DNA of 64,000 nt from assembly GCA_950022655.1 (NCBI GenBank), contig OX465579.1, positions 80,177,193-80,241,192 on the forward strand, given 5' to 3'. Positions 1 to 64,000 of this stretch are shown piece after piece. This DNA is from Alentia gelatinosa. Lineage: Eukaryota; Annelida; Polychaeta; Phyllodocida; Polynoidae. The position numbers and the translations under genes were made by a program. Below the pieces are notes generated by a model. It saw nothing but the letters and a program-made list of their open reading frames with translations, had not been told where the DNA came from and ran no database searches. Every line of letters starts with the position of its first letter. The first letter of the stretch is position 1.

Positions 1-1
1 G

Positions 2-1322
2 GAATCACTCAAGCAAAAAATCAAATTGCCTGAAAAACCAACTGCCATTTTGTTCCAAGCTTCGGGAGATATCAGTGTTACAAAGGATAAAAAGCAGCAT
101 CTGAAGATGCAAGGAGGTAACAAGGATTTACTAAATACAATCGGTGGAAGAATGATTGAAATGCAAGCAATATCTGAAGTCCCTGGATTTGATAATGGTA
201 AATCACAGAGCATAAACTCCATAAGCAATCAACGGAGGTCTCCTGAATCATATACATGCTCTACATCACCTGCCTCATACACCTTACTGGGTTACCTCAT
301 GTGTTTCAGTACAGTCATCTTCTATATTGTCTCTGTAGTTTGTGTGCAGCTTCTGGATAAAGAAATGCCTGACTTCCAGCTCAGTCTCTACAGGTACCTT
401 GTAAGTGCACTGTTTTTCCTCCCCATACTCCATCTGAACAATGTAACCATGAAGGTGAATGTGGAACAAATACCAGCTGTGATGGTGATGTGCATAAGCA
501 GTTTCATGTGGAATGTCTTTCTCTTTGCTGCCGCATCAATTTTGCCAGTTGCTCATGTTCTTGGTGGTTTCAGTTTTAGTGCAAATGTGTCTGTCATCCT
601 CCTGAAAAGATTCTTCCTGCAAAAGGATATTTACTATGGACATGGAATCCCTGTATTCCTATCTGCTATAGGAATAATTCTGGTGAGTCAGCCATGGATG
701 CCTTTTGCGCAGGGATTCCTACCTGACTTTATGAAGAAGAACAATGGAACATTCTGGGTTGATGACAAGAATCTACTGATGAATACTACCACCATGCTGG
801 GAGTAGATGATACCCTTGACAATAGCATGATACAGTCCTCCATTCCAATTACAGCCATAGTCATCTTTGGCTATGGCTTGGTGTTTTTTTCTGGAGTGTG
901 TGAAGCTGTAAACGTCATTGTTGTTAGTATATACCTACAGAATATGTACCCAATATTACAGTGTTTCATAACAGCTGTGGTCAGCATCCCTGTGTCCCTT
1001 ATATATATTGGCTTTGTACATTGAGGAACCAGTGCTTGTCATAAAAGTATGGGACATAATTTACATCCTTGTCCATACTGTGATATGTGCAGTAGGCATT
1101 GCCATCTATTACTTTTCTGTTCAAATGATTGGCTATGCACAATGTGTGCTGGTTCAGAGCATCACTGTTATTGGTGCTCTTATTTGCCAGTACACAGTCA
1201 TGACAGAAGATCTCTCTGGACGAAAAAACTACCTGGAGGTGATTGGCTGTGTGATTGTCTTGGCATCTGTTATATTGAGTGCACTCTTTTCATTTACAAC
1301 CAACCGTCATGAGGATATTTAA
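2..1322 (+). CDS. SLC35/EamA-like multi-pass membrane transporter, 5' partial, one frameshift
   Basis: The reading frame is open to the window edge, so the true start lies upstream or in another exon. The N-terminal ~90 residues are polar; after that come alternating hydrophobic segments and short loops (for example around FSTVIFYIVSVV, AVMVMCISSFMWNVFLF and ITAIVIFGYGLVFF), about ten in all. This is the two-fold EamA repeat architecture of drug/metabolite transporters. The segments LGGFSFSANVSVILLKRF and GIILVSQPW resemble SLC35G/EamA proteins. The first frame stops at 1024 just after an ATATATAT run (1001-1007); a second frame (TTG at 1008, stop at 1322) continues directly with three more membrane segments. 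A single 1-2 base slip there would make one protein of about 435 residues. It probably moves a small organic solute across an internal or plasma membrane; the substrate cannot be predicted. A possible poly(A) signal, AATAAA, lies near 1563. Whether the shift is a real lesion or an assembly error is not decidable here. Confidence 0.72.
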
Positions 1323-2453
1323 TCATAAAGGAAGATATAACTCTGGGTTATCCATACCTTAGACAATTGGTTTCAAATAGAATATCTATAATGATCTACA
1401 TTGTCCAGTTTTGTGGATTCTTAGGTCATCACACATTCTACTTCAAGTTAAAAATATCCTTGATGTTTACCAATTTCTTATGAGCTTGAATATATTTATA
1501 CATTCAGTCGCTCATGTATTCTAATTACTCATTGTAATGCCTGTTTTAGTCAGTGTTCTGAAAATAAATCTTTTTGCATCCACGTCCATGCCTCAGTAGG
1601 GCATTGGGCTGAACAGAGGTAAATCATTTTGGTTGGTTCAAGTTGAGGCTGTAACCAGGCAAGGTAATCGCCAGTGGCAGGACCTTGTTTGGGGCGATAA
1701 TTGAGTAGCGAGGATCGGAATCTCACCTGTCTCACAAAAGACCCAAAAGCAGTGAGTGGACGCTATTTTCTGCATGAGAAAAACTAGAGTTTCGCACCAC
1801 AGTCTTGGCTGGCGCGATGTTGTTGACCAAAGGAGCAGAACACTGGGCTTGGATGTATGAGTGGAGCTTTATTTCTATATCTTCCAAGTTGATTGCCTGT
1901 GGTAAGCAAATCCAGTCTTTACATTCCTGTTGTGACCAATTATATTAGTTTCTATATGAAGAGATTAGTAATCTAGTTGTCCATATTCATTATTATATAC
2001 CTATGCACTAAATCAGTGTAAATACGAACTGCTTCTAGGGGTACAGTTATTGTACACAGAATGCACTGTATGCCGTGAATCGTTGTACTGGTTACTTTGG
2101 ATAACAACAGATTGCACGCTTTGAGTGACAAAATGCACGCTTTGAGCCTTACCTGCATGCTTTGAGCTACAGATTGCATGCTTTGACGAAATAACGCAAT
2201 CTGATTGGCCGAGAGGCCGACAACAGAATTCAAGGTGCAAGATTTTAAAATGGTGGATCCCTTCACTTTGTGAGTTCTGAGGCTTCGTACAGAAACCACG
2301 GAGCGAGTTAGTGTGAAAATATATCAAACATCAAGGTAGGAGACGAGTACGATTCACCTGATACACTTTAGATACATTTAAGACCAAATTAAGGTATATA
2401 ATAATATGAAACCATACTTGACGGTGCCAATATGGGATACATTTATGAGTTTT

Positions 2454-2675
2454 ATCCTACCCCTGATAAAAAAACTCCATAGGCTTAACATTGGGACACT
2501 GTATTCGGTCTGGAGTTCAGAAAAATGAAAAATATCGCACTAGAGGGATACACTTGACAAATGACGTCATTTGTTAATGTAGAAGTAATTTAGACGGGCA
2601 GAGTAGGATAAATTCTAAACCAAACTCGAGCTAGTCATGTTATTGTTCATCGCACTCCGGCAAGATCGCATATTA
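2454..2675 (+). repeat. dispersed repeat, inverted partner at 49330-49503
   Basis: The ~53-base stretch at 2454-2506 (core CATAGGCTTAACATTGGGAC) occurs reverse-complemented at 49451-49503. A second block (CGCACTCCGG at 2650-2659) also has its reverse complement at 49335-49350 in the right relative order, so both are copies of one diverged element. Positions 2650-2730 are themselves palindromic around GCATATTACTGC / GCAGTAATATGC. The family is not recognised. Confidence 0.55.
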
Positions 2676-2798
2676 CTGCTCTCGGCTTTGCCTCGTGCAG
2701 TAATATGCGATTTTGCCATTGTGCGATAAACAACAACAAGACTAACTCTTGTTTGGTTTCTCCATAGTATCAGAGAAATTCGTTCAGAATGAGCTGTT

Positions 2799-2878
2799 TA
2801 TGAGTTGTATCGGAGAAATTCGTTCAGAACAAGCTGTTTACAGCGAGTTCTGAATGAATTTCTCCGATACAACTCATA
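2799..2878. repeat. perfect-looking hairpin, 32-base arms
   Basis: The left arm (2799-2830, starting TATGAGTTGTATCGGAG) is the near-exact reverse complement of 2847-2878, with a 16-base loop. Part of the left arm (AGAGAAATTCGTTCAGAA) is also present as a direct copy just upstream (about 2773-2790), which suggests a MITE-type palindrome with a local duplication. Confidence 0.6.
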
Positions 2879-2974
2879 AATGTATCCCGTATTGTCACCA
2901 TAACCATGGTTTCACAAAGACTGCATTCTGTAGTTGCCCCTATCTGTTTTGATGTTGACTTTATGGCAGCCATG

Positions 2975-3170
2975 TAGTGAATGGCATGTTTACCCTCATT
3001 ATCACTCACTCTACTTCCCAGTCTGGCCACATGGGGGCAAAGCACTCTGACATGACACTGACACCTAAGTTGTTAATGACATGAGTGGCCCTCCTGGCAT
3101 GTGCATCAGACCAGAACAAAAATGGTCAGTCCTGATTGGCTGTTGCCTTATTAGCCAAATCCAGCACAGA
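2975..3170 (+). repeat. diverged fragment of the Gypsy LTR seen at 32618-33169
   Basis: The sequence around TTCCCAGTCTGGCCACATGG, then GAGTGGCCCTCCTGGCATGTG and a TTGGCTGTTG block, matches the same ordered blocks of the LTR at 32.8-32.96 kb. It is much diverged, so this is an old LTR piece. Confidence 0.45.
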
Positions 3171-3391
3171 GTTTACAAGCTTACTGAATCACATGAAACC
3201 CATATGTTCTGTCCCGGCTGTTTTGCTTTCTTCTTGGCATTATAGTTGCTTACGCGGTCGTAGTACTGTTTATGCCTATAATGTATTGATATCACCTACT
3301 TATAAAGGCAAGTTCACATCTATAGACCAGCCTTTTATGGACGGGAGTGGGCCTTACGCCACCAAATTACAGAAAAGCACAGGTGGTATAT

Positions 3392-4150
3392 GGGTCGGAT
3401 TTTTAAAACGTGCTAAATTACCAAAAACAGGGTTATTTAAGGCTGATGTTGTATAAACGTATCTCATCGACGTTAAGTATTCCTACCACTCATAAATAGA
3501 CAGTTTACTTTTTTCCTAAATGAAAATATGTACTTCTTGTGGTTAAAAAACTGAAAATGTGTTGTCCAACACCCCGGGGTGTTGGACAACATGCTCTAAT
3601 ATAAGTCATGATTTTGGGGTTGTTTCTTATCAATAACTGAGTGGTTTGCTTTGAAAAACGAAGATTTCTATAATTTCATTAAGAATATAAAGGATTATAG
3701 CCACAAATATTATTTTTCACATTGTCCTGAGTGATTTTATAAACGTGCTGTCCAACACCCTTCATGTTGTCCAACACCCCTGTGTGGCCCAACACCCAAA
3801 TATGGCTCAGAGCTTTTGTTTCATATCTAATATGTGATAGAGGTGTTTTGGGTCAAATATAACATATGTCACCATATAATATTAGTTTTTCCAACCTATG
3901 AGCTTTTATAACATTTCTTGAAATTTCATATATTTTAGGGGGTTGGACAACATGCAGTATTATACACAATTTCAAAAGGCTCTCAAATCTGAATCATTCA
4001 TCTGATTTTGTTGGAATGATATTTTTCTGGAAGGTACTTAGTAGGAGACTAATATAAGATATAAAAAGACATATTATTCCAAAATTATTTTTTTTGAGTG
4101 TCTGATCCCAGGAAGAAAGCGTAATTTAGCAGGTTTCAAAAATCCGACCC
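3392..4150. mobile_element. non-autonomous DNA transposon, copy A (GGGTCGGA TIRs, ATAT duplication)
   Basis: The left end GGGTCGGATTTTTAAAACGT and the right end TTTCAAAAATCCGACCC are inverted repeats of about 29 bases. ATAT flanks both sides (3388-3391 and 4151-4154) as a 4-bp target duplication. The interior has no coding capacity and repeats the motif GTTGTCCAACACCCC in both orientations, including a palindrome centred on CCCCGGGG near 3571. A longer copy is at 37106-38434. The 4-bp duplication fits several superfamilies, so I leave it unassigned. Confidence 0.8.
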
Positions 4151-4154
4151 ATAT

Positions 4155-5231
4155 ATCTAACACAGGTATCATAACCGACGGCAAGGCCGTACCTTTGAGA
4201 GATGTGGCAAAATAGGTAGCGGAGTAAACAGGGGGTTGCAGGCCGGCACATGAGAGAAACATGCAGATAATGTGTCTTTGCCATACAAATTTGTAATGGT
4301 TTATCATATTTGTGATGTTTTCCATTCTGTTTTGATGACAATTCAAGCATGATTATACCGTCGCTTCCACTTTGTACTTTCCCTATATAGTTAGTAATTC
4401 CGGTTTATGTGTCCTTTTTTGTGTTACATCTGTATATTTAGCAATCATTAACGTAATACTAGAAGAAGAAAAAGTCAGTAGTTCTGACAACGCACCAAAT
4501 GCAACAAACATCATCACCTATCCTATTATAACTTTTATCCACCTTGCAAATACACTTCGATCACGTGAGTTGTCGATCCCTAGTGGTCCCCTGTGAATAC
4601 AGGAAAATAAGATTAGTATCAAGTGTCAATCGTTGGTTTTCCCTTATTAAAAATAACCTTGACTGGCTTCTATTCGTGGAGGAGCTTAAGCAAAAACTGA
4701 GGGTGGAAAAACATGTCTGCTCTGTAGAAAATGGAAAAAAAAGATTATTCTTCTTTTTTTAGGTTCTGTGGAGAGCTTTATAAATGTTGTACTAAATTAT
4801 GGTGCAACTGTATCTGTAGACTGTATATATTTAATGTATCCCTGCAGAGTTGTACTGTATGTAATGTTAACCTGTTTACTGTCACTGAATATATTGTTAG
4901 ATATTCCTTTCTTAAAGTGTCTTTAAAGATTTATACATATTTATACAAAATTTACCTACATGGACAAACAGTGGTATCGGCAGAAGAAATGATCCATCTT
5001 GGTGCAGTAATAGACTGACACTTATCCTTTAACAAATTAGCAAAAGTTCTTGTGATAAATGGTATATCTTTAGTAGGCACGAATACGGCGATTCAGATTA
5101 ACAAATCATGCATACTTCCATTTTCCGACCATTGTTCCTTTCTTCTAGAGGGGGCCTCACAAAAAACTGGCAATGGACAAACAAAAAGTTTATTGAGGAC
5201 TACCTTAGGCAGAGAGTCATTTGTAAATAAC
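4155..5231. other. non-coding
   Basis: AT-rich sequence with only short chance reading frames. I see no gene or clear repeat. Confidence 0.5.
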
Positions 5232-5380
5232 ATACACAATAATGACTGGTTTTGTGTATGAGTGGCCGTAATCTCTGAGTAGTTGACGCGTGGTAATATC
5301 CGAGCGATTAGCGAGGATATTACGTCGTCAACTACGAGGAAATTACGGTAACTCGTATGCAAAACCAGTCGTTATTGTAT
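5232..5380. mobile_element. palindromic MITE (GACTGGTTTT TIR family), copy 1
   Basis: The left arm (ATACACAATAATGACTGGTT) and the right arm (AACCAGTCGTTATTGTAT) are inverted. The complementarity continues inward through GTAGTTGACG and TAATATCC to a centre near GCGATTAGCGA, so nearly all of the ~149 bases fold on themselves. A related element with the same end and core motifs lies at 26222-26371. Confidence 0.7.
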
Positions 5381-5829
5381 TTATTACCCACCTACAATAT
5401 TAATAACAAATCTATTGCAATAATAATGTTTCTGTAAGACATTTAGTCCTAGACATCATAGCAAAGTCAAGTGTGGCAGTAATTCGGTGTAGTCTAACAC
5501 CAATAATATAGTTCGCCATTAAGCTGTGGTTTTAGCATGCAACGTGTGCTATTACAATGATTTCTGATGGTAAATGATATTATTGTGATTGATTCAAAAT
5601 AATTAGTATTGAATAAACATTCAAGAAACTTATTTCGAAGTAGATGATGATTTAACTTCATTATGGAGAGGACTATTTTTCCGGAATCTCCAGGTAGCTG
5701 TTTCCAGGTGCCCTATACATTTCCTATGGAGACTCCGTAATCGGCGGGTAATAAAGACCAATCAAAAACGAAACCCTGTTTCAAAAATGTAAGGTAAACC
5801 ACCCCAATATAAGACAACGAGTACCGTAA

Positions 5830-6078
5830 ATGGGTATAATACGAAGCCTGGCAAGAATCGATGAGCTAAAGAAAAAAGGACAACTCCGAGTCACAAGGTC
5901 AGCCGCGAAACACACCCTTCACCTGGACGTCCAAAAGAAAGAAAAATATAGGAAATCTGCCCTATACAATGGAATTACATTTTGGAACACGTTACCAGTT
6001 CATGTACAACGAAAAAATCTTTTCAAAAAGGGTATATTCGCCAAAATTAGAGAGCAAAGTATCACCGAAATTATATGA
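5830..6078 (+). pseudogene. C-terminal fragment of a non-LTR retrotransposon ORF2
   Basis: The 82-residue frame ends with a region (ALYNGITFWNTLPVHVQRK) that matches the usual tail of CR1/Jockey-type ORF2 proteins, where the pattern LWN-LP appears shortly before the stop. No reverse transcriptase core is present, so it is a 5'-truncated copy. Frame and spacing fit, but the piece is short. Confidence 0.5.
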
Positions 6079-6676
6079 ACTGGCAGTCTGACCTCCATTT
6101 ATGTAACTTTATAATATGGAGTAGAAGAGAATGACCTGTAACTCAAAACTACAGTATCTGTCATATTATATCATCTGTTTATTTCCTTAGGTATGAGGGC
6201 AAAAATGATAATTTCATAATAGTTTACAAACCATTTCTTGCGGGGAGTATCTATTTCTGGTTCCAAATATCTTGAATTAATATTTTTAACTACATAAGAA
6301 ATGATTGTGAATTGCACGTATCTGTCATATGTAACTGTATATAAGAGAAATCTGTATTTACTACAAAAATATACTAATCAATTTCAAAGGAGCTGACACA
6401 AAAGACTTCCGGAAAATAATACTGCAAGCCAGTTTTTTTCGTCTATCACCCATTAAGAACTCATCATTCTAAATAACTGGTTAGAGTCCCATATTCTTCT
6501 GGAAATATAAGTGTTAAAAGAAATGTAATGATGGCAATCAGGAAAGTAGAATAAGAAGAATTAGACAGGCTGGAATTGAGCTTTTTACAAAGCATCTAAG
6601 AAGGGAAATAGGATAAAACTAAAACTTATAAAAAAAAAAGAGGGAGCAATGTGATAGGACCGCAATACTCTAGACA

Positions 6677-8527
6677 TTTTTTTTATTTTTTTTATTTGCT
6701 TTATTTAGACTGTAAAGGTGGTCGGCCTAAAGGCCGGTGTGATTCACTCTTACAGTATTGTTGTCTGGGTTTGAATCATCAAAAATATAGTCAAAGTTAC
6801 ATTTCATCGTTACATTTCCTCAAATCTCAATATATAAATACATGTAACTTCAAGCCTTTTCGTCAATAACTTTAAGTTATTGAACTCATATGTATATCCC
6901 AGCATAATATGTCAACTTAACAAGAATTTGGCATAAGTCACCTAACCTAATTAATATACAACTTATCGCATTTCTGCGTGACTAGTACATTTCTTCCAAA
7001 ACCAATGTGTATATCAACCTTTGTCACAATCCTGTGAAAAATCTTGCTTATATAGCGGAGGACAACATGGTATTTACCCGGACAAGAGGTCTTCAATCGC
7101 TTTCTTTTTCAAATCCCTTTTAAACTTATCGAAGAGTTCAATGTTTCTGAGTCTGGGAGATAGAGCATTTCATAGGATGGATCCCTTGTACAGTATACTT
7201 TGCTTGTATAACTCAACTCTTGGGCGTTCCGTTTTAAATACAAGCGCGTCGGAACTCCTCGTATCACGTCTACGTTTCATAACCAAGTTCACATCATTTT
7301 TCCGCTTGAACATGTAATTTATAATATGTGTATCCCTCCTCGCTTGCAAGAATGGTATTTTTGCTCTTTTGTGTACTGTCAAGTTATTCACCCCATCCGG
7401 CAGTTTACACACAATTTTTAATGCCTTGGTATGACAAGCTTGTAATTTTTTTAATTTTGCTGTTAAACCTTTGCCATAAAATAAATCCCCATAATCGAAA
7501 TGTGGCATGATCAATGATTTCACTATGCAGAGCGATGTATGCTCATCTATAAACCTTCTGATTTTTCTTAGTAGAAATATTTTGTGCGAAACAATTTGAA
7601 GTGTCTGATCGAGGTGTTTATTGAAAGAGAGGCTCAGGTCAAGGGTATAGCCTAGGTATTTAAAGTGAAACACCCTATCCAAGCTAATATCGTCTATTTT
7701 AACATCATTTGGATTTAGTCTCTTTAAACGAGGTTTTGTGCCAAAAAACATAAATTTCGACTTTTTGATATTTATTGTTAGTTTATTTTCTCTGCACCAA
7801 TTTTTGACCTTGTCCAGCCTCTCGTTCATATCTGCCACCATAATTTCTTCTTTTTTGCCCTGAGTAAACAAAACTGTGTCATCAGCATATAGGTACATAT
7901 TATCCCTTCCCACTGCCGGATACAAATCATTGATATATACTAAGAAGAAAAGGGTCCAAGTATCGAGCCTTGGGGCACTCCACAGGCAACACTCCCCACA
8001 TCTGAACTTATCCCATTTACCAACGTGAACTGCATTCTTGAATTTAGATAGTCTTTGACCCAAGTTAAAAGATTTCCCTTAATACCCATTTTTTCTAACT
8101 TATGTAATAATATATCATGATTTACTGTGTCAAAAGCCTTTGATTGATCTATAAAAACAGCCATTGTTAATTTATCCTGATTTATCCCTAATAAAATACC
8201 TTCAATCAACCTAACTTTGGTGTCACCTGTGGAGTGTCCCGGACGAAAACCACCCTGCACATCAGTCAACAAGTGATTCACATCAGTAAAATCCATAAGT
8301 CTGAGGTGAACGATCTTCTCTATGATTTTGCTCATAACTGGCAAAATTGACACTAGTCGGAGATTTGAAACCCTTTTCAAACCCTTTTGTTTGATTAGTG
8401 GAACCACTCGTGCTTTTTTCCACGCCTCAGGAAATATTCCCTTATGAAAAGACATTTTCAGGAGACGAGTGACTCTCGCTTTCACAGTAAGTAGAGCTGT
8501 CTCCAAAAAAGCATAACATTTGGGCAT
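6677..8527 (-). pseudogene. CR1/Jockey-type reverse transcriptase fragment with A-rich 3' tail
   Basis: Two overlapping minus-strand frames (8527-7940 and 8063-7170) together give RT fingers (VVPLIKQKG), motif A (FIDQSKAFDTVNH), motif B (CGVPQGSILGP), motif C (YADDTVLF) and the thumb (FHFKYLGYTLD). One frameshift lies near 8000. No endonuclease or early RT region precedes it; at about 8500 it is fused to the truncated end of the L1/Tx1-like ORF2. Downstream on the minus strand is a ~0.5-kb 3' UTR ending in an A-rich tail, read as T-runs at 6678-6700 on the plus strand. It may be the true 3' end of the NADAR-bearing element at 13.5-15.9 kb or a separate LINE. Confidence 0.75.
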
Positions 8528-11500
8528 TCCACGAAAAAGTGAGTCATTGTGTCAATTTCATCACAGTATGAACACTTCGGAGATTCCTTGATTTTACACC
8601 TATACAAAAATCCGTTCGTTGGGATGACGTTATGTAGAATTCTGAAGAAAAAGGACTGCAGTTTAGTTTCCCTCGTAGCCCGACAGGCGTTCCTACAGAT
8701 ATTTTCCCATTCCAACACATTTCGTGGCTTCATCTGTTCCTTCCAAAACTCCATACCTGGTGACGTCAGTTTCTCCCTCTCAAGCAATAATTTATAGATT
8801 TTCTTATTACAGCAGGTCAAAACATTGAATGAGCCCCCCCCAATATCTTGAAGTAAGAGACACATAGGATCAGTCCTGAAGTCCTCATAAGTCATGTCCA
8901 CTAACCATGGAATACCTTCCCTTAGTTTTCTCCAGATACTCTCCCCACATTTAACCCCATATAATTCTTCAATTTCTCTGCTTGTCATGAACCTTTTATC
9001 CTTAATTAGATCGCATACCTGAACAATACCCGCAGACCTCCAGCTGCGAATTAGCAGTATTTCCACCTCCCATTCCAGCCTGATGAACTTGTTGTTCAAG
9101 AGGGGGTCATTCTGTCTCTCTCTTTCCCCTGATGGGGGACATTATATAAGCTTTTCCACTGTTTCACAATCTGCTTATAGAACCAGGGCAAGCCGGGGGA
9201 ACCTCCAAAATCCACCTTTTCCAAGAAAAACTCCCAAGTAGAACCCTTGATTTCTAGAAATTCCCTAAAACAGAGAGTCCATGGGAAAAGGTCCTCCCTA
9301 CACAATCTTGCCACCCATTTCAAACGTGAAACTGTATACATCATTCTTAGATATATTAACTTTAAGCCCCCCCATTCAATAGTTTGGCGTAGCACTTTGT
9401 AGGAGACCTTGCTGGTTTTACTCTGCCAAATAAAAGCATTGGTAAATCTCCGGAACTCTACGAAAACTCTCTCTGGTGTGTTAAGCACGGACGAGCAATA
9501 TAACACCTGCGGGATTAATAAACTATTAACTACTGTTATTTTCCCTTTGAGGGATAAGCTTCTGTGTAACCACAGTTCAGAGATAACCTTACATTTGTCT
9601 AATTTTCCTTTAAAGTTCATCTGATACTCTTCCTCTGCCGTCATCCCGTTCTTGAAATGAATCCCTAATATTTCTAACTGATGCACTTGGGCTAGGGGGA
9701 GGGACCGAGGGGGACATTCCCGATGTTTGCCTATTGGCAGGACCTTGGATTTCTCCTTGTTGATCCTCAGTCCCGCCATATTCCCAAATAGCCTAATGAT
9801 ATCCAGTATCCCTTGGATAGACTCTATCTCCCGGACCACACAACACAAATCGTCAGCAAATAAAGATAGCTTGATTTCTTTCCTAGACAGCTGTATTCCT
9901 TTTACCACCTTGTTCTCCCTTAGGGCTATTGCTAAAATTTCAATTGTAAGAAGGAACAAATATGGAGACAAGCAGCACCCCTGGCGAGTGCCTCTCTCCG
10001 GTTTAAACCATTTTGTATGGAAGCCGTTGTTGGAAACACAGACCTCAGGATCGGTGTAAATTATTCTAACCCAGTCGCAAAATTCAGGGCCAAACCTGAA
10101 AAGGTTTAGAGAGTGGCCTATAGCATCCCAACGAACCGAATCAAATGCTTTCTCAAAATCAAAACTGAGAATAAACCCTGCTAGACCCCTCTTGTTCAGA
10201 TAAGAGATGCAATCTCTGAGCATTCTGATGTTTGAACCGATGTACCTGCCTTTCATAAAACCCGTCTGATCCTTATAAATGATGTCATCCAGGCAATTTT
10301 GTGTTCTTATGGCCAGCAATTTTGTGAGGATTTTGTAGTCTGTGTTGAGCATTGTGATTGGCCTCCAATTTTTTATCTCTTCTCTATTGACCTTTTTCTT
10401 TGGTATGAGCGTAATAACCCCCCTTTTCTGTTCTGTACTCAGTGAGCCTTTTTCCTTTGCAAAGTTTAAAGAGTGGAAAACCAGCCCTCCAATCTCCCCC
10501 CAGAAATACCTGTAAAACTCGGCCGTAAGCCCGTCTGTTCCTGAGCATTTGTTGTAATTCAGCTTCTTGAGAGCCCCCCACAGTTCTTCAAGCATTAACG
10601 GTCCTTCTAGTCTCTCAGCTTCTGATTCTGTAATTCTAGGGATGTCTGCTTTATCTACTAATTTCTCAATATTGTCCTGCAGGTTTTCCCCTCCCCTATC
10701 CGAGTACAGTTTCTTATAAAAAGAAAAGAGGTTCTGTTCAATAATCTCTGGATTGGAAGTAATTTCCCCATTATCCGTTCTTATTTGAGAGATTAATTTA
10801 TCGTTGTAAGATTGTTTCAACAAATTTAAAAAGTACTTCGTTGGTTTTTCCCCATTTTGAGCCCAAGTAGCTCTAGACTTAAACATCAGGCGTAGCACCT
10901 TTTTTTTGTCCTCTCTTTCGAGCTCTGATCTAGTACTACACGCCTCTTCCTGATCATCTTCATCTAAAGGCGTTTCTTTATTTTCCAGTTCTGTAAGCCG
11001 TTTGAGGTTGTCCTCCCTTTCTTTATTATCCTTTTTCCTTTTTTCTCTTCTATTATTTATAGAGAAATCCCTGATTTTGAACTTGATAAAGTCCCATTTC
11101 ACCTCTGGGCTAAGTTCTGAGACAGACACGTCCCACTGGCTAATTAAAAGTGAGAGTTGGGAAGAGTAATCCCTATCGCCCAGCAGGAAGTTATCGAATT
11201 TCCAGTATCCCGGTCCTCGAGTGTGGGAAAAATGTTCCAGATGGAGGAGAAGCAATGAGTGGTCTGTATGGAGAGCTGTCAAGATCTCTGGGGCTTTAAT
11301 CTTATTTTTGTAGTCATCTGAGACAAACCAATAATCAATTCGGGAGCGTTGTTTTGCCCTTCTAAATGTGAATTTTGGTTGTAGTGGGTGGGACTCCCTC
11401 CATACATCTGAAAGATTCATGGCTTCAAGAAACTCTTGGAGCTCTCGTCTATACCCATTAGACCTGCCGCCTTTTTTGTCTCCCATACGGTCCAGGCTAG

Positions 11501-11965
11501 GTGAGAGAGCGATGTTGAAGTCCCCCCCTAGTAGTATCGGTAGATCAGTGAATCGAGACAGAACTTTACCCACATTGGACAGTAGCTTCAGTTGTTGTAG
11601 GGGCTTGTCATTGGTTGGGGCATACACATTAGCTATTACCATTTCTTCACCCTCCATCCTTAGATGAACCACACTCATCCTTCCATCCTCATCCCCTATT
11701 TGTTCCAATATTATGATATCCGCATCTGTATGGAAGGCCATCGCCACTCCCCTAGACTGAGAAGTCCCATTAGAAAAAATCAACTTCCCTCCCCATTCCA
11801 TCTCCCATAACTTGTTGCTCTTCTCTTCACTGTGCGTTTCCTGCAAAATGCATATGTCCGTCTTAGCCCTGATTTGTGAAAACATCGCTTTCCTCTTAGT
11901 CCTATCTCCCAACCCATTAACATTTAAACTCCCGATCCTGAGGTCTCGCCTCTTTTTTTACCCAG
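8482..11965 (-). pseudogene. L1/Tx1-type ORF2: APE endonuclease, reverse transcriptase, zinc-finger end
   Basis: The main frame (11912-9096, 938 residues) starts with the endonuclease motifs QETH (residues 24-27), GGDFN, RIDYWFVSD and TDHSLL. The RT has the L1-group signatures SFDFEKAFDSVRW (motif A), GTRQGCCLSPYLF (motif B) and SLFADDL (motif C). A second frame (9099-8482) continues it after a one-base shift near 9105 and carries a CCHC-like finger (CSYC, then H and C in THFFVEC). The frame is open upstream of 11912 (GSLNVNGLG, a typical APE start) to a TAA near 11965, next to an A7 run. The product would nick target DNA and prime reverse transcription. It ends right after the finger, short of the usual length, at a junction with a different RT. 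Confidence 0.85.
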
Positions 11966-13546
11966 GTCCCCTACTTCCCATCATAAGTTCTGGTCTCACA
12001 ACCCTTAGCCGAGAGGAAGGAGGAAGCAGGGTATGCCCCCTTTTCCCCTCTTATGTCCCCCAGGCGCTGAAACTTTTCGCGTCCTCCACATCTTAAGCCC
12101 TCCCACTGCCCCCCCTGTTCTGCCTGGCGCCCTTGCCTCCCGTAACCGTTTACCGCTCCACAAACAACACTTAGTACATATAAAAATGACATGAACGACA
12201 TATAACACATAGTTTGGTTGGAAAAACCGACAAGAGTTAAGAACTGCCTTAGTGATATTAATCTTCAGCACGAAGACCCTACAGTGTCGTAGCTCAAACA
12301 TATTTACAAAGTAAGTGTAACTACCACATTCCAACCACATTACAATATAGGAGGCTACCCTACAGTGTCGTAGCTCAAACATATTTACAAAGTAAGTGTA
12401 ACTACCACATTCAAACGACATTACAATACATGAGGCTACCTTTTTGAGGGAGCACCAAGGAGGATAAACTATTTCCGAAGTATGAGATACTACCAACACC
12501 GACTTCATTACTACATTAGGACCACGACTTGGAGACTATTTAATTGAAAACAAACATATCCAAATTTTGTCATGCAGTATGATACGATTATTATAGCAAG
12601 CCAAATCCAGTCATACCGGACCAATGAAGTGATAGGCAAAACTAGCGAAACATCTAAGTATGTGCACACTGACATAATTTGTTGACCTCCTGGCATTTCT
12701 AAGTGCTCTAATAATATTCATGTCATTCTTGTAAAAACAATTCGAAGGGAATGTTATGGCATGATTCCCGTGTCCTGGAACCAGTACAAGCCTACAAACT
12801 TCAGTCTGCCCCCTGTAATGCAGTTGTTTAAACACTCTACAATCAATGAAAGAGTCGTCAACTATATATTACACAACCACAGTATCAGCCCCCTTCCTTT
12901 CAAGAGAGGCCGGCGTAATAAACCATCATTGACATGTGTCGTCATACCCTATGAAAGTGCCGGACATGATTATCGCGCCTCCACAAGGAGTTCTTTGATA
13001 CCGCAATCAACAAAGGTCAACTGTCGTCAAAGCCAATTAACAAGTCACATAGTAAAGACCCTATACCATCGTTAGAGTAGTTTCTTCCATGATTATCATA
13101 AGTAATACTAAAATACCAAGATCTTTTAAGTAGTTTCATCCAATATTGTCACAGGTAATAACAAAATACTAAAGTAGTCGGTGCCCTTCCTCCGTTAGCA
13201 CCACCACTTACACAGTCGACTCAAACAACTCCACTATAGATACAACCTTAACCCAAGTACAGCTTCCCCCCTCCCCAGTTAGGGTCTGTGAAACATGGAC
13301 GTCTTTAGCAGTTAACCTCTTTTCCCAGCCGAACACCAAATCCAGTAAGTTCCGCAAAAACCCAAGACTCCCCACATCGAGTACCAAAAACTGGTCGCAG
13401 ACCAAGACCCTCCTCCGACCTATCAATCGACCAGGCAGAGAAAAGACTCAGTATGACACGGGCCACTATCAACGACCGTTTACCGTGTCCCTGACCAACT
13501 ACTAAAACCATATCACCCTTCGTACATCTCAGACCTATAACATGTC
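11966..13546 (-). other. inter-ORF region of the composite LINE, with an 81-bp tandem duplication
   Basis: No supported protein. From about 12000 to 12165 the plus strand is C-rich, then base use changes abruptly to AT-rich sequence that runs to the end of the esterase ORF. That break may mark a junction between two elements. Positions 12277-12438 are two copies of an 81-bp unit beginning CCCTACAGTGTCGTAGCTC, with a few differences. Confidence 0.55.
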
Positions 13547-14157
13547 CAGTAAACGATAGATCTTATCTCCCCAGTCCTGTAGGAGCTCCTGACCTGGGTG
13601 AATGCCGTCAGCTTGTAGCAAACTGTAGTAGGACTTGACCTTGCCGTTCCTCCGTCAGTGGACCAACCTCTGTAACCATGGAGATGGCATTACATTGGAT
13701 TTGTTTATGGCAACTATCCCTCTGTTGATCTCCGTCACGGCTGACTCTAGGATGGCTTGCTTGGATATTACTTCATTGTGGTTGGCCGGCAAACCTGAGC
13801 AGGAAGCGAAGTCGATCCCCACAATCGGGCCCAAGATTAGCCTGGTATGGGGTAGCATTCCCTTCCAAGTACTTTCGCCTCTGTCATCTGCTTCAGTACT
13901 TCCTCTGCTATGTCGTCTGCTGAACGCCCTGAAAACTTTAGATCCATCCTTCTCTTCCATCTGACTGTTAAGTTATTAACCCCCGCAACTACCAGATATG
14001 TAAGCAACGGAAACTCCCTGGCGTATCGCATAGCTTGGCTGAACGTACGGCGAAACGTGGCTCCGGGGAAGAAGTGCACTATCACCCTATCATCCTGGAT
14101 GAACTGCTTCAAATGTCTGCCTCTAGAATCCATGACCACTACTAGCATGGGCATGGT
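13547..14157 (-). pseudogene. SGNH-hydrolase (esterase-like) ORF of the composite LINE, broken
   Basis: From the ATG at 14157 the protein shows the SGNH blocks in order: MDSRG (nucleophile Ser block), PGATFR (Gly block), VVAGVNNLT (Asn block) and, near the end, DGIHPG (Asp-x-x-His block). The frame shifts near 13850 and meets a TGA near 13655, after which the same frame carries the DGIHPG block to a stop at about 13547. Esterases of this fold are known in ORF1 regions of CR1-like LINEs. It starts 80 bp after the NADAR frame ends, nearly the same spacing as in the intact element at 18211/18284. Confidence 0.7.
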
Positions 14158-14237
14158 TGTTGACCCAAGCAAACGAGGCGGTACTGTGGTATGATTAATC
14201 CCCTACTTCTTAGTTGACTACGTTTGGAACCTCTTTC

Positions 14238-15887
14238 TTACTCCACCTGACGCTCCGTAGAAAGACCCGTTGACTGGGCTGTGACGTCACCAGAACCTGT
14301 GGGGGTTCCCTGTAACGCGTCACTCAAACCCGCACTCTTCGAAGTCCCGGGGGAATCCCCACCCATAGGCTCGACCGCAGGGACTGGGGAATCATTCCGT
14401 GAACATGTCGCACCATCTAGCTTTGTAGGTAACTCCGTAGGCGGGGACGGCCTAGCCAAGTCCCTTCTGAGATCCATAAGAAACAGCCCTAGTTTGTTGC
14501 GGCCCTCTACTCTCGTGCCTGCTCGCACCTCGGCCAGGCTCAGACCGCCTCCCCATTTTTTGTCTTTAGTGGCTTCCACAAGGATCTTCGAACCTGTGTC
14601 CAGCAGCGCCTGACCTAATTCCTTGTTTTGGCGGAACTTAGCCTGCAAGATCCTTTGTATCACTTGGTCCTCTACTTGTTCCCAGGCCTGTGAGAGCCTA
14701 ACTACCTTTGAAATTTTCTTGATTTTATAAGGGTCATGTATCGATTGTGCCTGTTGGGCTCTGTCCTTGTCCCCACAAACTTTCGCCTTAGACACCGTGT
14801 AAGCCTGTTCAGCTGAACTAAAGTTAGCACCGTCCAGCCTGATTTCACACTTGTGGAAATTAGAAAGCGGAGCATGCGGACCCTGAAAGAACACTGAGTC
14901 CCCTCTTGTGACCATGAAAGTGTTCTTGAGCGAAACCCTTTCGGGAAGCTTCTCTAGATCACTAACGCCATATGTAGATCCATCCAGCACTACCCTATCT
15001 CCAACCTAAATAATCCGGGACTGCATGCCTAAACTGTAGGCATTATCGGCTATAGCACGTAGCGTGGCTCTCTGTTGTGTGATCTCCTCCGGAACGACCT
15101 CGGTTAACCAGATATCCCTAGTGTTAGGCTGGTTCAATAAGTTTCTCTTGTTTTTGAGAATATCCAGCTTTGCAGCTTTGTGCAACAGAGACACCCGGAT
15201 AGGCCTAGGCTTCGCACCTTGTATAAACTGACCTACCCTGTTAACTGTGTCGATCTCAGTGGGATGCAATCGCACTCCCGTAGCCTGTAAGATGTCCACC
15301 GCAATGTCACATACTTTCTCAAATCTGAATTCCCTCACTCCCGAGATGTTGAGCGATTTAGCATTGATCCTTTTCCACATAGAGGCGTTTATTTCCCCGC
15401 TCAAGCTGGATCCTCCCTTCTCGGATTCTAGGCGCAAGACCCTTGCCTGGATGTCCTTAACTTTTTTGTTGTAGGCATCTCTAGCCCCCTCCAGTAAAAT
15501 ACGCAGGTCATCTCCATCGATATCGACCCTACCTGTATAGTCCTTCAGCATTTCTACATCATTGACTGTAACTTGGAGAAGATTTTCTAAATGTACACAT
15601 TTGGCCTCCAGTACTTCCACATTCCTAGACAGCTGAACGTTCTCCGTCTCTATTAGGTCAACTCTCTCACACAACGTGCTTAGGGTAGCCTGCAATTGTT
15701 CCATATCAACTGGGTGAAAAACCTCCCTGTCCTGACTACCTTTCCCACTTTTGGGAATGGGTTTCCTACCTTGATTTTTCCCGGGGGCCATGGTCGCTTC
15801 TGATAAACTTGGAAAATTCTCAGGCCTCAATTCTGGTTGCTCGGGACCCTTCTTGAACAAGGAGCTCCTTGTCGAACGACCGCTCAT
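14238..15887 (-). pseudogene. LINE ORF1: coiled coil, RRM-like region and NADAR domain, split by one in-frame TAG
   Basis: The ATG is at 15887. The first 293 residues have a basic N-terminus, a coiled coil (about residues 70-165) and an RRM-like part of L1-ORF1 type. A single TAG (15008-15006) follows, and the same frame then runs on to 14238. That second part is a well-preserved NADAR domain. Numbered from 14990 it has FFQG (34-37), PLSNF (41-45), SSAEQAY (58-64), DTG (131-133), EATKD (139-143), WGGGL (146-150) and GRNKLG (163-168), then a Pro/Ser-rich tail. NADAR proteins cleave N-glycosidic bonds to ribose phosphates or ADP-ribose. In the homologous plus-strand element the two parts form one uninterrupted protein, so the TAG is probably a lesion, though readthrough cannot be excluded. 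Confidence 0.82.
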
Positions 15888-16280
15888 TCCTAACCCAGGA
15901 AATCTTCAAGTCCTTTCGTTTTTAACCACAGGGAAGGGTGTCACATACAACACAGCCTTCCTACCCTCATTTACTTAAAAAATCTGAAGTGGATGGTCAA
16001 TCTGTCTCAGGGATTGGGGGGGATAAAACCTGAGCTTGTTCACCACCCTGTGTGGGCCGCCATTGCTCGACCGGAAGTCTGGAACTATAATTTAGATATG
16101 TTTCAAATTTTGTCTAGCTCTCCACTTATGAGCACGTACATTGTGGTTGTTTTATTTTTCTGCTAGATGCTACTTGTTCACTCCATATATACATTATCTC
16201 TACATTTATTCTTAAATATTCATTTTCATAAATGTTACTGGAATGCACACCCTTTTAAATTTTTCAATGTTTCATACTTA
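15888..16280 (-). other. probable 5' UTR of the composite LINE and flank
   Basis: No gene. It lies upstream of ORF1 on the minus strand, and the element's 5' end cannot be placed exactly. A change from mixed to AT-rich sequence near 16085 is a candidate boundary. Confidence 0.4.
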
Positions 16281-16727
16281 CTTCATTGTATATTGTTATG
16301 GTTGTGGTGTTCGCCGCCTGACTAGCAGGTTTGAAGACCCCTTTCCAGAACACTAGTTCCCAGCGGAATCCCACCCTACAAACAATTACGTAGGTTGGTT
16401 TGGCTATTGGTAGGTTTGCACCAACTTTGTAATACAAAACACAACTCACGCGTTTAATAAACAGGAATGTTTATTAACAAACTACTTCCCGGAAAGATCT
16501 GGAAGATCTTTCCCATAAGTACAGTACCCCAGCACGGTGTGCCGGGTAACACTGGAGAGGCTAATCTAAAAGACTCGCCTAACCACCAGGAGGGTTACGA
16601 GAACCCACCTGCAAATATGAGGGTCCAAGGGTCCGCTCTCAGGGAAAGACGTGTGAGGACAGCCTGTCGACCTACTGTGAGTATATATACCCAGCGTTAC
16701 GTAATCCCAGTCTCCGCCGCGCCACTC
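16281..16727. repeat. LTR-like repeat copy A, left part (interrupted by the LINE)
   Basis: From about 16333 (GAAGACCCCTTTCC) to 16727 this matches 31727-32133 closely, including the palindrome GGAAAGATCTGGAAGATCTTTCC region and GAGTATATATACCCAGC. The match breaks at 16727 and resumes at 23270. Read on the minus strand the repeat starts TGTAGTGGGG, has a TATA box and looks like a solo LTR. TGGTG occurs just outside both ends (near 16305 and at 23371), but the left boundary is uncertain. Confidence 0.6.
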
Positions 16728-16876
16728 GTATACCATGGCGCCGAGCGGGTAGGTCGTGCCGTCGCGGAGCTCCGACTCACACCGTTCAAATGCTAGGAAA
16801 TTTGATCGGAAAGTCCACGATACACACATAAATGCATACCTACACTGATAGTGACTCTTCTACGTTAATGTGATTC

Positions 16877-18211
16877 ATGGATCTCAGGCCTACGGCGCAA
16901 AGAATCGCAAGAAAGAGCTCAACTTCGTACCCAAAGGGTGATATTAGGGAGCGTAGTCAAGGTCCCGGCACACCTAAACAAACAACAGTCAACATGGCAA
17001 CCAACCAGCCTGACGAAGCTACCCCTACTACGATCGAGAGAATCGCTGAATCTCTGGACTGGATAAAAAAACAACTATCGGAAATGCGATCTGACAACTC
17101 AAAGCTGGAAACCAAAGTAGATGACTTAGGTCTCAAACTAACAACGCACATAGACGAATGTACAGATCTCCACGCCCAAGTTGACAGCGTGTCAAGCCAA
17201 GCGGACGAAAACAGTGCCGACATCGCACAGATAAAAAAACACATTGACAACTCAAACAAGCAAGCAAGGCACCTAAACCTAATCTTCAAGGGTATCGAGG
17301 AGAAAGCCAACGAAAGAATGCATGAACTAATGAACAGTGTTTTTGTTGAAATGAAATTAAGTTTTCCTTTTACAATGACACATGGGGCCTTCCGGGTGGG
17401 AAGACCCAAGGAACCAGCGCAACAACAACAACAACAAGCAACTCAAAACAAACCAACGTGGCACCGGCCTATAAAGGTGAAAATGGTTTCAAAGCAACAG
17501 ATATCTGAAATATTTGGACTGAAATCAAACCTGAAAGGTACGCGCTTTGACAACGTTATGATCACGGCGGATTTAAATGATGATGAACTCATGGATCGAA
17601 AGGAGTCGCAAACAATTGCCGAAGCGGCGAGGAGGTGCGGAGTGACGAACGTAAAAGTCAAAAACAAAGGAGTTACGATCAACGATCGATACTACAAGCC
17701 AGAGGAGTATGACGACCTACCTCTCAATATAACAACTGAAAATGCGGCAACTGTTACGACAGGGAACAAAACCTTCCCTCTCGAATTTTTTCCATGCAAA
17801 ACTGACGATGTTAAGAGCGGCATAAGCGGCCGTAGCGCCGAGCACGTCTATGCCATGCGCATGGCACGTTTTCACGATGACAAGGCAGCCTACAGACAAA
17901 TCCAAGAAACGTCTAACCCGTACACAGTCAAGTCCATAACACGCAAGATCAAGAAGGATCAGGCTTGGAAGAAAGTAGAGCAGCAACAGCTGGAAGAAGT
18001 TGTAAACCTGAAACTCACGCAACATCAATGGATAGCGGATCGTATCCTAAAGTCTAAGGCTGATAACTTCTACGAAGCCACACGCGACAGCACCTATGGT
18101 TGCGGACTCACCCTCTATGACATCAAAAATCTAGGCGCTGCCCCAGTGCCCAAACCCGGGTTTGCTCATGTGATGGGCGATATCATTACGAGGTTCAAGA
18201 ACAAAGTGTGA
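16877..18211 (+). CDS. LINE ORF1 protein: coiled coil, RRM-like RNA-binding region, C-terminal NADAR domain
   Basis: 444 residues from ATG. Residues ~53-135 are a heptad-rich coiled coil (trimerisation in L1 ORF1). Residues ~140-270 follow the L1-ORF1 pattern (LNLIFKGIEEK, HGAFRVGRP, RPIKVKMV), with a poly-Gln insert near 178-184, and end in a basic C-terminal-like part. The last ~150 residues are a NADAR domain: SAEHVY (320-325), NPYTVKSI, a Trp in DQAW, EATRD (401-405), YGCGL (408-412) and a final LM-like segment before ITRF. The PLSNF and GxNxLG motifs of the family are degenerate here. Expected role: bind and chaperone the element RNA. The glycosidase-like domain may act on nucleic acid or on ADP-ribose marks in the particle, which is inference. 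The SGNH ORF begins 72 bp downstream. Confidence 0.8.
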   Translation: MDLRPTAQRIARKSSTSYPKGDIRERSQGPGTPKQTTVNMATNQPDEATPTTIERIAESLDWIKKQLSEMRSDNSKLETKVDDLGLKLTTHIDECTDLHAQVDSVSSQADENSADIAQIKKHIDNSNKQARHLNLIFKGIEEKANERMHELMNSVFVEMKLSFPFTMTHGAFRVGRPKEPAQQQQQQATQNKPTWHRPIKVKMVSKQQISEIFGLKSNLKGTRFDNVMITADLNDDELMDRKESQTIAEAARRCGVTNVKVKNKGVTINDRYYKPEEYDDLPLNITTENAATVTTGNKTFPLEFFPCKTDDVKSGISGRSAEHVYAMRMARFHDDKAAYRQIQETSNPYTVKSITRKIKKDQAWKKVEQQQLEEVVNLKLTQHQWIADRILKSKADNFYEATRDSTYGCGLTLYDIKNLGAAPVPKPGFAHVMGDIITRFKNKV

Positions 18212-18283
18212 GTACTGAGCAAGTTTACATTATTTAAACTGATTAAACCTTGAACGCCCGACCCGTGCCTATCCCATCTAGCC

Positions 18284-18934
18284 ATGTTCAGGGTGCTACT
18301 GCTAGCGGACTCGAGAGGCGGAGGATTTAAGAGCAGGCTCGATGACCAGTTACACACCCAAAACATATCAAACGTGTCCTTTGATGTACTCTGGTACCGA
18401 GGGGCCACAATACGGGAAACTGTTAACCGAGCCAGGCCAACACTTGACAGACGCGAAAAATACGACCTTCTGTACTTTGCCTCAGGTGTAAACAACTGTA
18501 CAACCAAACTGCATTTTAGAAACATAGTGCCCAATTTCGAACGAACAACTGACATTGTAGACCACCTGATGAAGGAACTAGGGACAGCAAAGTTAGACCT
18601 GGCAAGGTATGCAAGGCTGGTAATAGTATGCGAGTTTATAGGTCTCTCATACGAGATGTACAATACACACGGCGAGCCTTTCAAGGAAGAGCAAAAAGCC
18701 CTAAATGATGCTGCAGTAGAGGTCAACAAAGCTATACTAAATCTTAACCAGCTAGAAAATATAGTGACACCCCATATGCATCAACAAGTCCATAAGTCTA
18801 GGCACGGTCGTATGGGACACCGTTACTCAGGAACCACCACTGATGGCATTCATTACACCGCTGAAACGAAAGACAAATTCGCACGAAATATCGTGTACAC
18901 GCTGCAATCGAACATACATCTAATCTGTAATTGA
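18284..18934 (+). CDS. SGNH-hydrolase (GDSL-type esterase) ORF of the LINE
   Basis: 216 residues from ATG. The SGNH blocks are present and intact: ADSRG (Ser about residue 10), YRGATIRET (Gly block), FASGVNNCT (Asn block) and TDGIHYT near the end (Asp187, His190). All four signature residues are therefore kept. The family hydrolyses esters such as lipids or acetylated sugars. An esterase in this position is known from CR1-like LINEs, where it has been proposed to act on membranes or RNA-protein particles; its role is not settled. It is a separate ORF between ORF1 and ORF2 and must be translated by reinitiation, a subgenomic RNA or internal entry. Confidence 0.78.
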   Translation: MFRVLLLADSRGGGFKSRLDDQLHTQNISNVSFDVLWYRGATIRETVNRARPTLDRREKYDLLYFASGVNNCTTKLHFRNIVPNFERTTDIVDHLMKELGTAKLDLARYARLVIVCEFIGLSYEMYNTHGEPFKEEQKALNDAAVEVNKAILNLNQLENIVTPHMHQQVHKSRHGRMGHRYSGTTTDGIHYTAETKDKFARNIVYTLQSNIHLICN

Positions 18935-20040
18935 CTGTCAATCCAAGTTCTGACACTTGACATGTGATCTAAAACAATGTAATGAGTTTCTTTATACAAA
19001 TCAAATGGCAGAGTGGTTAATCATGCTGTCTAAGATTTACAAAACGGAAACACCATCAGAACCGACGTTAACCCAACTCATGACTAGAGAGTGGTCAATC
19101 ATGACTCTGTCAACAATGAGCTGTCACCGATAACAAACTGACATGTATTTGAGAGAGTGGTAGTCATGCTCTCAACCCGGTTTGTATACACTGTCTGTTT
19201 TGATTTACGACTGTGTTATAACCTTTCTTTTTTCTTTCTCTTGCAAAACTCTAGCACGTAAATGATTACGTCAATGAGTAACTCGTCGACATTAAGAAAT
19301 TCTGTTACAAGTTTATTTACTGTTTACACGTTCTATATTTATGTTATGTTCTAAGCGAAATGTTTACTATAAATCCTCGTGAACTTGGCTAGGTAACTAT
19401 GGCCACCTATAAATCTGTATAATCCATGCGTATGTATTTTAGTTTACTCTTTATAAAACTATTCTTGATGAGTTATTATAAACACTACTTATCAGCACTG
19501 TACAGTACACCATGTTATCTATTGCTAGTACCCTTACTTAACCCCTTTCTTATGATGAAAAGTCTACTTGACATACTAAGATATAGACATAATCTGTATT
19601 CATACCTATTACACAGACCATCACAAACCAGGCGTGGGCACGCACGCTACAAGCACCGAGAACCAAAATCACATCTCATGGAATCCAAACACCAGTTACC
19701 CAGCCACATGAAAATCTGCAGCCAAACAGTCCACCACTATGCCCGACCAACCACTTTACACCATGCCAAAGGCACACGCAACCAAACTGTAAGTTACAAT
19801 TACGTCCCTTTTTCCTTCTTCCATCTACTTCGATGTACCAGAAACTATTGATTGGGTGAGTACGGATCCGTGACTCACAACACGACTCACTGTTCCTACA
19901 ACCAACTGCTATGATATGCACTGGTCTGGACCGAGTGGTGGCCGCCCTGGCAACCATTCAAAACCCATGTCTAACAAGCAAGATCTCAATAAGAGTTAAA
20001 CCTACACTAAAAATCGTACCCATCTCAAAAACACCTTACC
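18935..20040 (+). other. 1.1-kb inter-ORF region with three related stem-forming repeats
   Basis: No convincing protein (the longest frame, 19426-19851, is low-complexity and hydrophobic at its start). Three related segments, AGAGTGGTTAATCATGCTGTC at ~19010, then 19086-19111 and 19151-19175, share GAGTGG-TAATCATG followed by CTCT/CTGT. The second and third can pair GAGAG with CTCTC. A region this long before ORF2 may hold a translation-control or packaging structure. Confidence 0.45.
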
Positions 20041-22876
20041 ATGACAGATAGACTACACAAAATGGGGAAAGGACTCCACATAGCTCATGCCAATGTTCAA
20101 AGTTTGAAAAATAAAGCTGATCTTACAGGAATAACCATCAAACAATCTGGCATACAAGCATTCACACTGGCTCACTGCCGATTTCAATGAGGCGATGTTT
20201 AGTATCGATGGCTATACTCTAATTAGAAATGACAGAAAATGGTTGAATCATGATGGCCAAATAAAAATTGGAGGGGGGGTTGGAGCGTATATCAAGAGCG
20301 AAATCGAATACGAGATACTAGACACTCTAAACATGAGCACACCCACTATTGAATCCCTTTGGGTGCAGCTCAAACTACCGCACCAGAAAGACCAAATCCT
20401 TGGTATTATTTACCGCCCACGCAAAGGGGACATAGCGGCATTCACAGAAACACTAATTGAACAAGCAGTCACTGTCAAAAACACCCACAACGCTGAACTC
20501 ACTCTACTAGGTGATTTCAATGTCAATTACCTTGATGCTAATTCCAACGAAACCAAAATCCTCAAAAGTCTTGAACTTGAAACTAATCTAAAACAAATAA
20601 TCGAGGTACCAACTAGATATAACAACACTTATGATTTAATCTTCACAGACACCAGATTTATACACCAACACGGAACACTTGATTACAGCTTCAGTGATCA
20701 CTGTTCTATATACCTCACTAAGAAGAAACAGAAAGATACTTACCATACAAAACAGTACCAGGGTAGATCCTATAAAAACTATAGTAAACAAAACATGCAC
20801 GACCGCCTATCGGGTGTTGATTGGACGCCCCTCTATGAAATGGGCAATCCAGAAGAGGCGTGGAAATTCATGCTTGATAATATCATAGAAATACTTGACT
20901 TAGATTGCCCAATCAGGCAACATCAGATAAGACATAGGGAAGAACCCTGGATTAACGATTATGAAATAGTAGACGCAATACTAGAGAAAAACAGAGGTTG
21001 GCGACACGCCCAGAACACAAGGCTTGAACCAGACTGGATTGAAGCCAGACAATTGCGAAATCACACCAAACATCTCATAATGCATGCAAAACGATACTAC
21101 ATACAAAATCATATGGGTGATGACTGCAAAAAGTTTTGGGGGAAAATCCAGAAATTACTACCCACCAAGCAGGCTTACACATCCATTAACCTAGTAGATG
21201 AGAGCAATGGGAAAGATGTTGACGAAGAAACCACGGCAACATTTATTAAGGATTTCTTCAGTAATATCGGTGCTAAACTGGCCAGTAAGTTCGACAACGA
21301 ATGGGTTGATGATAATACCGAAACTGATTGTCGGATGGATGACTTTCTAATCTCATTGGAAGATACTGAAAAGGTGATAAGGGAAATTGACATATCCAAA
21401 TCCAGTGCAATTGAAGGTGTATCCACTAGGGTACTGAAAGACAGCTTTGAATTACTAAAAGTGGAACTTCAATTCATCTTTAATCTAACACTAGAAAGTG
21501 GGTCCTTCCCTAACTCATGGAAACGAGCTGTTGTTATACCGATCCCGAAACCTAACTTTAAGCATGAGGTTGGGAACCTTAGGCCCATATCACTTTTACC
21601 CTTACCTGGAAAGTTACTCGAAAAGTTAATTCATAAGCACATGTCCATATACCTAGAAAACAACAACCTACTTTACCAAGACCAAGGCGGCTTCCGCAAA
21701 CAACATTCTACAGTCCTTACAACAGCCGAACTAACTGATGACCTCTTTCAACACCTTAACAACAAACAACTAGCACTCACTACTTTTATCGATCTCAACA
21801 AAGCTTTCGACACGGTATCCCATGAAATATTACTAAAAAAACTAATAAGCCTAGGCATCAATAAAAAACTCCAAACCTGGATTCAAAACTATCTCACCAA
21901 TAGAACTCAACGAACTAGAGCCAACAACCAACTATCCGATACCCATACAATTACTCATGGCGTCCCGCAGGGGTCCACTCTTGGGCCCTTGCTCTTCCTG
22001 ATTTTCGTCAATAACATAAATTGCAAACTACAATACTGCCAAGTGAAACTATACGCCGATGACGCGGTAATCTACTTAGGCTGGAACAACATACACGAAA
22101 TCTACACCAAGGTACAACATGATCTTAGTATCATGGAACAATGGTGCAACAACAATCGACTTACAATAAATGCTAACAAAACAAAATCAATGCTCTTTGG
22201 CTCGCGACATAAACTAAATATAAATAACACCTTCGATCTCAAATTGTTTTTGGCCGGCCAGCAGCTAGAGAAAGTGAACAAGTTTAATTACCTAGGTATC
22301 CTACTCGAACCAACACTCACATACGAAAAACAGATCAATAGTATGATTAGTCGAGCATCACATAAGATCTACATGCTTTCGTTCATTCGGAAATACCTAA
22401 CAAGAACACAAGCCATTGCAATCTACAAAGCGAAAATACTGCCTTATCTTGAGTATGGCGGTATTCTTATCCATAACACAAACAGCACATCACTAACTAA
22501 GCTGCAAAGGTGCCAGAACAAAGGCCTACGTGTCTGCTATAACGCTAGAGACCGTGTGCCAACAAATCTTCTCCATAAAACCTTTAATATAAACTATCTC
22601 TATGACAGAAGACAGACCCAACTACTAAAAATAGCTTTTGCTCGCGCCCAAAACCACTCTAACTTAACAAATGCTAACAGACAAACGCGACTGCATGATG
22701 GCCCGGTGCTTCACACATGCCAACACATACAAGTATCGAAATATAAAGAATCAGTTAAATACAAAGCCTCGAATCTCTGGAACACCCAGACACCAACATT
22801 CAGGAAAATTAGTGAAGCAGATTCTATGAGTAGGACCCTGCAACACAGAATGTCAAGACAACTAGACAATTATTAA
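20041..22876 (+). CDS. LINE ORF2: APE endonuclease and CR1/Jockey-type reverse transcriptase, one frameshift
   Basis: The APE start (HIAHANVQSLKNKADL) reads from the ATG at 20041. Near 20160 one base is lost or gained, and the following WLTADFNEAMFSIDGY region continues in the next frame; the remaining 893 residues from 20195 are uninterrupted. Endonuclease motifs: LLGDFNVNYLD, YDLIFTD and SFSDHCS. RT motifs: RPISLLPLPGKLLEK, TFIDLNKAFDTVSHEI (A), HGVPQGSTLGPLLFL (B), YADDAVIY (C) and KFNYLGILLEP (thumb). The catalytic Asp pair is intact. It ends with the usual LWN-containing tail and a stop at 22876. The protein would nick target DNA and copy the element RNA in place. It has no zinc knuckle or RNase H, and its motifs differ clearly from the L1/Tx1-type ORF2 of the minus-strand copy. 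Confidence 0.88.
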
Positions 22877-23265
22877 CTATCCAGAAGCTGAAGCCAGGAC
22901 AGACTAAAGATTTTTTCCTTGTTATTCCCCTTACCCAAACTAAACATGAACCTACCAATGCACTAGTCACTGTTACATATGTGCTTAAACTGTGGTATAT
23001 TCATTAGACTGATGGGGAACCTAGTTTGTAAGACTTTGGGAGGGATGGGATGTCTTGTTGCTGGCCTATCTCGGCCGATCTCTGTATACTTGCACTGTCA
23101 TATCATTACTCAAGCACAATTTGTAGCCATGAACAATGTAAGCCTATTTCTTAGGCACTAATGGCATGTTGAACGCTATTTTTCAGCTGGAGTGGCTGGA
23201 AGATAGGGCTATCTATTAGCCCTAAGCCTTACTCCAGGGTAAATAAAAACCTAAAAAAAAAAAAA

Positions 23266-23370
23266 ACTCTTGTGTGCGGCGTTGCCCGGAACCACTACAC
23301 AGTAAGGACTGACTCTCCACGCCATCTTCTGAAGAACGTCCAAACACTGCTGGACTCCCGCCCCACTACA
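23266..23370. repeat. LTR-like repeat copy A, right part
   Basis: Resumes the repeat broken at 16727: TTGTGTGCGGCGTTGCCCGG up to CCCCACTACA matches 32134-32221 with a few differences, including a short insertion in this copy. Confidence 0.65.
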
Positions 23371-23373
23371 TGG

Positions 23374-23753
23374 TGTAGAGATACTAGATAACGGAAATTA
23401 TAATCGCATATGTATTATACACTTTTGTAATCTTGGGCAACATTAAATATGTAATGCTATCAAATATATTGTGCTTCATAGGTAACACTGAAGATGTATC
23501 TCTATTAACATCGTTTTACATGGACAACATTAAACTTGTATAATTATACTGCATGGTGGTTACAGCTGGATACCAAATTTTGAGATGATCTAGCATGCCT
23601 ATATATATCGAGTGGAAAGAGAATGTAATGTAAGCCGGGTTGCCGTAGCAACGAGGCATCGAGGAGCAGTGCTGCTGTGAGTAATAAAGGCAGTTGGTTC
23701 TAAGCAGTCATCCGGTGTGGACCTTATTCTCTGAGTGCCAGCCAATCTCTACA
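23374..23753 (+). repeat. solo LTR, ~380 bp
   Basis: Begins TGTAGAGAT and ends ATCTCTACA, a 9-base inverted pair with TG...CA ends. It contains a TATA-like CTATATATATCG near 23595 and AATAAAG near 23683, in U3-R-U5 order. Clear flanking duplications are not seen, and it directly abuts the preceding repeat. Confidence 0.6.
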
Positions 23754-23885
23754 ATTAGTTTTATATGCGGCTCCAATATAACATATAATCTGCAACTTAT
23801 TACGCCAAAGTATGCTGACAACATACCTACATGATCTCTAGATTGATCTAACCTGTGTTAATTGGACCGTGACTTTTAGGGTAAA

Positions 23886-24105
23886 GCCGGATACACACCA
23901 AGCGAGAAACGCAGCGAGTTCCGTAATCGCCAACACAAAATGGCCTATATGTGAGCTATTATTTTATAGTTCACCTGATTATTGCTTCCAAGATGCTAAA
24001 TTATAGGCAGGAGATATTCCTATGAAATGATATCTCACATACACGCCAATTTGTGTTGGCGATTCCACAGATCACTGCCTTCACTCGCTTGGTGTGTCCC
24101 CGGTA
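23886..24105. mobile_element. palindromic MITE, ~220 bp
   Basis: CCGGATACACACCAAGCGAG at the left is inverted as CTCGCTTGGTGTGTCCCCGG at the right. The pairing extends inward over about 75 bases, including AATCGCCAACACAAA / TTTGTGTTGGCGATT. No coding capacity. Superfamily not assigned. Confidence 0.7.
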
Positions 24106-24246
24106 TGAGGCTGTCTTCACTGTGAGGTCAATAGCAGTGTAATAGTAAGTTAATGGTAGTAGGTCAGGCCTTAGGAATCTGAATTAGTGTACAATTTATA
24201 CGCGATTGTATGAATATAATAAAAAAGAACTGGGATATTCTTATAT

Positions 24247-24375
24247 ATTAGTGTTGTATTTTTCGTGCCACCAGAGTTTGATGTTATCTCTGTCCGGTTG
24301 TTCAGAAAATAAATTCCGAACAACTGGACAGAAATAACGTCAAACTCTGGTGACACGAAAAAATACAACACTAAT
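24247..24375. mobile_element. hairpin MITE, ~62-base arms
   Basis: ATTAGTGTTGTATTTTTCGT at the left end pairs with ACGAAAAAATACAACACTAAT at the right. The arms meet around GTTGTTCAGAA / TTCCGAACAAC with a loop of a few bases. Nearly the whole element would fold as one stem. Confidence 0.7.
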
Positions 24376-26221
24376 GACACAACTGAGAGGGAGAGACACT
24401 GACCGACAACTATGGAGAGGACCTGTTTTTAGGACAAGGGGAGTCTAGTTCTGTTTCTCTGAAATTCAAGCCAGAGAACAAATTGACTGGGCCAAAACTG
24501 GGCCGAAACCACGATGGGACCGGATGCCGTTTCTGTAAATAGATTAAAAGAAGAACAGGAAGGAGAAAATTATTGAAGACAGACAGCCTGCACCAGAACA
24601 ACGGAGACAGTGAAGGGTCAGGACGCCCTTTCCCAAAGACAACATGAAGAGATCAAGAAACGGAGGAACAAGGAAACAAAAAATGAGTGTCACGGTGACC
24701 ACAAAAAGAACCCCAAATAAACCAACAAAGACAGAGGAAGGGTCTAACATCCTTTCGCTGGGGAAATGTGAGGAAAAGGAATCAAAAACATAAAGTTTGA
24801 TTTCTAGAATCCACAATACATAGTGCACAAAAATAAAATTGCACACATTACAATTTCAACTAACTGTTCAGAACTAATGTTATATTCCAAATTATTTCCT
24901 TAAAAAATCACCTACCATAGACTAAATCTACACAAACTAGGCACTATGAAAGGTGTGATGATGCAAGGCGTCGGATCTTTTTACAAAAATCAACAAAAAC
25001 CCACACTCGGAACTCACCTTGTACACCCTCAGTAAACACAGCTCTATATAGAGACTCAGATAGAGACTCCAAGGCGCAAGCAGGTCATGACCCAGAAACG
25101 CGATTTAGGCCAATCCCAGGCAGACTAACTACGCCTTCACCCCGATCCTTGTACTGGTTCCCTACCCTAATGAAACTAGGAGCAAATATTGTTTCCATTT
25201 ATAATGGAAGAGCGCGGTATACCTAAATCATTTCATTAAATAAAAGTAAGAATGTTCCAATAAACCCAGAGAATTGATAGGTGTTCTCAAGTATCAAAAG
25301 AAAAAACAATCGCGGCCGGCCCTCGCCCCCGCCGCCTCACTCGTGGGTGTTGGTAGAGAAACCCCCGCCCCATCCTCCGTACTGGTGATGCGGCTGTCCC
25401 CCTCACAGCAATCCTCACAGCCGCCCTCTCAGTCACCCTCTCTGTGCACCACCAACATATCTGCTGCTGACGCCGCTTTAACACCCACCGCTTTAACACC
25501 CGCCGCCTTGACTCTGGGTAATCTGTCCACACACAAGTTCTGGTGGTAGAGGTTTTGGTGGGGGTTAGGCGGGGGATCGGCAGGGGTTCGGCGGGGGTTA
25601 GGCGGGGGATAAGTGGGGGTTAGGCAAGGGTAGGAGTTGTGCGGTGGGCCCTAACTTATACCACTGAGACCACCTCTGAAAGCATTATAAAGGCTTACAT
25701 CGAGAACCCTACAAAATAGTTGTGTTTTGAAAAACTGGAAAGTTTTTGAGAAACTGGAAATCTAGATATTAATTAATCCATGACCAGTCACCTAGAAATT
25801 TAGAAACATTTATTGAATTTGTAAGTGATAATGTGGGAATAATGCCTATTTAGACATTAGGAATAAAGGGCATAAGGCATTAAGCCTTAGAAGTCAATGT
25901 CTGTATGAATGGTGTTGGAAAGGCAGTTACAAATCTGAGCAGGCATTGCACATGCTGGTGGTGGCGCCCTCTCATAGGTGTACGTCTCCCAATTGCAGTT
26001 CGACATCTATCCCACATGGGGAAGATATGGTTTTTTTATCCACCGAATACAAAGTGCCCATAGAAAATACATAGGCAGCGTGTATGGACATACCCGGTGC
26101 ATACGGATATGTTGTATGCTCTGGGTGGCGCATACAGAAAAATAGTGCGTAAGGAAAAATAGTGCATAACTAAAATGAACTGATATCGACATGTCACTTG
26201 TGCAGAAAAGGTGGATAATAA
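24376..26221. other. non-coding, with a G-rich tract at 25552-25635
   Basis: No supported gene. A GC-rich patch (25310-25550) has a Pro/Ala/Ser-rich chance frame of 91 codons. It runs into repeated GGGGGTTAGGC units (25552-25635), a plus-strand sequence with G-quadruplex potential. Confidence 0.5.
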
Positions 26222-26371
26222 ATACAATATAGACTGGTTTCAGATAAAAGCGTTTGAATGCTCCTCGGAGTTGACTCTACGCAATATCCTCGCATACGCT
26301 CGGATGTTACTACGCGTCAACTCCTCGGAGCATACAGCCGCTTGTATCTGAAACCAGTCAATATTGTGTAT
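26222..26371. mobile_element. palindromic MITE (GACTGGTTT TIR family), copy 2
   Basis: ATACAATATAGACTGGTTTC at the left is inverted as GAAACCAGTCAATATTGTGTAT at the right. The arms continue through CTCCTCGGAGTTGAC to a centre with CGCATACGCTCGGATGTTACTACG. The end and the GTTGACG / ATATCC core are shared with 5232-5380, while the arm middles differ. Confidence 0.7.
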
Positions 26372-27189
26372 GTATCTACGAGGGGCCTAACCAAGAGCCA
26401 TGGAGGCATATTTCGTTCTCTGGAGCCCCCACAGCAACTGCATCGTGCACTGCCCCCCGCCTCAAGGCACCCCTTTCATAAGATCTCACACTCTCTAAGT
26501 GGTATTCTGTGCTCTCACTACGCTCTATAGGAGATTACAATTGGCCTGAGACTTTAATCAGCACTAGTACCCGCCCTTACCCACATATTATTGCCACAGG
26601 TCCCCGCCCTTAAAGGGTAAAGGTTTCTTCCTTTTGAGTAAGCGCTTGCCATCCGATCTAATTTCCTCACCCCGTGGTCTTGAGTATTTTCACTGTTCTC
26701 AGTACCCGTATTTCCACCGCTGACACTGCCAAGCATGTCCTCACGTAGTTCATTATTATTTGGTTCTTTCTTGTATTCTCTTCCCATGTACCTAATTAAC
26801 AGCTCATCTTCCCTTCTTTCCAGAGCTGCCACACCAGTGAGACTATGCAGGTCGTCCACAGTGTGCACCATGGCGAAATCCTTCAATCACAACTATTCTG
26901 CATCTTTTGTAGCTTTACCAGCATACATTTATTTTCTACCCCAATAAAATTCGCACTATAATCTAATGTGTGAAGCGTACAACTACTTTAAATGACATTA
27001 AAGCTCTGTGTTTACTAAAGGAGAAAAGCTTAAATTCAATGCAGAGTCCAAATCGACAGCGGTGGGTTTAGAAGTGTTTCTGATCTGCTACGCCACGTCT
27101 AACTGCCTAATTCCAAATCGACTCCTAGATACTAGTAGCTGTAGACGCGCTCCAGTTTATGAAGACCTACAAAAGCGTCTATATCAGAA
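26372..27189. other. non-coding
   Basis: Only weak reading frames; the longest is a 110-codon minus-strand frame (26886-26554) with no recognisable motif. No gene supported. Confidence 0.45.
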
Positions 27190-27475
27190 GTCTCAGTCTC
27201 TTCAACTTATTAGGTGGTCCGAACCAACACACCTTAGTTTTCTTTTTATTTACTGTCAATATATTTTCTCTACTCCAATCTATAAATTTATCCATTGTCT
27301 TCTGAAGAGTCCCAAATACTTTCTTAGTATCCGGTCTGAACAATAAACCACAATATCATCGGCATGGATTGTAAAGTTAATATCGTCACAGACTCCACAA
27401 ACATCAAGTATATGATAGCAAGGGTCCAAGTACGGACCTAGTGGGACTCCGTAATTCATTTCAGACTCAACGGAC
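27190..27475 (-). pseudogene. LINE reverse transcriptase fragment
   Basis: Read on the minus strand from 27475, a frame gives NYGVPLGPYLDP (decayed motif B), then CDDINFTIHADDIVVY (motif C with its Asp pair), followed by stop-containing sequence resembling the thumb. CR1/Jockey type, heavily decayed. Confidence 0.6.
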
Positions 27476-27522
27476 TTGGAGGTGGAGAAACGACCTTGTT
27501 GTATGTTTGTAAAATACGATCT

Positions 27523-27880
27523 AATGCCCCAGTCACACTGGCGTATACTTTGGCGTTTCTTCTACGTATTTGAATTGGTGGGGACTACGTATTACCTACG
27601 GATTTGGAACGTATCCGTCTGCTTTGCTTTAACGCCTTATGCCCCAGTCACACTGGCGTAAAAAGCGGCGTTTTCCCGTGTACGCACGTCTACGTATGTT
27701 TGAGGGGCAGTATGGTTCAGGGGAAGTTAGCTTCAGGACAGTTTAGTGAGGGGCAGTATGGTTTGATGCAATTTGATTCAGGGGCAGTATTTTGGAGGAG
27801 CAGTAAGTTTGAGGGACAGTTCTTTGAGGGACACTAAGATGAGAGTCAATATGGTGAAAGGCAGCATGGCGAGGGGCAAT
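27523..27880. repeat. direct repeats and a degenerate minisatellite
   Basis: TGCCCCAGTCACACTGGCGT occurs at about 27525 and again at about 27639. From 27700 to 27880 an imperfect ~15-bp unit close to GAGGGGCAGTATGGT is repeated about ten times. Confidence 0.5.
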
Positions 27881-28250
27881 ATGATACAATATGCCTATCC
27901 ACAAACCTACTAAGCAACCTCCCCACCCCCCCCCCCCCCCAATCAACTTACCCATATTGCTGGCTACCCACCCAACACTCCTGGTATATATAAACACACA
28001 TGTATACTGTAACGGTAAATACAGAATGACAAGAACCACCAGATACAGTGTACAGGATACTATGATTTATTACATGAGCCTACGGATACAATCACACTAA
28101 CGCGGTTTGTAAGCCTGGCCTACGTGTCTAAGCAGTGTTCATGACCTCGCCTCTAGGGTTGGTCCACCCAGAATGACTCGACTGAGCTGCGCTTGCTGTA
28201 TTTATAGTAAAACGTGACGTCATATGCAGCAACTCAGCGTCCACCGCATC

Positions 28251-28310
28251 GTAATTCGGTGTAATTCGGTGTAACGCGGTGGGGTTCGGTGGCACTCGGT
28301 GTGGTTCGGA
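28251..28310 (+). repeat. 10-bp tandem repeat, six units
   Basis: Six consecutive decamers: GTAATTCGGT twice, then GTAACGCGGT, GGGGTTCGGT, GGCACTCGGT and GTGGTTCGGA. Confidence 0.8.
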
Positions 28311-28680
28311 GGAGGATATCCATCCTCCTCTCCTACCCTCGGTAGGGCTGTTGTACAACCACACGGCGCCTCCCAGATCCACCCCATACCCGCTACACTC
28401 TCCCTACCTCAATTACTAGCAAGTTCCTCTTTTTTCTTTTTAAAGGCTGAGACCCCCTCCTCGCCAGGGCGCCCATCTATTCTGTCTCTCCGGAGCACGG
28501 GGGTGGGGGTGGGGGGGGGGGCTGCTCGGGGGGTTCTCTACATAGGGGATCTAGAATGACCTCTCCTGAGGTCCTGCTCCACTCGAGGAGCTTATGGATA
28601 AACTAATTATCACATAAATTTAATTTTATGCTTACTTACTCATAATGTTTACCAAACCTATAGCAAGGATTACCACTGGT

Positions 28681-28840
28681 GACCTCTTAGTGGGGTCTAC
28701 CAGGGAACTCTGGTAATACTCTGGGGACCGCTTATGGGGGTCTACCAGGTCTCTGACAATACTCTGGGGACCGCTTATGGGGGTCTACCAGGTCTCTGAC
28801 AATACTCTGGGGACCGCTTATGGGGGTCTACCAGGTCTCT
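28681..28840 (+). repeat. 43-bp tandem repeat, about 3.7 units
   Basis: Units start at 28681 (45 bp, diverged), 28726, 28769 and 28812 (partial). The 28726 and 28769 units look identical (GACCGCTTATGGGGGTCTAC...ACTCTGGG). Confidence 0.85.
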
Positions 28841-29550
28841 TCTTCTTCCGTCGCCATTTCCTCCACTTTCCGCCAACCTAGGCTGTCCAGACATCGCATC
28901 CTCCTTGGGGCTCCGCAAGGGAACAAACACCGAATATCAACACAGAGTTTTCCCGCTTGCCTGCTCCACTAGTTGCCTAGCACCCCCTACCCGGTGTCCT
29001 CGTCTCCACTGTCACCTCCGTGTTCAACTCGGGATACCACCAGAGGCTTCTCCTATTGCTTCTTTACCCCTCCACCATGAAGAGTGACCACCCAGCCTAC
29101 TCCCAGTTGACCCCCATACCCGCTACAATACACACACACACACACACACCTGTACACACACCTACACAAACTCACTTATACAAGACATTTTCCTAGAAAT
29201 TCCGTATGCATGTGTAAGAAAAATCCAGCCTTCAAACCCCCCCCCCTCCCCCCAATGTACGCTTCTGTACACATTTCGTCTACCCCCCCCCCCCCCCCGC
29301 CTTGCTGCGCACATACTTTATGGATGGCTCCTAAAGAAATATTCTTTCTAACAACCACATTCACACAGGGTAAAAAACATGTCCAAACAGCAGTCCAAAA
29401 GCAGTTCTTGGTAAATCCACAACAACGAAGAATAACACCGAGGGGACCTCATGATGGGATACAGACATCCCAAGAAACATTCAGGATTATGCACTTAGCT
29501 CAAAACTAAACAAAAACAAACAAAAAACATCTTATGGAACCTCGCAGAGA
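28841..29550. other. non-coding with simple repeats
   Basis: C-rich runs (29240-29256 and 29285-29298) and a CA microsatellite (29130-29150). No gene seen. Confidence 0.5.
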
Positions 29551-30545
29551 TTGGCTAGGAATAATCAGGATGACTGTGTAGTGAGCCTGAATGATGAAAC
29601 CATATACTGGGTGCCCTCCTATAAGTATTTGGGTGTGACTTTAGATCGGTGCATGAATTTCAAAGCTCATATAGGTAATTTATCAAACCAAATATTACAC
29701 AAAATTTACCTTCTCAAGAAGATAAGACCATACATTACCGAAATGGCGGCGAAAGCAATTTATAAAACTATCTTACTACCAGTTATTGACTATGGAGACA
29801 TTTATATGCTAACTCTAGCTTTTATGATAGGAATAAGTTACAAGTACTGCAAAATGCAGCCCTGCGAACTATTCTCCAAGGGCACCCACATACTCATATA
29901 GTCATACTACATCGCTCACTACAAATACCATACTTATCAGACCGAAGAAAGACTCATATATTAAACCATATGTACACCAAACGACAAGACAACTCATTGC
30001 TTCAGGAACAACGATGTCCTACTAGAGCAAACGCTACTCCGATTTTTAAAATATCTCTACCTCGCTCAAATATGTATAAACGTTATATAATGTATTATGG
30101 AGCGGTTGCCTGGAACCAACTTTCCCCAGGTATAAGAAATATTAACTCATTAGAAACCTTTGAAAAGGTGCAAAAGGAATTATTGACGGACTTGGTGCCC
30201 TGACGTTGTACACGAATTTAATAAAACCTATTGAATACTACCGATGAGATGTCACCTACTTGCACCTACTTGCCAATATATTAATTACATTAACTGCTGT
30301 CTCTTCATGGGCCTTCTAAAGGCAGGATTCCAACGCCCTCAGGGCACGATACTCATACTTATCTCTATTTGTTATTTTGATTCACCTGTTGTACATATGT
30401 TGCCAAGCGCCAATGAAACAATGAATGATTTGTATACTGTTTATATTGGCTGGGAGTGCATTGAAACCAGTTGTAAAACTGAGCACATCCCAGGATAAAT
30501 AAATGTTTTAAAAAACAAAACAAAATACAAACCAAAAAACGACCA
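29551..30545 (+). pseudogene. LINE ORF2 C-terminal fragment with 3' UTR and A-rich end
   Basis: Frames 29551-29901 and 29970-30203 contain a thumb region (YKYLGVTLDRCMNFKAHI), the segment LLPVIDYGDI and a final AVAWNQLSPGIRN tail of CR1/Jockey type, with a frameshift between them. About 340 bp of 3' sequence follows, ending in A-rich sequence at 30505-30545. The 5' part is missing. Confidence 0.65.
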
Positions 30546-30547
30546 AA

Positions 30548-31693
30548 GTGAAAAAGATCAACAACCCACCGCAAGCAATTCGTGCAAGGAAACAAGTACT
30601 GTCTAACAAGCAAAAGGTTGAGAACTGGCGCCCGATTAGCTTATTACCGTCCCCGTCCAAAATACTTGAGCATGTCATCTTAGACTATCTTGATAACGAA
30701 ATGGCAGGGAAAATGAACAAACGACAGTTTGGGTTCATGAAAGGCAAGGGTACCGGTGACGCCATCTTTAGGCTAATACAGGCAATTTTTTGCAACAGGG
30801 ACAACCAGGAAATGACTGCTTGTTGTTTCTATGATGCCAAAAAGGCATTTGACTGTGTCCCAAGAAAATATCCTGCTCGAGAAAATATCAAAAGTATATG
30901 GAATCTCAGATACCTTGGTTTCTTGGTTGACCAATTATCTATCTAACCGCAAGCAGAGTGTGTTGTTTAATGGTGTCGTTTCAGATATTATTGATGTTGA
31001 TGTTGAGTCCCACAAGGGTCAGTTCTGGGACCCAAGTTATTCAATATATATGTCAATGATATGACAACCAACCTCCCAACGTGCGAAGCACTGCAGTATG
31101 CGGATGACCTGGTGGTTTTCACCAGTGGAAGAATCGAAAGGGAAGTGGTTTATAATCTACAGTGTGGATCTGATAGCATTCTGGGCTGGTGCAAACGCAA
31201 TGCTATGACAATCAATACCAGCAAAACCAAGACCTGTTGGTTTGCGACTGCACCTAAGCTGAGACATCTCTCCCCGCTACAAATTAAATTTGAAAATGAA
31301 ATCCTGCCATTGGTGACCTCATATCGTTACCTTGGTATAGTTCTTGATAGTCAACTGAAGTTGCACACACATTTGCATGAAATCGCTAGAAGTGTAAGCT
31401 CCAAAATATACCGGCTGAGCAAGATTAGATCATGCCTGACGAAAGAGATAGCGAGAACTCTCTACCTGACTACCATTAGGCCATTGATGGAATATTGTGG
31501 GTATCTCTACGATGGGGGCCAGCAAAAAGATATTGATAAGCTGCAGAAACTGCAGAATAGGGCACTGAGGATAGTCGTTCAGCAGTATAAGGGTAGAACA
31601 CCTGTAGACAAGCTGCATGAGCTAAGTAAAGTTAGTAAGTTGGAGTTTAGACGGAGAAGGCAGCTGCTTACTATCATGTATAAATTGTCATGA
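30548..31693 (+). pseudogene. LINE reverse transcriptase fragment, frameshifted
   Basis: Three frames in order give WRPISLLPSPSKILEH, FYDAKKAFDCVPR (motif A), PQGSVLGP near 31010 (motif B), LQYADDLVVF (motif C) and the thumb YRYLGIVLDSQ, ending at a stop at 31693. At least two frameshifts lie near 30930 and 31010. It abuts the LTR-like repeat that follows. Confidence 0.75.
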
Positions 31694-31721
31694 GACCCTC
31701 TAGAATTAGATAAGAGAATAA

Positions 31722-32221
31722 GATGCAAGATTGGAAGACCCCTTTCTGGAACGCTAGTTCCTGGCGGGACCCCCTCTACGAACAACTACGTAGGTTGGTT
31801 TGGTTCTCGGTAGGTTTGCACGAACTTAGTAACACAAAACACAACTCACGTGTTTAATAAACAGGAATGTTTATAAACAACTTACTACCTGGAAAGATCT
31901 GGAAGATCTTTCCCACAAGTACAGTACCCCAGCACAGTGTGCCGTGTAACGCTGGAGAGGCTAATCTAAAAGACTCACCTAACCACCAGGAAGGTTACGA
32001 GAACCCACCTGCAAAGATGAGGGTCCAAGGGTCCGCTCTCAGGGACAGATGCGCAAGGACAGCCTGTCGACCTACTGCAAACGCTGAGTATATATACCCA
32101 GCATTACGTAATCCCAGCCTCCGCCGCGCCACTATTGTGTGCGGCGTTGCCCGGAACCACTACACAGTAAGGATTGACTCTCCACGCCATTTTCCGAACA
32201 CTGCTGGATTCCTGCCCCACT
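31722..32221. repeat. LTR-like repeat copy B, uninterrupted
   Basis: Matches 16333-16727 plus 23270-23370 as one continuous ~500-bp block. On the minus strand it starts TGTAGTGGGGC and has TATATATACTC at a promoter-like position, as in an LTR. It serves as the empty-site reference for the LINE at 16728-23265. Confidence 0.65.
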
Positions 32222-32259
32222 ACAGTTCAAACACCTTTACCTGGTCAGTTGTGCAGTCA

Positions 32260-32440
32260 TACTCAGTCTCTCAACATGCCTTGTCACACAATTTCATAAG
32301 CCATTCATTATACTTGTCCGTCATTCCAAGCTTGGGTAACTTTATTGGTAATATGCCATGGTGCACACTGTCAAATGCCTTCCGGTATATAAATAGCTCC
32401 CGTAACATCCCTGTTGTCGTGAGCTAGAAAAAGATTATTG
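32260..32440 (-). pseudogene. LINE reverse transcriptase scrap (motif A region)
   Basis: A minus-strand frame reads YRKAFDSVHHGILPIKLPKL followed by MTDKYNEWLMK, the motif A region of a CR1/Jockey-type RT. Only about 50 codons remain. Confidence 0.6.
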
Positions 32441-32617
32441 ACTACTTGGTATACTGCGACTATAGTGCCTATTTTCTTAACTTTTATTAACTTTCAAATT
32501 GTGTATCAGTTAATAAATTGTTTTGTTCTAAAACTAATGTTAGATAGCTCACAGTCATAGGCGAGATTAGCGGTTGCGCTGCATGATGAGTAAGAAGAGC
32601 ACTCTTGAGCGATGTGT

Positions 32618-33169
32618 TGTAAAGTTCAGGTCTATATATCCCTATCATGGCCATGTAATATTGGTTTCTATGAGAAGAAAGTAATTATCTAAATTACCCC
32701 TAATTATTGAGGAACAAATTGACTGAATTGGACCAGTCGCCATTCTTGTTAGTAACCTCCTCCCTGATGTTTACAGTACGGCTGCCATGCTTTGAATGTC
32801 AGATAATACCCCTATTATCGCTCAGCTCTGGTTCCCAGTCTGCCCACATGGGGGCAGTCAAACAGAGTTGTTCAATGTAATGAGCGGCCTCCTGACATGT
32901 GCGACAGGTCGGAACGGGTGCTCAACCGGAACGGATTTGGTCTGCCTCTACTGGCTGTTGGTACAACAGCCAATGAGACTGCAGAGCTCACAGATGCCAA
33001 GCCTGTCATGTCAACCCCCTGCTAAGGGTATAAAACCAAGACCCATTGCTGTCAATAAACAGTTAGTCTCAGGTTCTGACTCAGAGTAATACCTAGTACT
33101 TCTGTGTTGAGTTCTGACTTTCTCTTCTTATGGTCTACCCCTTACGTGAGTAGGGTCCAAGACTTTACA
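32618..33169 (+). repeat. 5' LTR of the Gypsy element, 552 bp
   Basis: Starts TGTAAAGT and ends ACTTTACA (8-base inverted ends). It contains GGTATAAAACC (TATA, about 33027) and AATAAAC (about 33053). The stretch TTGGCGACCACGACGAG right after it (33170-33186) looks like a tRNA primer binding site. Confidence 0.75.
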
Positions 33170-33421
33170 TTGGCGACCACGACGAGACTCTGCTGAACTT
33201 GTTTCACTGAGTCTAGACACGAGCCGCATCTTCCTGATACCTCTACGCTGCAGTGCCTGAGCCTGATGGTAGCCCTTGGCAGGTGACCATGACAGCATAG
33301 CCTGCAGCACCCTGCTGGCGACGATTCGCACAGGGCTGCGACACCATAGTGCCCGGGCCTGATGGTAACCTTTGGCAGGTAACTGTGACAGCGCGGGAAA
33401 GAGGGTGCGAATGGAAGCCAG

Positions 33422-33817
33422 GTGTATGACGACTGGTTTCAGGCTAAAGTCAAGGCTGGAGAATTCACACCTGAGGAGATCAATGCCCCCGTGACCCAGG
33501 GTACCTTCTGGTCGGAGACGGTGGCATCCCAGCAGGTAGAGATGGAGGGTCGGCTCAACCAAAGTGCAGCGGACCAGAGTGCTGCCCGTATGGCCCATGA
33601 GAGGCACCTTGAGGGACTGATCGACCAGGTCATTAGCCGGGTAGACTCAGTGGCCCTCCGAGTCGACGCCACTGTAGCCAGGGAACCTGTGCAGGCACCT
33701 GTACACGAGGCAGCCTGTGAGCCCGAGGAACGTAGCGATGTGGAGCGGGAGAAGCACCTACGGTGGATGACCAGTGCCCTCCCAATAATCAACGGGTCCA
33801 ACAAGACGGCTCTATGA
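33422..33817 (+). pseudogene. gag-like fragment of the Gypsy element
   Basis: A 131-residue acidic, Gln/Glu-rich frame with a helical middle (MAHERHLEGLIDQVISRVD), in gag position after the primer site. No zinc knuckle is left. Assignment rests mainly on position. Confidence 0.4.
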
Positions 33818-34863
33818 CAGTGGCTCCTCGACATCGAGGACGTCACCTGGTCAAGTTGGACATTCAAGGCAACCGGTGTATGTTGTGCATCATGCCAGGG
33901 ATGTCCCACAACCTTCTACTTGGCAGCGATTTTCTGCAGGAGAGCCGGGCTGTGATAGACTATCAGCAGGTGTTTATTGTCAAGAAGCCGCATCCATTCC
34001 TGTGGGCACGGCATGGGGAGCTGTCTGTTGCGGAAGCGCTTACTGAACTTCAGTATTGGAAGAAGCGCTTCCCCACCATCTTCCCTGAGAAGGGAACCCC
34101 ATTGCTGTGCACGGATATGGTGAAAATGGTAATAGCGGCCGATCAACCAACGCCCCTATCATATCCCCCTCGCCAAGGGAAATCATGGACCAGGAGCTGG
34201 ACAAGATGCTGGAGGAGGGGATTATTGAACCTTCCACATCTCCCTGGGCCAGCCCGTTGATGCTGGTGCCGAAGAAAGATGGATCTATCCTGTTCTGCGT
34301 GGATTATAGAGCGCTCAACGCAGTAACCCGGGACGCATATCCCCTCCCCCGCATTCAGGATATAATGGACTCATTGAGCGGTGCTGCCGTTTTCTCTACT
34401 TTGGACCTGAAATCAGGCTACTGGCAAGTCCCAATGGACCCTGGTAGTATGGAGAAGACAGCCGTTGCCACACACCGAGGCCTGTTTCAGTTCCGGCGGA
34501 TGCAGTTCGGACCCTGTAACGCCCCCTGAGCAGTTCATGATGGTTTACTTGGATGACCTCGTCATCTTCTCCAAGAACAAGGAGGACCATCACGAGCATG
34601 AGCCCCAAGAGGTCGCGGCCATAGTACCGGTTGAGGAAGAAATGAACGTACCTTGGGCTACCTACAAGCTGGATTCTAAGGATGTCCAGACGGAGCAGCT
34701 CAAGATGGCTGAATATAAACTGGGACTTGAGGATCTCGATCACTACCTGGTGAGCGGAGGTCTGCTCTACACCTTAGAGGGGCCCTCAGGACAGACGGAG
34801 TACCCCAGGATTGTACTCCCTGTGCCATTCAGAGCAGGCCTTATCAAGAAGGCTATGAGGTGA
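33763..34863 (+). pseudogene. protease / reverse transcriptase remnant of the Gypsy element
   Basis: Overlapping frames give a protease end (NLLLGSDFLQ), the RT entry (ASPLMLVPKKDGS, CVDYRALNAVTRDAYPLP), motif A (FSTLDLKSGYWQV) and then, after a deletion just past FGPCNAP, the catalytic YLDDLVIFSKN. The RNase H region is missing; the frame passes straight into integrase-like sequence. At least two frameshifts. Confidence 0.75.
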
Positions 34864-35959
34864 TGTGCCATCAGGGCGTGAGGAAGACCTTAGGGAGGAT
34901 CCAGGAAGTGGCCTGGCATGTGGATACAAGTCTTTGTGATTCTGGCGCGCTGTGCCACCTGTGCGGCCAGCCCGTCGCTGCATACCCTGGAGAAGTAGTG
35001 GCCAGGGACCTGACTGGGCCCTTGCCACTAGGCCGTAGTGGTGTGAGATACTTGCTATCTATAATCGACCACACTACTGGCTATGTGGACTGCTTCCCTC
35101 TCTCTGACAAAGCCTCCACCTCGATCTTCAAGGCCCTACAGACAGACTATGTCCCGCAGTACGGACCACCTAGAATCATGTTAACGGATAATGCGCTTGA
35201 GTTCAAGAACGCTCTTGTGGAGGGTTACCTCAAGGAACTCGGGACCGAAGTTCGTTACACGACACCGTACCACCCGCAAGCAAACGGCAAGATTGAGCGA
35301 TTCCACCGATCACTCAAAGACATGCTGCGGAAGCTTGTCAATGCACGTGCTTGCTAGTGGGAAAGTCACCTGGGATCTCTCCTGGCACATTGCACAACCA
35401 CCAGCGATGTTACTGGCTATTCACCTTACTACTTGATGTTCGGTTGCCATCCCCCCCAGCCCCTGGCAGGTTTATTCAATCGGGTAAATGGCTATAGTAA
35501 AGGGCGTGTAGCAGAAGCAACTGACTTGCATTCTTGTGCGTTGAAGGATGCTGTTGCCAATGCTGAGATTGCCTCCAGCAACAAGCGAATGCCAAGGAGG
35601 TGGAACCCGGTGATTGGGTATACCTTCGCGTCATGGAACCCGGACTGCTGGACCCACGATGGGACTCAGGATACACGGTGACCCGTGTCAACAGGCCTGT
35701 GATCACATGTGTTGGCCCTAACAATAGGCACCGCGTGATCAATCGATGCAACGTCCGGCTCACAGAGCCTGGCTTGGACTGGGAAGGACTGAGACCACGG
35801 CTGACACGTACTCAAAGGACCAAAACAGCCGTCAAATCTAAGCCTGCTGAAGTGCCTACACCAACACAATGGAGGCCTGTTGCTTCAGCAGCTAGCCGCC
35901 CTGTAGACACAACCAGTAGGTTGGGACACCATGCTTGGATGCCCACATATATCCTGTAA
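34860..35959 (+). pseudogene. integrase remnant of the Gypsy element, core and C-terminal module
   Basis: Frame 34860-35357 has a partial His-Cys region and the catalytic Asp (ARDLTGPLP), Asp (MLTDNALEF) and Glu (NGKIERFHR) in the right order. After frameshifts, 35600-35959 has the C-terminal module (PGDWVYLR, SGYTVTRV, VINRCNVRL). The element cannot encode a working integrase. Confidence 0.75.
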
Positions 35960-36410
35960 ATATTACCTTCATCACATCCCCCCACTTCATCATTCAAGGC
36001 ACCATGATGATCCTTGTGTTTATCACCCTGTGGTCTGAGCACCCAGACCTCTTCAGAGGGGACGGAGTCTTGGTACACAAGGACAGCCGCGTCCGCACTC
36101 TGTCGGCAACGTGGTCCGTCTTTGTCACTAGTGAGCCCCCACAAAATCCAAACCAGCCATCAACTTCTCTTGGCCAGCTTCTCTCCCAGCAACAGTCCAA
36201 GAGAGGTTGATCCTATTACCTAAGATCACAGTGCCTCTCTTCAATCTTGGTCGGCTGGACCAAGGTCTCGACTTCCAAGCCCTGGTGGGCCCGCCTTCGC
36301 CTTCCTACAACCTCGCCTTTGGACTCGGGCTCACCAGTGGGGTCTTGTCCTGCAGCCTTGCCGTCATCTTCATAATTTACATGTGTCGCTTGCTGCCTCA
36401 GAGCTCCTAA
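35935..36410 (+). pseudogene. envelope-like remnant of the Gypsy element
   Basis: After integrase, a frame (35935-36210) carries a pattern with a hydrophobic start and LSATWSVFVTS. An overlapping frame (36207-36410) ends with a hydrophobic, membrane-spanning-like stretch and a short basic tail. Position and shape suggest the two ends of a third ORF of envelope type with its middle deleted. Weak evidence; it is non-functional as it stands. Confidence 0.35.
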
Positions 36411-37105
36411 CCCCATCCCACCCCTATCACCTCCTGTCCTCCAAACACCTGATCAGGACCATGCCTCAACTACCTCCATTCCCCCATCACTCCCGATAAT
36501 CATTATCTTAGTATTTTACTACAATTTAGACTCAAATCTTGCCTCAATGCCATATATTTTCAAAATTCATTTATATTATCCAGATCTACTACACTCAGTA
36601 ATGGGTCAATAGGCGTATATGGCCCCTTGGGGAGCCTTAATTCTTCCTGAAATAATAGTGTAAGGGGAAAATTTATCTAGGCATCAATTTTATTCTACCA
36701 ATCCATAATCATTTAAACTACCCTTATCCTAGCGACTCGGTCATCATGTATATAATTTTATAACCTTCACTGAGTGGGGAAACCTATCAATGAGTTTGCT
36801 AGACTACAAATTACTTGTATATACCTATATGACAATATGTTATTCACTTTTATACCTAAAAACCTCATTTTTAGTACAATCTACCAAAGATCCCATTATG
36901 ATTTGTGGCCAGTAGTTAGATGGGTATGAATAGAGTTATTCAAAATAGTTTCAAATTGCATGGTACAGCTTTACAGGTCACCGCCATTACATATCCTGGG
37001 CCCAAAGACATGCTGGATTTGGAATCTTACCAAAATTTCTATTTAAGATTTACGATAATATGTTATATTTGAAGTTATTATCATATAGAATAATCTTGAG
37101 GTGAG
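36411..37105. other. non-coding
   Basis: AT-rich, probably the 3' non-coding part of the Gypsy element. No gene seen. Confidence 0.45.
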
Positions 37106-38434
37106 GGGTGGGATTTTTAAAACCTGCTAAATTACCGAAAACAGGGTTATTTAAGGCTAATGCTGTATAAACGTATCTCATCGATGTAAAAATAGCATTT
37201 TTTGGTGTATCTTTAGATGGTCTTTCATTCCAACATAGGGTTTTGTATAGCTCTGAGGAATTTTTCCTTCCGAAAATCAACAAAAACTGTGATTTTCTAG
37301 TGTTTTCATTTTTTTTCAATATCTTGGAGGCACAATGTTGAACCAATTGTTTCTATTAACTTGTTTAAAACATATGTCATGAGAAGTGTAGACTATATAG
37401 TTTTGAAAATTGGTTAAAGTTTGAAAAAATAACATAATGGTCAAAACTATTCAGGACCTTTAAATTTTCCAACTGAGAGCACCATAGAGCATGTTGTCCG
37501 ACACCCCAATTTTGAGAGAATTGTACTAATGAGATATACAATGAGAAATTAATTTTTCTTTATTGTAAAATGTTGACCAATATCCTGACTGTGAGACCTG
37601 AAAGTTTCAACCCAATTAGATTATCCAGTCTGATATTAAAACATTGTGATTCCATGATGATATTTTTTCTAAAAAACGGGGTGTTGGACAACACCCCTGT
37701 TAAAAGATGTCTAGAAGAAATAATAATCATAATAGAATAACAAATACCCCTGTATATGTTAAGTATTCCTACCACTTTTAAATACCCAGTTTACTTTCTT
37801 CCTGAATAAAAAAAATGTACTTCTTGTGATTCAAAAACTGAAAACGTGTTGTCCGACACCCCGGGGTGTTGGTCAACACGCTCTGATATAAATCCTGATT
37901 TTGGGGTTGTTTCTTATCAGTAATTGAGTGATTTGCTTTGAAAAACATAGCTTTCTATCATTTCATTAAGAATAAAAAGGATTATAGTTACTGATGTTAT
38001 TTTATTCATTGTACTGAGCAGTTTTAAAAATGTGTTGTCCGACACCCCACGTGTTGTCCAACACCCCTGCCTGCCCCAAACCCAAATATGGCTCAGAGCT
38101 TTTGTTTCAAATCTGATATATGATAGACGTGTTTTGGGTCAAATATGAATATGTCACCATATAATATTAGTTTTTCTCAAATTATAAGCTTTAATAATGT
38201 TTCTTGAAATTTCAAATATTTCAGGGGGGTGGACAACATGAAGTATTATACACAACTTCAAAAGGCTCTCAAATCTGAACCATTTGTCTGATTTTGTTGG
38301 AATAATGTTTTTCTGGAAGGTATGCTGTAGGAGACTAATATGAATTATAAAAAGAAGTAGTATTCTAAAATTATTTTTTGAGTGTCTGACCCCAGGAAGA
38401 AAGCGTAATTTAGCAGGTTTCAAAAATCCGACCC
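37106..38434. mobile_element. non-autonomous DNA transposon, copy B (TGAG duplication)
   Basis: Left end GGGTGGGATTTTTAAAACCT, right end TTTCAAAAATCCGACCC, flanked by TGAG on both sides (37102-37105 and 38435-38438). It aligns with copy A (3392-4150) at both ends and through the CCCCGGGG palindrome (about 37861), but has an extra block of about 560 bases (37190-37755). It shows the same GTTGTCCGACACCCC motif array. Confidence 0.82.
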
Positions 38435-38438
38435 TGAG

Positions 38439-39029
38439 AATGTTTACACTACCAGAATCTTCCAAATAACAACTAAATTATGGTCAATTCGATGCCTGTT
38501 AAAGCTGGTACACTGAGAGTGCAGATATTACGCGCAGAAACAGACCTTCTGGTCCACCATTGTTGATCAGGTTGTAGTGAGTTCCCGCAACTAGGGTAGT
38601 CAGCGTCAATTCCAACTCCCTGAGAGGCACGGAAGACGGCCTCAGAACCTAACTACTACTGTGGGATAAGACTAGGGCGCATCGACCAAGAGATTTACTT
38701 GCCGTGACTAGCCATTCCAAGAGTAACAAGGAAAACTCCACCTTACAGCACCTCGGCGACCCCTGTCCCATTGAACATTACAGATGGATTTTTCTGTCAA
38801 TGAGGCAGTGCAACATGCCTGCTAGGGGGTCGCCAAAAGACAGTTATATTTCAGTGGCTGGACATATTTTTATACTTTATATTATCTTTTTTTTATATAT
38901 GCACTCACAGAGGCGAGATGGAATCTTTATATTTCGATCGTTTTTGTTGACATGTATTCCCAGGGTTATTTTTGGTTGAACATGTCAGGTTTGGACACAG
39001 CTGGGTAAGGTGACTGCCCATTTTTTAAC
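38439..39029. other. non-coding
   Basis: No supported gene. The join to the truncated 3' LTR at about 39030 is a deletion point. Confidence 0.45.
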
Positions 39030-39288
39030 CGGAACGGGTGCTCAACCGGAACGGATTTGGTCTTCCTCTATTGGCTGTTGGTACAACAGCCAATGAGAGC
39101 GCAGAGCTCACAGATGCCAAGCCTGTCATGTCAACGCCCTGCTAAGGGTATAAAACCAAGACCCATTCCTGTCAATAAACAGTTAGTCTTAGGTTCTGAC
39201 TCAGAGTAATACCTAGTACTTCTGTGTTGAGTTCTGACTTTCTCTTTTTAAGTCTACCCCTTATGCAAGTAGGGTCCAAGACTTTACA
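39030..39288 (+). repeat. 3' LTR remnant of the Gypsy element
   Basis: From GGAACGGGTGCTCAACCGG to ACTTTACA this matches the last ~270 bases of the 5' LTR with a few differences (for example TTCCTCTATT for TGCCTCTACT). The first ~280 bases are missing. Confidence 0.75.
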
Positions 39289-39293
39289 GTGTA

Positions 39294-39493
39294 TTACACC
39301 CTTAAATGTACTAAAACCCACATATGTAACAACCCTTAAATGTAATATAATTTCAACCACATTTGTTATAAACTCCCTTAACTGTAATAACACCTCCCTT
39401 AAATGTAATAACCTTGTCAACCTTATTTGTAATACAAAATCACCCTTGAATGTAATAATCTTTGTAACCACAAAGTACATTTAAGGGTGTAAC
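39294..39493. mobile_element. MITE with TTACACCCTTAAATGTACT ends and internal repeats
   Basis: The left TTACACCCTTAAATGTACT (39294-39312) is exactly inverted at 39475-39493. Between them the unit CCCTTAAATGTAATAA recurs about six times with spacers near 30 bases, so the terminal repeat has been amplified inside the element. It starts a few bases after the LTR end. Confidence 0.7.
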
Positions 39494-40648
39494 AGACGTG
39501 CCTGGAACGGCCGCTTGTTACGATGTAGAGGCAGGCTAGCAGGTTGGGTGCCGCCGCTCCCGCGTAAGTTCCCAGGGCTGCTGGAACCGATGCCAACAAT
39601 TCCAATCAGGTCAGCAGCAGAGCCAGTAAGGGGGCATATAAGGCAGGTGGTAGGGGGGCTACAGGCCACTTCTAGGGAAAACCAGTGAATTCGGTACCGC
39701 GACAGGTTTGGTCCGGTGGTGAGTTCGCTACTGCGACAGTTCCGGTCTGCGAAATAGGTGAATTTGATACTGCCCGCGGTGCCAGCCGCCACCCGCAGTG
39801 CCGTGGTCGGGTGCCGGCTGCCAGACGCGGTCAGGGCCGGCCACACGGCTGGCTATACCCGGAATATACCTGCAGCCCTGTCAGCCAGTCTGTCTTTTCC
39901 GTGAATTTTTATTCAATTATTTATACTTGGTGGCTGTACCATCCCTTATTTATTCAACGGCATGTGACCGAATTCACCGTAGACCCTTCTAGTTAGGGAT
40001 CGGGACATGTCAGAGGTAGGCCATGTGAGTGGAGCTGTTTCATTTAGTATAAGAAGTGTTGGGATATAACCAGAGTGATAAATAGACAAACACAGATGCA
40101 TGTACGCTAACACATAGATACACAAAATACACATGTATATACATACACACGTGCAGATATCTAGACACATATGATACACAGAGTCCCATACATATGCCCC
40201 CCCCCCCCCTACTACTTCCACCACCAACCACCACTACCACCAGCACTTATATAGAACGTCCTGACCATGCTGTGCAAGTCACAGAACGAGATGGTAATTT
40301 ACGGTTTGTACAGGACGAGGCATTTATGCCGATTCCATTTCGTTAGATGGCGAAACGGTGCGTATTTACAGTATATACGGCATGGTATAGAGTAAAACCT
40401 TGAATGTATCTGCCATGGGTCACTGCTCCTACCAGCCCTCTCCCTCTCTATCTATCTCTCAGTCTGTATACACATAAAAAAGCATGTAACACAAAGTAAA
40501 ATTATCCTGTATAAATGTTGATAAACTTTCACTAAATGCATGCCATGTAATATTGTTTTCTATGTGAGTCTCACCACTCACAGTGCTCTGCATGCTCTGA
40601 CTGCCAGACAGTCACTGACCCATAGCATTGGAGAGATCTAGTTATACC
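39494..40648. other. non-coding, GC-rich first half
   Basis: 39500-39870 is GC-rich and holds three imperfect copies of a ~40-bp unit around GTGAATTCGGTACCGCGACAG (39685-39770). A C-run lies at 40198-40209. No gene seen. Confidence 0.45.
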
Positions 40649-40805
40649 CACTGCACGAAAACCACCGTTTTACATTTAGGGGGGCGGCGGGGGCGGCGGA
40701 GGGAGGCGAGGGGAGGCGGGGGGCGGCGGGGGGCAGCGGGGGGCAACGGGGGGCAGCGGGGGACGGCGGGCTATATAGGAATAAACTGGTGGTTTTCGGC
40801 CAGTG
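40649..40805. mobile_element. MITE with CACTG ends, ACC duplication and a G-rich interior
   Basis: CACTGCACGAAAACCACCGT at the left is inverted as GGTGGTTTTCGGCCAGTG at the right. ACC flanks both ends (40646-40648 and 40806-40808). The interior (40679-40770) is a minisatellite of about nine units close to GGGGGGCAGC. Same ends as 50787-50917. CACTG ends with 3-bp duplications recall CACTA/EnSpm-type elements. Confidence 0.75.
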
Positions 40806-41089
40806 ACCCCACTGGACCCTGGTCAGGTGAATGTCAGGTTGCCCTGAAAGTATTACTATGACTGAAGGCAGAGGTGTCATTAGTAACCACTGCCTCAATT
40901 GGAACTAGTGTAGCTGAAAGTAACTGGTCAGAGGCGGCCTAACTGCAGACCTGATACACCCTATTGAGCCCCGTTCTGTACGTGTCTGACGGCTGTGTGG
41001 GCGGGGCTTACTCTATAGAATTAATTAACAGAGATTAATTGGTTTGCATCAGCTTTAATATTCAAACCTTATAAAACCCAATCTCCTAA

Positions 41090-41700
41090 TCCAACTATCT
41101 AATATTTACATTTGGAGAGGTTTTCTGAATCATCTGATATTTACATAGGAGCAAACCACAGAGTATGTTAATATATTGTTCTCTGTTCATTTATTTAATG
41201 TTTAAACCCTGTGCGAGATGAGTTACTACGACAGTGCCTGTGCCTGTGCTAACATATAGGCTGCATAATGTCCACATTTTCCAATCTATTTCTAATTTTA
41301 TACTTGTCCAAAAAAATCCATGTATACTTTCCGGTTGTCTTTTTTTAATGTTTAAACACTATATGGAATTATTCAGAAAACCCAGTCACCAAATCCAACT
41401 AAGCCAACAGGAGGACTGCATAATGCCCAAATTCTTAAATGGATTTCTTGGTCTCTATTTATAAATATTTAAAGAAAAACACATAAAGGAACAAACCTTA
41501 AAGTGTATAGGATATCCATGTATACTTTCGCGGGTATTTTTTTAAATGTTCAAGCACTATATCAGATGATTCAGGAAACCCACACTCCAAATCCAAGCAA
41601 GTCAAGAGGCAGACTGTGAATACCCAATGTTTTTTTACGGATTAATAATACTAAACTTGTCTAAAATGAATAATATCTACTTAGGAGCAAACCTCAGATT
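41090..41700 (+). repeat. diverged ~200-bp tandem repeat, about three units
   Basis: Each unit has the ordered blocks ATCCATGTATACTTTC, TTTTAATGTTTAAACACTAT, TCAGAAAACCCA, CAAATCCAA and GACTGCATAATGCCCA (best seen at 41310-41460 and 41505-41650). The first unit (41090-41300) is more diverged. Confidence 0.55.
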
Positions 41701-42972
41701 GTTGAGATATGTAGAATCTGCCATTATTTCGGTTATATTTTGAGAAAGAACTATGGTGCCATTTCTAGCTACAGCAAAGTCACCATACACATGTGACAGT
41801 TTATTATTACTCATAACTTTTATATTTCACATAGTAACTTGTGATGAGGTATCATAAGGTACATGTAATATTTAAAACATTTACATACAGTTATTTATGA
41901 AGTACAGACTCAAATACTTAAGATACTTCAGACACCAAACTTAATAGGAAACACCAGTCACATACTCGAACATTCCAAGATGGCCGACACGTCTGGAAGT
42001 TTGCCTGTCAATGTGAATCAACAGATACAAGTTCTCTTTGCTATAGTAGTGCTCACAGTCTATGCCCTTCAGTTATTGTCAAATGTCTCTTTAACTTGAT
42101 CCAAAAGCAGTGGCATATGGTGGTAGTAGTCATCAGTCTCTGTTCCTCCAGTGCTGGGGTGAAACAGATCATGGAGAAGCCCAATCCTCAGAAAAGGCCT
42201 CTGTAGCCTAGTGTCCTATAGTATTCAAGCCTCTTCCCCGTAATAGTGGTAATGCTGAGCAGCCTGGAGATGTTGACACCATGGTGTCTGGGTTCCAAGT
42301 GAGCTTTGAGTGCAAATCAGCTTCCTTATATACCCTATGGGGGGTCAGTCCAAACGAAGATAGGGGACGGTTCAAACACTGGGGGTGGCAGTGCTTGCAA
42401 ACAGTTGAGCCTTATCCTCTATCTGGAGTGAGGACCTGTTAGGAGGCACCCTGTGAGCTTCTTAATACATCACACCTGCCCCTTAACATTCATGATCATA
42501 TTTCTTCAATCAATTTCCCTACTCTCAATTTGTTTAAACTGGTTAATATTCAAATAGAAACATACATTAGAGTGTGGAGATTCAACTGTGTCAGATTCAA
42601 CTATGTTACAAGCAGAGCTATCACAGGATGGTCAGTATTTACACATAATAAACTCTCCGATGTTAATTCCTAACCTTTAGCTTGATTTCACTGTGTCAAG
42701 TCTGATATCCTCGTATAGCTGCAAATGATGTATAATCAGGCGAGTACAATGATCGTTTCGTTTTACACTGTTAACTCCATAAGAAAATATGAATGGCAAA
42801 TCCCATAGGCTTGCGTTGGCTGTCGAAGCGAGTTGTAGCAGACTTGTCACTGGTCTTGTCAGTCATCCTTCCTGCCTCACACATCCGAAGTAATCACTAT
42901 ATTTATCACACTTATGATGATGTTTTCGGCCATAATATAAAAATCCCCTTGTAGCCACAATTCCTTCATTGA
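41701..42972. other. non-coding
   Basis: No gene or clear repeat seen up to the tyrosine-recombinase element. Confidence 0.45.
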
Positions 42973-43109
42973 GGCTAATTGGAAATTGGCAGTAATTATA
43001 CGGGAGGAATGTGTGGCGCCACCTAGCGCTTACGCGATCACGTCGCAGATGCGCACAGTACTCCACAGAGGGCGCCTCCAGCGATCGTCAAGACAGCGTT
43101 TGCTTCGGA
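42973..43109 (+). repeat. A1 repeat
   Basis: 137 bp, starting GGCTAATTGGAAATTGGCAG and ending GCGTTTGCTTCGGA. Same as 47521-47657. Confidence 0.9.
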
Positions 43110-43145
43110 TGCTAATTTAAGACCTCGCTCAAATCACTCGCAAAG

Positions 43146-45974
43146 ATGGGTAAAAACACTCCAAAGCGAAGGACGAAGGATCAAACGAAGGTAGTTGAAG
43201 ACCAGGAAAACGACGATGTCGTTTTTAGCGACAAGTTCGCGAGCTTTGATAGGAGGTTTAGTGTTTTGGAGACGGCACTCGCGGAGATAGCGGCAAAACT
43301 CAATGGCAATGGCGCCTGCTCAGATCCAGGCACCTCAGCAAATACAGTTAATTCGCCTCCTGCGATGCAAGCGCCGACGGCCGAGACACTCCAGCCTCGA
43401 GTCCTCCAGGGCATCACTAACGGTATGGATAATGCTTTCATCGAAAAAGTGGTGGCCTCGGCACCCGCACAACAAGGAGGAGTCCCGGCCGCCCTGGCAT
43501 CCTACGCGGGAACGTCAGCCGCTACGCTGGGCCCCATGGCACCCGACAACACGGCGGCAGCGCTCGCACGGCCGGCATCCCAGGGCACCACACTCCAAGC
43601 TGCGCTCTTGGAGCAGAGGCGGGCCGCAGCCTTGGTACCACCTATGACCGTTAGGCCGGGTAGGCCCGACGACGAGGTCGAGGACCAAGTTCGCAAGATT
43701 CTGGAGACCACGGCCTCGAGGGTCACAGAAGCCGGTAAATATAAGTTTTTCCCACATTTATATGTGCATCGAGGCCCGGAGAGAGCGAAGACAGGCCTGA
43801 ACGAACTCACATTGGCGGAGTATGCATGGGCATTGTTACGAATTATTAATGACGATGATTTCCCCCCCCAATACGTGGCACCGCTGGTGGTACACCTGGA
43901 GGAGGTCCTCGAGGACGCCCGGGAGTTCGACTTTGCACAGGTCCGGAGGTGGTCAGAACGCGTATTTGCAATGGTCAGTGAGGGCCGCCTACGCTTAGGC
44001 TGGCTCGAGGACACTCGCATTCAGCTCCTCAGGGTTGCGATCTCGCAGGTCTATGCAGGCCGCATAGCTTATGCAGTCGATAATGTCAAGGGGAAAAAGG
44101 CTAGGGACGACACAGCGAGGCCGTGCCAGCCGTTCAACAAACCGGGGGGGTGTGATAAGCCCCCCGGGCACGTGGAAGGAGGCATTCGCATGAACCACAT
44201 CTGCGCTTACTGCTCGGTCTATACGGGGGCATCCAACGGCCATTCGGAGGTAGCATGTAGAGTTAAACAGAGGAATCTAAGCGCGGCAAGTCCCGCAAGC
44301 GCGTCACGGATCCCGGATCAAGTCTCCACCCCCCCCCCAGGTTTTTCGTCGATAGGCGAGGCGACTCATCACCCGTCCCGCCTCACTTCAGCCGACAATG
44401 TACAAGAGTTATTTGTTTGTTTACCTGCGCCTACGGCCTACACGTTGCCTACGGCCGATGAATGTGTTACGGGGGGTCGTGGCCGTCGCTGTCCCGGCGC
44501 GCCCCCCCCCACTGATTACTATGTTGAAAGTACACTCCATGTCCACGACGGAGGCGCATTCAGCACCTCAGCAGATGAATCGCTAGAGGGCGCCACCGGC
44601 GCGACCCCAGAGAGGGCAGGTGGCGCCGCAGGCGACGGCGAGGACGCGGCAGGTGCCCCCCCGGTTCCTCGGGTTGCGCCCCTACGGTGTGGGCCTGCCG
44701 CCTACGCAACGGTTGTGAAATCCATATGGCCGCGCCCTTCTCCTGGAGTGTGGGGGGGGCACGAGGCAATTGAGAGGGCCTACAGCGAGGTCCGGGTCTC
44801 GGGCCTCCCGAACTACCTCGGGGCTCGGATACCCGTTCCCTCGGGCATGCGGATCGATGCATGGAGGGCGGCCCTAGTCGACTACCACGATAATCAGGTC
44901 GTCGAATTTCTCGAGTACGGCTGGCCGTTGGGATTCACGGGCGCTAGCCCCCCCACCTCCACGCTACGCAACCACGCCTCCGCGGAGAATTACCCCCGCC
45001 ACGTCGCGGCCTACCTGGAGAAGGAGCTCGGGGAGGGGGCTATGGTAGGCCCGTTCAGGGACCTCCCCTTCACCCCGTGGTCGGCAGTATCTCCCCTCAT
45101 GACTCGCCCAAAGAGGGGCTCCTCCAGTAGGAGAGTAATAGTCGACATGTCCTTCCCCCCTGGGGGCGGGGTCAACGCGGGCGTGGAAATGGGCCCCCAT
45201 CTGCCGTACGCCCAGACATGCACCCTCCCTACGGTCGCCGACCTCGCGGAGAGAGTTCGGGCTCTGGGAAAAGGGGCGTGGCTGTGGAAAGCCGACATGG
45301 CCAGGGCTTACCGCCAACTACGGGTGGACCCCCGGGACCTCCCCCTCCAGGTCGTCGCGGCCGAGGGGAGGTACTACATTGACCCGTGCTGCCCGTTCGG
45401 CGCCCGCCTCTCGGCCTCGGCGTGTCAGAGAGTCACACGGGCGGTAACCTTCCTCCTGGGCCGCGGGGGCCACCACGCGTTGTCGTACATCGACGACTTC
45501 GCGGGCGCCGAGGCCACGCGCCAGGAAGCGACGGATGCCTACACCGCCTTTGGGGGCCTCGCGGCGCGCTTGGGCCTGGTCCTCGCCGCCGATAAGTGTA
45601 GCCCGCCGGCCCAACGAATGGAATGGCTAGGCATTGACATAGATACGGTCGCGATGACCCTGCGCATCCCGGAGGATCGGCTGGCCGACGTGGTAAGGGA
45701 GTGCAAGGCGTGGATCGCCCGTAAAGCCATCACCCGGGCCCGCCTCCAGTCCATCGTCGGCCGCCTCATATACGTCGCCCGTTGCGTATCACAAGCCCGC
45801 AAGTTCGTCGCCAAGTGCTCTCGCCTTCCTACCTCGAGTCCCGGGAGTGGGCGTGGCGACCATCCCAGCGGCGGTAAAAGAGGACTTTCGCTGGTTTACA
45901 CGTTACGCAACGGCCGCCAACGGAGTAGTCTTGGTCGCCCCACACAGAGAACCGTTCAGTATCTTCGTGTCTAG
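43146..45974 (+). CDS. Gag-reverse transcriptase polyprotein of the YR retroelement
   Basis: 942 residues from ATG, 36 bp after A1. The N-terminus is basic, followed by a short coiled coil (~30-52) and an Ala/Pro-rich stretch. A gag-like helical region (~180-320) leads to a Cys/His cluster starting CQPFNKPGGC (Cys327), then MNHICAYC and HSEVAC, a DIRS-order zinc finger. The RT spans ~640-860, with PFTPWSAVSPLM, RRVIVDMSFPPG, WKADMARAYRQLRVDP (motif A) and YIDDF (781-784, motif C). The true RNase H continuation lies one base out of frame from about 45820, so the last ~50 residues here are out-of-frame sequence. Gag and RT in one frame is unusual for this group. Confidence 0.85.
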   Translation: MGKNTPKRRTKDQTKVVEDQENDDVVFSDKFASFDRRFSVLETALAEIAAKLNGNGACSDPGTSANTVNSPPAMQAPTAETLQPRVLQGITNGMDNAFIEKVVASAPAQQGGVPAALASYAGTSAATLGPMAPDNTAAALARPASQGTTLQAALLEQRRAAALVPPMTVRPGRPDDEVEDQVRKILETTASRVTEAGKYKFFPHLYVHRGPERAKTGLNELTLAEYAWALLRIINDDDFPPQYVAPLVVHLEEVLEDAREFDFAQVRRWSERVFAMVSEGRLRLGWLEDTRIQLLRVAISQVYAGRIAYAVDNVKGKKARDDTARPCQPFNKPGGCDKPPGHVEGGIRMNHICAYCSVYTGASNGHSEVACRVKQRNLSAASPASASRIPDQVSTPPPGFSSIGEATHHPSRLTSADNVQELFVCLPAPTAYTLPTADECVTGGRGRRCPGAPPPTDYYVESTLHVHDGGAFSTSADESLEGATGATPERAGGAAGDGEDAAGAPPVPRVAPLRCGPAAYATVVKSIWPRPSPGVWGGHEAIERAYSEVRVSGLPNYLGARIPVPSGMRIDAWRAALVDYHDNQVVEFLEYGWPLGFTGASPPTSTLRNHASAENYPRHVAAYLEKELGEGAMVGPFRDLPFTPWSAVSPLMTRPKRGSSSRRVIVDMSFPPGGGVNAGVEMGPHLPYAQTCTLPTVADLAERVRALGKGAWLWKADMARAYRQLRVDPRDLPLQVVAAEGRYYIDPCCPFGARLSASACQRVTRAVTFLLGRGGHHALSYIDDFAGAEATRQEATDAYTAFGGLAARLGLVLAADKCSPPAQRMEWLGIDIDTVAMTLRIPEDRLADVVRECKAWIARKAITRARLQSIVGRLIYVARCVSQARKFVAKCSRLPTSSPGSGRGDHPSGGKRGLSLVYTLRNGRQRSSLGRPTQRTVQYLRV

Positions 45975-46416
45975 CAGGGACGCGGTCATCGTCGCTGAAA
46001 CGGCCACCGCAAGCTTGCGCCAGGAGGCGCCCGGCACCGCGGCCGCCCTCGGCCCCGGGTTCCGGTTCCACGCGGTAGCCATTCTACAGGGCATTGCTAC
46101 CCTCGGCGCGAGGGCGCCACCCGGGGCGGCCGTCGTCGTCCACACGGATGACATGGCGCCAGTTGAGGCCCTCGCCTCAGGCCGAACTAACGACCCGGTC
46201 GTCTCGGCCGTGGCCCGCGAGATCTGGTTGGCCGCCGCCTTGTGGGATGTTGATGTCAGTTTTGTGTACGCGGCCGTTGCGGAAGCCATCGCTCCTGGCG
46301 GCCGTTCCTCTGTAATTATCAACCCCGTATTTGGCATAGATGTTTTTGCTTCCATCCTATCTAGGCACCGGCACCCCCCTGCATGCCCAGATGATGGCAT
46401 CCCTGGCGTCGGCTGA
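45847..46416 (+). CDS. RNase H region of the YR retroelement
   Basis: The frame continues the RT one base over (open upstream to about 45820: ALAFLPRVPG). It has an RNase H-like order: EDFRWF, VVVHTDDMAPVEALASGR, SAVAREIWLAAAL and a final ASILSRHRHP (LSR is a common end of the DIRS RNase H). Some acidic catalytic positions are hard to place. The shift could be a programmed frameshift, a mutation or a sequencing error. It overlaps the recombinase ORF by 77 bases. Confidence 0.65.
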   Translation: MGVATIPAAVKEDFRWFTRYATAANGVVLVAPHREPFSIFVSSRDAVIVAETATASLRQEAPGTAAALGPGFRFHAVAILQGIATLGARAPPGAAVVVHTDDMAPVEALASGRTNDPVVSAVAREIWLAAALWDVDVSFVYAAVAEAIAPGGRSSVIINPVFGIDVFASILSRHRHPPACPDDGIPGVG

Positions 46417-47305
46417 GGCCCCCTCGACGCGCCAGAACCACCTCATTCAGGCCCAGGCCTACGTGCGTTTCGCCGTCTCATCAGGATTCGACCCTCGCTG
46501 GCCGACCGTTGCCTACGGGGCCCTCTACACCCAGGCCCTAGCCAATTCATTTCGGGCCCCGGCAACGGCCGCCAATTATCTATCAGGAGCCCGGACCTGG
46601 ATACGCCGCCATGGCGGCGACCCGGCACCGCTCTTTGCGGACGAGGTCCTCGCGGTTCAGCGCGGTACCAGGCGCCTCTCCACCCACATCCCGGCACCCG
46701 CCCCTGCAGTTCGCCTTCCAGAACTCCGGCACGTGCTTCTCTACTTATCCAGGGCCGGGCCCTCGGCCCTCGTCCTCCGGGCGGCACTACTCATTGCGTA
46801 TTTCACCTTTCTACGGGCCTCGAACCTCGTGTCCCCGTCGTTGACCTCGTGGGGCGGCCCCCACACCCTACAGCGAGCGGATATACAACCCCAGCATGGA
46901 CTCCTCAGGATCCACGTGAGATCGACTAAGACACGGTCACGTGCGGCCCCCCCTCACGTGGTCGATCTCCCGCGCTTGGCGGATCCGCTGATCTGCCCGG
47001 TAGACGCCTATACCAACTACGTCGCGGCCGTTCCGGCCCCTCCACGGGCGCCAGCGTTCATCCTCTCATCATCAACACCTTTGACCTCTCGGCCGTTGTG
47101 CGCCGTCATGCGCGCTGCCCTGGCGGCCGTGGGATTCCCGGCGGCCGAGAGAGTGACACTCCACTCCTTGAGGAGGGGGGCAGTCCACGATGCCGTGGCT
47201 GCGGGGGTTCCCCAGAGTGTCATCTCCCATCATGGCACCTGGAACAGTGCCACGGGCATTAGGCCTTACTTACCCCCGTCGGGAAGGACGTCGCTCCCTT
47301 CCTGA
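46340..47305 (+). CDS. tyrosine recombinase of the YR retroelement
   Basis: 321 residues from ATG. An N-terminal SAM-like core-binding region (~20-115) precedes a catalytic domain with Arg159 (TFLRASN), Lys197 (RSTKTRS), HSLR at 275-278, HHGTW at 297-301 and a Tyr at 310 (RPYLP). The full R-K-HxxR-H/W-Y set is thus present. It would integrate a circular DNA copy by strand exchange at a short core. The ORF ends 16 bp before B1. Confidence 0.88.
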   Translation: MFLLPSYLGTGTPLHAQMMASLASAEAPSTRQNHLIQAQAYVRFAVSSGFDPRWPTVAYGALYTQALANSFRAPATAANYLSGARTWIRRHGGDPAPLFADEVLAVQRGTRRLSTHIPAPAPAVRLPELRHVLLYLSRAGPSALVLRAALLIAYFTFLRASNLVSPSLTSWGGPHTLQRADIQPQHGLLRIHVRSTKTRSRAAPPHVVDLPRLADPLICPVDAYTNYVAAVPAPPRAPAFILSSSTPLTSRPLCAVMRAALAAVGFPAAERVTLHSLRRGAVHDAVAAGVPQSVISHHGTWNSATGIRPYLPPSGRTSLPS

Positions 47306-47321
47306 CTGTAATAATAAGTTT

Positions 47322-47520
47322 GGCATTTATGCCTATGCCCTTTGGCATGATTTCTCACGTTTGAGAACATTTTCTATTTCAGGGCTATTTACTACGGACA
47401 CTAAATACTCATGACTTTTCTAAGATTACGATGTTCACATTCCATGTAATCTACAGTTCTATGAACGTGTCTTACTGAAATAAATCCCCTGTATTCCAAT
47501 TCCGCCTCCGTTATAATTGA
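47322..47520 (+). repeat. B1 repeat
   Basis: 199 bp, starting GGCATTTATGCCTATGCCC and ending CGTTATAATTGA. It includes AATAAA (near 47482) as a possible poly(A) signal. Same as 47701-47899. Confidence 0.9.
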
Positions 47521-47657
47521 GGCTAATTGGAAATTGGCAGTAATTATACGGGAGGAATGTGTGGCGCCACCTAGCGCTTACGCGATCACGTCGCAGATGC
47601 GCACAGTACTCCACAGAGGGCGCCTCCAGCGATCGTCAAGACAGCGTTTGCTTCGGA
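47521..47657 (+). repeat. A2 repeat
   Basis: Second copy of the A repeat, directly after B1. The B1-A2 junction equals the junction of a circularised element. Confidence 0.9.
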
Positions 47658-47700
47658 ACCCGCCCACCCGCACCGTTTTCGTCAAAGACTCACGTTCTAG

Positions 47701-47899
47701 GGCATTTATGCCTATGCCCTTTGGCATGATTTCTCACGTTTGAGAACATTTTCTATTTCAGGGCTATTTACTACGGACACTAAATACTCATGACTTTTCT
47801 AAGATTACGATGTTCACATTCCATGTAATCTACAGTTCTATGAACGTGTCTTACTGAAATAAATCCCCTGTATTCCAATTCCGCCTCCGTTATAATTGA
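47701..47899 (+). repeat. B2 repeat
   Basis: Second copy of the B repeat, ending at the right junction with the host sequence (ATTGA then ATGTTTTGG). Confidence 0.9.
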
Positions 47900-48619
47900 A
47901 TGTTTTGGCCTCCACATGCATTGTTAATCCAATACATGTAGATGCAAAGAGTTTTCCTGTGGCATTCCCTGCAATGTCTACTGCTTATAGCATCCATATC
48001 CTAGACTGATCGCCAGAAGTAGACACATAGAACATCCTCTTATGTTATTTACAAAATGTTAGGTTGATTTCACCATGTCACGTACCACGGGTGTTCCTAT
48101 GTACCTAAAAATGCACAGTGTAATTTTTATAGCTGCGTCCGCTGACCGTTTCCCCCTGGACTGTGCATTCGAACTTTCAATATTGTTCAGATAACCTTAG
48201 GATTTGTTTTCGGGTCTTCATAACAGCATAGAACCGTGTAGGTACTGATCATTTTTGAATATGGATGTGTGTTTCAGCAACTCAGACGTCTATATATATT
48301 GATGAGAGCAAGATTTCTACATAGTGGTTGTACGACCAAGGTAGGCAGACGCCGAGAACGGCCATTTGATAACATTGACACCTATTTTGGGACAACTACA
48401 GTTCTTGTTTTCATCTATTGAATAGTTGCTTTGATTCACAAAATACACACTAAGATACAGATGTTTTACATATCGTAATGCTCAACGTTTATTCATCAAA
48501 CATCAATTCACGGAGAAAATTTCTAATTTCTAGCACCACCACCTTCAAACAATACACACGTGTATGCACAAGGATATGTGTGCTCAACCAATTCAAGGTC
48601 GGCAGACAGCCAGTCTAAT
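47900..48619. other. non-coding
   Basis: Host or old repeat sequence; no gene seen. Confidence 0.45.
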
Positions 48620-48860
48620 TCTTAGCAATTGGTGACTTCAATATTGATGTTGCTGATGAAAAGACAGAATGACGTTAAAGCCCTTATAACAGAAATGGAG
48701 CAGATATGATCAAAACAATTGAGTGTTCTGGAGTGTTCATCAAATGGCCTGAGTAAAACATAAAAGGGCCATTACTGTTTCTCCTATACATAAATGATCT
48801 CCTGTCTGTATTGCATTCAAAAGCAATATTACTATACACCTGTGAGCAAACATGTATCAA
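48620..48860 (+). pseudogene. LINE ORF2 scraps (endonuclease and RT motifs)
   Basis: A frame near 48628 reads GDFNIDVADEKTE (endonuclease block). After an internal deletion, one at 48766 reads GPLLFLLYINDLLSVLHSKA (RT motif B region). Same strand and order as a CR1/Jockey ORF2. Confidence 0.55.
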
Positions 48861-48914
48861 ATACTACCCGCTGCTAGGGGTGTAGTATAAGTAATTAATT
48901 ACTACATTAACGAA

Positions 48915-49214
48915 ATGTATCGCGTTGCCTGCGAGAGCAGTGTGCATGTCAAGAAAAAGAAAAAACCCTTAAACAGCTTTAGGCCCGGCGTCCACCTACT
49001 ACGATTTGACTCCGATATTGTCTACGATGAACCTCCCTATACAAAATCAAAAATTGTGTCGGAAGGTCACCTAATATCAGGGCAGTTGACCAGGTTTCTC
49101 CGATTAGGCACCGAAAAAGAAATCCATTACGATGAATGGTGGATTGGCATTTCTAGACTGATGTCTACGGTTTTGCACCTTCCCGATATGTCTCCGATAT
49201 TTGCTTTCCTGTAA
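48915..49214 (+). other. unrecognised 99-codon frame
   Basis: Starts at ATG, basic N-terminus (VKKKKKP), no recognised motif. The segment looks repeat-like (CTCCGATATT blocks near both ends), so I do not claim a gene. Confidence 0.2.
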
Positions 49215-49329
49215 TTTAGTAATTAATCAATGACCAGGAGCAAAAATGTGTATTTAGTAAAAACTGAGCGAGAGTTAGTAGTATTGGTGTTTATTGCACG
49301 ATGGGCAGGTAGTGAGAAGCAGACCTGAC

Positions 49330-49503
49330 CGGAGTGTGATAAACAGTAACACTTCCAACTCCAGTTCAGTTTAGTATTTATCTTACCCTGCCTCCTATAA
49401 TTCCTTTGTTATCATTGTGCAATAAGTAACACTTTACTGCACGCTCTCCTGAATACAGTGACCCAATGTTAAGCCTATGGCTTTTTGTATTAGGGGTAGG
49501 ATA
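49330..49503 (-). repeat. dispersed repeat, inverted copy of 2454-2675
   Basis: Shares the CATAGGCTTAACATTGGG and CACTCCGG blocks with 2454-2675 in opposite orientation. Confidence 0.55.
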
Positions 49504-50089
49504 ATATTATATATACTGGTGCTCCAATGTCTCACTTATGTACGCACTAGGGGTATAGATTCCGGTCGTCCACACCGTGCCGTAAAAATTATTGATACTA
49601 CCCACTGTACCACGTGACTTGTTGACATTAGGAGCGCTTGTAGTTACTTTAATCTCTGCTACAACCTCCACTTTCACTCTCCATAACAACGTTCTAAAGT
49701 CACCACAGTGGCGCCACTAAGCGGATCACCCGTGAACTATAGATTAAGTTGAATGTTCGGGGATTCATACATGCCTTACTGTAGGGTGAGACCATGAAAC
49801 AGTGACTTGTAAAATGGCGTTTTTAATGATTTCTTGGTATCTAATGATAAAGAGACATAGTGAGTGTGATTGAATTACACCTGTTCCTCGATTTGGTCAG
49901 ATATACTCACCTTATTCTTCAAATTCGGTGAGTATTTCTAACCAAAATATCTCTGAACAGATTCTTTTCAGTCACACTAACCATGTCTCTCTATATTCTC
50001 GTATAATTACTATATACCCATACCGTATATACTGTAAATATGCACGGCTTCGCCATATAGCTTTTAAAAAAATACCGTACAGAACATCG

Positions 50090-50544
50090 TACGGAAAAAT
50101 ACGGAACACCTTGCTATACATATTGACTAAAATGAAGAAGAGCATTTCTTATCGTTTGTATCAACTGTCGAAAATGCGTAGTTACCTGACTCAAAAAAGC
50201 AGCACTCTCTATTTATTCTATGGCAATTCTTCCATATGTTGATTATGGAGACGTACTATATCATACTGCAGCTGGGAAATATACGGCTGACCTACAAATA
50301 TTGCAGAATAAGGCCCTACATATTTGCATAAAATCAACAATGAGAACTCCTATTGTCGAGTTGCATAAAAGAGCAAAGATCCGATACTTGGTGCACAGTC
50401 GTGAAGCTCATATTTAAATTTCATGTACAAGACTCATGTGATAACCATTACGTTGATAACAGGGAAATTAACACACCTTTATATGATGCACCAGTTGTAT
50501 ATATGTTGATAGGCCAAATTGTGTACCCTAAACAAGATCTGTAA
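50090..50544 (+). pseudogene. LINE ORF2 C-terminal fragment
   Basis: Frames in order give ISYRLYQLSKMRSYLTQK, ILPYVDYGDVLYH, LQILQNKALHICIKS and ELHKRAKIRYL, the thumb and tail of a CR1/Jockey-type protein, with at least two frameshifts. Confidence 0.65.
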
Positions 50545-50786
50545 TGTACCATGGAGGTGTAAACAAGGAACGTTACAAATGTTTCAAATCACTAACAAAG
50601 ACCCTAATGAAAGGGAAATTGTGGACTGATTAGTGAGCTATATGTAGATCCAGATTGGTTACATAACTAGAGAAGCTGGAGATGTAAAATGCCATGCCAC
50701 GTTCAATACTATTCTGAATTGCATACATGTGCTTTATTCCAAACTTTGAATTGAGATGACCAATTATATATTATTCATGTTAGTTA

Positions 50787-50917
50787 CACTGTGCGAAAAC
50801 CACCATTTTATTCATATATATATACGCCATCGCGGAATAGGTCAACCTTGTATATGCAAAAGCATACCTATATACGCCGGCCACATTCATATGTAGAATG
50901 GTGGTTTTCGTGCAGTG
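50787..50917. mobile_element. MITE with CACTG ends and TTA duplication
   Basis: CACTGTGCGAAAACCACCAT at the left is inverted as ATGGTGGTTTTCGTGCAGTG at the right. TTA flanks both ends (50784-50786 and 50918-50920). The interior is AT-rich, unlike the G-rich interior of the copy at 40649-40805. Confidence 0.78.
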
Positions 50918-50925
50918 TTAAGTGA

Positions 50926-51147
50926 GATTCACACAGTGGGATTCATGTACCTCACAGGGTTCAAAATCTCATGTGATTCGGTTCCTTTTTAGGGAAAATG
51001 TCTTTAACAATTACAGTGGGGAAAACATGTCTCAGGGAAATAAAACCCTATGATTTAGACGAAGAAATTGTGTTCGAGTACAGATTTTCAGCAAGATTTG
51101 TCTCAGAAAAACATCCTGTGAGGTACATGAATCCCATCGTGTGATTC
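50926..51147. mobile_element. MITE with GGGATTCATGTACCTCACAG inverted ends
   Basis: GGGATTCATGTACCTCACAG near the left end is inverted exactly as CTGTGAGGTACATGAATCCC near the right; the outer bases GATTCACAC / GTGTGATTC pair with one mismatch. It lies a few bases from the preceding MITE. No coding capacity. Confidence 0.72.
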
Positions 51148-51740
51148 CACCTCTAAAGTGATATTACCCTAGTTCAGCTTATAGTCCTTGGGCCAATCTT
51201 GAAAAGGGCCTATTTAAGGAGTAGTCCTTTGGCCAATCTGGTAAAGGGCCTATGAAGACAAAGAGTTGGCTACCACCCCCCACCCCCAGAAACATTTGTT
51301 TTTGTTTTATCTTGTAGATCCCTCCCTCTATTGATATGACAACAGCTGTCGAAGAGACCTACCGTCAAAATGCCTGAATGCCTATAATTCTGAGTGCTAA
51401 AAATCAATACTTGGTCCAGTGTTCTTGAAAGTATCAAAATGGCTCATTAAATTAAACTTTGGTATTGGACTCAATATTCTGGTTCTTTCTGGACTCATAA
51501 CAGCAAACAGAATCAGAATATGTCTTCTCAATGTCCTACAGCACCCTTTTTCCTACCATCCTGATATTCCTAATGGAAAATGGTACATGCATGTAAAAAA
51601 CTATTTCAATCAACTAAAAACTCCCGAGAGTGTCATAACATTTATGAAACCTATTATTTCGATATAACATCTCTCTCAGTAGGCTGAAATTGAAAGGAAC
51701 ATGCTCGCTAGACATTACAAATTTGTTTATAAATACCATG
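51148..51740. other. non-coding
   Basis: 51177-51255 holds two diverged copies of a ~57-bp unit (TAGTCCTTGGGCCAATC...AAAGGGCCTAT). An 82-codon frame at 51419-51667 has no recognised motif. Confidence 0.4.
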
Positions 51741-52288
51741 TGTAGGGGTCAGGGTAGTCGAGCAGCGTTGTTTCACTTTACGCTAGATGGCACGAGTGCC
51801 GATCCCTGCCGTGCGGTAAGGCCGGTGGACCCGTGGTATGCAAATGCTACGGGGTCACCCGCATTACGTAACTCAGTCACTATATAAGGCTGAGTCCACA
51901 GCGGGTTGACAGGACTTCTCGCAGTGCCTCTCTACAGAGTGAACGCCTGGAGCCTCACGTGTTGGTAAGGTTGCATTGAACACCTTTCAACGTTGAAGAG
52001 ACCAGAATCTCTTCCCGCGCTAGTTGGTGCCCCGAAGCACCAACATATTGTAACTGAAGTACCAAAATAAAGATTGGTACACTGAAACAGTCCGGAGTCT
52101 GGTTTTGTCTTCCTAGTTAAGCAGTAGGTGGAAGATTCCGCATCTCCCTGCCCTTTCCAGTGGGTAAAGCCGAACCCACCTGTACTGGCACGGTAAGTAC
52201 AGGGTTGCGACTGAGTCTCAGAACTCTTGGTCGGCTGTCGATCACGGAAAGTGGTAAGACACTTTCAGCGACATGGGGATACGCTACA
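51741..52288 (+). repeat. solo LTR with CCATG target duplication
   Basis: Starts TGTAGGGGTC, ends ATACGCTACA, and is flanked by CCATG on both sides (51736-51740 and 52289-52293). CTATATAAGG (TATA, about 51880) and AATAAAG (about 52066) are in LTR order. No internal sequence is present, so it is the product of LTR-LTR recombination. Confidence 0.85.
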
Positions 52289-52293
52289 CCATG

Positions 52294-53696
52294 TAATATT
52301 TCCATGGTTGCCATTAGAATATCATGAAAAGAGCATAAATGTGTACTGTATCTTATGAATAAATGTATATGTTTATGGGTGCAAGATAACTATGTTTTCC
52401 ATGCCTGGTCTTTGATGAAACATAGTAACTTGATTGTTAAAGTTGAATTCTTCGTTGATTTCTGGTTGCCATGGGAACCAAATGACAATATCATCCATGA
52501 CAACCACAATACTAGTGTAAGGTAATGTATCCCTGTGAGACCTTTAGTTTGAGCTATTGTCATTTAGCGGGTTAAAATTGATTTTTCAGCTTGGTAAAGT
52601 TATTTTTTCAAATCTACACCCGAAAATTGACCTAATAGTGTTTATTACCATATGTTACTCAAAAATTCCTCTAGAAAGTTTTTAAAGCACATTTCTGGTC
52701 ATCTGATTCCATTCTATGGTAAGTTTAGGCTTTTACATATATCTAAATGTCAATATATTAGTATTAACCAATTAGTTTTTTCATATATATACTCCCTGAC
52801 AGAAAGCAAAATGTGACTACATATATACAATAATTAGTATATCACATGGTAGACAGAGTGATAGAGGAATGTACCTTGATACAAATTTTCAAATTGGAAG
52901 TTATGTCCGGTTACTCAGGCGGTAATGGTAATGTCCAGGCGCATAGTCTGGTGGTGTATTGTCGCAGTGAGCGTGGCTTTGTGAAAAGGCCCTGTGGTGC
53001 ACAGCTTTCCGGAAAGGTCACCCGAGTCCCCGTGAAGTGGTCAGTCTGCAGGCTGCTGAATACCCGCCTGTCGCCGGATATCAAGGCTGCGATAGTACCA
53101 TTATGAAATACACTAATGCAGACCTAGGGACAGCAGGAATATAGAAACGGCAGTCAGTGGGTGCTTCTACTGAGTAATCCAGCCACAGTGTATTATTGAT
53201 GTATTGATACCGGATTTTTGGCACCCACCACTCGTGTAAGTATAGATTAGCGGTACGATAGTCTTTTGTGTATTTACGGAGCGGAAACACCCAAGGTCAT
53301 ATCACGGCGAGATTTATGATCGGCAGTAATATTTGATAATAGTGGGTGGAGGGGAGACCAGGCACTGTTCCTGACAAAGATAGGGGTTTACTGTTTGTTA
53401 ACTGTCGGTTTAGGCAACCAGGTCTTCTTGTTTTCCATCTGGGCAGGGAACAACTCTTTCTAGGGTTTCACCTATTTAATTCCTTCGTTTCAAGCAAATT
53501 AGACACGTGACATCTATATCTCAATTATATCTGGTCTCTATCTACTTGTTCCCTTGTATACCTATTTATACCTATATATACAATTATAAGTGGGTCAGTC
53601 ATGAATTTGTGTAATATAATAGAGAGTTTGCTATATGCGAACGTAAATATCTGGTAATAATGAATTCAATAATAGTAGCGATATACATGTAGGTAA

Positions 53697-53699
<3 letters not shown>
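52294..53699. other. non-coding
   Basis: AT-rich with no supported gene. Confidence 0.45.

Positions 53700-53747
<48 letters not shown>
53700..53747. repeat. (TA)n microsatellite
   Basis: About 24 uninterrupted AT units. Confidence 0.95.
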
Positions 53748-53750
<3 letters not shown>

Positions 53751-53802
53751 TATTTATATCCTCTGCCGCGATGGCCGCAGTCATAGCATAGTGGAGGAAT
53801 GT

Positions 53803-54803
53803 CTATATTCTATCTGGACGAACTTTGACACTCCGAGATCTTATTTGACCTCCACAAGTGCAAACGTGCTTTAGAGGATAGGAGGAACCTTTCTTGCAGG
53901 TTTTTCCTTCATGAAAGACCCAGCAATACCCAAAAGGATGATTGGGACAATGAGTAGCGGCGGACGATTTCTGGTCCATCCTCTTCAATTGAGTGGACAC
54001 ACTGACACTTTCAACACCGCCACGACGCTGAACGTAATCGTGTACACTATAACATACACTAGAATGTCCCAAAGCTTCGACCCGTTCCCCAACAGACATG
54101 TCATATTTCACCATGAAAGCAGAGGTGTGGATCTTCTGTTTACCACACAGATAGCATACGTGTTTGATGCACGATTGGCCCCCCGACTCCCCCTTCACCA
54201 ACATCCCTTCCACCAGCAGGAGGTTAGCACTGATGGCACTGTCAATCTTGCAATCCTTCAACACATTGATAAGAAAAAATCGCCCAAGATCGAATTTGTC
54301 AAATCTCTTACGTTTGGCATGATAACAGCAGAAGCCGACAGCTGGTCCCAGATGAGCGGTCACAGAGTCAGTAGTCCCAGCACCTGGAACGGTGCCAAAA
54401 GCCATAGTAGAATTCACCGTAGGGGAAGCAGCAGATGACTGGAACAGGTCAGAGGCTCTCCTGACGAGGGACTGGCAAAAGAAGACTGATGAGCAGCCAT
54501 CTGGAGAGTAGGAACGGGTGGATTCACAATCGCCGCTGGTGGTGGTGATTTAACCGGCATGGCGTACATATAAACGATCAGATGTTGAACTGCTTCCCGG
54601 GCAGGCATTACCTTCATCTACCAGGTAAGTGTGATTCTCAACCTCCATTTTTCACTGATCGATCATCTCCCACACCAACTCACCACTGGTTTTGAGATTT
54701 GCAGCTTTGCAAACCTCTAAGGCCTCTGCGAAATACTTACAAAATTTCGCACACCTTGGGGCATGAGGATTCAAGCTGAGTAGGTTATCAACCCTTTTGC
54801 CCA
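53803..54803 (-). pseudogene. gag-like remnant, possibly of a DIRS-order retroelement
   Basis: The minus-strand ATG at 54803 opens a 50-residue helical frame (CKYFAEALEVCKAANLKTSG) that stops. Shifted frames follow to a 204-residue frame (54417-53803) with a Pro/Ser-rich entry and a Cys/His end (GYCWVFHEGKTC, then KHVCTCGG). That end resembles the zinc finger of DIRS/Ngaro Gag proteins, also seen in the intact YR element here. No RT or recombinase piece is attached. Tentative. Confidence 0.38.
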
Positions 54804-57800
54804 TGTTGACTTAAAAAAATTGTCATGACTTCATTCATGCATGAAGGCCAGTGGTGAAGAACCAGTGGTAAAAAAATTGTCGTGACTTCTTGGATGAAGA
54901 CCAGTGGTGAAGTGAAGGCTTGATGGTGACACCAATGACAGTGGTGGCGGCAGTGTATGCGGGGTCCCAGTCTTTAGCTGGATAACTTCCTGGTGAGCCT
55001 GCGAAATTATCCTGCTCATATACATATATCGTGCTACTCGTGATCGATATAGATCCAATACTATGGTTTGATGGTAGGCCACTTTGTACATGTACATGCG
55101 AATCAATCCCAATCAAATAAAGATAGAAAGAAATTATGCAAAGGACCTACATGTACCAGTCATAGCTGTGTAGTACGTATTTATAAGGTACATTGAACAA
55201 GGTATTTCTATACGTCATCAGAGTGTATGATGGCCCTTTTTATGCCGTATAGTATAAGATATTAGAGTTAGAGTAAAGTATCTATATGTCTCGTTGTATG
55301 TATCACTAATCACATTTATGTATGAGTAGTCCAACTATATTCTGCAAAATCACATCTTGGTTCGGTTTACCACTATGACTGTATATATGTTATGGCTGTC
55401 AAAAAGCTAGACCAATGAGGAATTACTTTGAGTGGCCCTGGAGCCTACCGAAGTAGAATTAACTCCGGAATGAACATTGAATGAAAAAAACAATAAGAAT
55501 AAAAGATAAGAATGAAAATCGTATTTCACGAATCTATATGAAGAATAAAAATATACAACCTTGTAGAATTGATGTCATTCTTTTATTACAAACTTAAAAA
55601 TATGTAACAATATAAACATCGTACAATAATGGCAACGTTTGGGGCATGGATGAATTCAAGTTTTCTTATCTGAACCCGTTGTATTGCACATTCTGTAGAA
55701 AAAAAAGCTCAAGGTAAAAGGCAGGTTTACACTCCACGCATCAAACTACGCGAGGCAGTATGTGGGCCGCGCGATAAACCGCGTCAGGTTTAAACCAACC
55801 TTAAACCTTTCCTCGGACCTGTTGGCATTCTGTAGATCGTCTCTGTAATAATTTATTCAAAATAGAAATTGTCTGAGAGTATGTGACATGGATATTTCAT
55901 CTTCCGCACAGATACTATATCTAATTCTACCTAGACGTAGGCCTAGTTGTCGTAGTATGTATATATCAAGCTATATTATGCGATTAATCAATAGCAATTT
56001 CCCTCGGTAAAAAATTAAATAACACCCAACAGCCATATTCCTTGCGTGAAAGTAGAAAAGATAGATCATATCATTACCCCAAACATTATATTTTTATAGC
56101 ATCCATATATGGGTAAATATATACACACCACCCGGTATCTCTGCGACGCCAAAGTATACACAAGTACACGCCTATGCATTGCTGGTTTATGTAATGAAAA
56201 AATAGCTCTCACTTTTTAAAGTACCTGTCTTCGACACACTTCATGGCATCAAGAATATAAGTACGCCTTCTGTTAGGATATTAACGCACTGTTTCGCATA
56301 CATAAAAAACATTTCATTTAATCAATGAACATAGAACATAAACACAGTTCAAATGGCTTACGCAACAACAAGAATTATGTTTAAAAAAACTCAACACACA
56401 ATAGTGTAGTGACATCAGTCATCGCACAAGTATCAAGGAATGAAAGCATTTTTCCCAGTTAACTCAATTCACCCAAAACCCAACTGGGAAGTCTACTTTA
56501 GTTCAAATGTCCTTAGGAAAAACTCCTTATTTCCTCTGGCACTTTCATTCAGGTAACATTCTACATCAGAGCGTTTTCCATTGCATGGATGATATAGATC
56601 ATTTGTATATACACTTAATTGCCGCATAGGTGTGACAAGCTACTCCGTGTAAGCCCACAGGATGACGTCATTGTACCGACAGTTTCTAAGCGAACACACA
56701 TGTTGAATTATTTATATAATTCTTTGTGTTTCTGTAACCTGTTCTAAAGGTTTTGCACACTGCAGTGTTAGCCAAAAGAAAACCTCAGCTGATGTCGAAT
56801 ATCATCATTTATCATTTTATCTGACCTTAGTTTTATACTACATTAACAATAAGCATCACAATTGGTGTGGCATTTCCGTAAGTGGGAAATCTTCGTTATG
56901 CGGTCCTTCGCAAATGTTGGATATCATGAGACACTGGCGAAGATTCTTTCAATCGAAGATTATATTTGAACTGTCAGTGTTCTATCATGAAAGCAAACCA
57001 TAAACCAGAATACCTAGATCAATCCCTCAAACACTTTCCAAATACCGAGAAGATACATGTTCCCCTCCCTCCCATCACCGTATGACATGTCAAATAGGCG
57101 GTATAAAAGTAAACTATCGAACTACAAAATATATCATTTATATATTATATCTCATTACATGCCATGTTTTATATATTACATCTGCAAAACATATGCACGT
57201 CCAACAAGACTGTATCACAATTCTAGCGTTATACGGAAATTGAATATGCTCTTTCGGGGTCCTGTAGAACGTCATTTATATATTAGCACACGCATTTTAA
57301 ATTCCGGCGCTCCTTGGTCAGGTTCGGGGTCATGCGATTCTTACTTATCCAGAGCACAATGGTGAATATATTGATTAAGCAAAGATGTTTTTATAAAGAC
57401 TATGTGGTAGTCGAAACATCAGTTCTTTACAATGAACGTCTACCTCTATAACGGCATCTTACGGTATATAACGGTAGTTGTATTATATCAACATATTGCA
57501 TTATAAGTACCACCTTGGAAAGAATTATCACCAAATGCAAATCCATCGGGACTTTTCAAACATCAATATGATTAACCTTGTTGAATATTGGGAGAGATAA
57601 TTCGTATAAATATTTTGGTTTTGAATATGCTGAGTAAATGTTTATGTTTACAGAATTAAACTCCTGACGCTTTTTTAAATCTTTTGCAAACCCTATTGTT
57701 CTTTGAATTAACAAAAACAATCCTCAGGACCACCGACATGGATGTGGCTCGAAGGCTGTGAAATGACATATTCGTAAGCTCTATTCATGAAAATACAAGT

Positions 57801-58802
57801 ATGATACACTTAAGTTATTTCTCAATTAGAAACCATCAGCCCGCAGATGTATATAAAGTTAAAATGTGAAACAGAGACATGACACTCTGAATTTGCCTGG
57901 AAGGTCCCCCATTAGGTATATATATACAAGTTAATCGTATATACATTAGGTTCATTATGTATATCTTGATTCATTTTATACTTTACTTAGCTGCAACGTC
58001 AAGAAATACTTAAATTGATCAATAAAATCTAAAGTTAAATCGATTATAATATGCTGGACTATTCAGATTGCATTACTGGTGCAAAACCCTAATCAATCAA
58101 TATCATCCTTGGGTCAAGTAACTATCACTGGAATTCATCTAATCTAACCAAATGTGATGAAATATCATGGACATTAGTAACAATATAAAAAGTTGGTATT
58201 GATCGATAATATCAAATATAGGTAACCGTTCTAATCGATGAAATAATCTGTATTTTATGTGTGTGAATTAATTCATTATAAGAAGATCTAACTCCTGGCA
58301 CGATTTAGAAAAGAAACACATGGCTATCACATGAAATTCCCCTGGCGAAATGCTGCTACTACATGCGAGGGACTTAGTGTAGCTGTTGAGACTTAAGCCT
58401 TGTAATAGGGTTTCAAAATGAGCAGAGGCGATTCAGCCTTAAAAACCTTCTAACCCAAATCTGTATTTCGAAAATATGAAAGAAAGACACCAAGTATTCT
58501 TGAAGTTCTGCAGTTTACAGATCAAGGTCTTTTGCTGTCATAATGTTGTCTTATTTCATGACATGGCCAGATTCCCGTGCTAAAGTCCTACAGCAGATAA
58601 ATAAGTCATGGGCGCATTCTTGTCTCAGCAACAAAACAATCCTCCCGTCGGTTATCCTGCACCAATATCGGATGGAAGCAAAGGCCATGTCTCAAGTGAG
58701 TGAAATAATTACTGTCTGTTCTTTTCACTAGAATCGCTTCCCTCTCTGCAGTTCCGGCTCCTGTCTCTCTCCTCGCTTCCTGAGAGGCATTCATGGAACA
58801 AA
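54804..58802. other. intergenic, non-coding
   Basis: About 4 kb, AT-rich, with no frame resembling a protein and no clear transposon. It lies 3' of the Tob gene and may include its 3' UTR; I cannot place a poly(A) signal with confidence. Confidence 0.5.
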
Positions 58803-60209
58803 TCAGTTCGCCACGAGCAGATGTTGCAAGGTCTGATAGCTGGGGAGGTTGTTGTAGTTCAGTCCCTCCAGGAAGGTCTTGTGAGGCAGACCGCCATCGG
58901 GGGAAGGGGTGCTAGGGTTCAGGTTGGCCCCCGTGTTGATCCCTCCCAATGGCTGACCCGACGACCCCGAAGAGGAGGATGAAGGTGAGGAGGTCACTGA
59001 GAAGACATCATGGAATCTTGGCATGTTCAGTGCTGGGTTGCCGTAGGTGGCTGGCGGACCAGGTGGACCAAACGGACCAGGCACCATAGGGCCGTAGAGA
59101 TCTGAAAACGACGGTGCTGGTCCACCCTGGAGGTGGCTACTGGAGCTGACAGGAGGAGCCTGCTGGGGCATCAGATAGAAGGGCGGGAGTCCACTCCCAC
59201 CGCGACCCTGGTTAGCCTCCATCCCGTAAGGGGGCAGCATGGGTCCCGGCCCGCGGGAGCCATTGCCGCCGGTACTAGCGTTATTACGAGGACTTAGTGG
59301 ATGCGGGCGACCTACGCTTCCAGCAAAAGGCCCCATGGCAGCTGATGGTGAAGGCAGAGACTGCGGACTTGTCCTCTGTTTGAAGTAGGCCCCCAACTCG
59401 GTCGGAGAGAGCCGAGACGGCCGCTTGGCCTGCGTCTTCAGCTTGGTAGAGCCGAACTTGGTCTGTGCGAACATGGCTGTAGTCATGGTGCTGCTGGGGT
59501 TGCGATTCAGGAATGAGGCTATGGTGGGAGTGGGCGCCGACCCGTTCTGCATGGATGACCCGGACGTGCTTCCGGGGGAGGAGGGCGAGGAGGACCCGTA
59601 GTTGCCTCCGGTTGGCGACACCGAGCCCGTAGCCCACGGACTCGTGGCGCCCGATGCCAGACTGCTACAGCCGTTGGTAGCAGCAGTAACCGCAACATTT
59701 GGCATGGTAGTCGGTGACGTTGTCCCTGGTGACATACTCAGGTTGGAAAGTGACGACGATAGCGAATCAATAGGCTTAAAACACTGCGCGTCGGGATTGA
59801 AACCTTTGGAGGCAGCTGCAATCTCCCTGTCCACATTGTGAAGGCCGTCGTTGGTCTGCCTTGCCGAGTACAACACCTTGACGACGCCCTTCTCGCCAAT
59901 TCGGTAGGACACCTCGCCGGGATCGATCCAGATGGTCAGGTCACGGGGCAGGTAATCGCAGATCTCATCAATATCCAGACGACTCAGAGATGCAGCTAGC
60001 TCGATCACAGGCTCTACACGCTCAGAGGATACCCGAATGCAGCGGTACGCAGAGCCTTTGAATGGTTTGTCATCATACCAGTGACCTTCAAACTTCCTCT
60101 TCAGTCCACGCTCCATTTCCTCACCAAACATGTCCACTCGCCGCCGTGGAAGTTTGTTGTACAGATAGGAGATGACAAAGTTTAAAGCGACTGATACTTC
60201 TACATGCAT
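58803..60209 (-). CDS. Tob: Tob-family antiproliferative protein (BTG/Tob), single exon
   Basis: 468 residues from the ATG at 60209; the frame is open five codons further but without an ATG. Residues 1-115 are an APRO (BTG/Tob) domain with box A (KRKFEGHWYDDKPFKGSAYR, 37-56) and box B (DLTIWIDPGEVSYRIGEKG, 90-108). KFGSTKLK (251-258) is a conserved Tob element after the domain. The long Ser/Pro/Gly-rich tail contains LSPTELGAYF (about 267-276), somewhat like a PAM2 poly(A)-binding-protein motif, and ends FLEGLNYNNLP...LLVAN, matching the VDGLN...VMAN end of vertebrate Tob. Tob proteins bind the CAF1 deadenylase through box A/B, recruit CCR4-NOT to mRNA and restrain proliferation and BMP/Smad signals. 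A single coding exon agrees with vertebrate TOB1. The tail is longer than the ~345 residues of human TOB1. Confidence 0.95.
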   Translation of the reverse strand: MHVEVSVALNFVISYLYNKLPRRRVDMFGEEMERGLKRKFEGHWYDDKPFKGSAYRCIRVSSERVEPVIELAASLSRLDIDEICDYLPRDLTIWIDPGEVSYRIGEKGVVKVLYSARQTNDGLHNVDREIAAASKGFNPDAQCFKPIDSLSSSLSNLSMSPGTTSPTTMPNVAVTAATNGCSSLASGATSPWATGSVSPTGGNYGSSSPSSPGSTSGSSMQNGSAPTPTIASFLNRNPSSTMTTAMFAQTKFGSTKLKTQAKRPSRLSPTELGAYFKQRTSPQSLPSPSAAMGPFAGSVGRPHPLSPRNNASTGGNGSRGPGPMLPPYGMEANQGRGGSGLPPFYLMPQQAPPVSSSSHLQGGPAPSFSDLYGPMVPGPFGPPGPPATYGNPALNMPRFHDVFSVTSSPSSSSSGSSGQPLGGINTGANLNPSTPSPDGGLPHKTFLEGLNYNNLPSYQTLQHLLVAN

Positions 60210-63200
60210 CGTGCCTATTATCAATTGGTGCGTTTTCTGAGAAATTATTTTGTTTTCACTCGGATTAACCCTATCGTGGGGCAGTCTTTCTTTCTTTTCC
60301 CTCCCTCTTCAAAGGGAGTTTTTACGTCGAAGCGAAAAGTTGTGACCAATGAGGCGATGTAAAATCACGCTTTGCTGCAGTGTGCTCTGTGGCCTTATCC
60401 TTATTATCACATCATCTCTATTCTGAAAAACATGAATACGGAGGATTTATTAGTTCACATGACAAACACCACACTTGAAGTTGTGTTTCTGAAGTATCCA
60501 GAAAATACTTTAGTGCTCATTTCTTAATTGCGCTCGGGTTCATTCTACCTGAGCGTCTAATTTTCCATCTCATACACATTTCAATGTTTCCAAGGACAAT
60601 CAGAATAAAGCAAATACTAGATCTATGATTTATGCATTAACTAGCGGGTGATATCGTTGGCTAGACAAAGCAGTTGACAATAGCCAAACCATTAATCATT
60701 GTAGTATAGAGCTTCAGCTTCGCGACAACCTCGACATGTTCTTGTGTATGGGGATGGGGGATATATTAAAACGCACATGGAAAATCTCGTACAAAAAGGA
60801 AATTCATTTCGCCAACGAGCTTGCAGATGGGATTGATCACTTGTCACTTTTATTGAGATTCGGATTGCAACCTATTGAATGCCGGGTGTTGGATACAGGC
60901 TATATTGCAGAATAACACATCCATGATTCTGCATAGTATTTTATACTGGCTGCAGCCTTATGGTCTCAATTTATCTGCTTATTGCCTATATAAATGTAAG
61001 TTGGTTGTTGGTTTCAAAAACCGTTTACTATTCGAAAAAATGCATGTTCAATTGTGAATTCCTTTCCCACTTTTCCCAGGCATGAATGTTCGCTCTGAAA
61101 GCACACACTTACCAACAGGAGAAATGCTATCAAACCTGAGTGGGGGGAGGGGGATTCCCAGTACTGGCTTTATAGAAACAAGCCCCAGCAGCTGGGCCTC
61201 TAACCTTCCTAGATCCAATTTCTTTGTCTATACCATCCACCTGGAGGTTCACTGTATAAATAGTTCTTGGAGGGTGGAAATGAGGGGGTTAATAGACAGG
61301 TGATGTTGGGGGAATAGACTACTGATCCACAGGGAGGGTGACCGGCATGTAGCAGGTAGAGGCTGGGCGGGGCAGGGAGCAGCTCCGTGGAGAGGCAGGG
61401 GTTAATCACCAGCCGTGCTTTCCATCACGGCTAACTGTGCAGTGATGTCTATCACAAATCGTCTCCCGCTCATTGTGTCCAGCCATTATTTTCCTCATGT
61501 TTCCTCACTAAAGGTTGATTAAAGTCGTTTGTCATTCTAGGAATGTGTTAAAGACTGAATATATATTCAGTGTTTGCTATCACACTGCGAAAGTCAAGAG
61601 CCACGTGGAGATGGTGCTCTCTTTGTATCCAATTAGAAAAAAACTACTGGAAAAATTCAATTTCACTCATGCTTCTCTCTATGATCATATATAGTTATAT
61701 CGAGGCCATGTTTAAAGACATGACTCAGATAGTACTGAGTAACAGCAGTAGCTTTCCATCAATAAGTGTTGTATATGCCCACGTCTGTGGATTTTATACT
61801 GCTGCGCCGTTGACCTGTACCATATCAATTACTTATCTGAATTCTCATTTTAAGGATTCGTATTATTTCAAATCAAATGGAGTTAGTATTGTGATTAAAC
61901 TTGATATTTATGTGTCAAGTTCGCACTTCAATGCCTACTGTGCACTTCGCATGTCATCTTCGAACACTAAGTTTTCATAGGACAGAGATTGATATGACTA
62001 CGATTTAGCCTTATATCCTTTGCATCTAGCTTATAATCTTGAATGAACAACATATTGACTAATGAATATTAACCTGCGGTCATGAATGTATAGTATATGC
62101 ATGACTACTCGCTCCATCCGTTTATTAATGATAATTGATTTAAGGTTCAGTCTCACATCAGCAGACTTTGTTCCGTTGCTCAACCTGCTGTTTGCTCTAC
62201 TTCGTTCTCCGAATCCCTTCTCCGTTTCTGTTCTCATATCGCTTGCGGTGTTTTACGTGGAGGCGACCTTCGCCTGCTGTTCGATATAGGCCCTAGTTCC
62301 AGTCTCCAGTTGACCCATCATGCACTGCGTCAGTGACCCGGATATGAAAGAACGACAGCGAAATGTCATCATATCATCCTGGCCACGTCACTTTCCTGCT
62401 AAGTGGTGGGTTTTATATGACGATGTCTTACTGGTGTGCAACCATGACCTGTCACTAACTGATTTTATCCACTTTTGATATATCTACACCGGTATATACC
62501 TGTGAGTAGTATAGTACTGTACCACAGTTTAGTATTAATCAATAAACCTTTAAAATACATTACTACTGTCTGCTACCCGCCTAATGTCCGTCGACCGACT
62601 TATATGTATTCACTACTTCCCAACTACGAACAATCCAATCCGATTCAACACACCTACAAACCTACTAACCAAATTATTTATTGTCAGCCATCGCATAAAA
62701 ACCGCAAACTCGATTCTACAATTGGTCACCTGATGGTTGTTTGTTGGGAGTGTCACCATTAATCATCAATTGATCCCTAACGGTAAGAATTACGGATACC
62801 AACACTGATGTACGCAGGGATATTTTGATGGAGAAATACGTTATCATGAGATAATCACGCAATAATCAAAATATAATTATAGCCGACAACCAAAGGAAAT
62901 GAACTACATGTAAAATGTCCTTTTAGAAAATCGTGCAGGTGAAGAAAACCAATATCATGAGTGGTTAGAGTGTTAACTATGGTCTGGTAGAAAGGAATGA
63001 GATGAATAGGGCGTGAAGTGGACGGCTGGTGGGTATTCGGAGGATATATATTTTTATTAATAGAATTAAGTCACCTAAAATCGTTGTTTCATGCAAAAAC
63101 CAAGCCATCTATAAAATGCCATTAGTGTTTCGTCAGGAATGATGAAGCTTATTTCCCGTATGCATGAAAATATTTAACATTTACTCGTGCATGACTAGAG

Positions 63201-64000
63201 CCAATGCAGGATGCACCGAAGCAAAGAGGCAGAGACAAACATGAGGATTCCGGATTAACTATATATCCCTTTGGGGTAAAATACTAATGGCCAATCATCA
63301 TGATATTGACTCTTTCCTATAATTGCCCTTGGGCCTGAACTAGTTGTTTGTCCAATGACAGTTCAATGATTAATCACATTAGCCCGAGTCATTGCTACAA
63401 ACAGTGTGACATGATTGATGATCATGGTTTACATGCTTAACATGCGGAGAAATGTTAAGTTCCTGACAAGCTTTGGTTCGTGTTAATGTTAGGCCGGATT
63501 AGAAAGTTCACAGGCCAGCCCCACTAGTCAGGGGATGATGTCAGTAAGTATTTTATCACTTAGGTTTTAGGCACTCATTTCTCGCAGTAAGCAATATTTT
63601 ACTGATTTTATATGAACTATTATGGTTTATTGTTACAATGAACTAATACCGGGAAATTAGTTCCCCTAATTGCCCCTATGTGACCACCTTAATTTGATTA
63701 CCCGATACTATCCTGTGCTACTCCTGGAAGAGCAATGGGTGTTGCTATAATATAAACCTCCTGGTAGTTCCTTGAGCATAAAACGTCCAGTGGAACGCTT
63801 GTAAACCGTTTCAGCCCGGAATACACAATTTCTATTTCAGAGTGCCCCTAAAGCCTGCATATCATAGCATCTTGTTATTGAGAATGATATATTGTCGGAA
63901 AATGCAAAAATACTCATTATTGATTATCGCTTTATGTTCAATATTGGCATGATTTTTACTGTATTTGCGCCCCTGAAAAAAACACAGAAAAATGAAAACA
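60210..64000. other. upstream region of the Tob gene and intergenic sequence
   Basis: Non-coding as far as I can see. The first ~150 bases before the ATG would be 5' UTR. A plus-strand TATAAATAG at about 61252 is isolated and not assigned. Short frames such as 61570-61980 show no motif. Confidence 0.5.

Follow-up and report, generated by a model that had tools for sequence, protein, structure and literature searches.

Analysis of a 64,000-nucleotide stretch of the Alentia gelatinosa genome (contig OX465579.1, positions 80,177,193 to 80,241,192 of the forward strand; hereafter the window) revealed a LINE whose ORF1, at 16877-18211 on the plus strand, ends in a genuine NADAR domain. NADAR-bearing LINE ORF1s are a genuine feature of this genome, occur widely in it and have scarcely been described. 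The domain is related to enzymes that remove ADP-ribose from guanine bases, which suggests that the LINEs carrying it could erase or recognise such a mark on the nucleic acid of the element, RNA or DNA. The element and its insertion site comprise the following features:

16727-23265, plus strand: LINE copy carrying ORF1, about 6.5 kb, nested in another repeat (from flank matches)
16724-16726, no strand: ACT at the 5' junction, a possible 3-nt target-site duplication (flank matches overlap at 32131-32133)
16877-18211, plus strand: ORF1, 444 aa, with coiled coil, RRM and CTD (L1 ORF1p-like) and NADAR
17741-18208, plus strand: NADAR domain of ORF1 (Pfam core, residues 314-412)
18284-18934, plus strand: separate ORF for an SGNH/GDSL-type hydrolase, 216 codons, with S (ADSR), N (VNN), and D and H (DGIH) present
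20011-20190, plus strand: first part of the ORF2 endonuclease region, frameshifted relative to the remainder
20195-22876, plus strand: ORF2, remaining endonuclease region and reverse transcriptase (RVT_1 1e-38, residues 450-702)
23254-23265, plus strand: 3' poly-A tail of the LINE (from the sequence)
23266-23268, no strand: ACT at the 3' junction (from flank comparison)
31800-32224, plus strand: uninterrupted copy of the target repeat, the empty site (from flank matches)

A NADAR domain at the end of a LINE ORF1

The first-pass annotation had placed here a NADAR domain behind an otherwise normal coiled-coil/RRM ORF1. A 444-aa ORF does lie at these positions, and the SAEHVY, EATRD and YGCGL signatures named in support of the domain are all found in its C-terminal part. 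The profile search that had been proposed as a check scored above the curated cut-off (PF08719, 44.5 bits against 35.1, E=2.6e-11, residues 314-412). In the PDB, the oomycete NADAR 8bau was matched by ORF1 residues 300-418 (phmmer, 1.2e-5) and, at 2.5e-12, by a profile of 13 NADAR segments from the same lineage. Chance similarity to NADAR was considered and is ruled out by these E-values and by the relatives described below. Compared with its sisters, the NADAR of the window copy is a net 7 codons shorter (155 versus 162 residues), a shortfall that takes away the greater part of the FFQGHLSPLSN motif.

The N-terminal part likewise bore out the annotation. A coiled-coil stretch precedes the RRM/CTD, and a profile of 10 related N-terminal rows had human L1 ORF1p as its top PDB match (2ykp, E=5.4e-4), followed by 2yko (5.6e-4), both over the RRM+CTD. 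The likeness to L1 ORF1p is distant, since Pfam lists no L1 ORF1p family for this ORF1 at E<=1. With coiled coil, RRM and CTD, the protein has the makeup of type II (L1-like) ORF1s, to which it adds the NADAR domain (PMC4120745); among the ORF1 types set out in section 7 of that paper, none includes NADAR.

The LINE copy and its SGNH-hydrolase ORF

The element has the marks of a LINE: an EN-RT ORF2, a poly-A 3' end and an insertion with defined junctions. Its flanks (16400-16726, and 23266 onward) both match one unbroken repeat copy at 31800-32224, with 90% identity for the left flank and 94% and 93% for two pieces of the right flank. The copy of this target repeat family at 31867-32427 has a 186-codon open frame. 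An assembly artefact was rejected on the grounds of the many copies and the clean empty site. ORF2 is 98.8% identical to that of L042 over 892 residues, and in this sister copy (L013/L042) ORF2 is a single 957-codon frame. Because the N-terminal part of ORF2 is split over two frames in the window, the window copy is probably dead, that is, no longer mobile. The endonuclease family could be recognised in the relative L041 (PF14529, 5e-10); in L042, the closest sister, the endonuclease gave no Pfam match at E<=0.01.

Between ORF1 and ORF2 lies the SGNH-hydrolase ORF. That it forms part of ORF1 is ruled out by the stop codon and by its own ATG at 18284. In the window it matches PF13472 weakly (0.0086, under the cut-off), and the SGNH ORF of the sister L002 reaches 25.7 against a cut-off of 23.6 for Lipase_GDSL and 2.7e-7, just under the cut-off, for Lipase_GDSL_2 (PF13472). 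A relative of this ORF occurs just downstream at 38 of 39 fetched NADAR places (L002-L040, the exception being L007), a count that includes the window copy (L011) and partial matches at L015 and L034. The catalytic Ser, Asn, Asp and His are kept, as DSR, G.N[ND] and DG[ILV]H, in every aligned row long enough to show them (L015 and L025 being partial in this alignment and L034 left out). Omega for this ORF, at 0.04 in one tested pair and 0.06 in the other, indicates purifying selection. SGNH hydrolases are also found in type IV (esterase) ORF1s, and here the hydrolase instead occupies an ORF of its own between ORF1 and ORF2 (PMC4120745; PMC3905857). Esterase ORF1s are known from CR1, RTEX and Penelope elements (PMC3905857) and are described as confined to vertebrate groups within the Jockey superfamily (PMC4120745).

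A second NADAR LINE and spread in the genome

On the opposite strand, the window contains another LINE with a NADAR domain:

15006-15887, minus strand: N-terminal part of ORF1 (coiled coil, RRM/CTD); the relative L007 has this part and NADAR in a single frame
14238-14990, minus strand: NADAR part of ORF1 (PF08719 1.5e-29, 103.8 bits)
13658-14202, minus strand: SGNH-like remnants in two frames (profile 3.1e-8 and 4e-5)
9096-11912, minus strand: ORF2, L1-superfamily (Tx1-like) EN-RT (RVT_1 6.6e-36, Exo_endo_phos 1.4e-10)

From the arrangement in L007 and the ORF2 that follows it (L043), we infer that these parts belong to one element. The SGNH remnants are separated from ORF2 by a gap of 1.7 kb, in which an 81-bp unit is repeated in tandem at 12276-12437 (two copies, 95% identical). 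The NADAR part matches YbiA (2b3w, 2.9e-11) and 8bau (5.4e-10) in the PDB, and on reading it has all five active-site residues; an AlphaFold2 model of the domain, built from a 3-row alignment only, had a low pLDDT of 42.8. The minus-strand ORF2 is 65% identical to L043, which matches human L1 ORF2p at 2.5e-110 over 1157 residues and carries a C-terminal zinc motif (zf-RVT, 4.2e-7). This full-length match and the zinc motif place the minus-strand element in the L1 superfamily; we take it, and L007/L043, to be Tx1-like.

Searches of the whole genome (1.23 Gb, 101 contigs) returned at least 150 NADAR matches, all above the cut-off; these are the best-scoring of 3136 candidates, and the domain of our ORF1 is not among them. 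Open frames of at least 350 aa contain 116 of the 150, and frames of at least 500 aa contain 93; 146 have no internal stop, in a set biased towards the best-scoring copies. At least two of the 150, L001 and L051, are not LINEs. A search with our ORF1 gave 103 matches, from 95 scored of 2852 candidates, at identities of 37-97% (window copy itself aside), and 86 of the 103 (window copy counted) extend to residue 400 or beyond, i.e. into NADAR. Together with the second element in the window and the 150 or more NADAR matches, this indicates that the NADAR-ORF1 is no freak copy. Nine of ten copy pairs compared are 98.5-99.9% identical between chromosomes and the tenth 95.9-97.9%, so several lineages have moved recently.

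Within 0.5 Mb (G000:C6:16578924-17072826) there are 21 matches of near-equal score to a NADAR-ORF1 relative on one strand, each 40-41% identical to our ORF1 and with 1 TAG, which suggests segmental or tandem amplification. The window also contains a retrotransposon at 43146-47305 (plus strand), which is presumably DIRS/Ngaro-like and whose reverse transcriptase (6.8e-10) lies ahead of a tyrosine-recombinase-like ORF (PF00589, 1.4e-4, under the cut-off), and further non-L1 LINE reverse-transcriptase fragments at 7170-8527 (minus strand) and 31061-31693 (plus strand).

A homologous-protein search with our ORF1 gave 0 matches from 3219 candidates, a result that is no measure of distribution in other animals. 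The same search with the NADAR part of L002 gave one match, P0121, which from its sequence and source name we take to be a bacterial protein.

Active site and selection

Active-site residues were numbered as in the P. nicotianae NADAR (PMC11543638). In the canonical loci L002-L010 (about six distinct families), E43, K50, E125, D130 and W133 are all kept, in 9 of 9. The lineage of our ORF1, hereafter the diverged lineage, was tallied in 29 rows that include near-identical copies and the window's own copy (L011), with L014 (broken frame) and a second NADAR ORF of L025 (in neither lineage) set aside. E43, E125 and D130 are kept in all 29 rows; K50 is replaced by M or L in all 29; and W133 is replaced throughout, by Y in 26 rows and by F in 3. 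An Arg stands one residue ahead of the K50 position in 28 of the 29. Across 17 rows of this lineage, E43, E125 and the residue aligned with K75 are invariant (17/17 each). The second NADAR ORF of L025 (347-1111, plus strand), which lies just upstream of a NADAR-ORF1 copy and differs from it, has E, Q, E, D and F at the five active-site positions and forms a long branch in the 34-row tree described below.

In the E. coli C7 NADAR, K95, the equivalent of K50, binds phosphate and is required for efficient hydrolysis, and its replacement by Arg is tolerated in vitro (PMC11543638). The replacement of both K50 and W133 therefore predicts loss or strong change of guanine-ADP-ribose hydrolysis in the diverged lineage. 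Where dS was finite, which was the case for 7 of the 30 closest pairs, omega for the NADAR part of this lineage was 0.04-0.14; dS was undefined in the other closest pairs and near or past saturation in most pairs. For the canonical lineages, the one of five pairs with finite dS gave an omega of 0.03. Judged from these codon comparisons, the NADAR part of the diverged lineage is under strong purifying selection despite the loss of K50 and W133. An enzymatic role is plausible for the sister lineages; for the diverged lineage itself, such a role in the classical form is unlikely.

Proposed role

L1 ORF1p binds element RNA. We propose that ORF1p would coat the RNA of the NADAR-bearing element and so carry the domain to it, where a canonical NADAR would hydrolyse ADP-ribose from guanine bases of LINE RNA, single-stranded cDNA or target DNA. 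The marks undone would be those placed by host or foreign ADP-ribosyltransferases, which if not removed would obstruct reverse transcription, translation or synthesis of the second strand, and NADAR would thereby equip the LINE with a repair or counter-defence activity of its own. In the diverged lineage the domain would be retained to bind, in place of hydrolysing, ADP-ribosylated nucleic acid or some related ligand, or would act on another substrate. Taken as a whole, the reading in which canonical NADARs erase guanine ADP-ribose and the diverged lineage binds it is tentative: we regard it as quite possible, short of probable.

The first-pass annotation had suggested that a retrotransposon with such a domain could remove ADP-ribose marks from its RNA or cDNA. 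The general idea is strengthened by the report that, of the hydrolase families tested, NADARs alone remove ADP-ribose from guanosine in RNA (PMC11833690); for this particular ORF1 it is weakened by the absence of K50 and W133 from 29 of 29 rows. The enzyme reading fits better with the sister lineages, the minus-strand element of the window included. NADARs also reverse guanosine ADP-ribosylation in DNA (PMC11543638), and since they act on guanosine in RNA and on guanines in DNA, a canonical LINE NADAR would be expected to clean guanines of the RNA template or the cDNA. Phosphate-end marks, made with PARP14 and a Tpt1-type enzyme, were not acted on by the NADARs tested in PMC11833690.

Possible sources of such marks were sought in the genome. 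In favour of the proposed role, PARP domains gave 26 exon-level matches. Against it, the DarT partner of DarT1-NADAR toxin-antitoxin pairs was not found here (PF14487, 0 genome matches) by an intron-blind search whose control was positive in 1 of 14 genomes. The model of the Scabin-like transferase family, which we take to cover CARP-1/pierisin-type enzymes, likewise had no genome match, the controls of that search being equally silent. For CARP-1, a DNA ADP-ribosylating enzyme of shellfish, a role in innate immunity has been proposed (PMC8053099).

A different account of the same data would have the NADAR fold serve only binding or structure in all these ORF1s, with nucleic acid, ADP-ribose or a host partner as ligand and catalysis irrelevant. 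The diverged lineage, which has lost K50 and W133 and is still strongly purified by selection, speaks for this, as does the nematode SNA-3, a NADAR protein with a role in RNA processing and no known substrate according to PMC9303266. Five intact active-site residues in 9 of 9 canonical loci would be unlikely if the fold alone mattered, and E43 and E125 are invariant (17/17) even in the diverged lineage; we therefore consider a purely binding or structural role rather unlikely.

Proposed exchange of the ORF1 module between LINE superfamilies

ORF2 was read in six NADAR elements, the two of the window and L041-L044, and an EN-RT ORF2 is present in all six. Among themselves the ORF2s of our LINE, L041 and L044 (in L044 split over two frames) share only 27-34% identity, and with the Tx1-like ones 22-27%. 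Against named L1 ORF2p in the PDB, L042 matched weakly (3.2e-14) and L041 did not match at 1e-3. A reverse transcriptase search gave 5090 matches, 120 of them listed; in the comparison, whose tree drew on 20 of those 120 proteins and did not include three short reverse-transcriptase fragments of the window, the ORF2 of our LINE was placed far from the Tx1 rows. By exclusion, the non-L1 ORF2s (our LINE, L041 and L044) probably belong to the Jockey superfamily and would be CR1/L2-like.

The RRM/CTD parts of the ORF1s are homologous across four lineages (hhalign probabilities 93.7-97.7, E 2e-7 to 2e-12; the coiled coil may contribute to some of these scores). On this comparison, no fewer than four divergent LINE lineages of the genome are shown to have the NADAR-ORF1 module. 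Because NADAR-ORF1s stand ahead of very different ORF2s, L1-superfamily and non-L1, the module has apparently passed from one LINE superfamily to another.

NADAR phylogenies were compared with this picture. In a tree of 34 rows a long-branch bacterial row joins L003/L006 (support 96/93), so that the LINE rows do not make up a single clade. After 8 of the 34 rows were dropped, namely the long-branch P0121, L049, L047 and second NADAR of L025 and the near duplicates L018, L025, L027 and L028, the 20 LINE rows form one clade (99/97) apart from the 6 other NADARs, which are bacterial, phage, oomycete and stand-alone host proteins. When L051 and L053 were added, the LINE clade also took in the non-LINE L051 (100/99), which qualifies the picture of a single LINE clade. 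A sister relationship between the NADAR of the diverged lineage and the Tx1 one was dropped as a candidate: it has support of 94/88 in the reduced tree and does not resolve with L051 and L053 added.

The simplest reading of the phylogenies and ORF1 alignments, though no proof, is that NADAR may have been captured once and that ORF1 was then exchanged between LINE superfamilies. Reticulate ORF1 evolution is already known inside the Jockey superfamily (PMC4120745). Alternatively, different LINE superfamilies could have captured NADAR several times independently, as the 34-row tree would allow, with L003/L006 beside the bacterial row and no single LINE clade; that capture can recur is shown by the Crassostrea gigas Tx1 and Ectocarpus Gypsy cases (PMC12477816). 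The union of 20 LINE rows against six others in the reduced tree, the persistence of that clade, with L051, after rows were added, and the homology of the N-terminal RRM/CTD parts as well all count against independent capture, which we judge unlikely.

Two NADAR proteins outside the LINEs were noted. L051 (G000:C5:15167200-15172600; 24-3143, plus strand) is a single ORF of 1040 codons with LRAT (1.2e-6) and a C-terminal NADAR (3.9e-30), long tandem repeats and a glycine-zipper-like stretch (under the cut-off); in the 2.2 kb fetched downstream there is no further ORF of at least 150 aa on the same strand. Its NADAR, grouped with those of the LINEs, is possibly a domesticated LINE domain, or else the donor of the LINE domains. 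L001 (G000:C11:13149326; 1402-2127, plus strand) is a stand-alone NADAR, about 226 aa long, whose Pfam score of 180 bits is the highest in the genome search, and in the reduced tree it groups with phage and bacterial NADARs, apart from the LINE ones.

Exchange of the ORF1 module can be combined with the eraser and reader roles. LINEs would then bring along a guanine de-ADP-ribosylase in an ORF1 module that can pass between L1-type and non-L1 elements and that erases an antiviral or antitransposon ADP-ribose mark on retrotransposon RNA or cDNA, and one large lineage would have turned the module into a reader, a pseudo-hydrolase. This combined scenario is speculative and, as a whole, on the unlikely side.

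Other readings of the domain

It is also conceivable that NADAR acts on soluble ADP-ribose-derived signals (cyclic ADP-ribose variants etc.) and blunts host innate immune signalling, with nucleic-acid repair playing no part. NADARs are N-glycosidases, the same proposal has been made for phage NADARs, and NADARs also occur on RNA viruses of invertebrates (PMC9503650). In the LINEs the domain is not free but tied to an RNA-binding ORF1, and the Macro and NADAR domains of eukaryotic RNA viruses have been argued to target mainly macromolecular ADP-ribosylation (PMC9503650), so that a soluble target seems decidedly improbable. That NADAR is a passenger, caught by chance among the shuffled domains of modular LINE ORF1s (PMC4120745) and carried without benefit to the element, was already disfavoured and is highly improbable in view of omega values of 0.03-0.14 where measurable, NADAR-ORF1s in at least four lineages and at least 150 genome matches (at least two non-LINE), 146 of the 150 best-scoring without a stop.

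Relation to known systems and meaning

The first-pass annotation knew of no established description of this fusion, which was nearly right. In a literature search whose scope excluded subscription papers and preprints, NADAR on a LINE ORF1 was described only in one passage of PMC12477816 (2025), which reports, from a Repbase query, NADAR in the ORF1 of several Crassostrea gigas Tx1 LINE families and suggests RNA processing. Those elements resemble the minus-strand element of the window and L007/L043 in having NADAR on an L1-superfamily ORF1, whereas the LINE at 16727-23265 has a non-L1 ORF2 and a NADAR without K50 and W133. The passages on LINEs in PMC12477816 make no mention of other LINE clades, an SGNH ORF or an active-site comparison. 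The Ectocarpus Gypsy of the same paper is likewise a retrotransposon with a YbiA-type NADAR, but it is an LTR element of a brown alga with the domain at the N terminus of Pol.

With the DarT1-NADAR, YbiA and Phytophthora NADAR hydrolases, the LINE NADARs have the domain family in common; they share the last-strand glutamate of the YbiA subfamily, and the canonical lineages keep the catalytic residues, although the known hydrolases are not part of a LINE ORF1 (PMC11543638; PMC11125620). Polyproteins of invertebrate RNA viruses offer another case of a parasitic element with NADAR in a larger protein, but in a virus (PMC9503650). As far as the literature search shows, what is new here is the non-L1 NADAR LINEs, the SGNH ORF, the homology of the ORF1 module across superfamilies, the copy numbers and a selected lineage with a changed active site.

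Nucleic-acid ADP-ribosylation is known as a weapon between bacteria, phages and toxins. An eraser carried in many copies of a mobile element would suggest that animals, too, use ADP-ribose marks, and use them against transposons. Such elements would put the question of substrate in concrete form for the invertebrate NADARs that still lack an explanation, and the canonical and diverged lineages, side by side in one genome, make the eraser idea testable. The modular view of LINE ORF1 would be extended to exchange across superfamilies.
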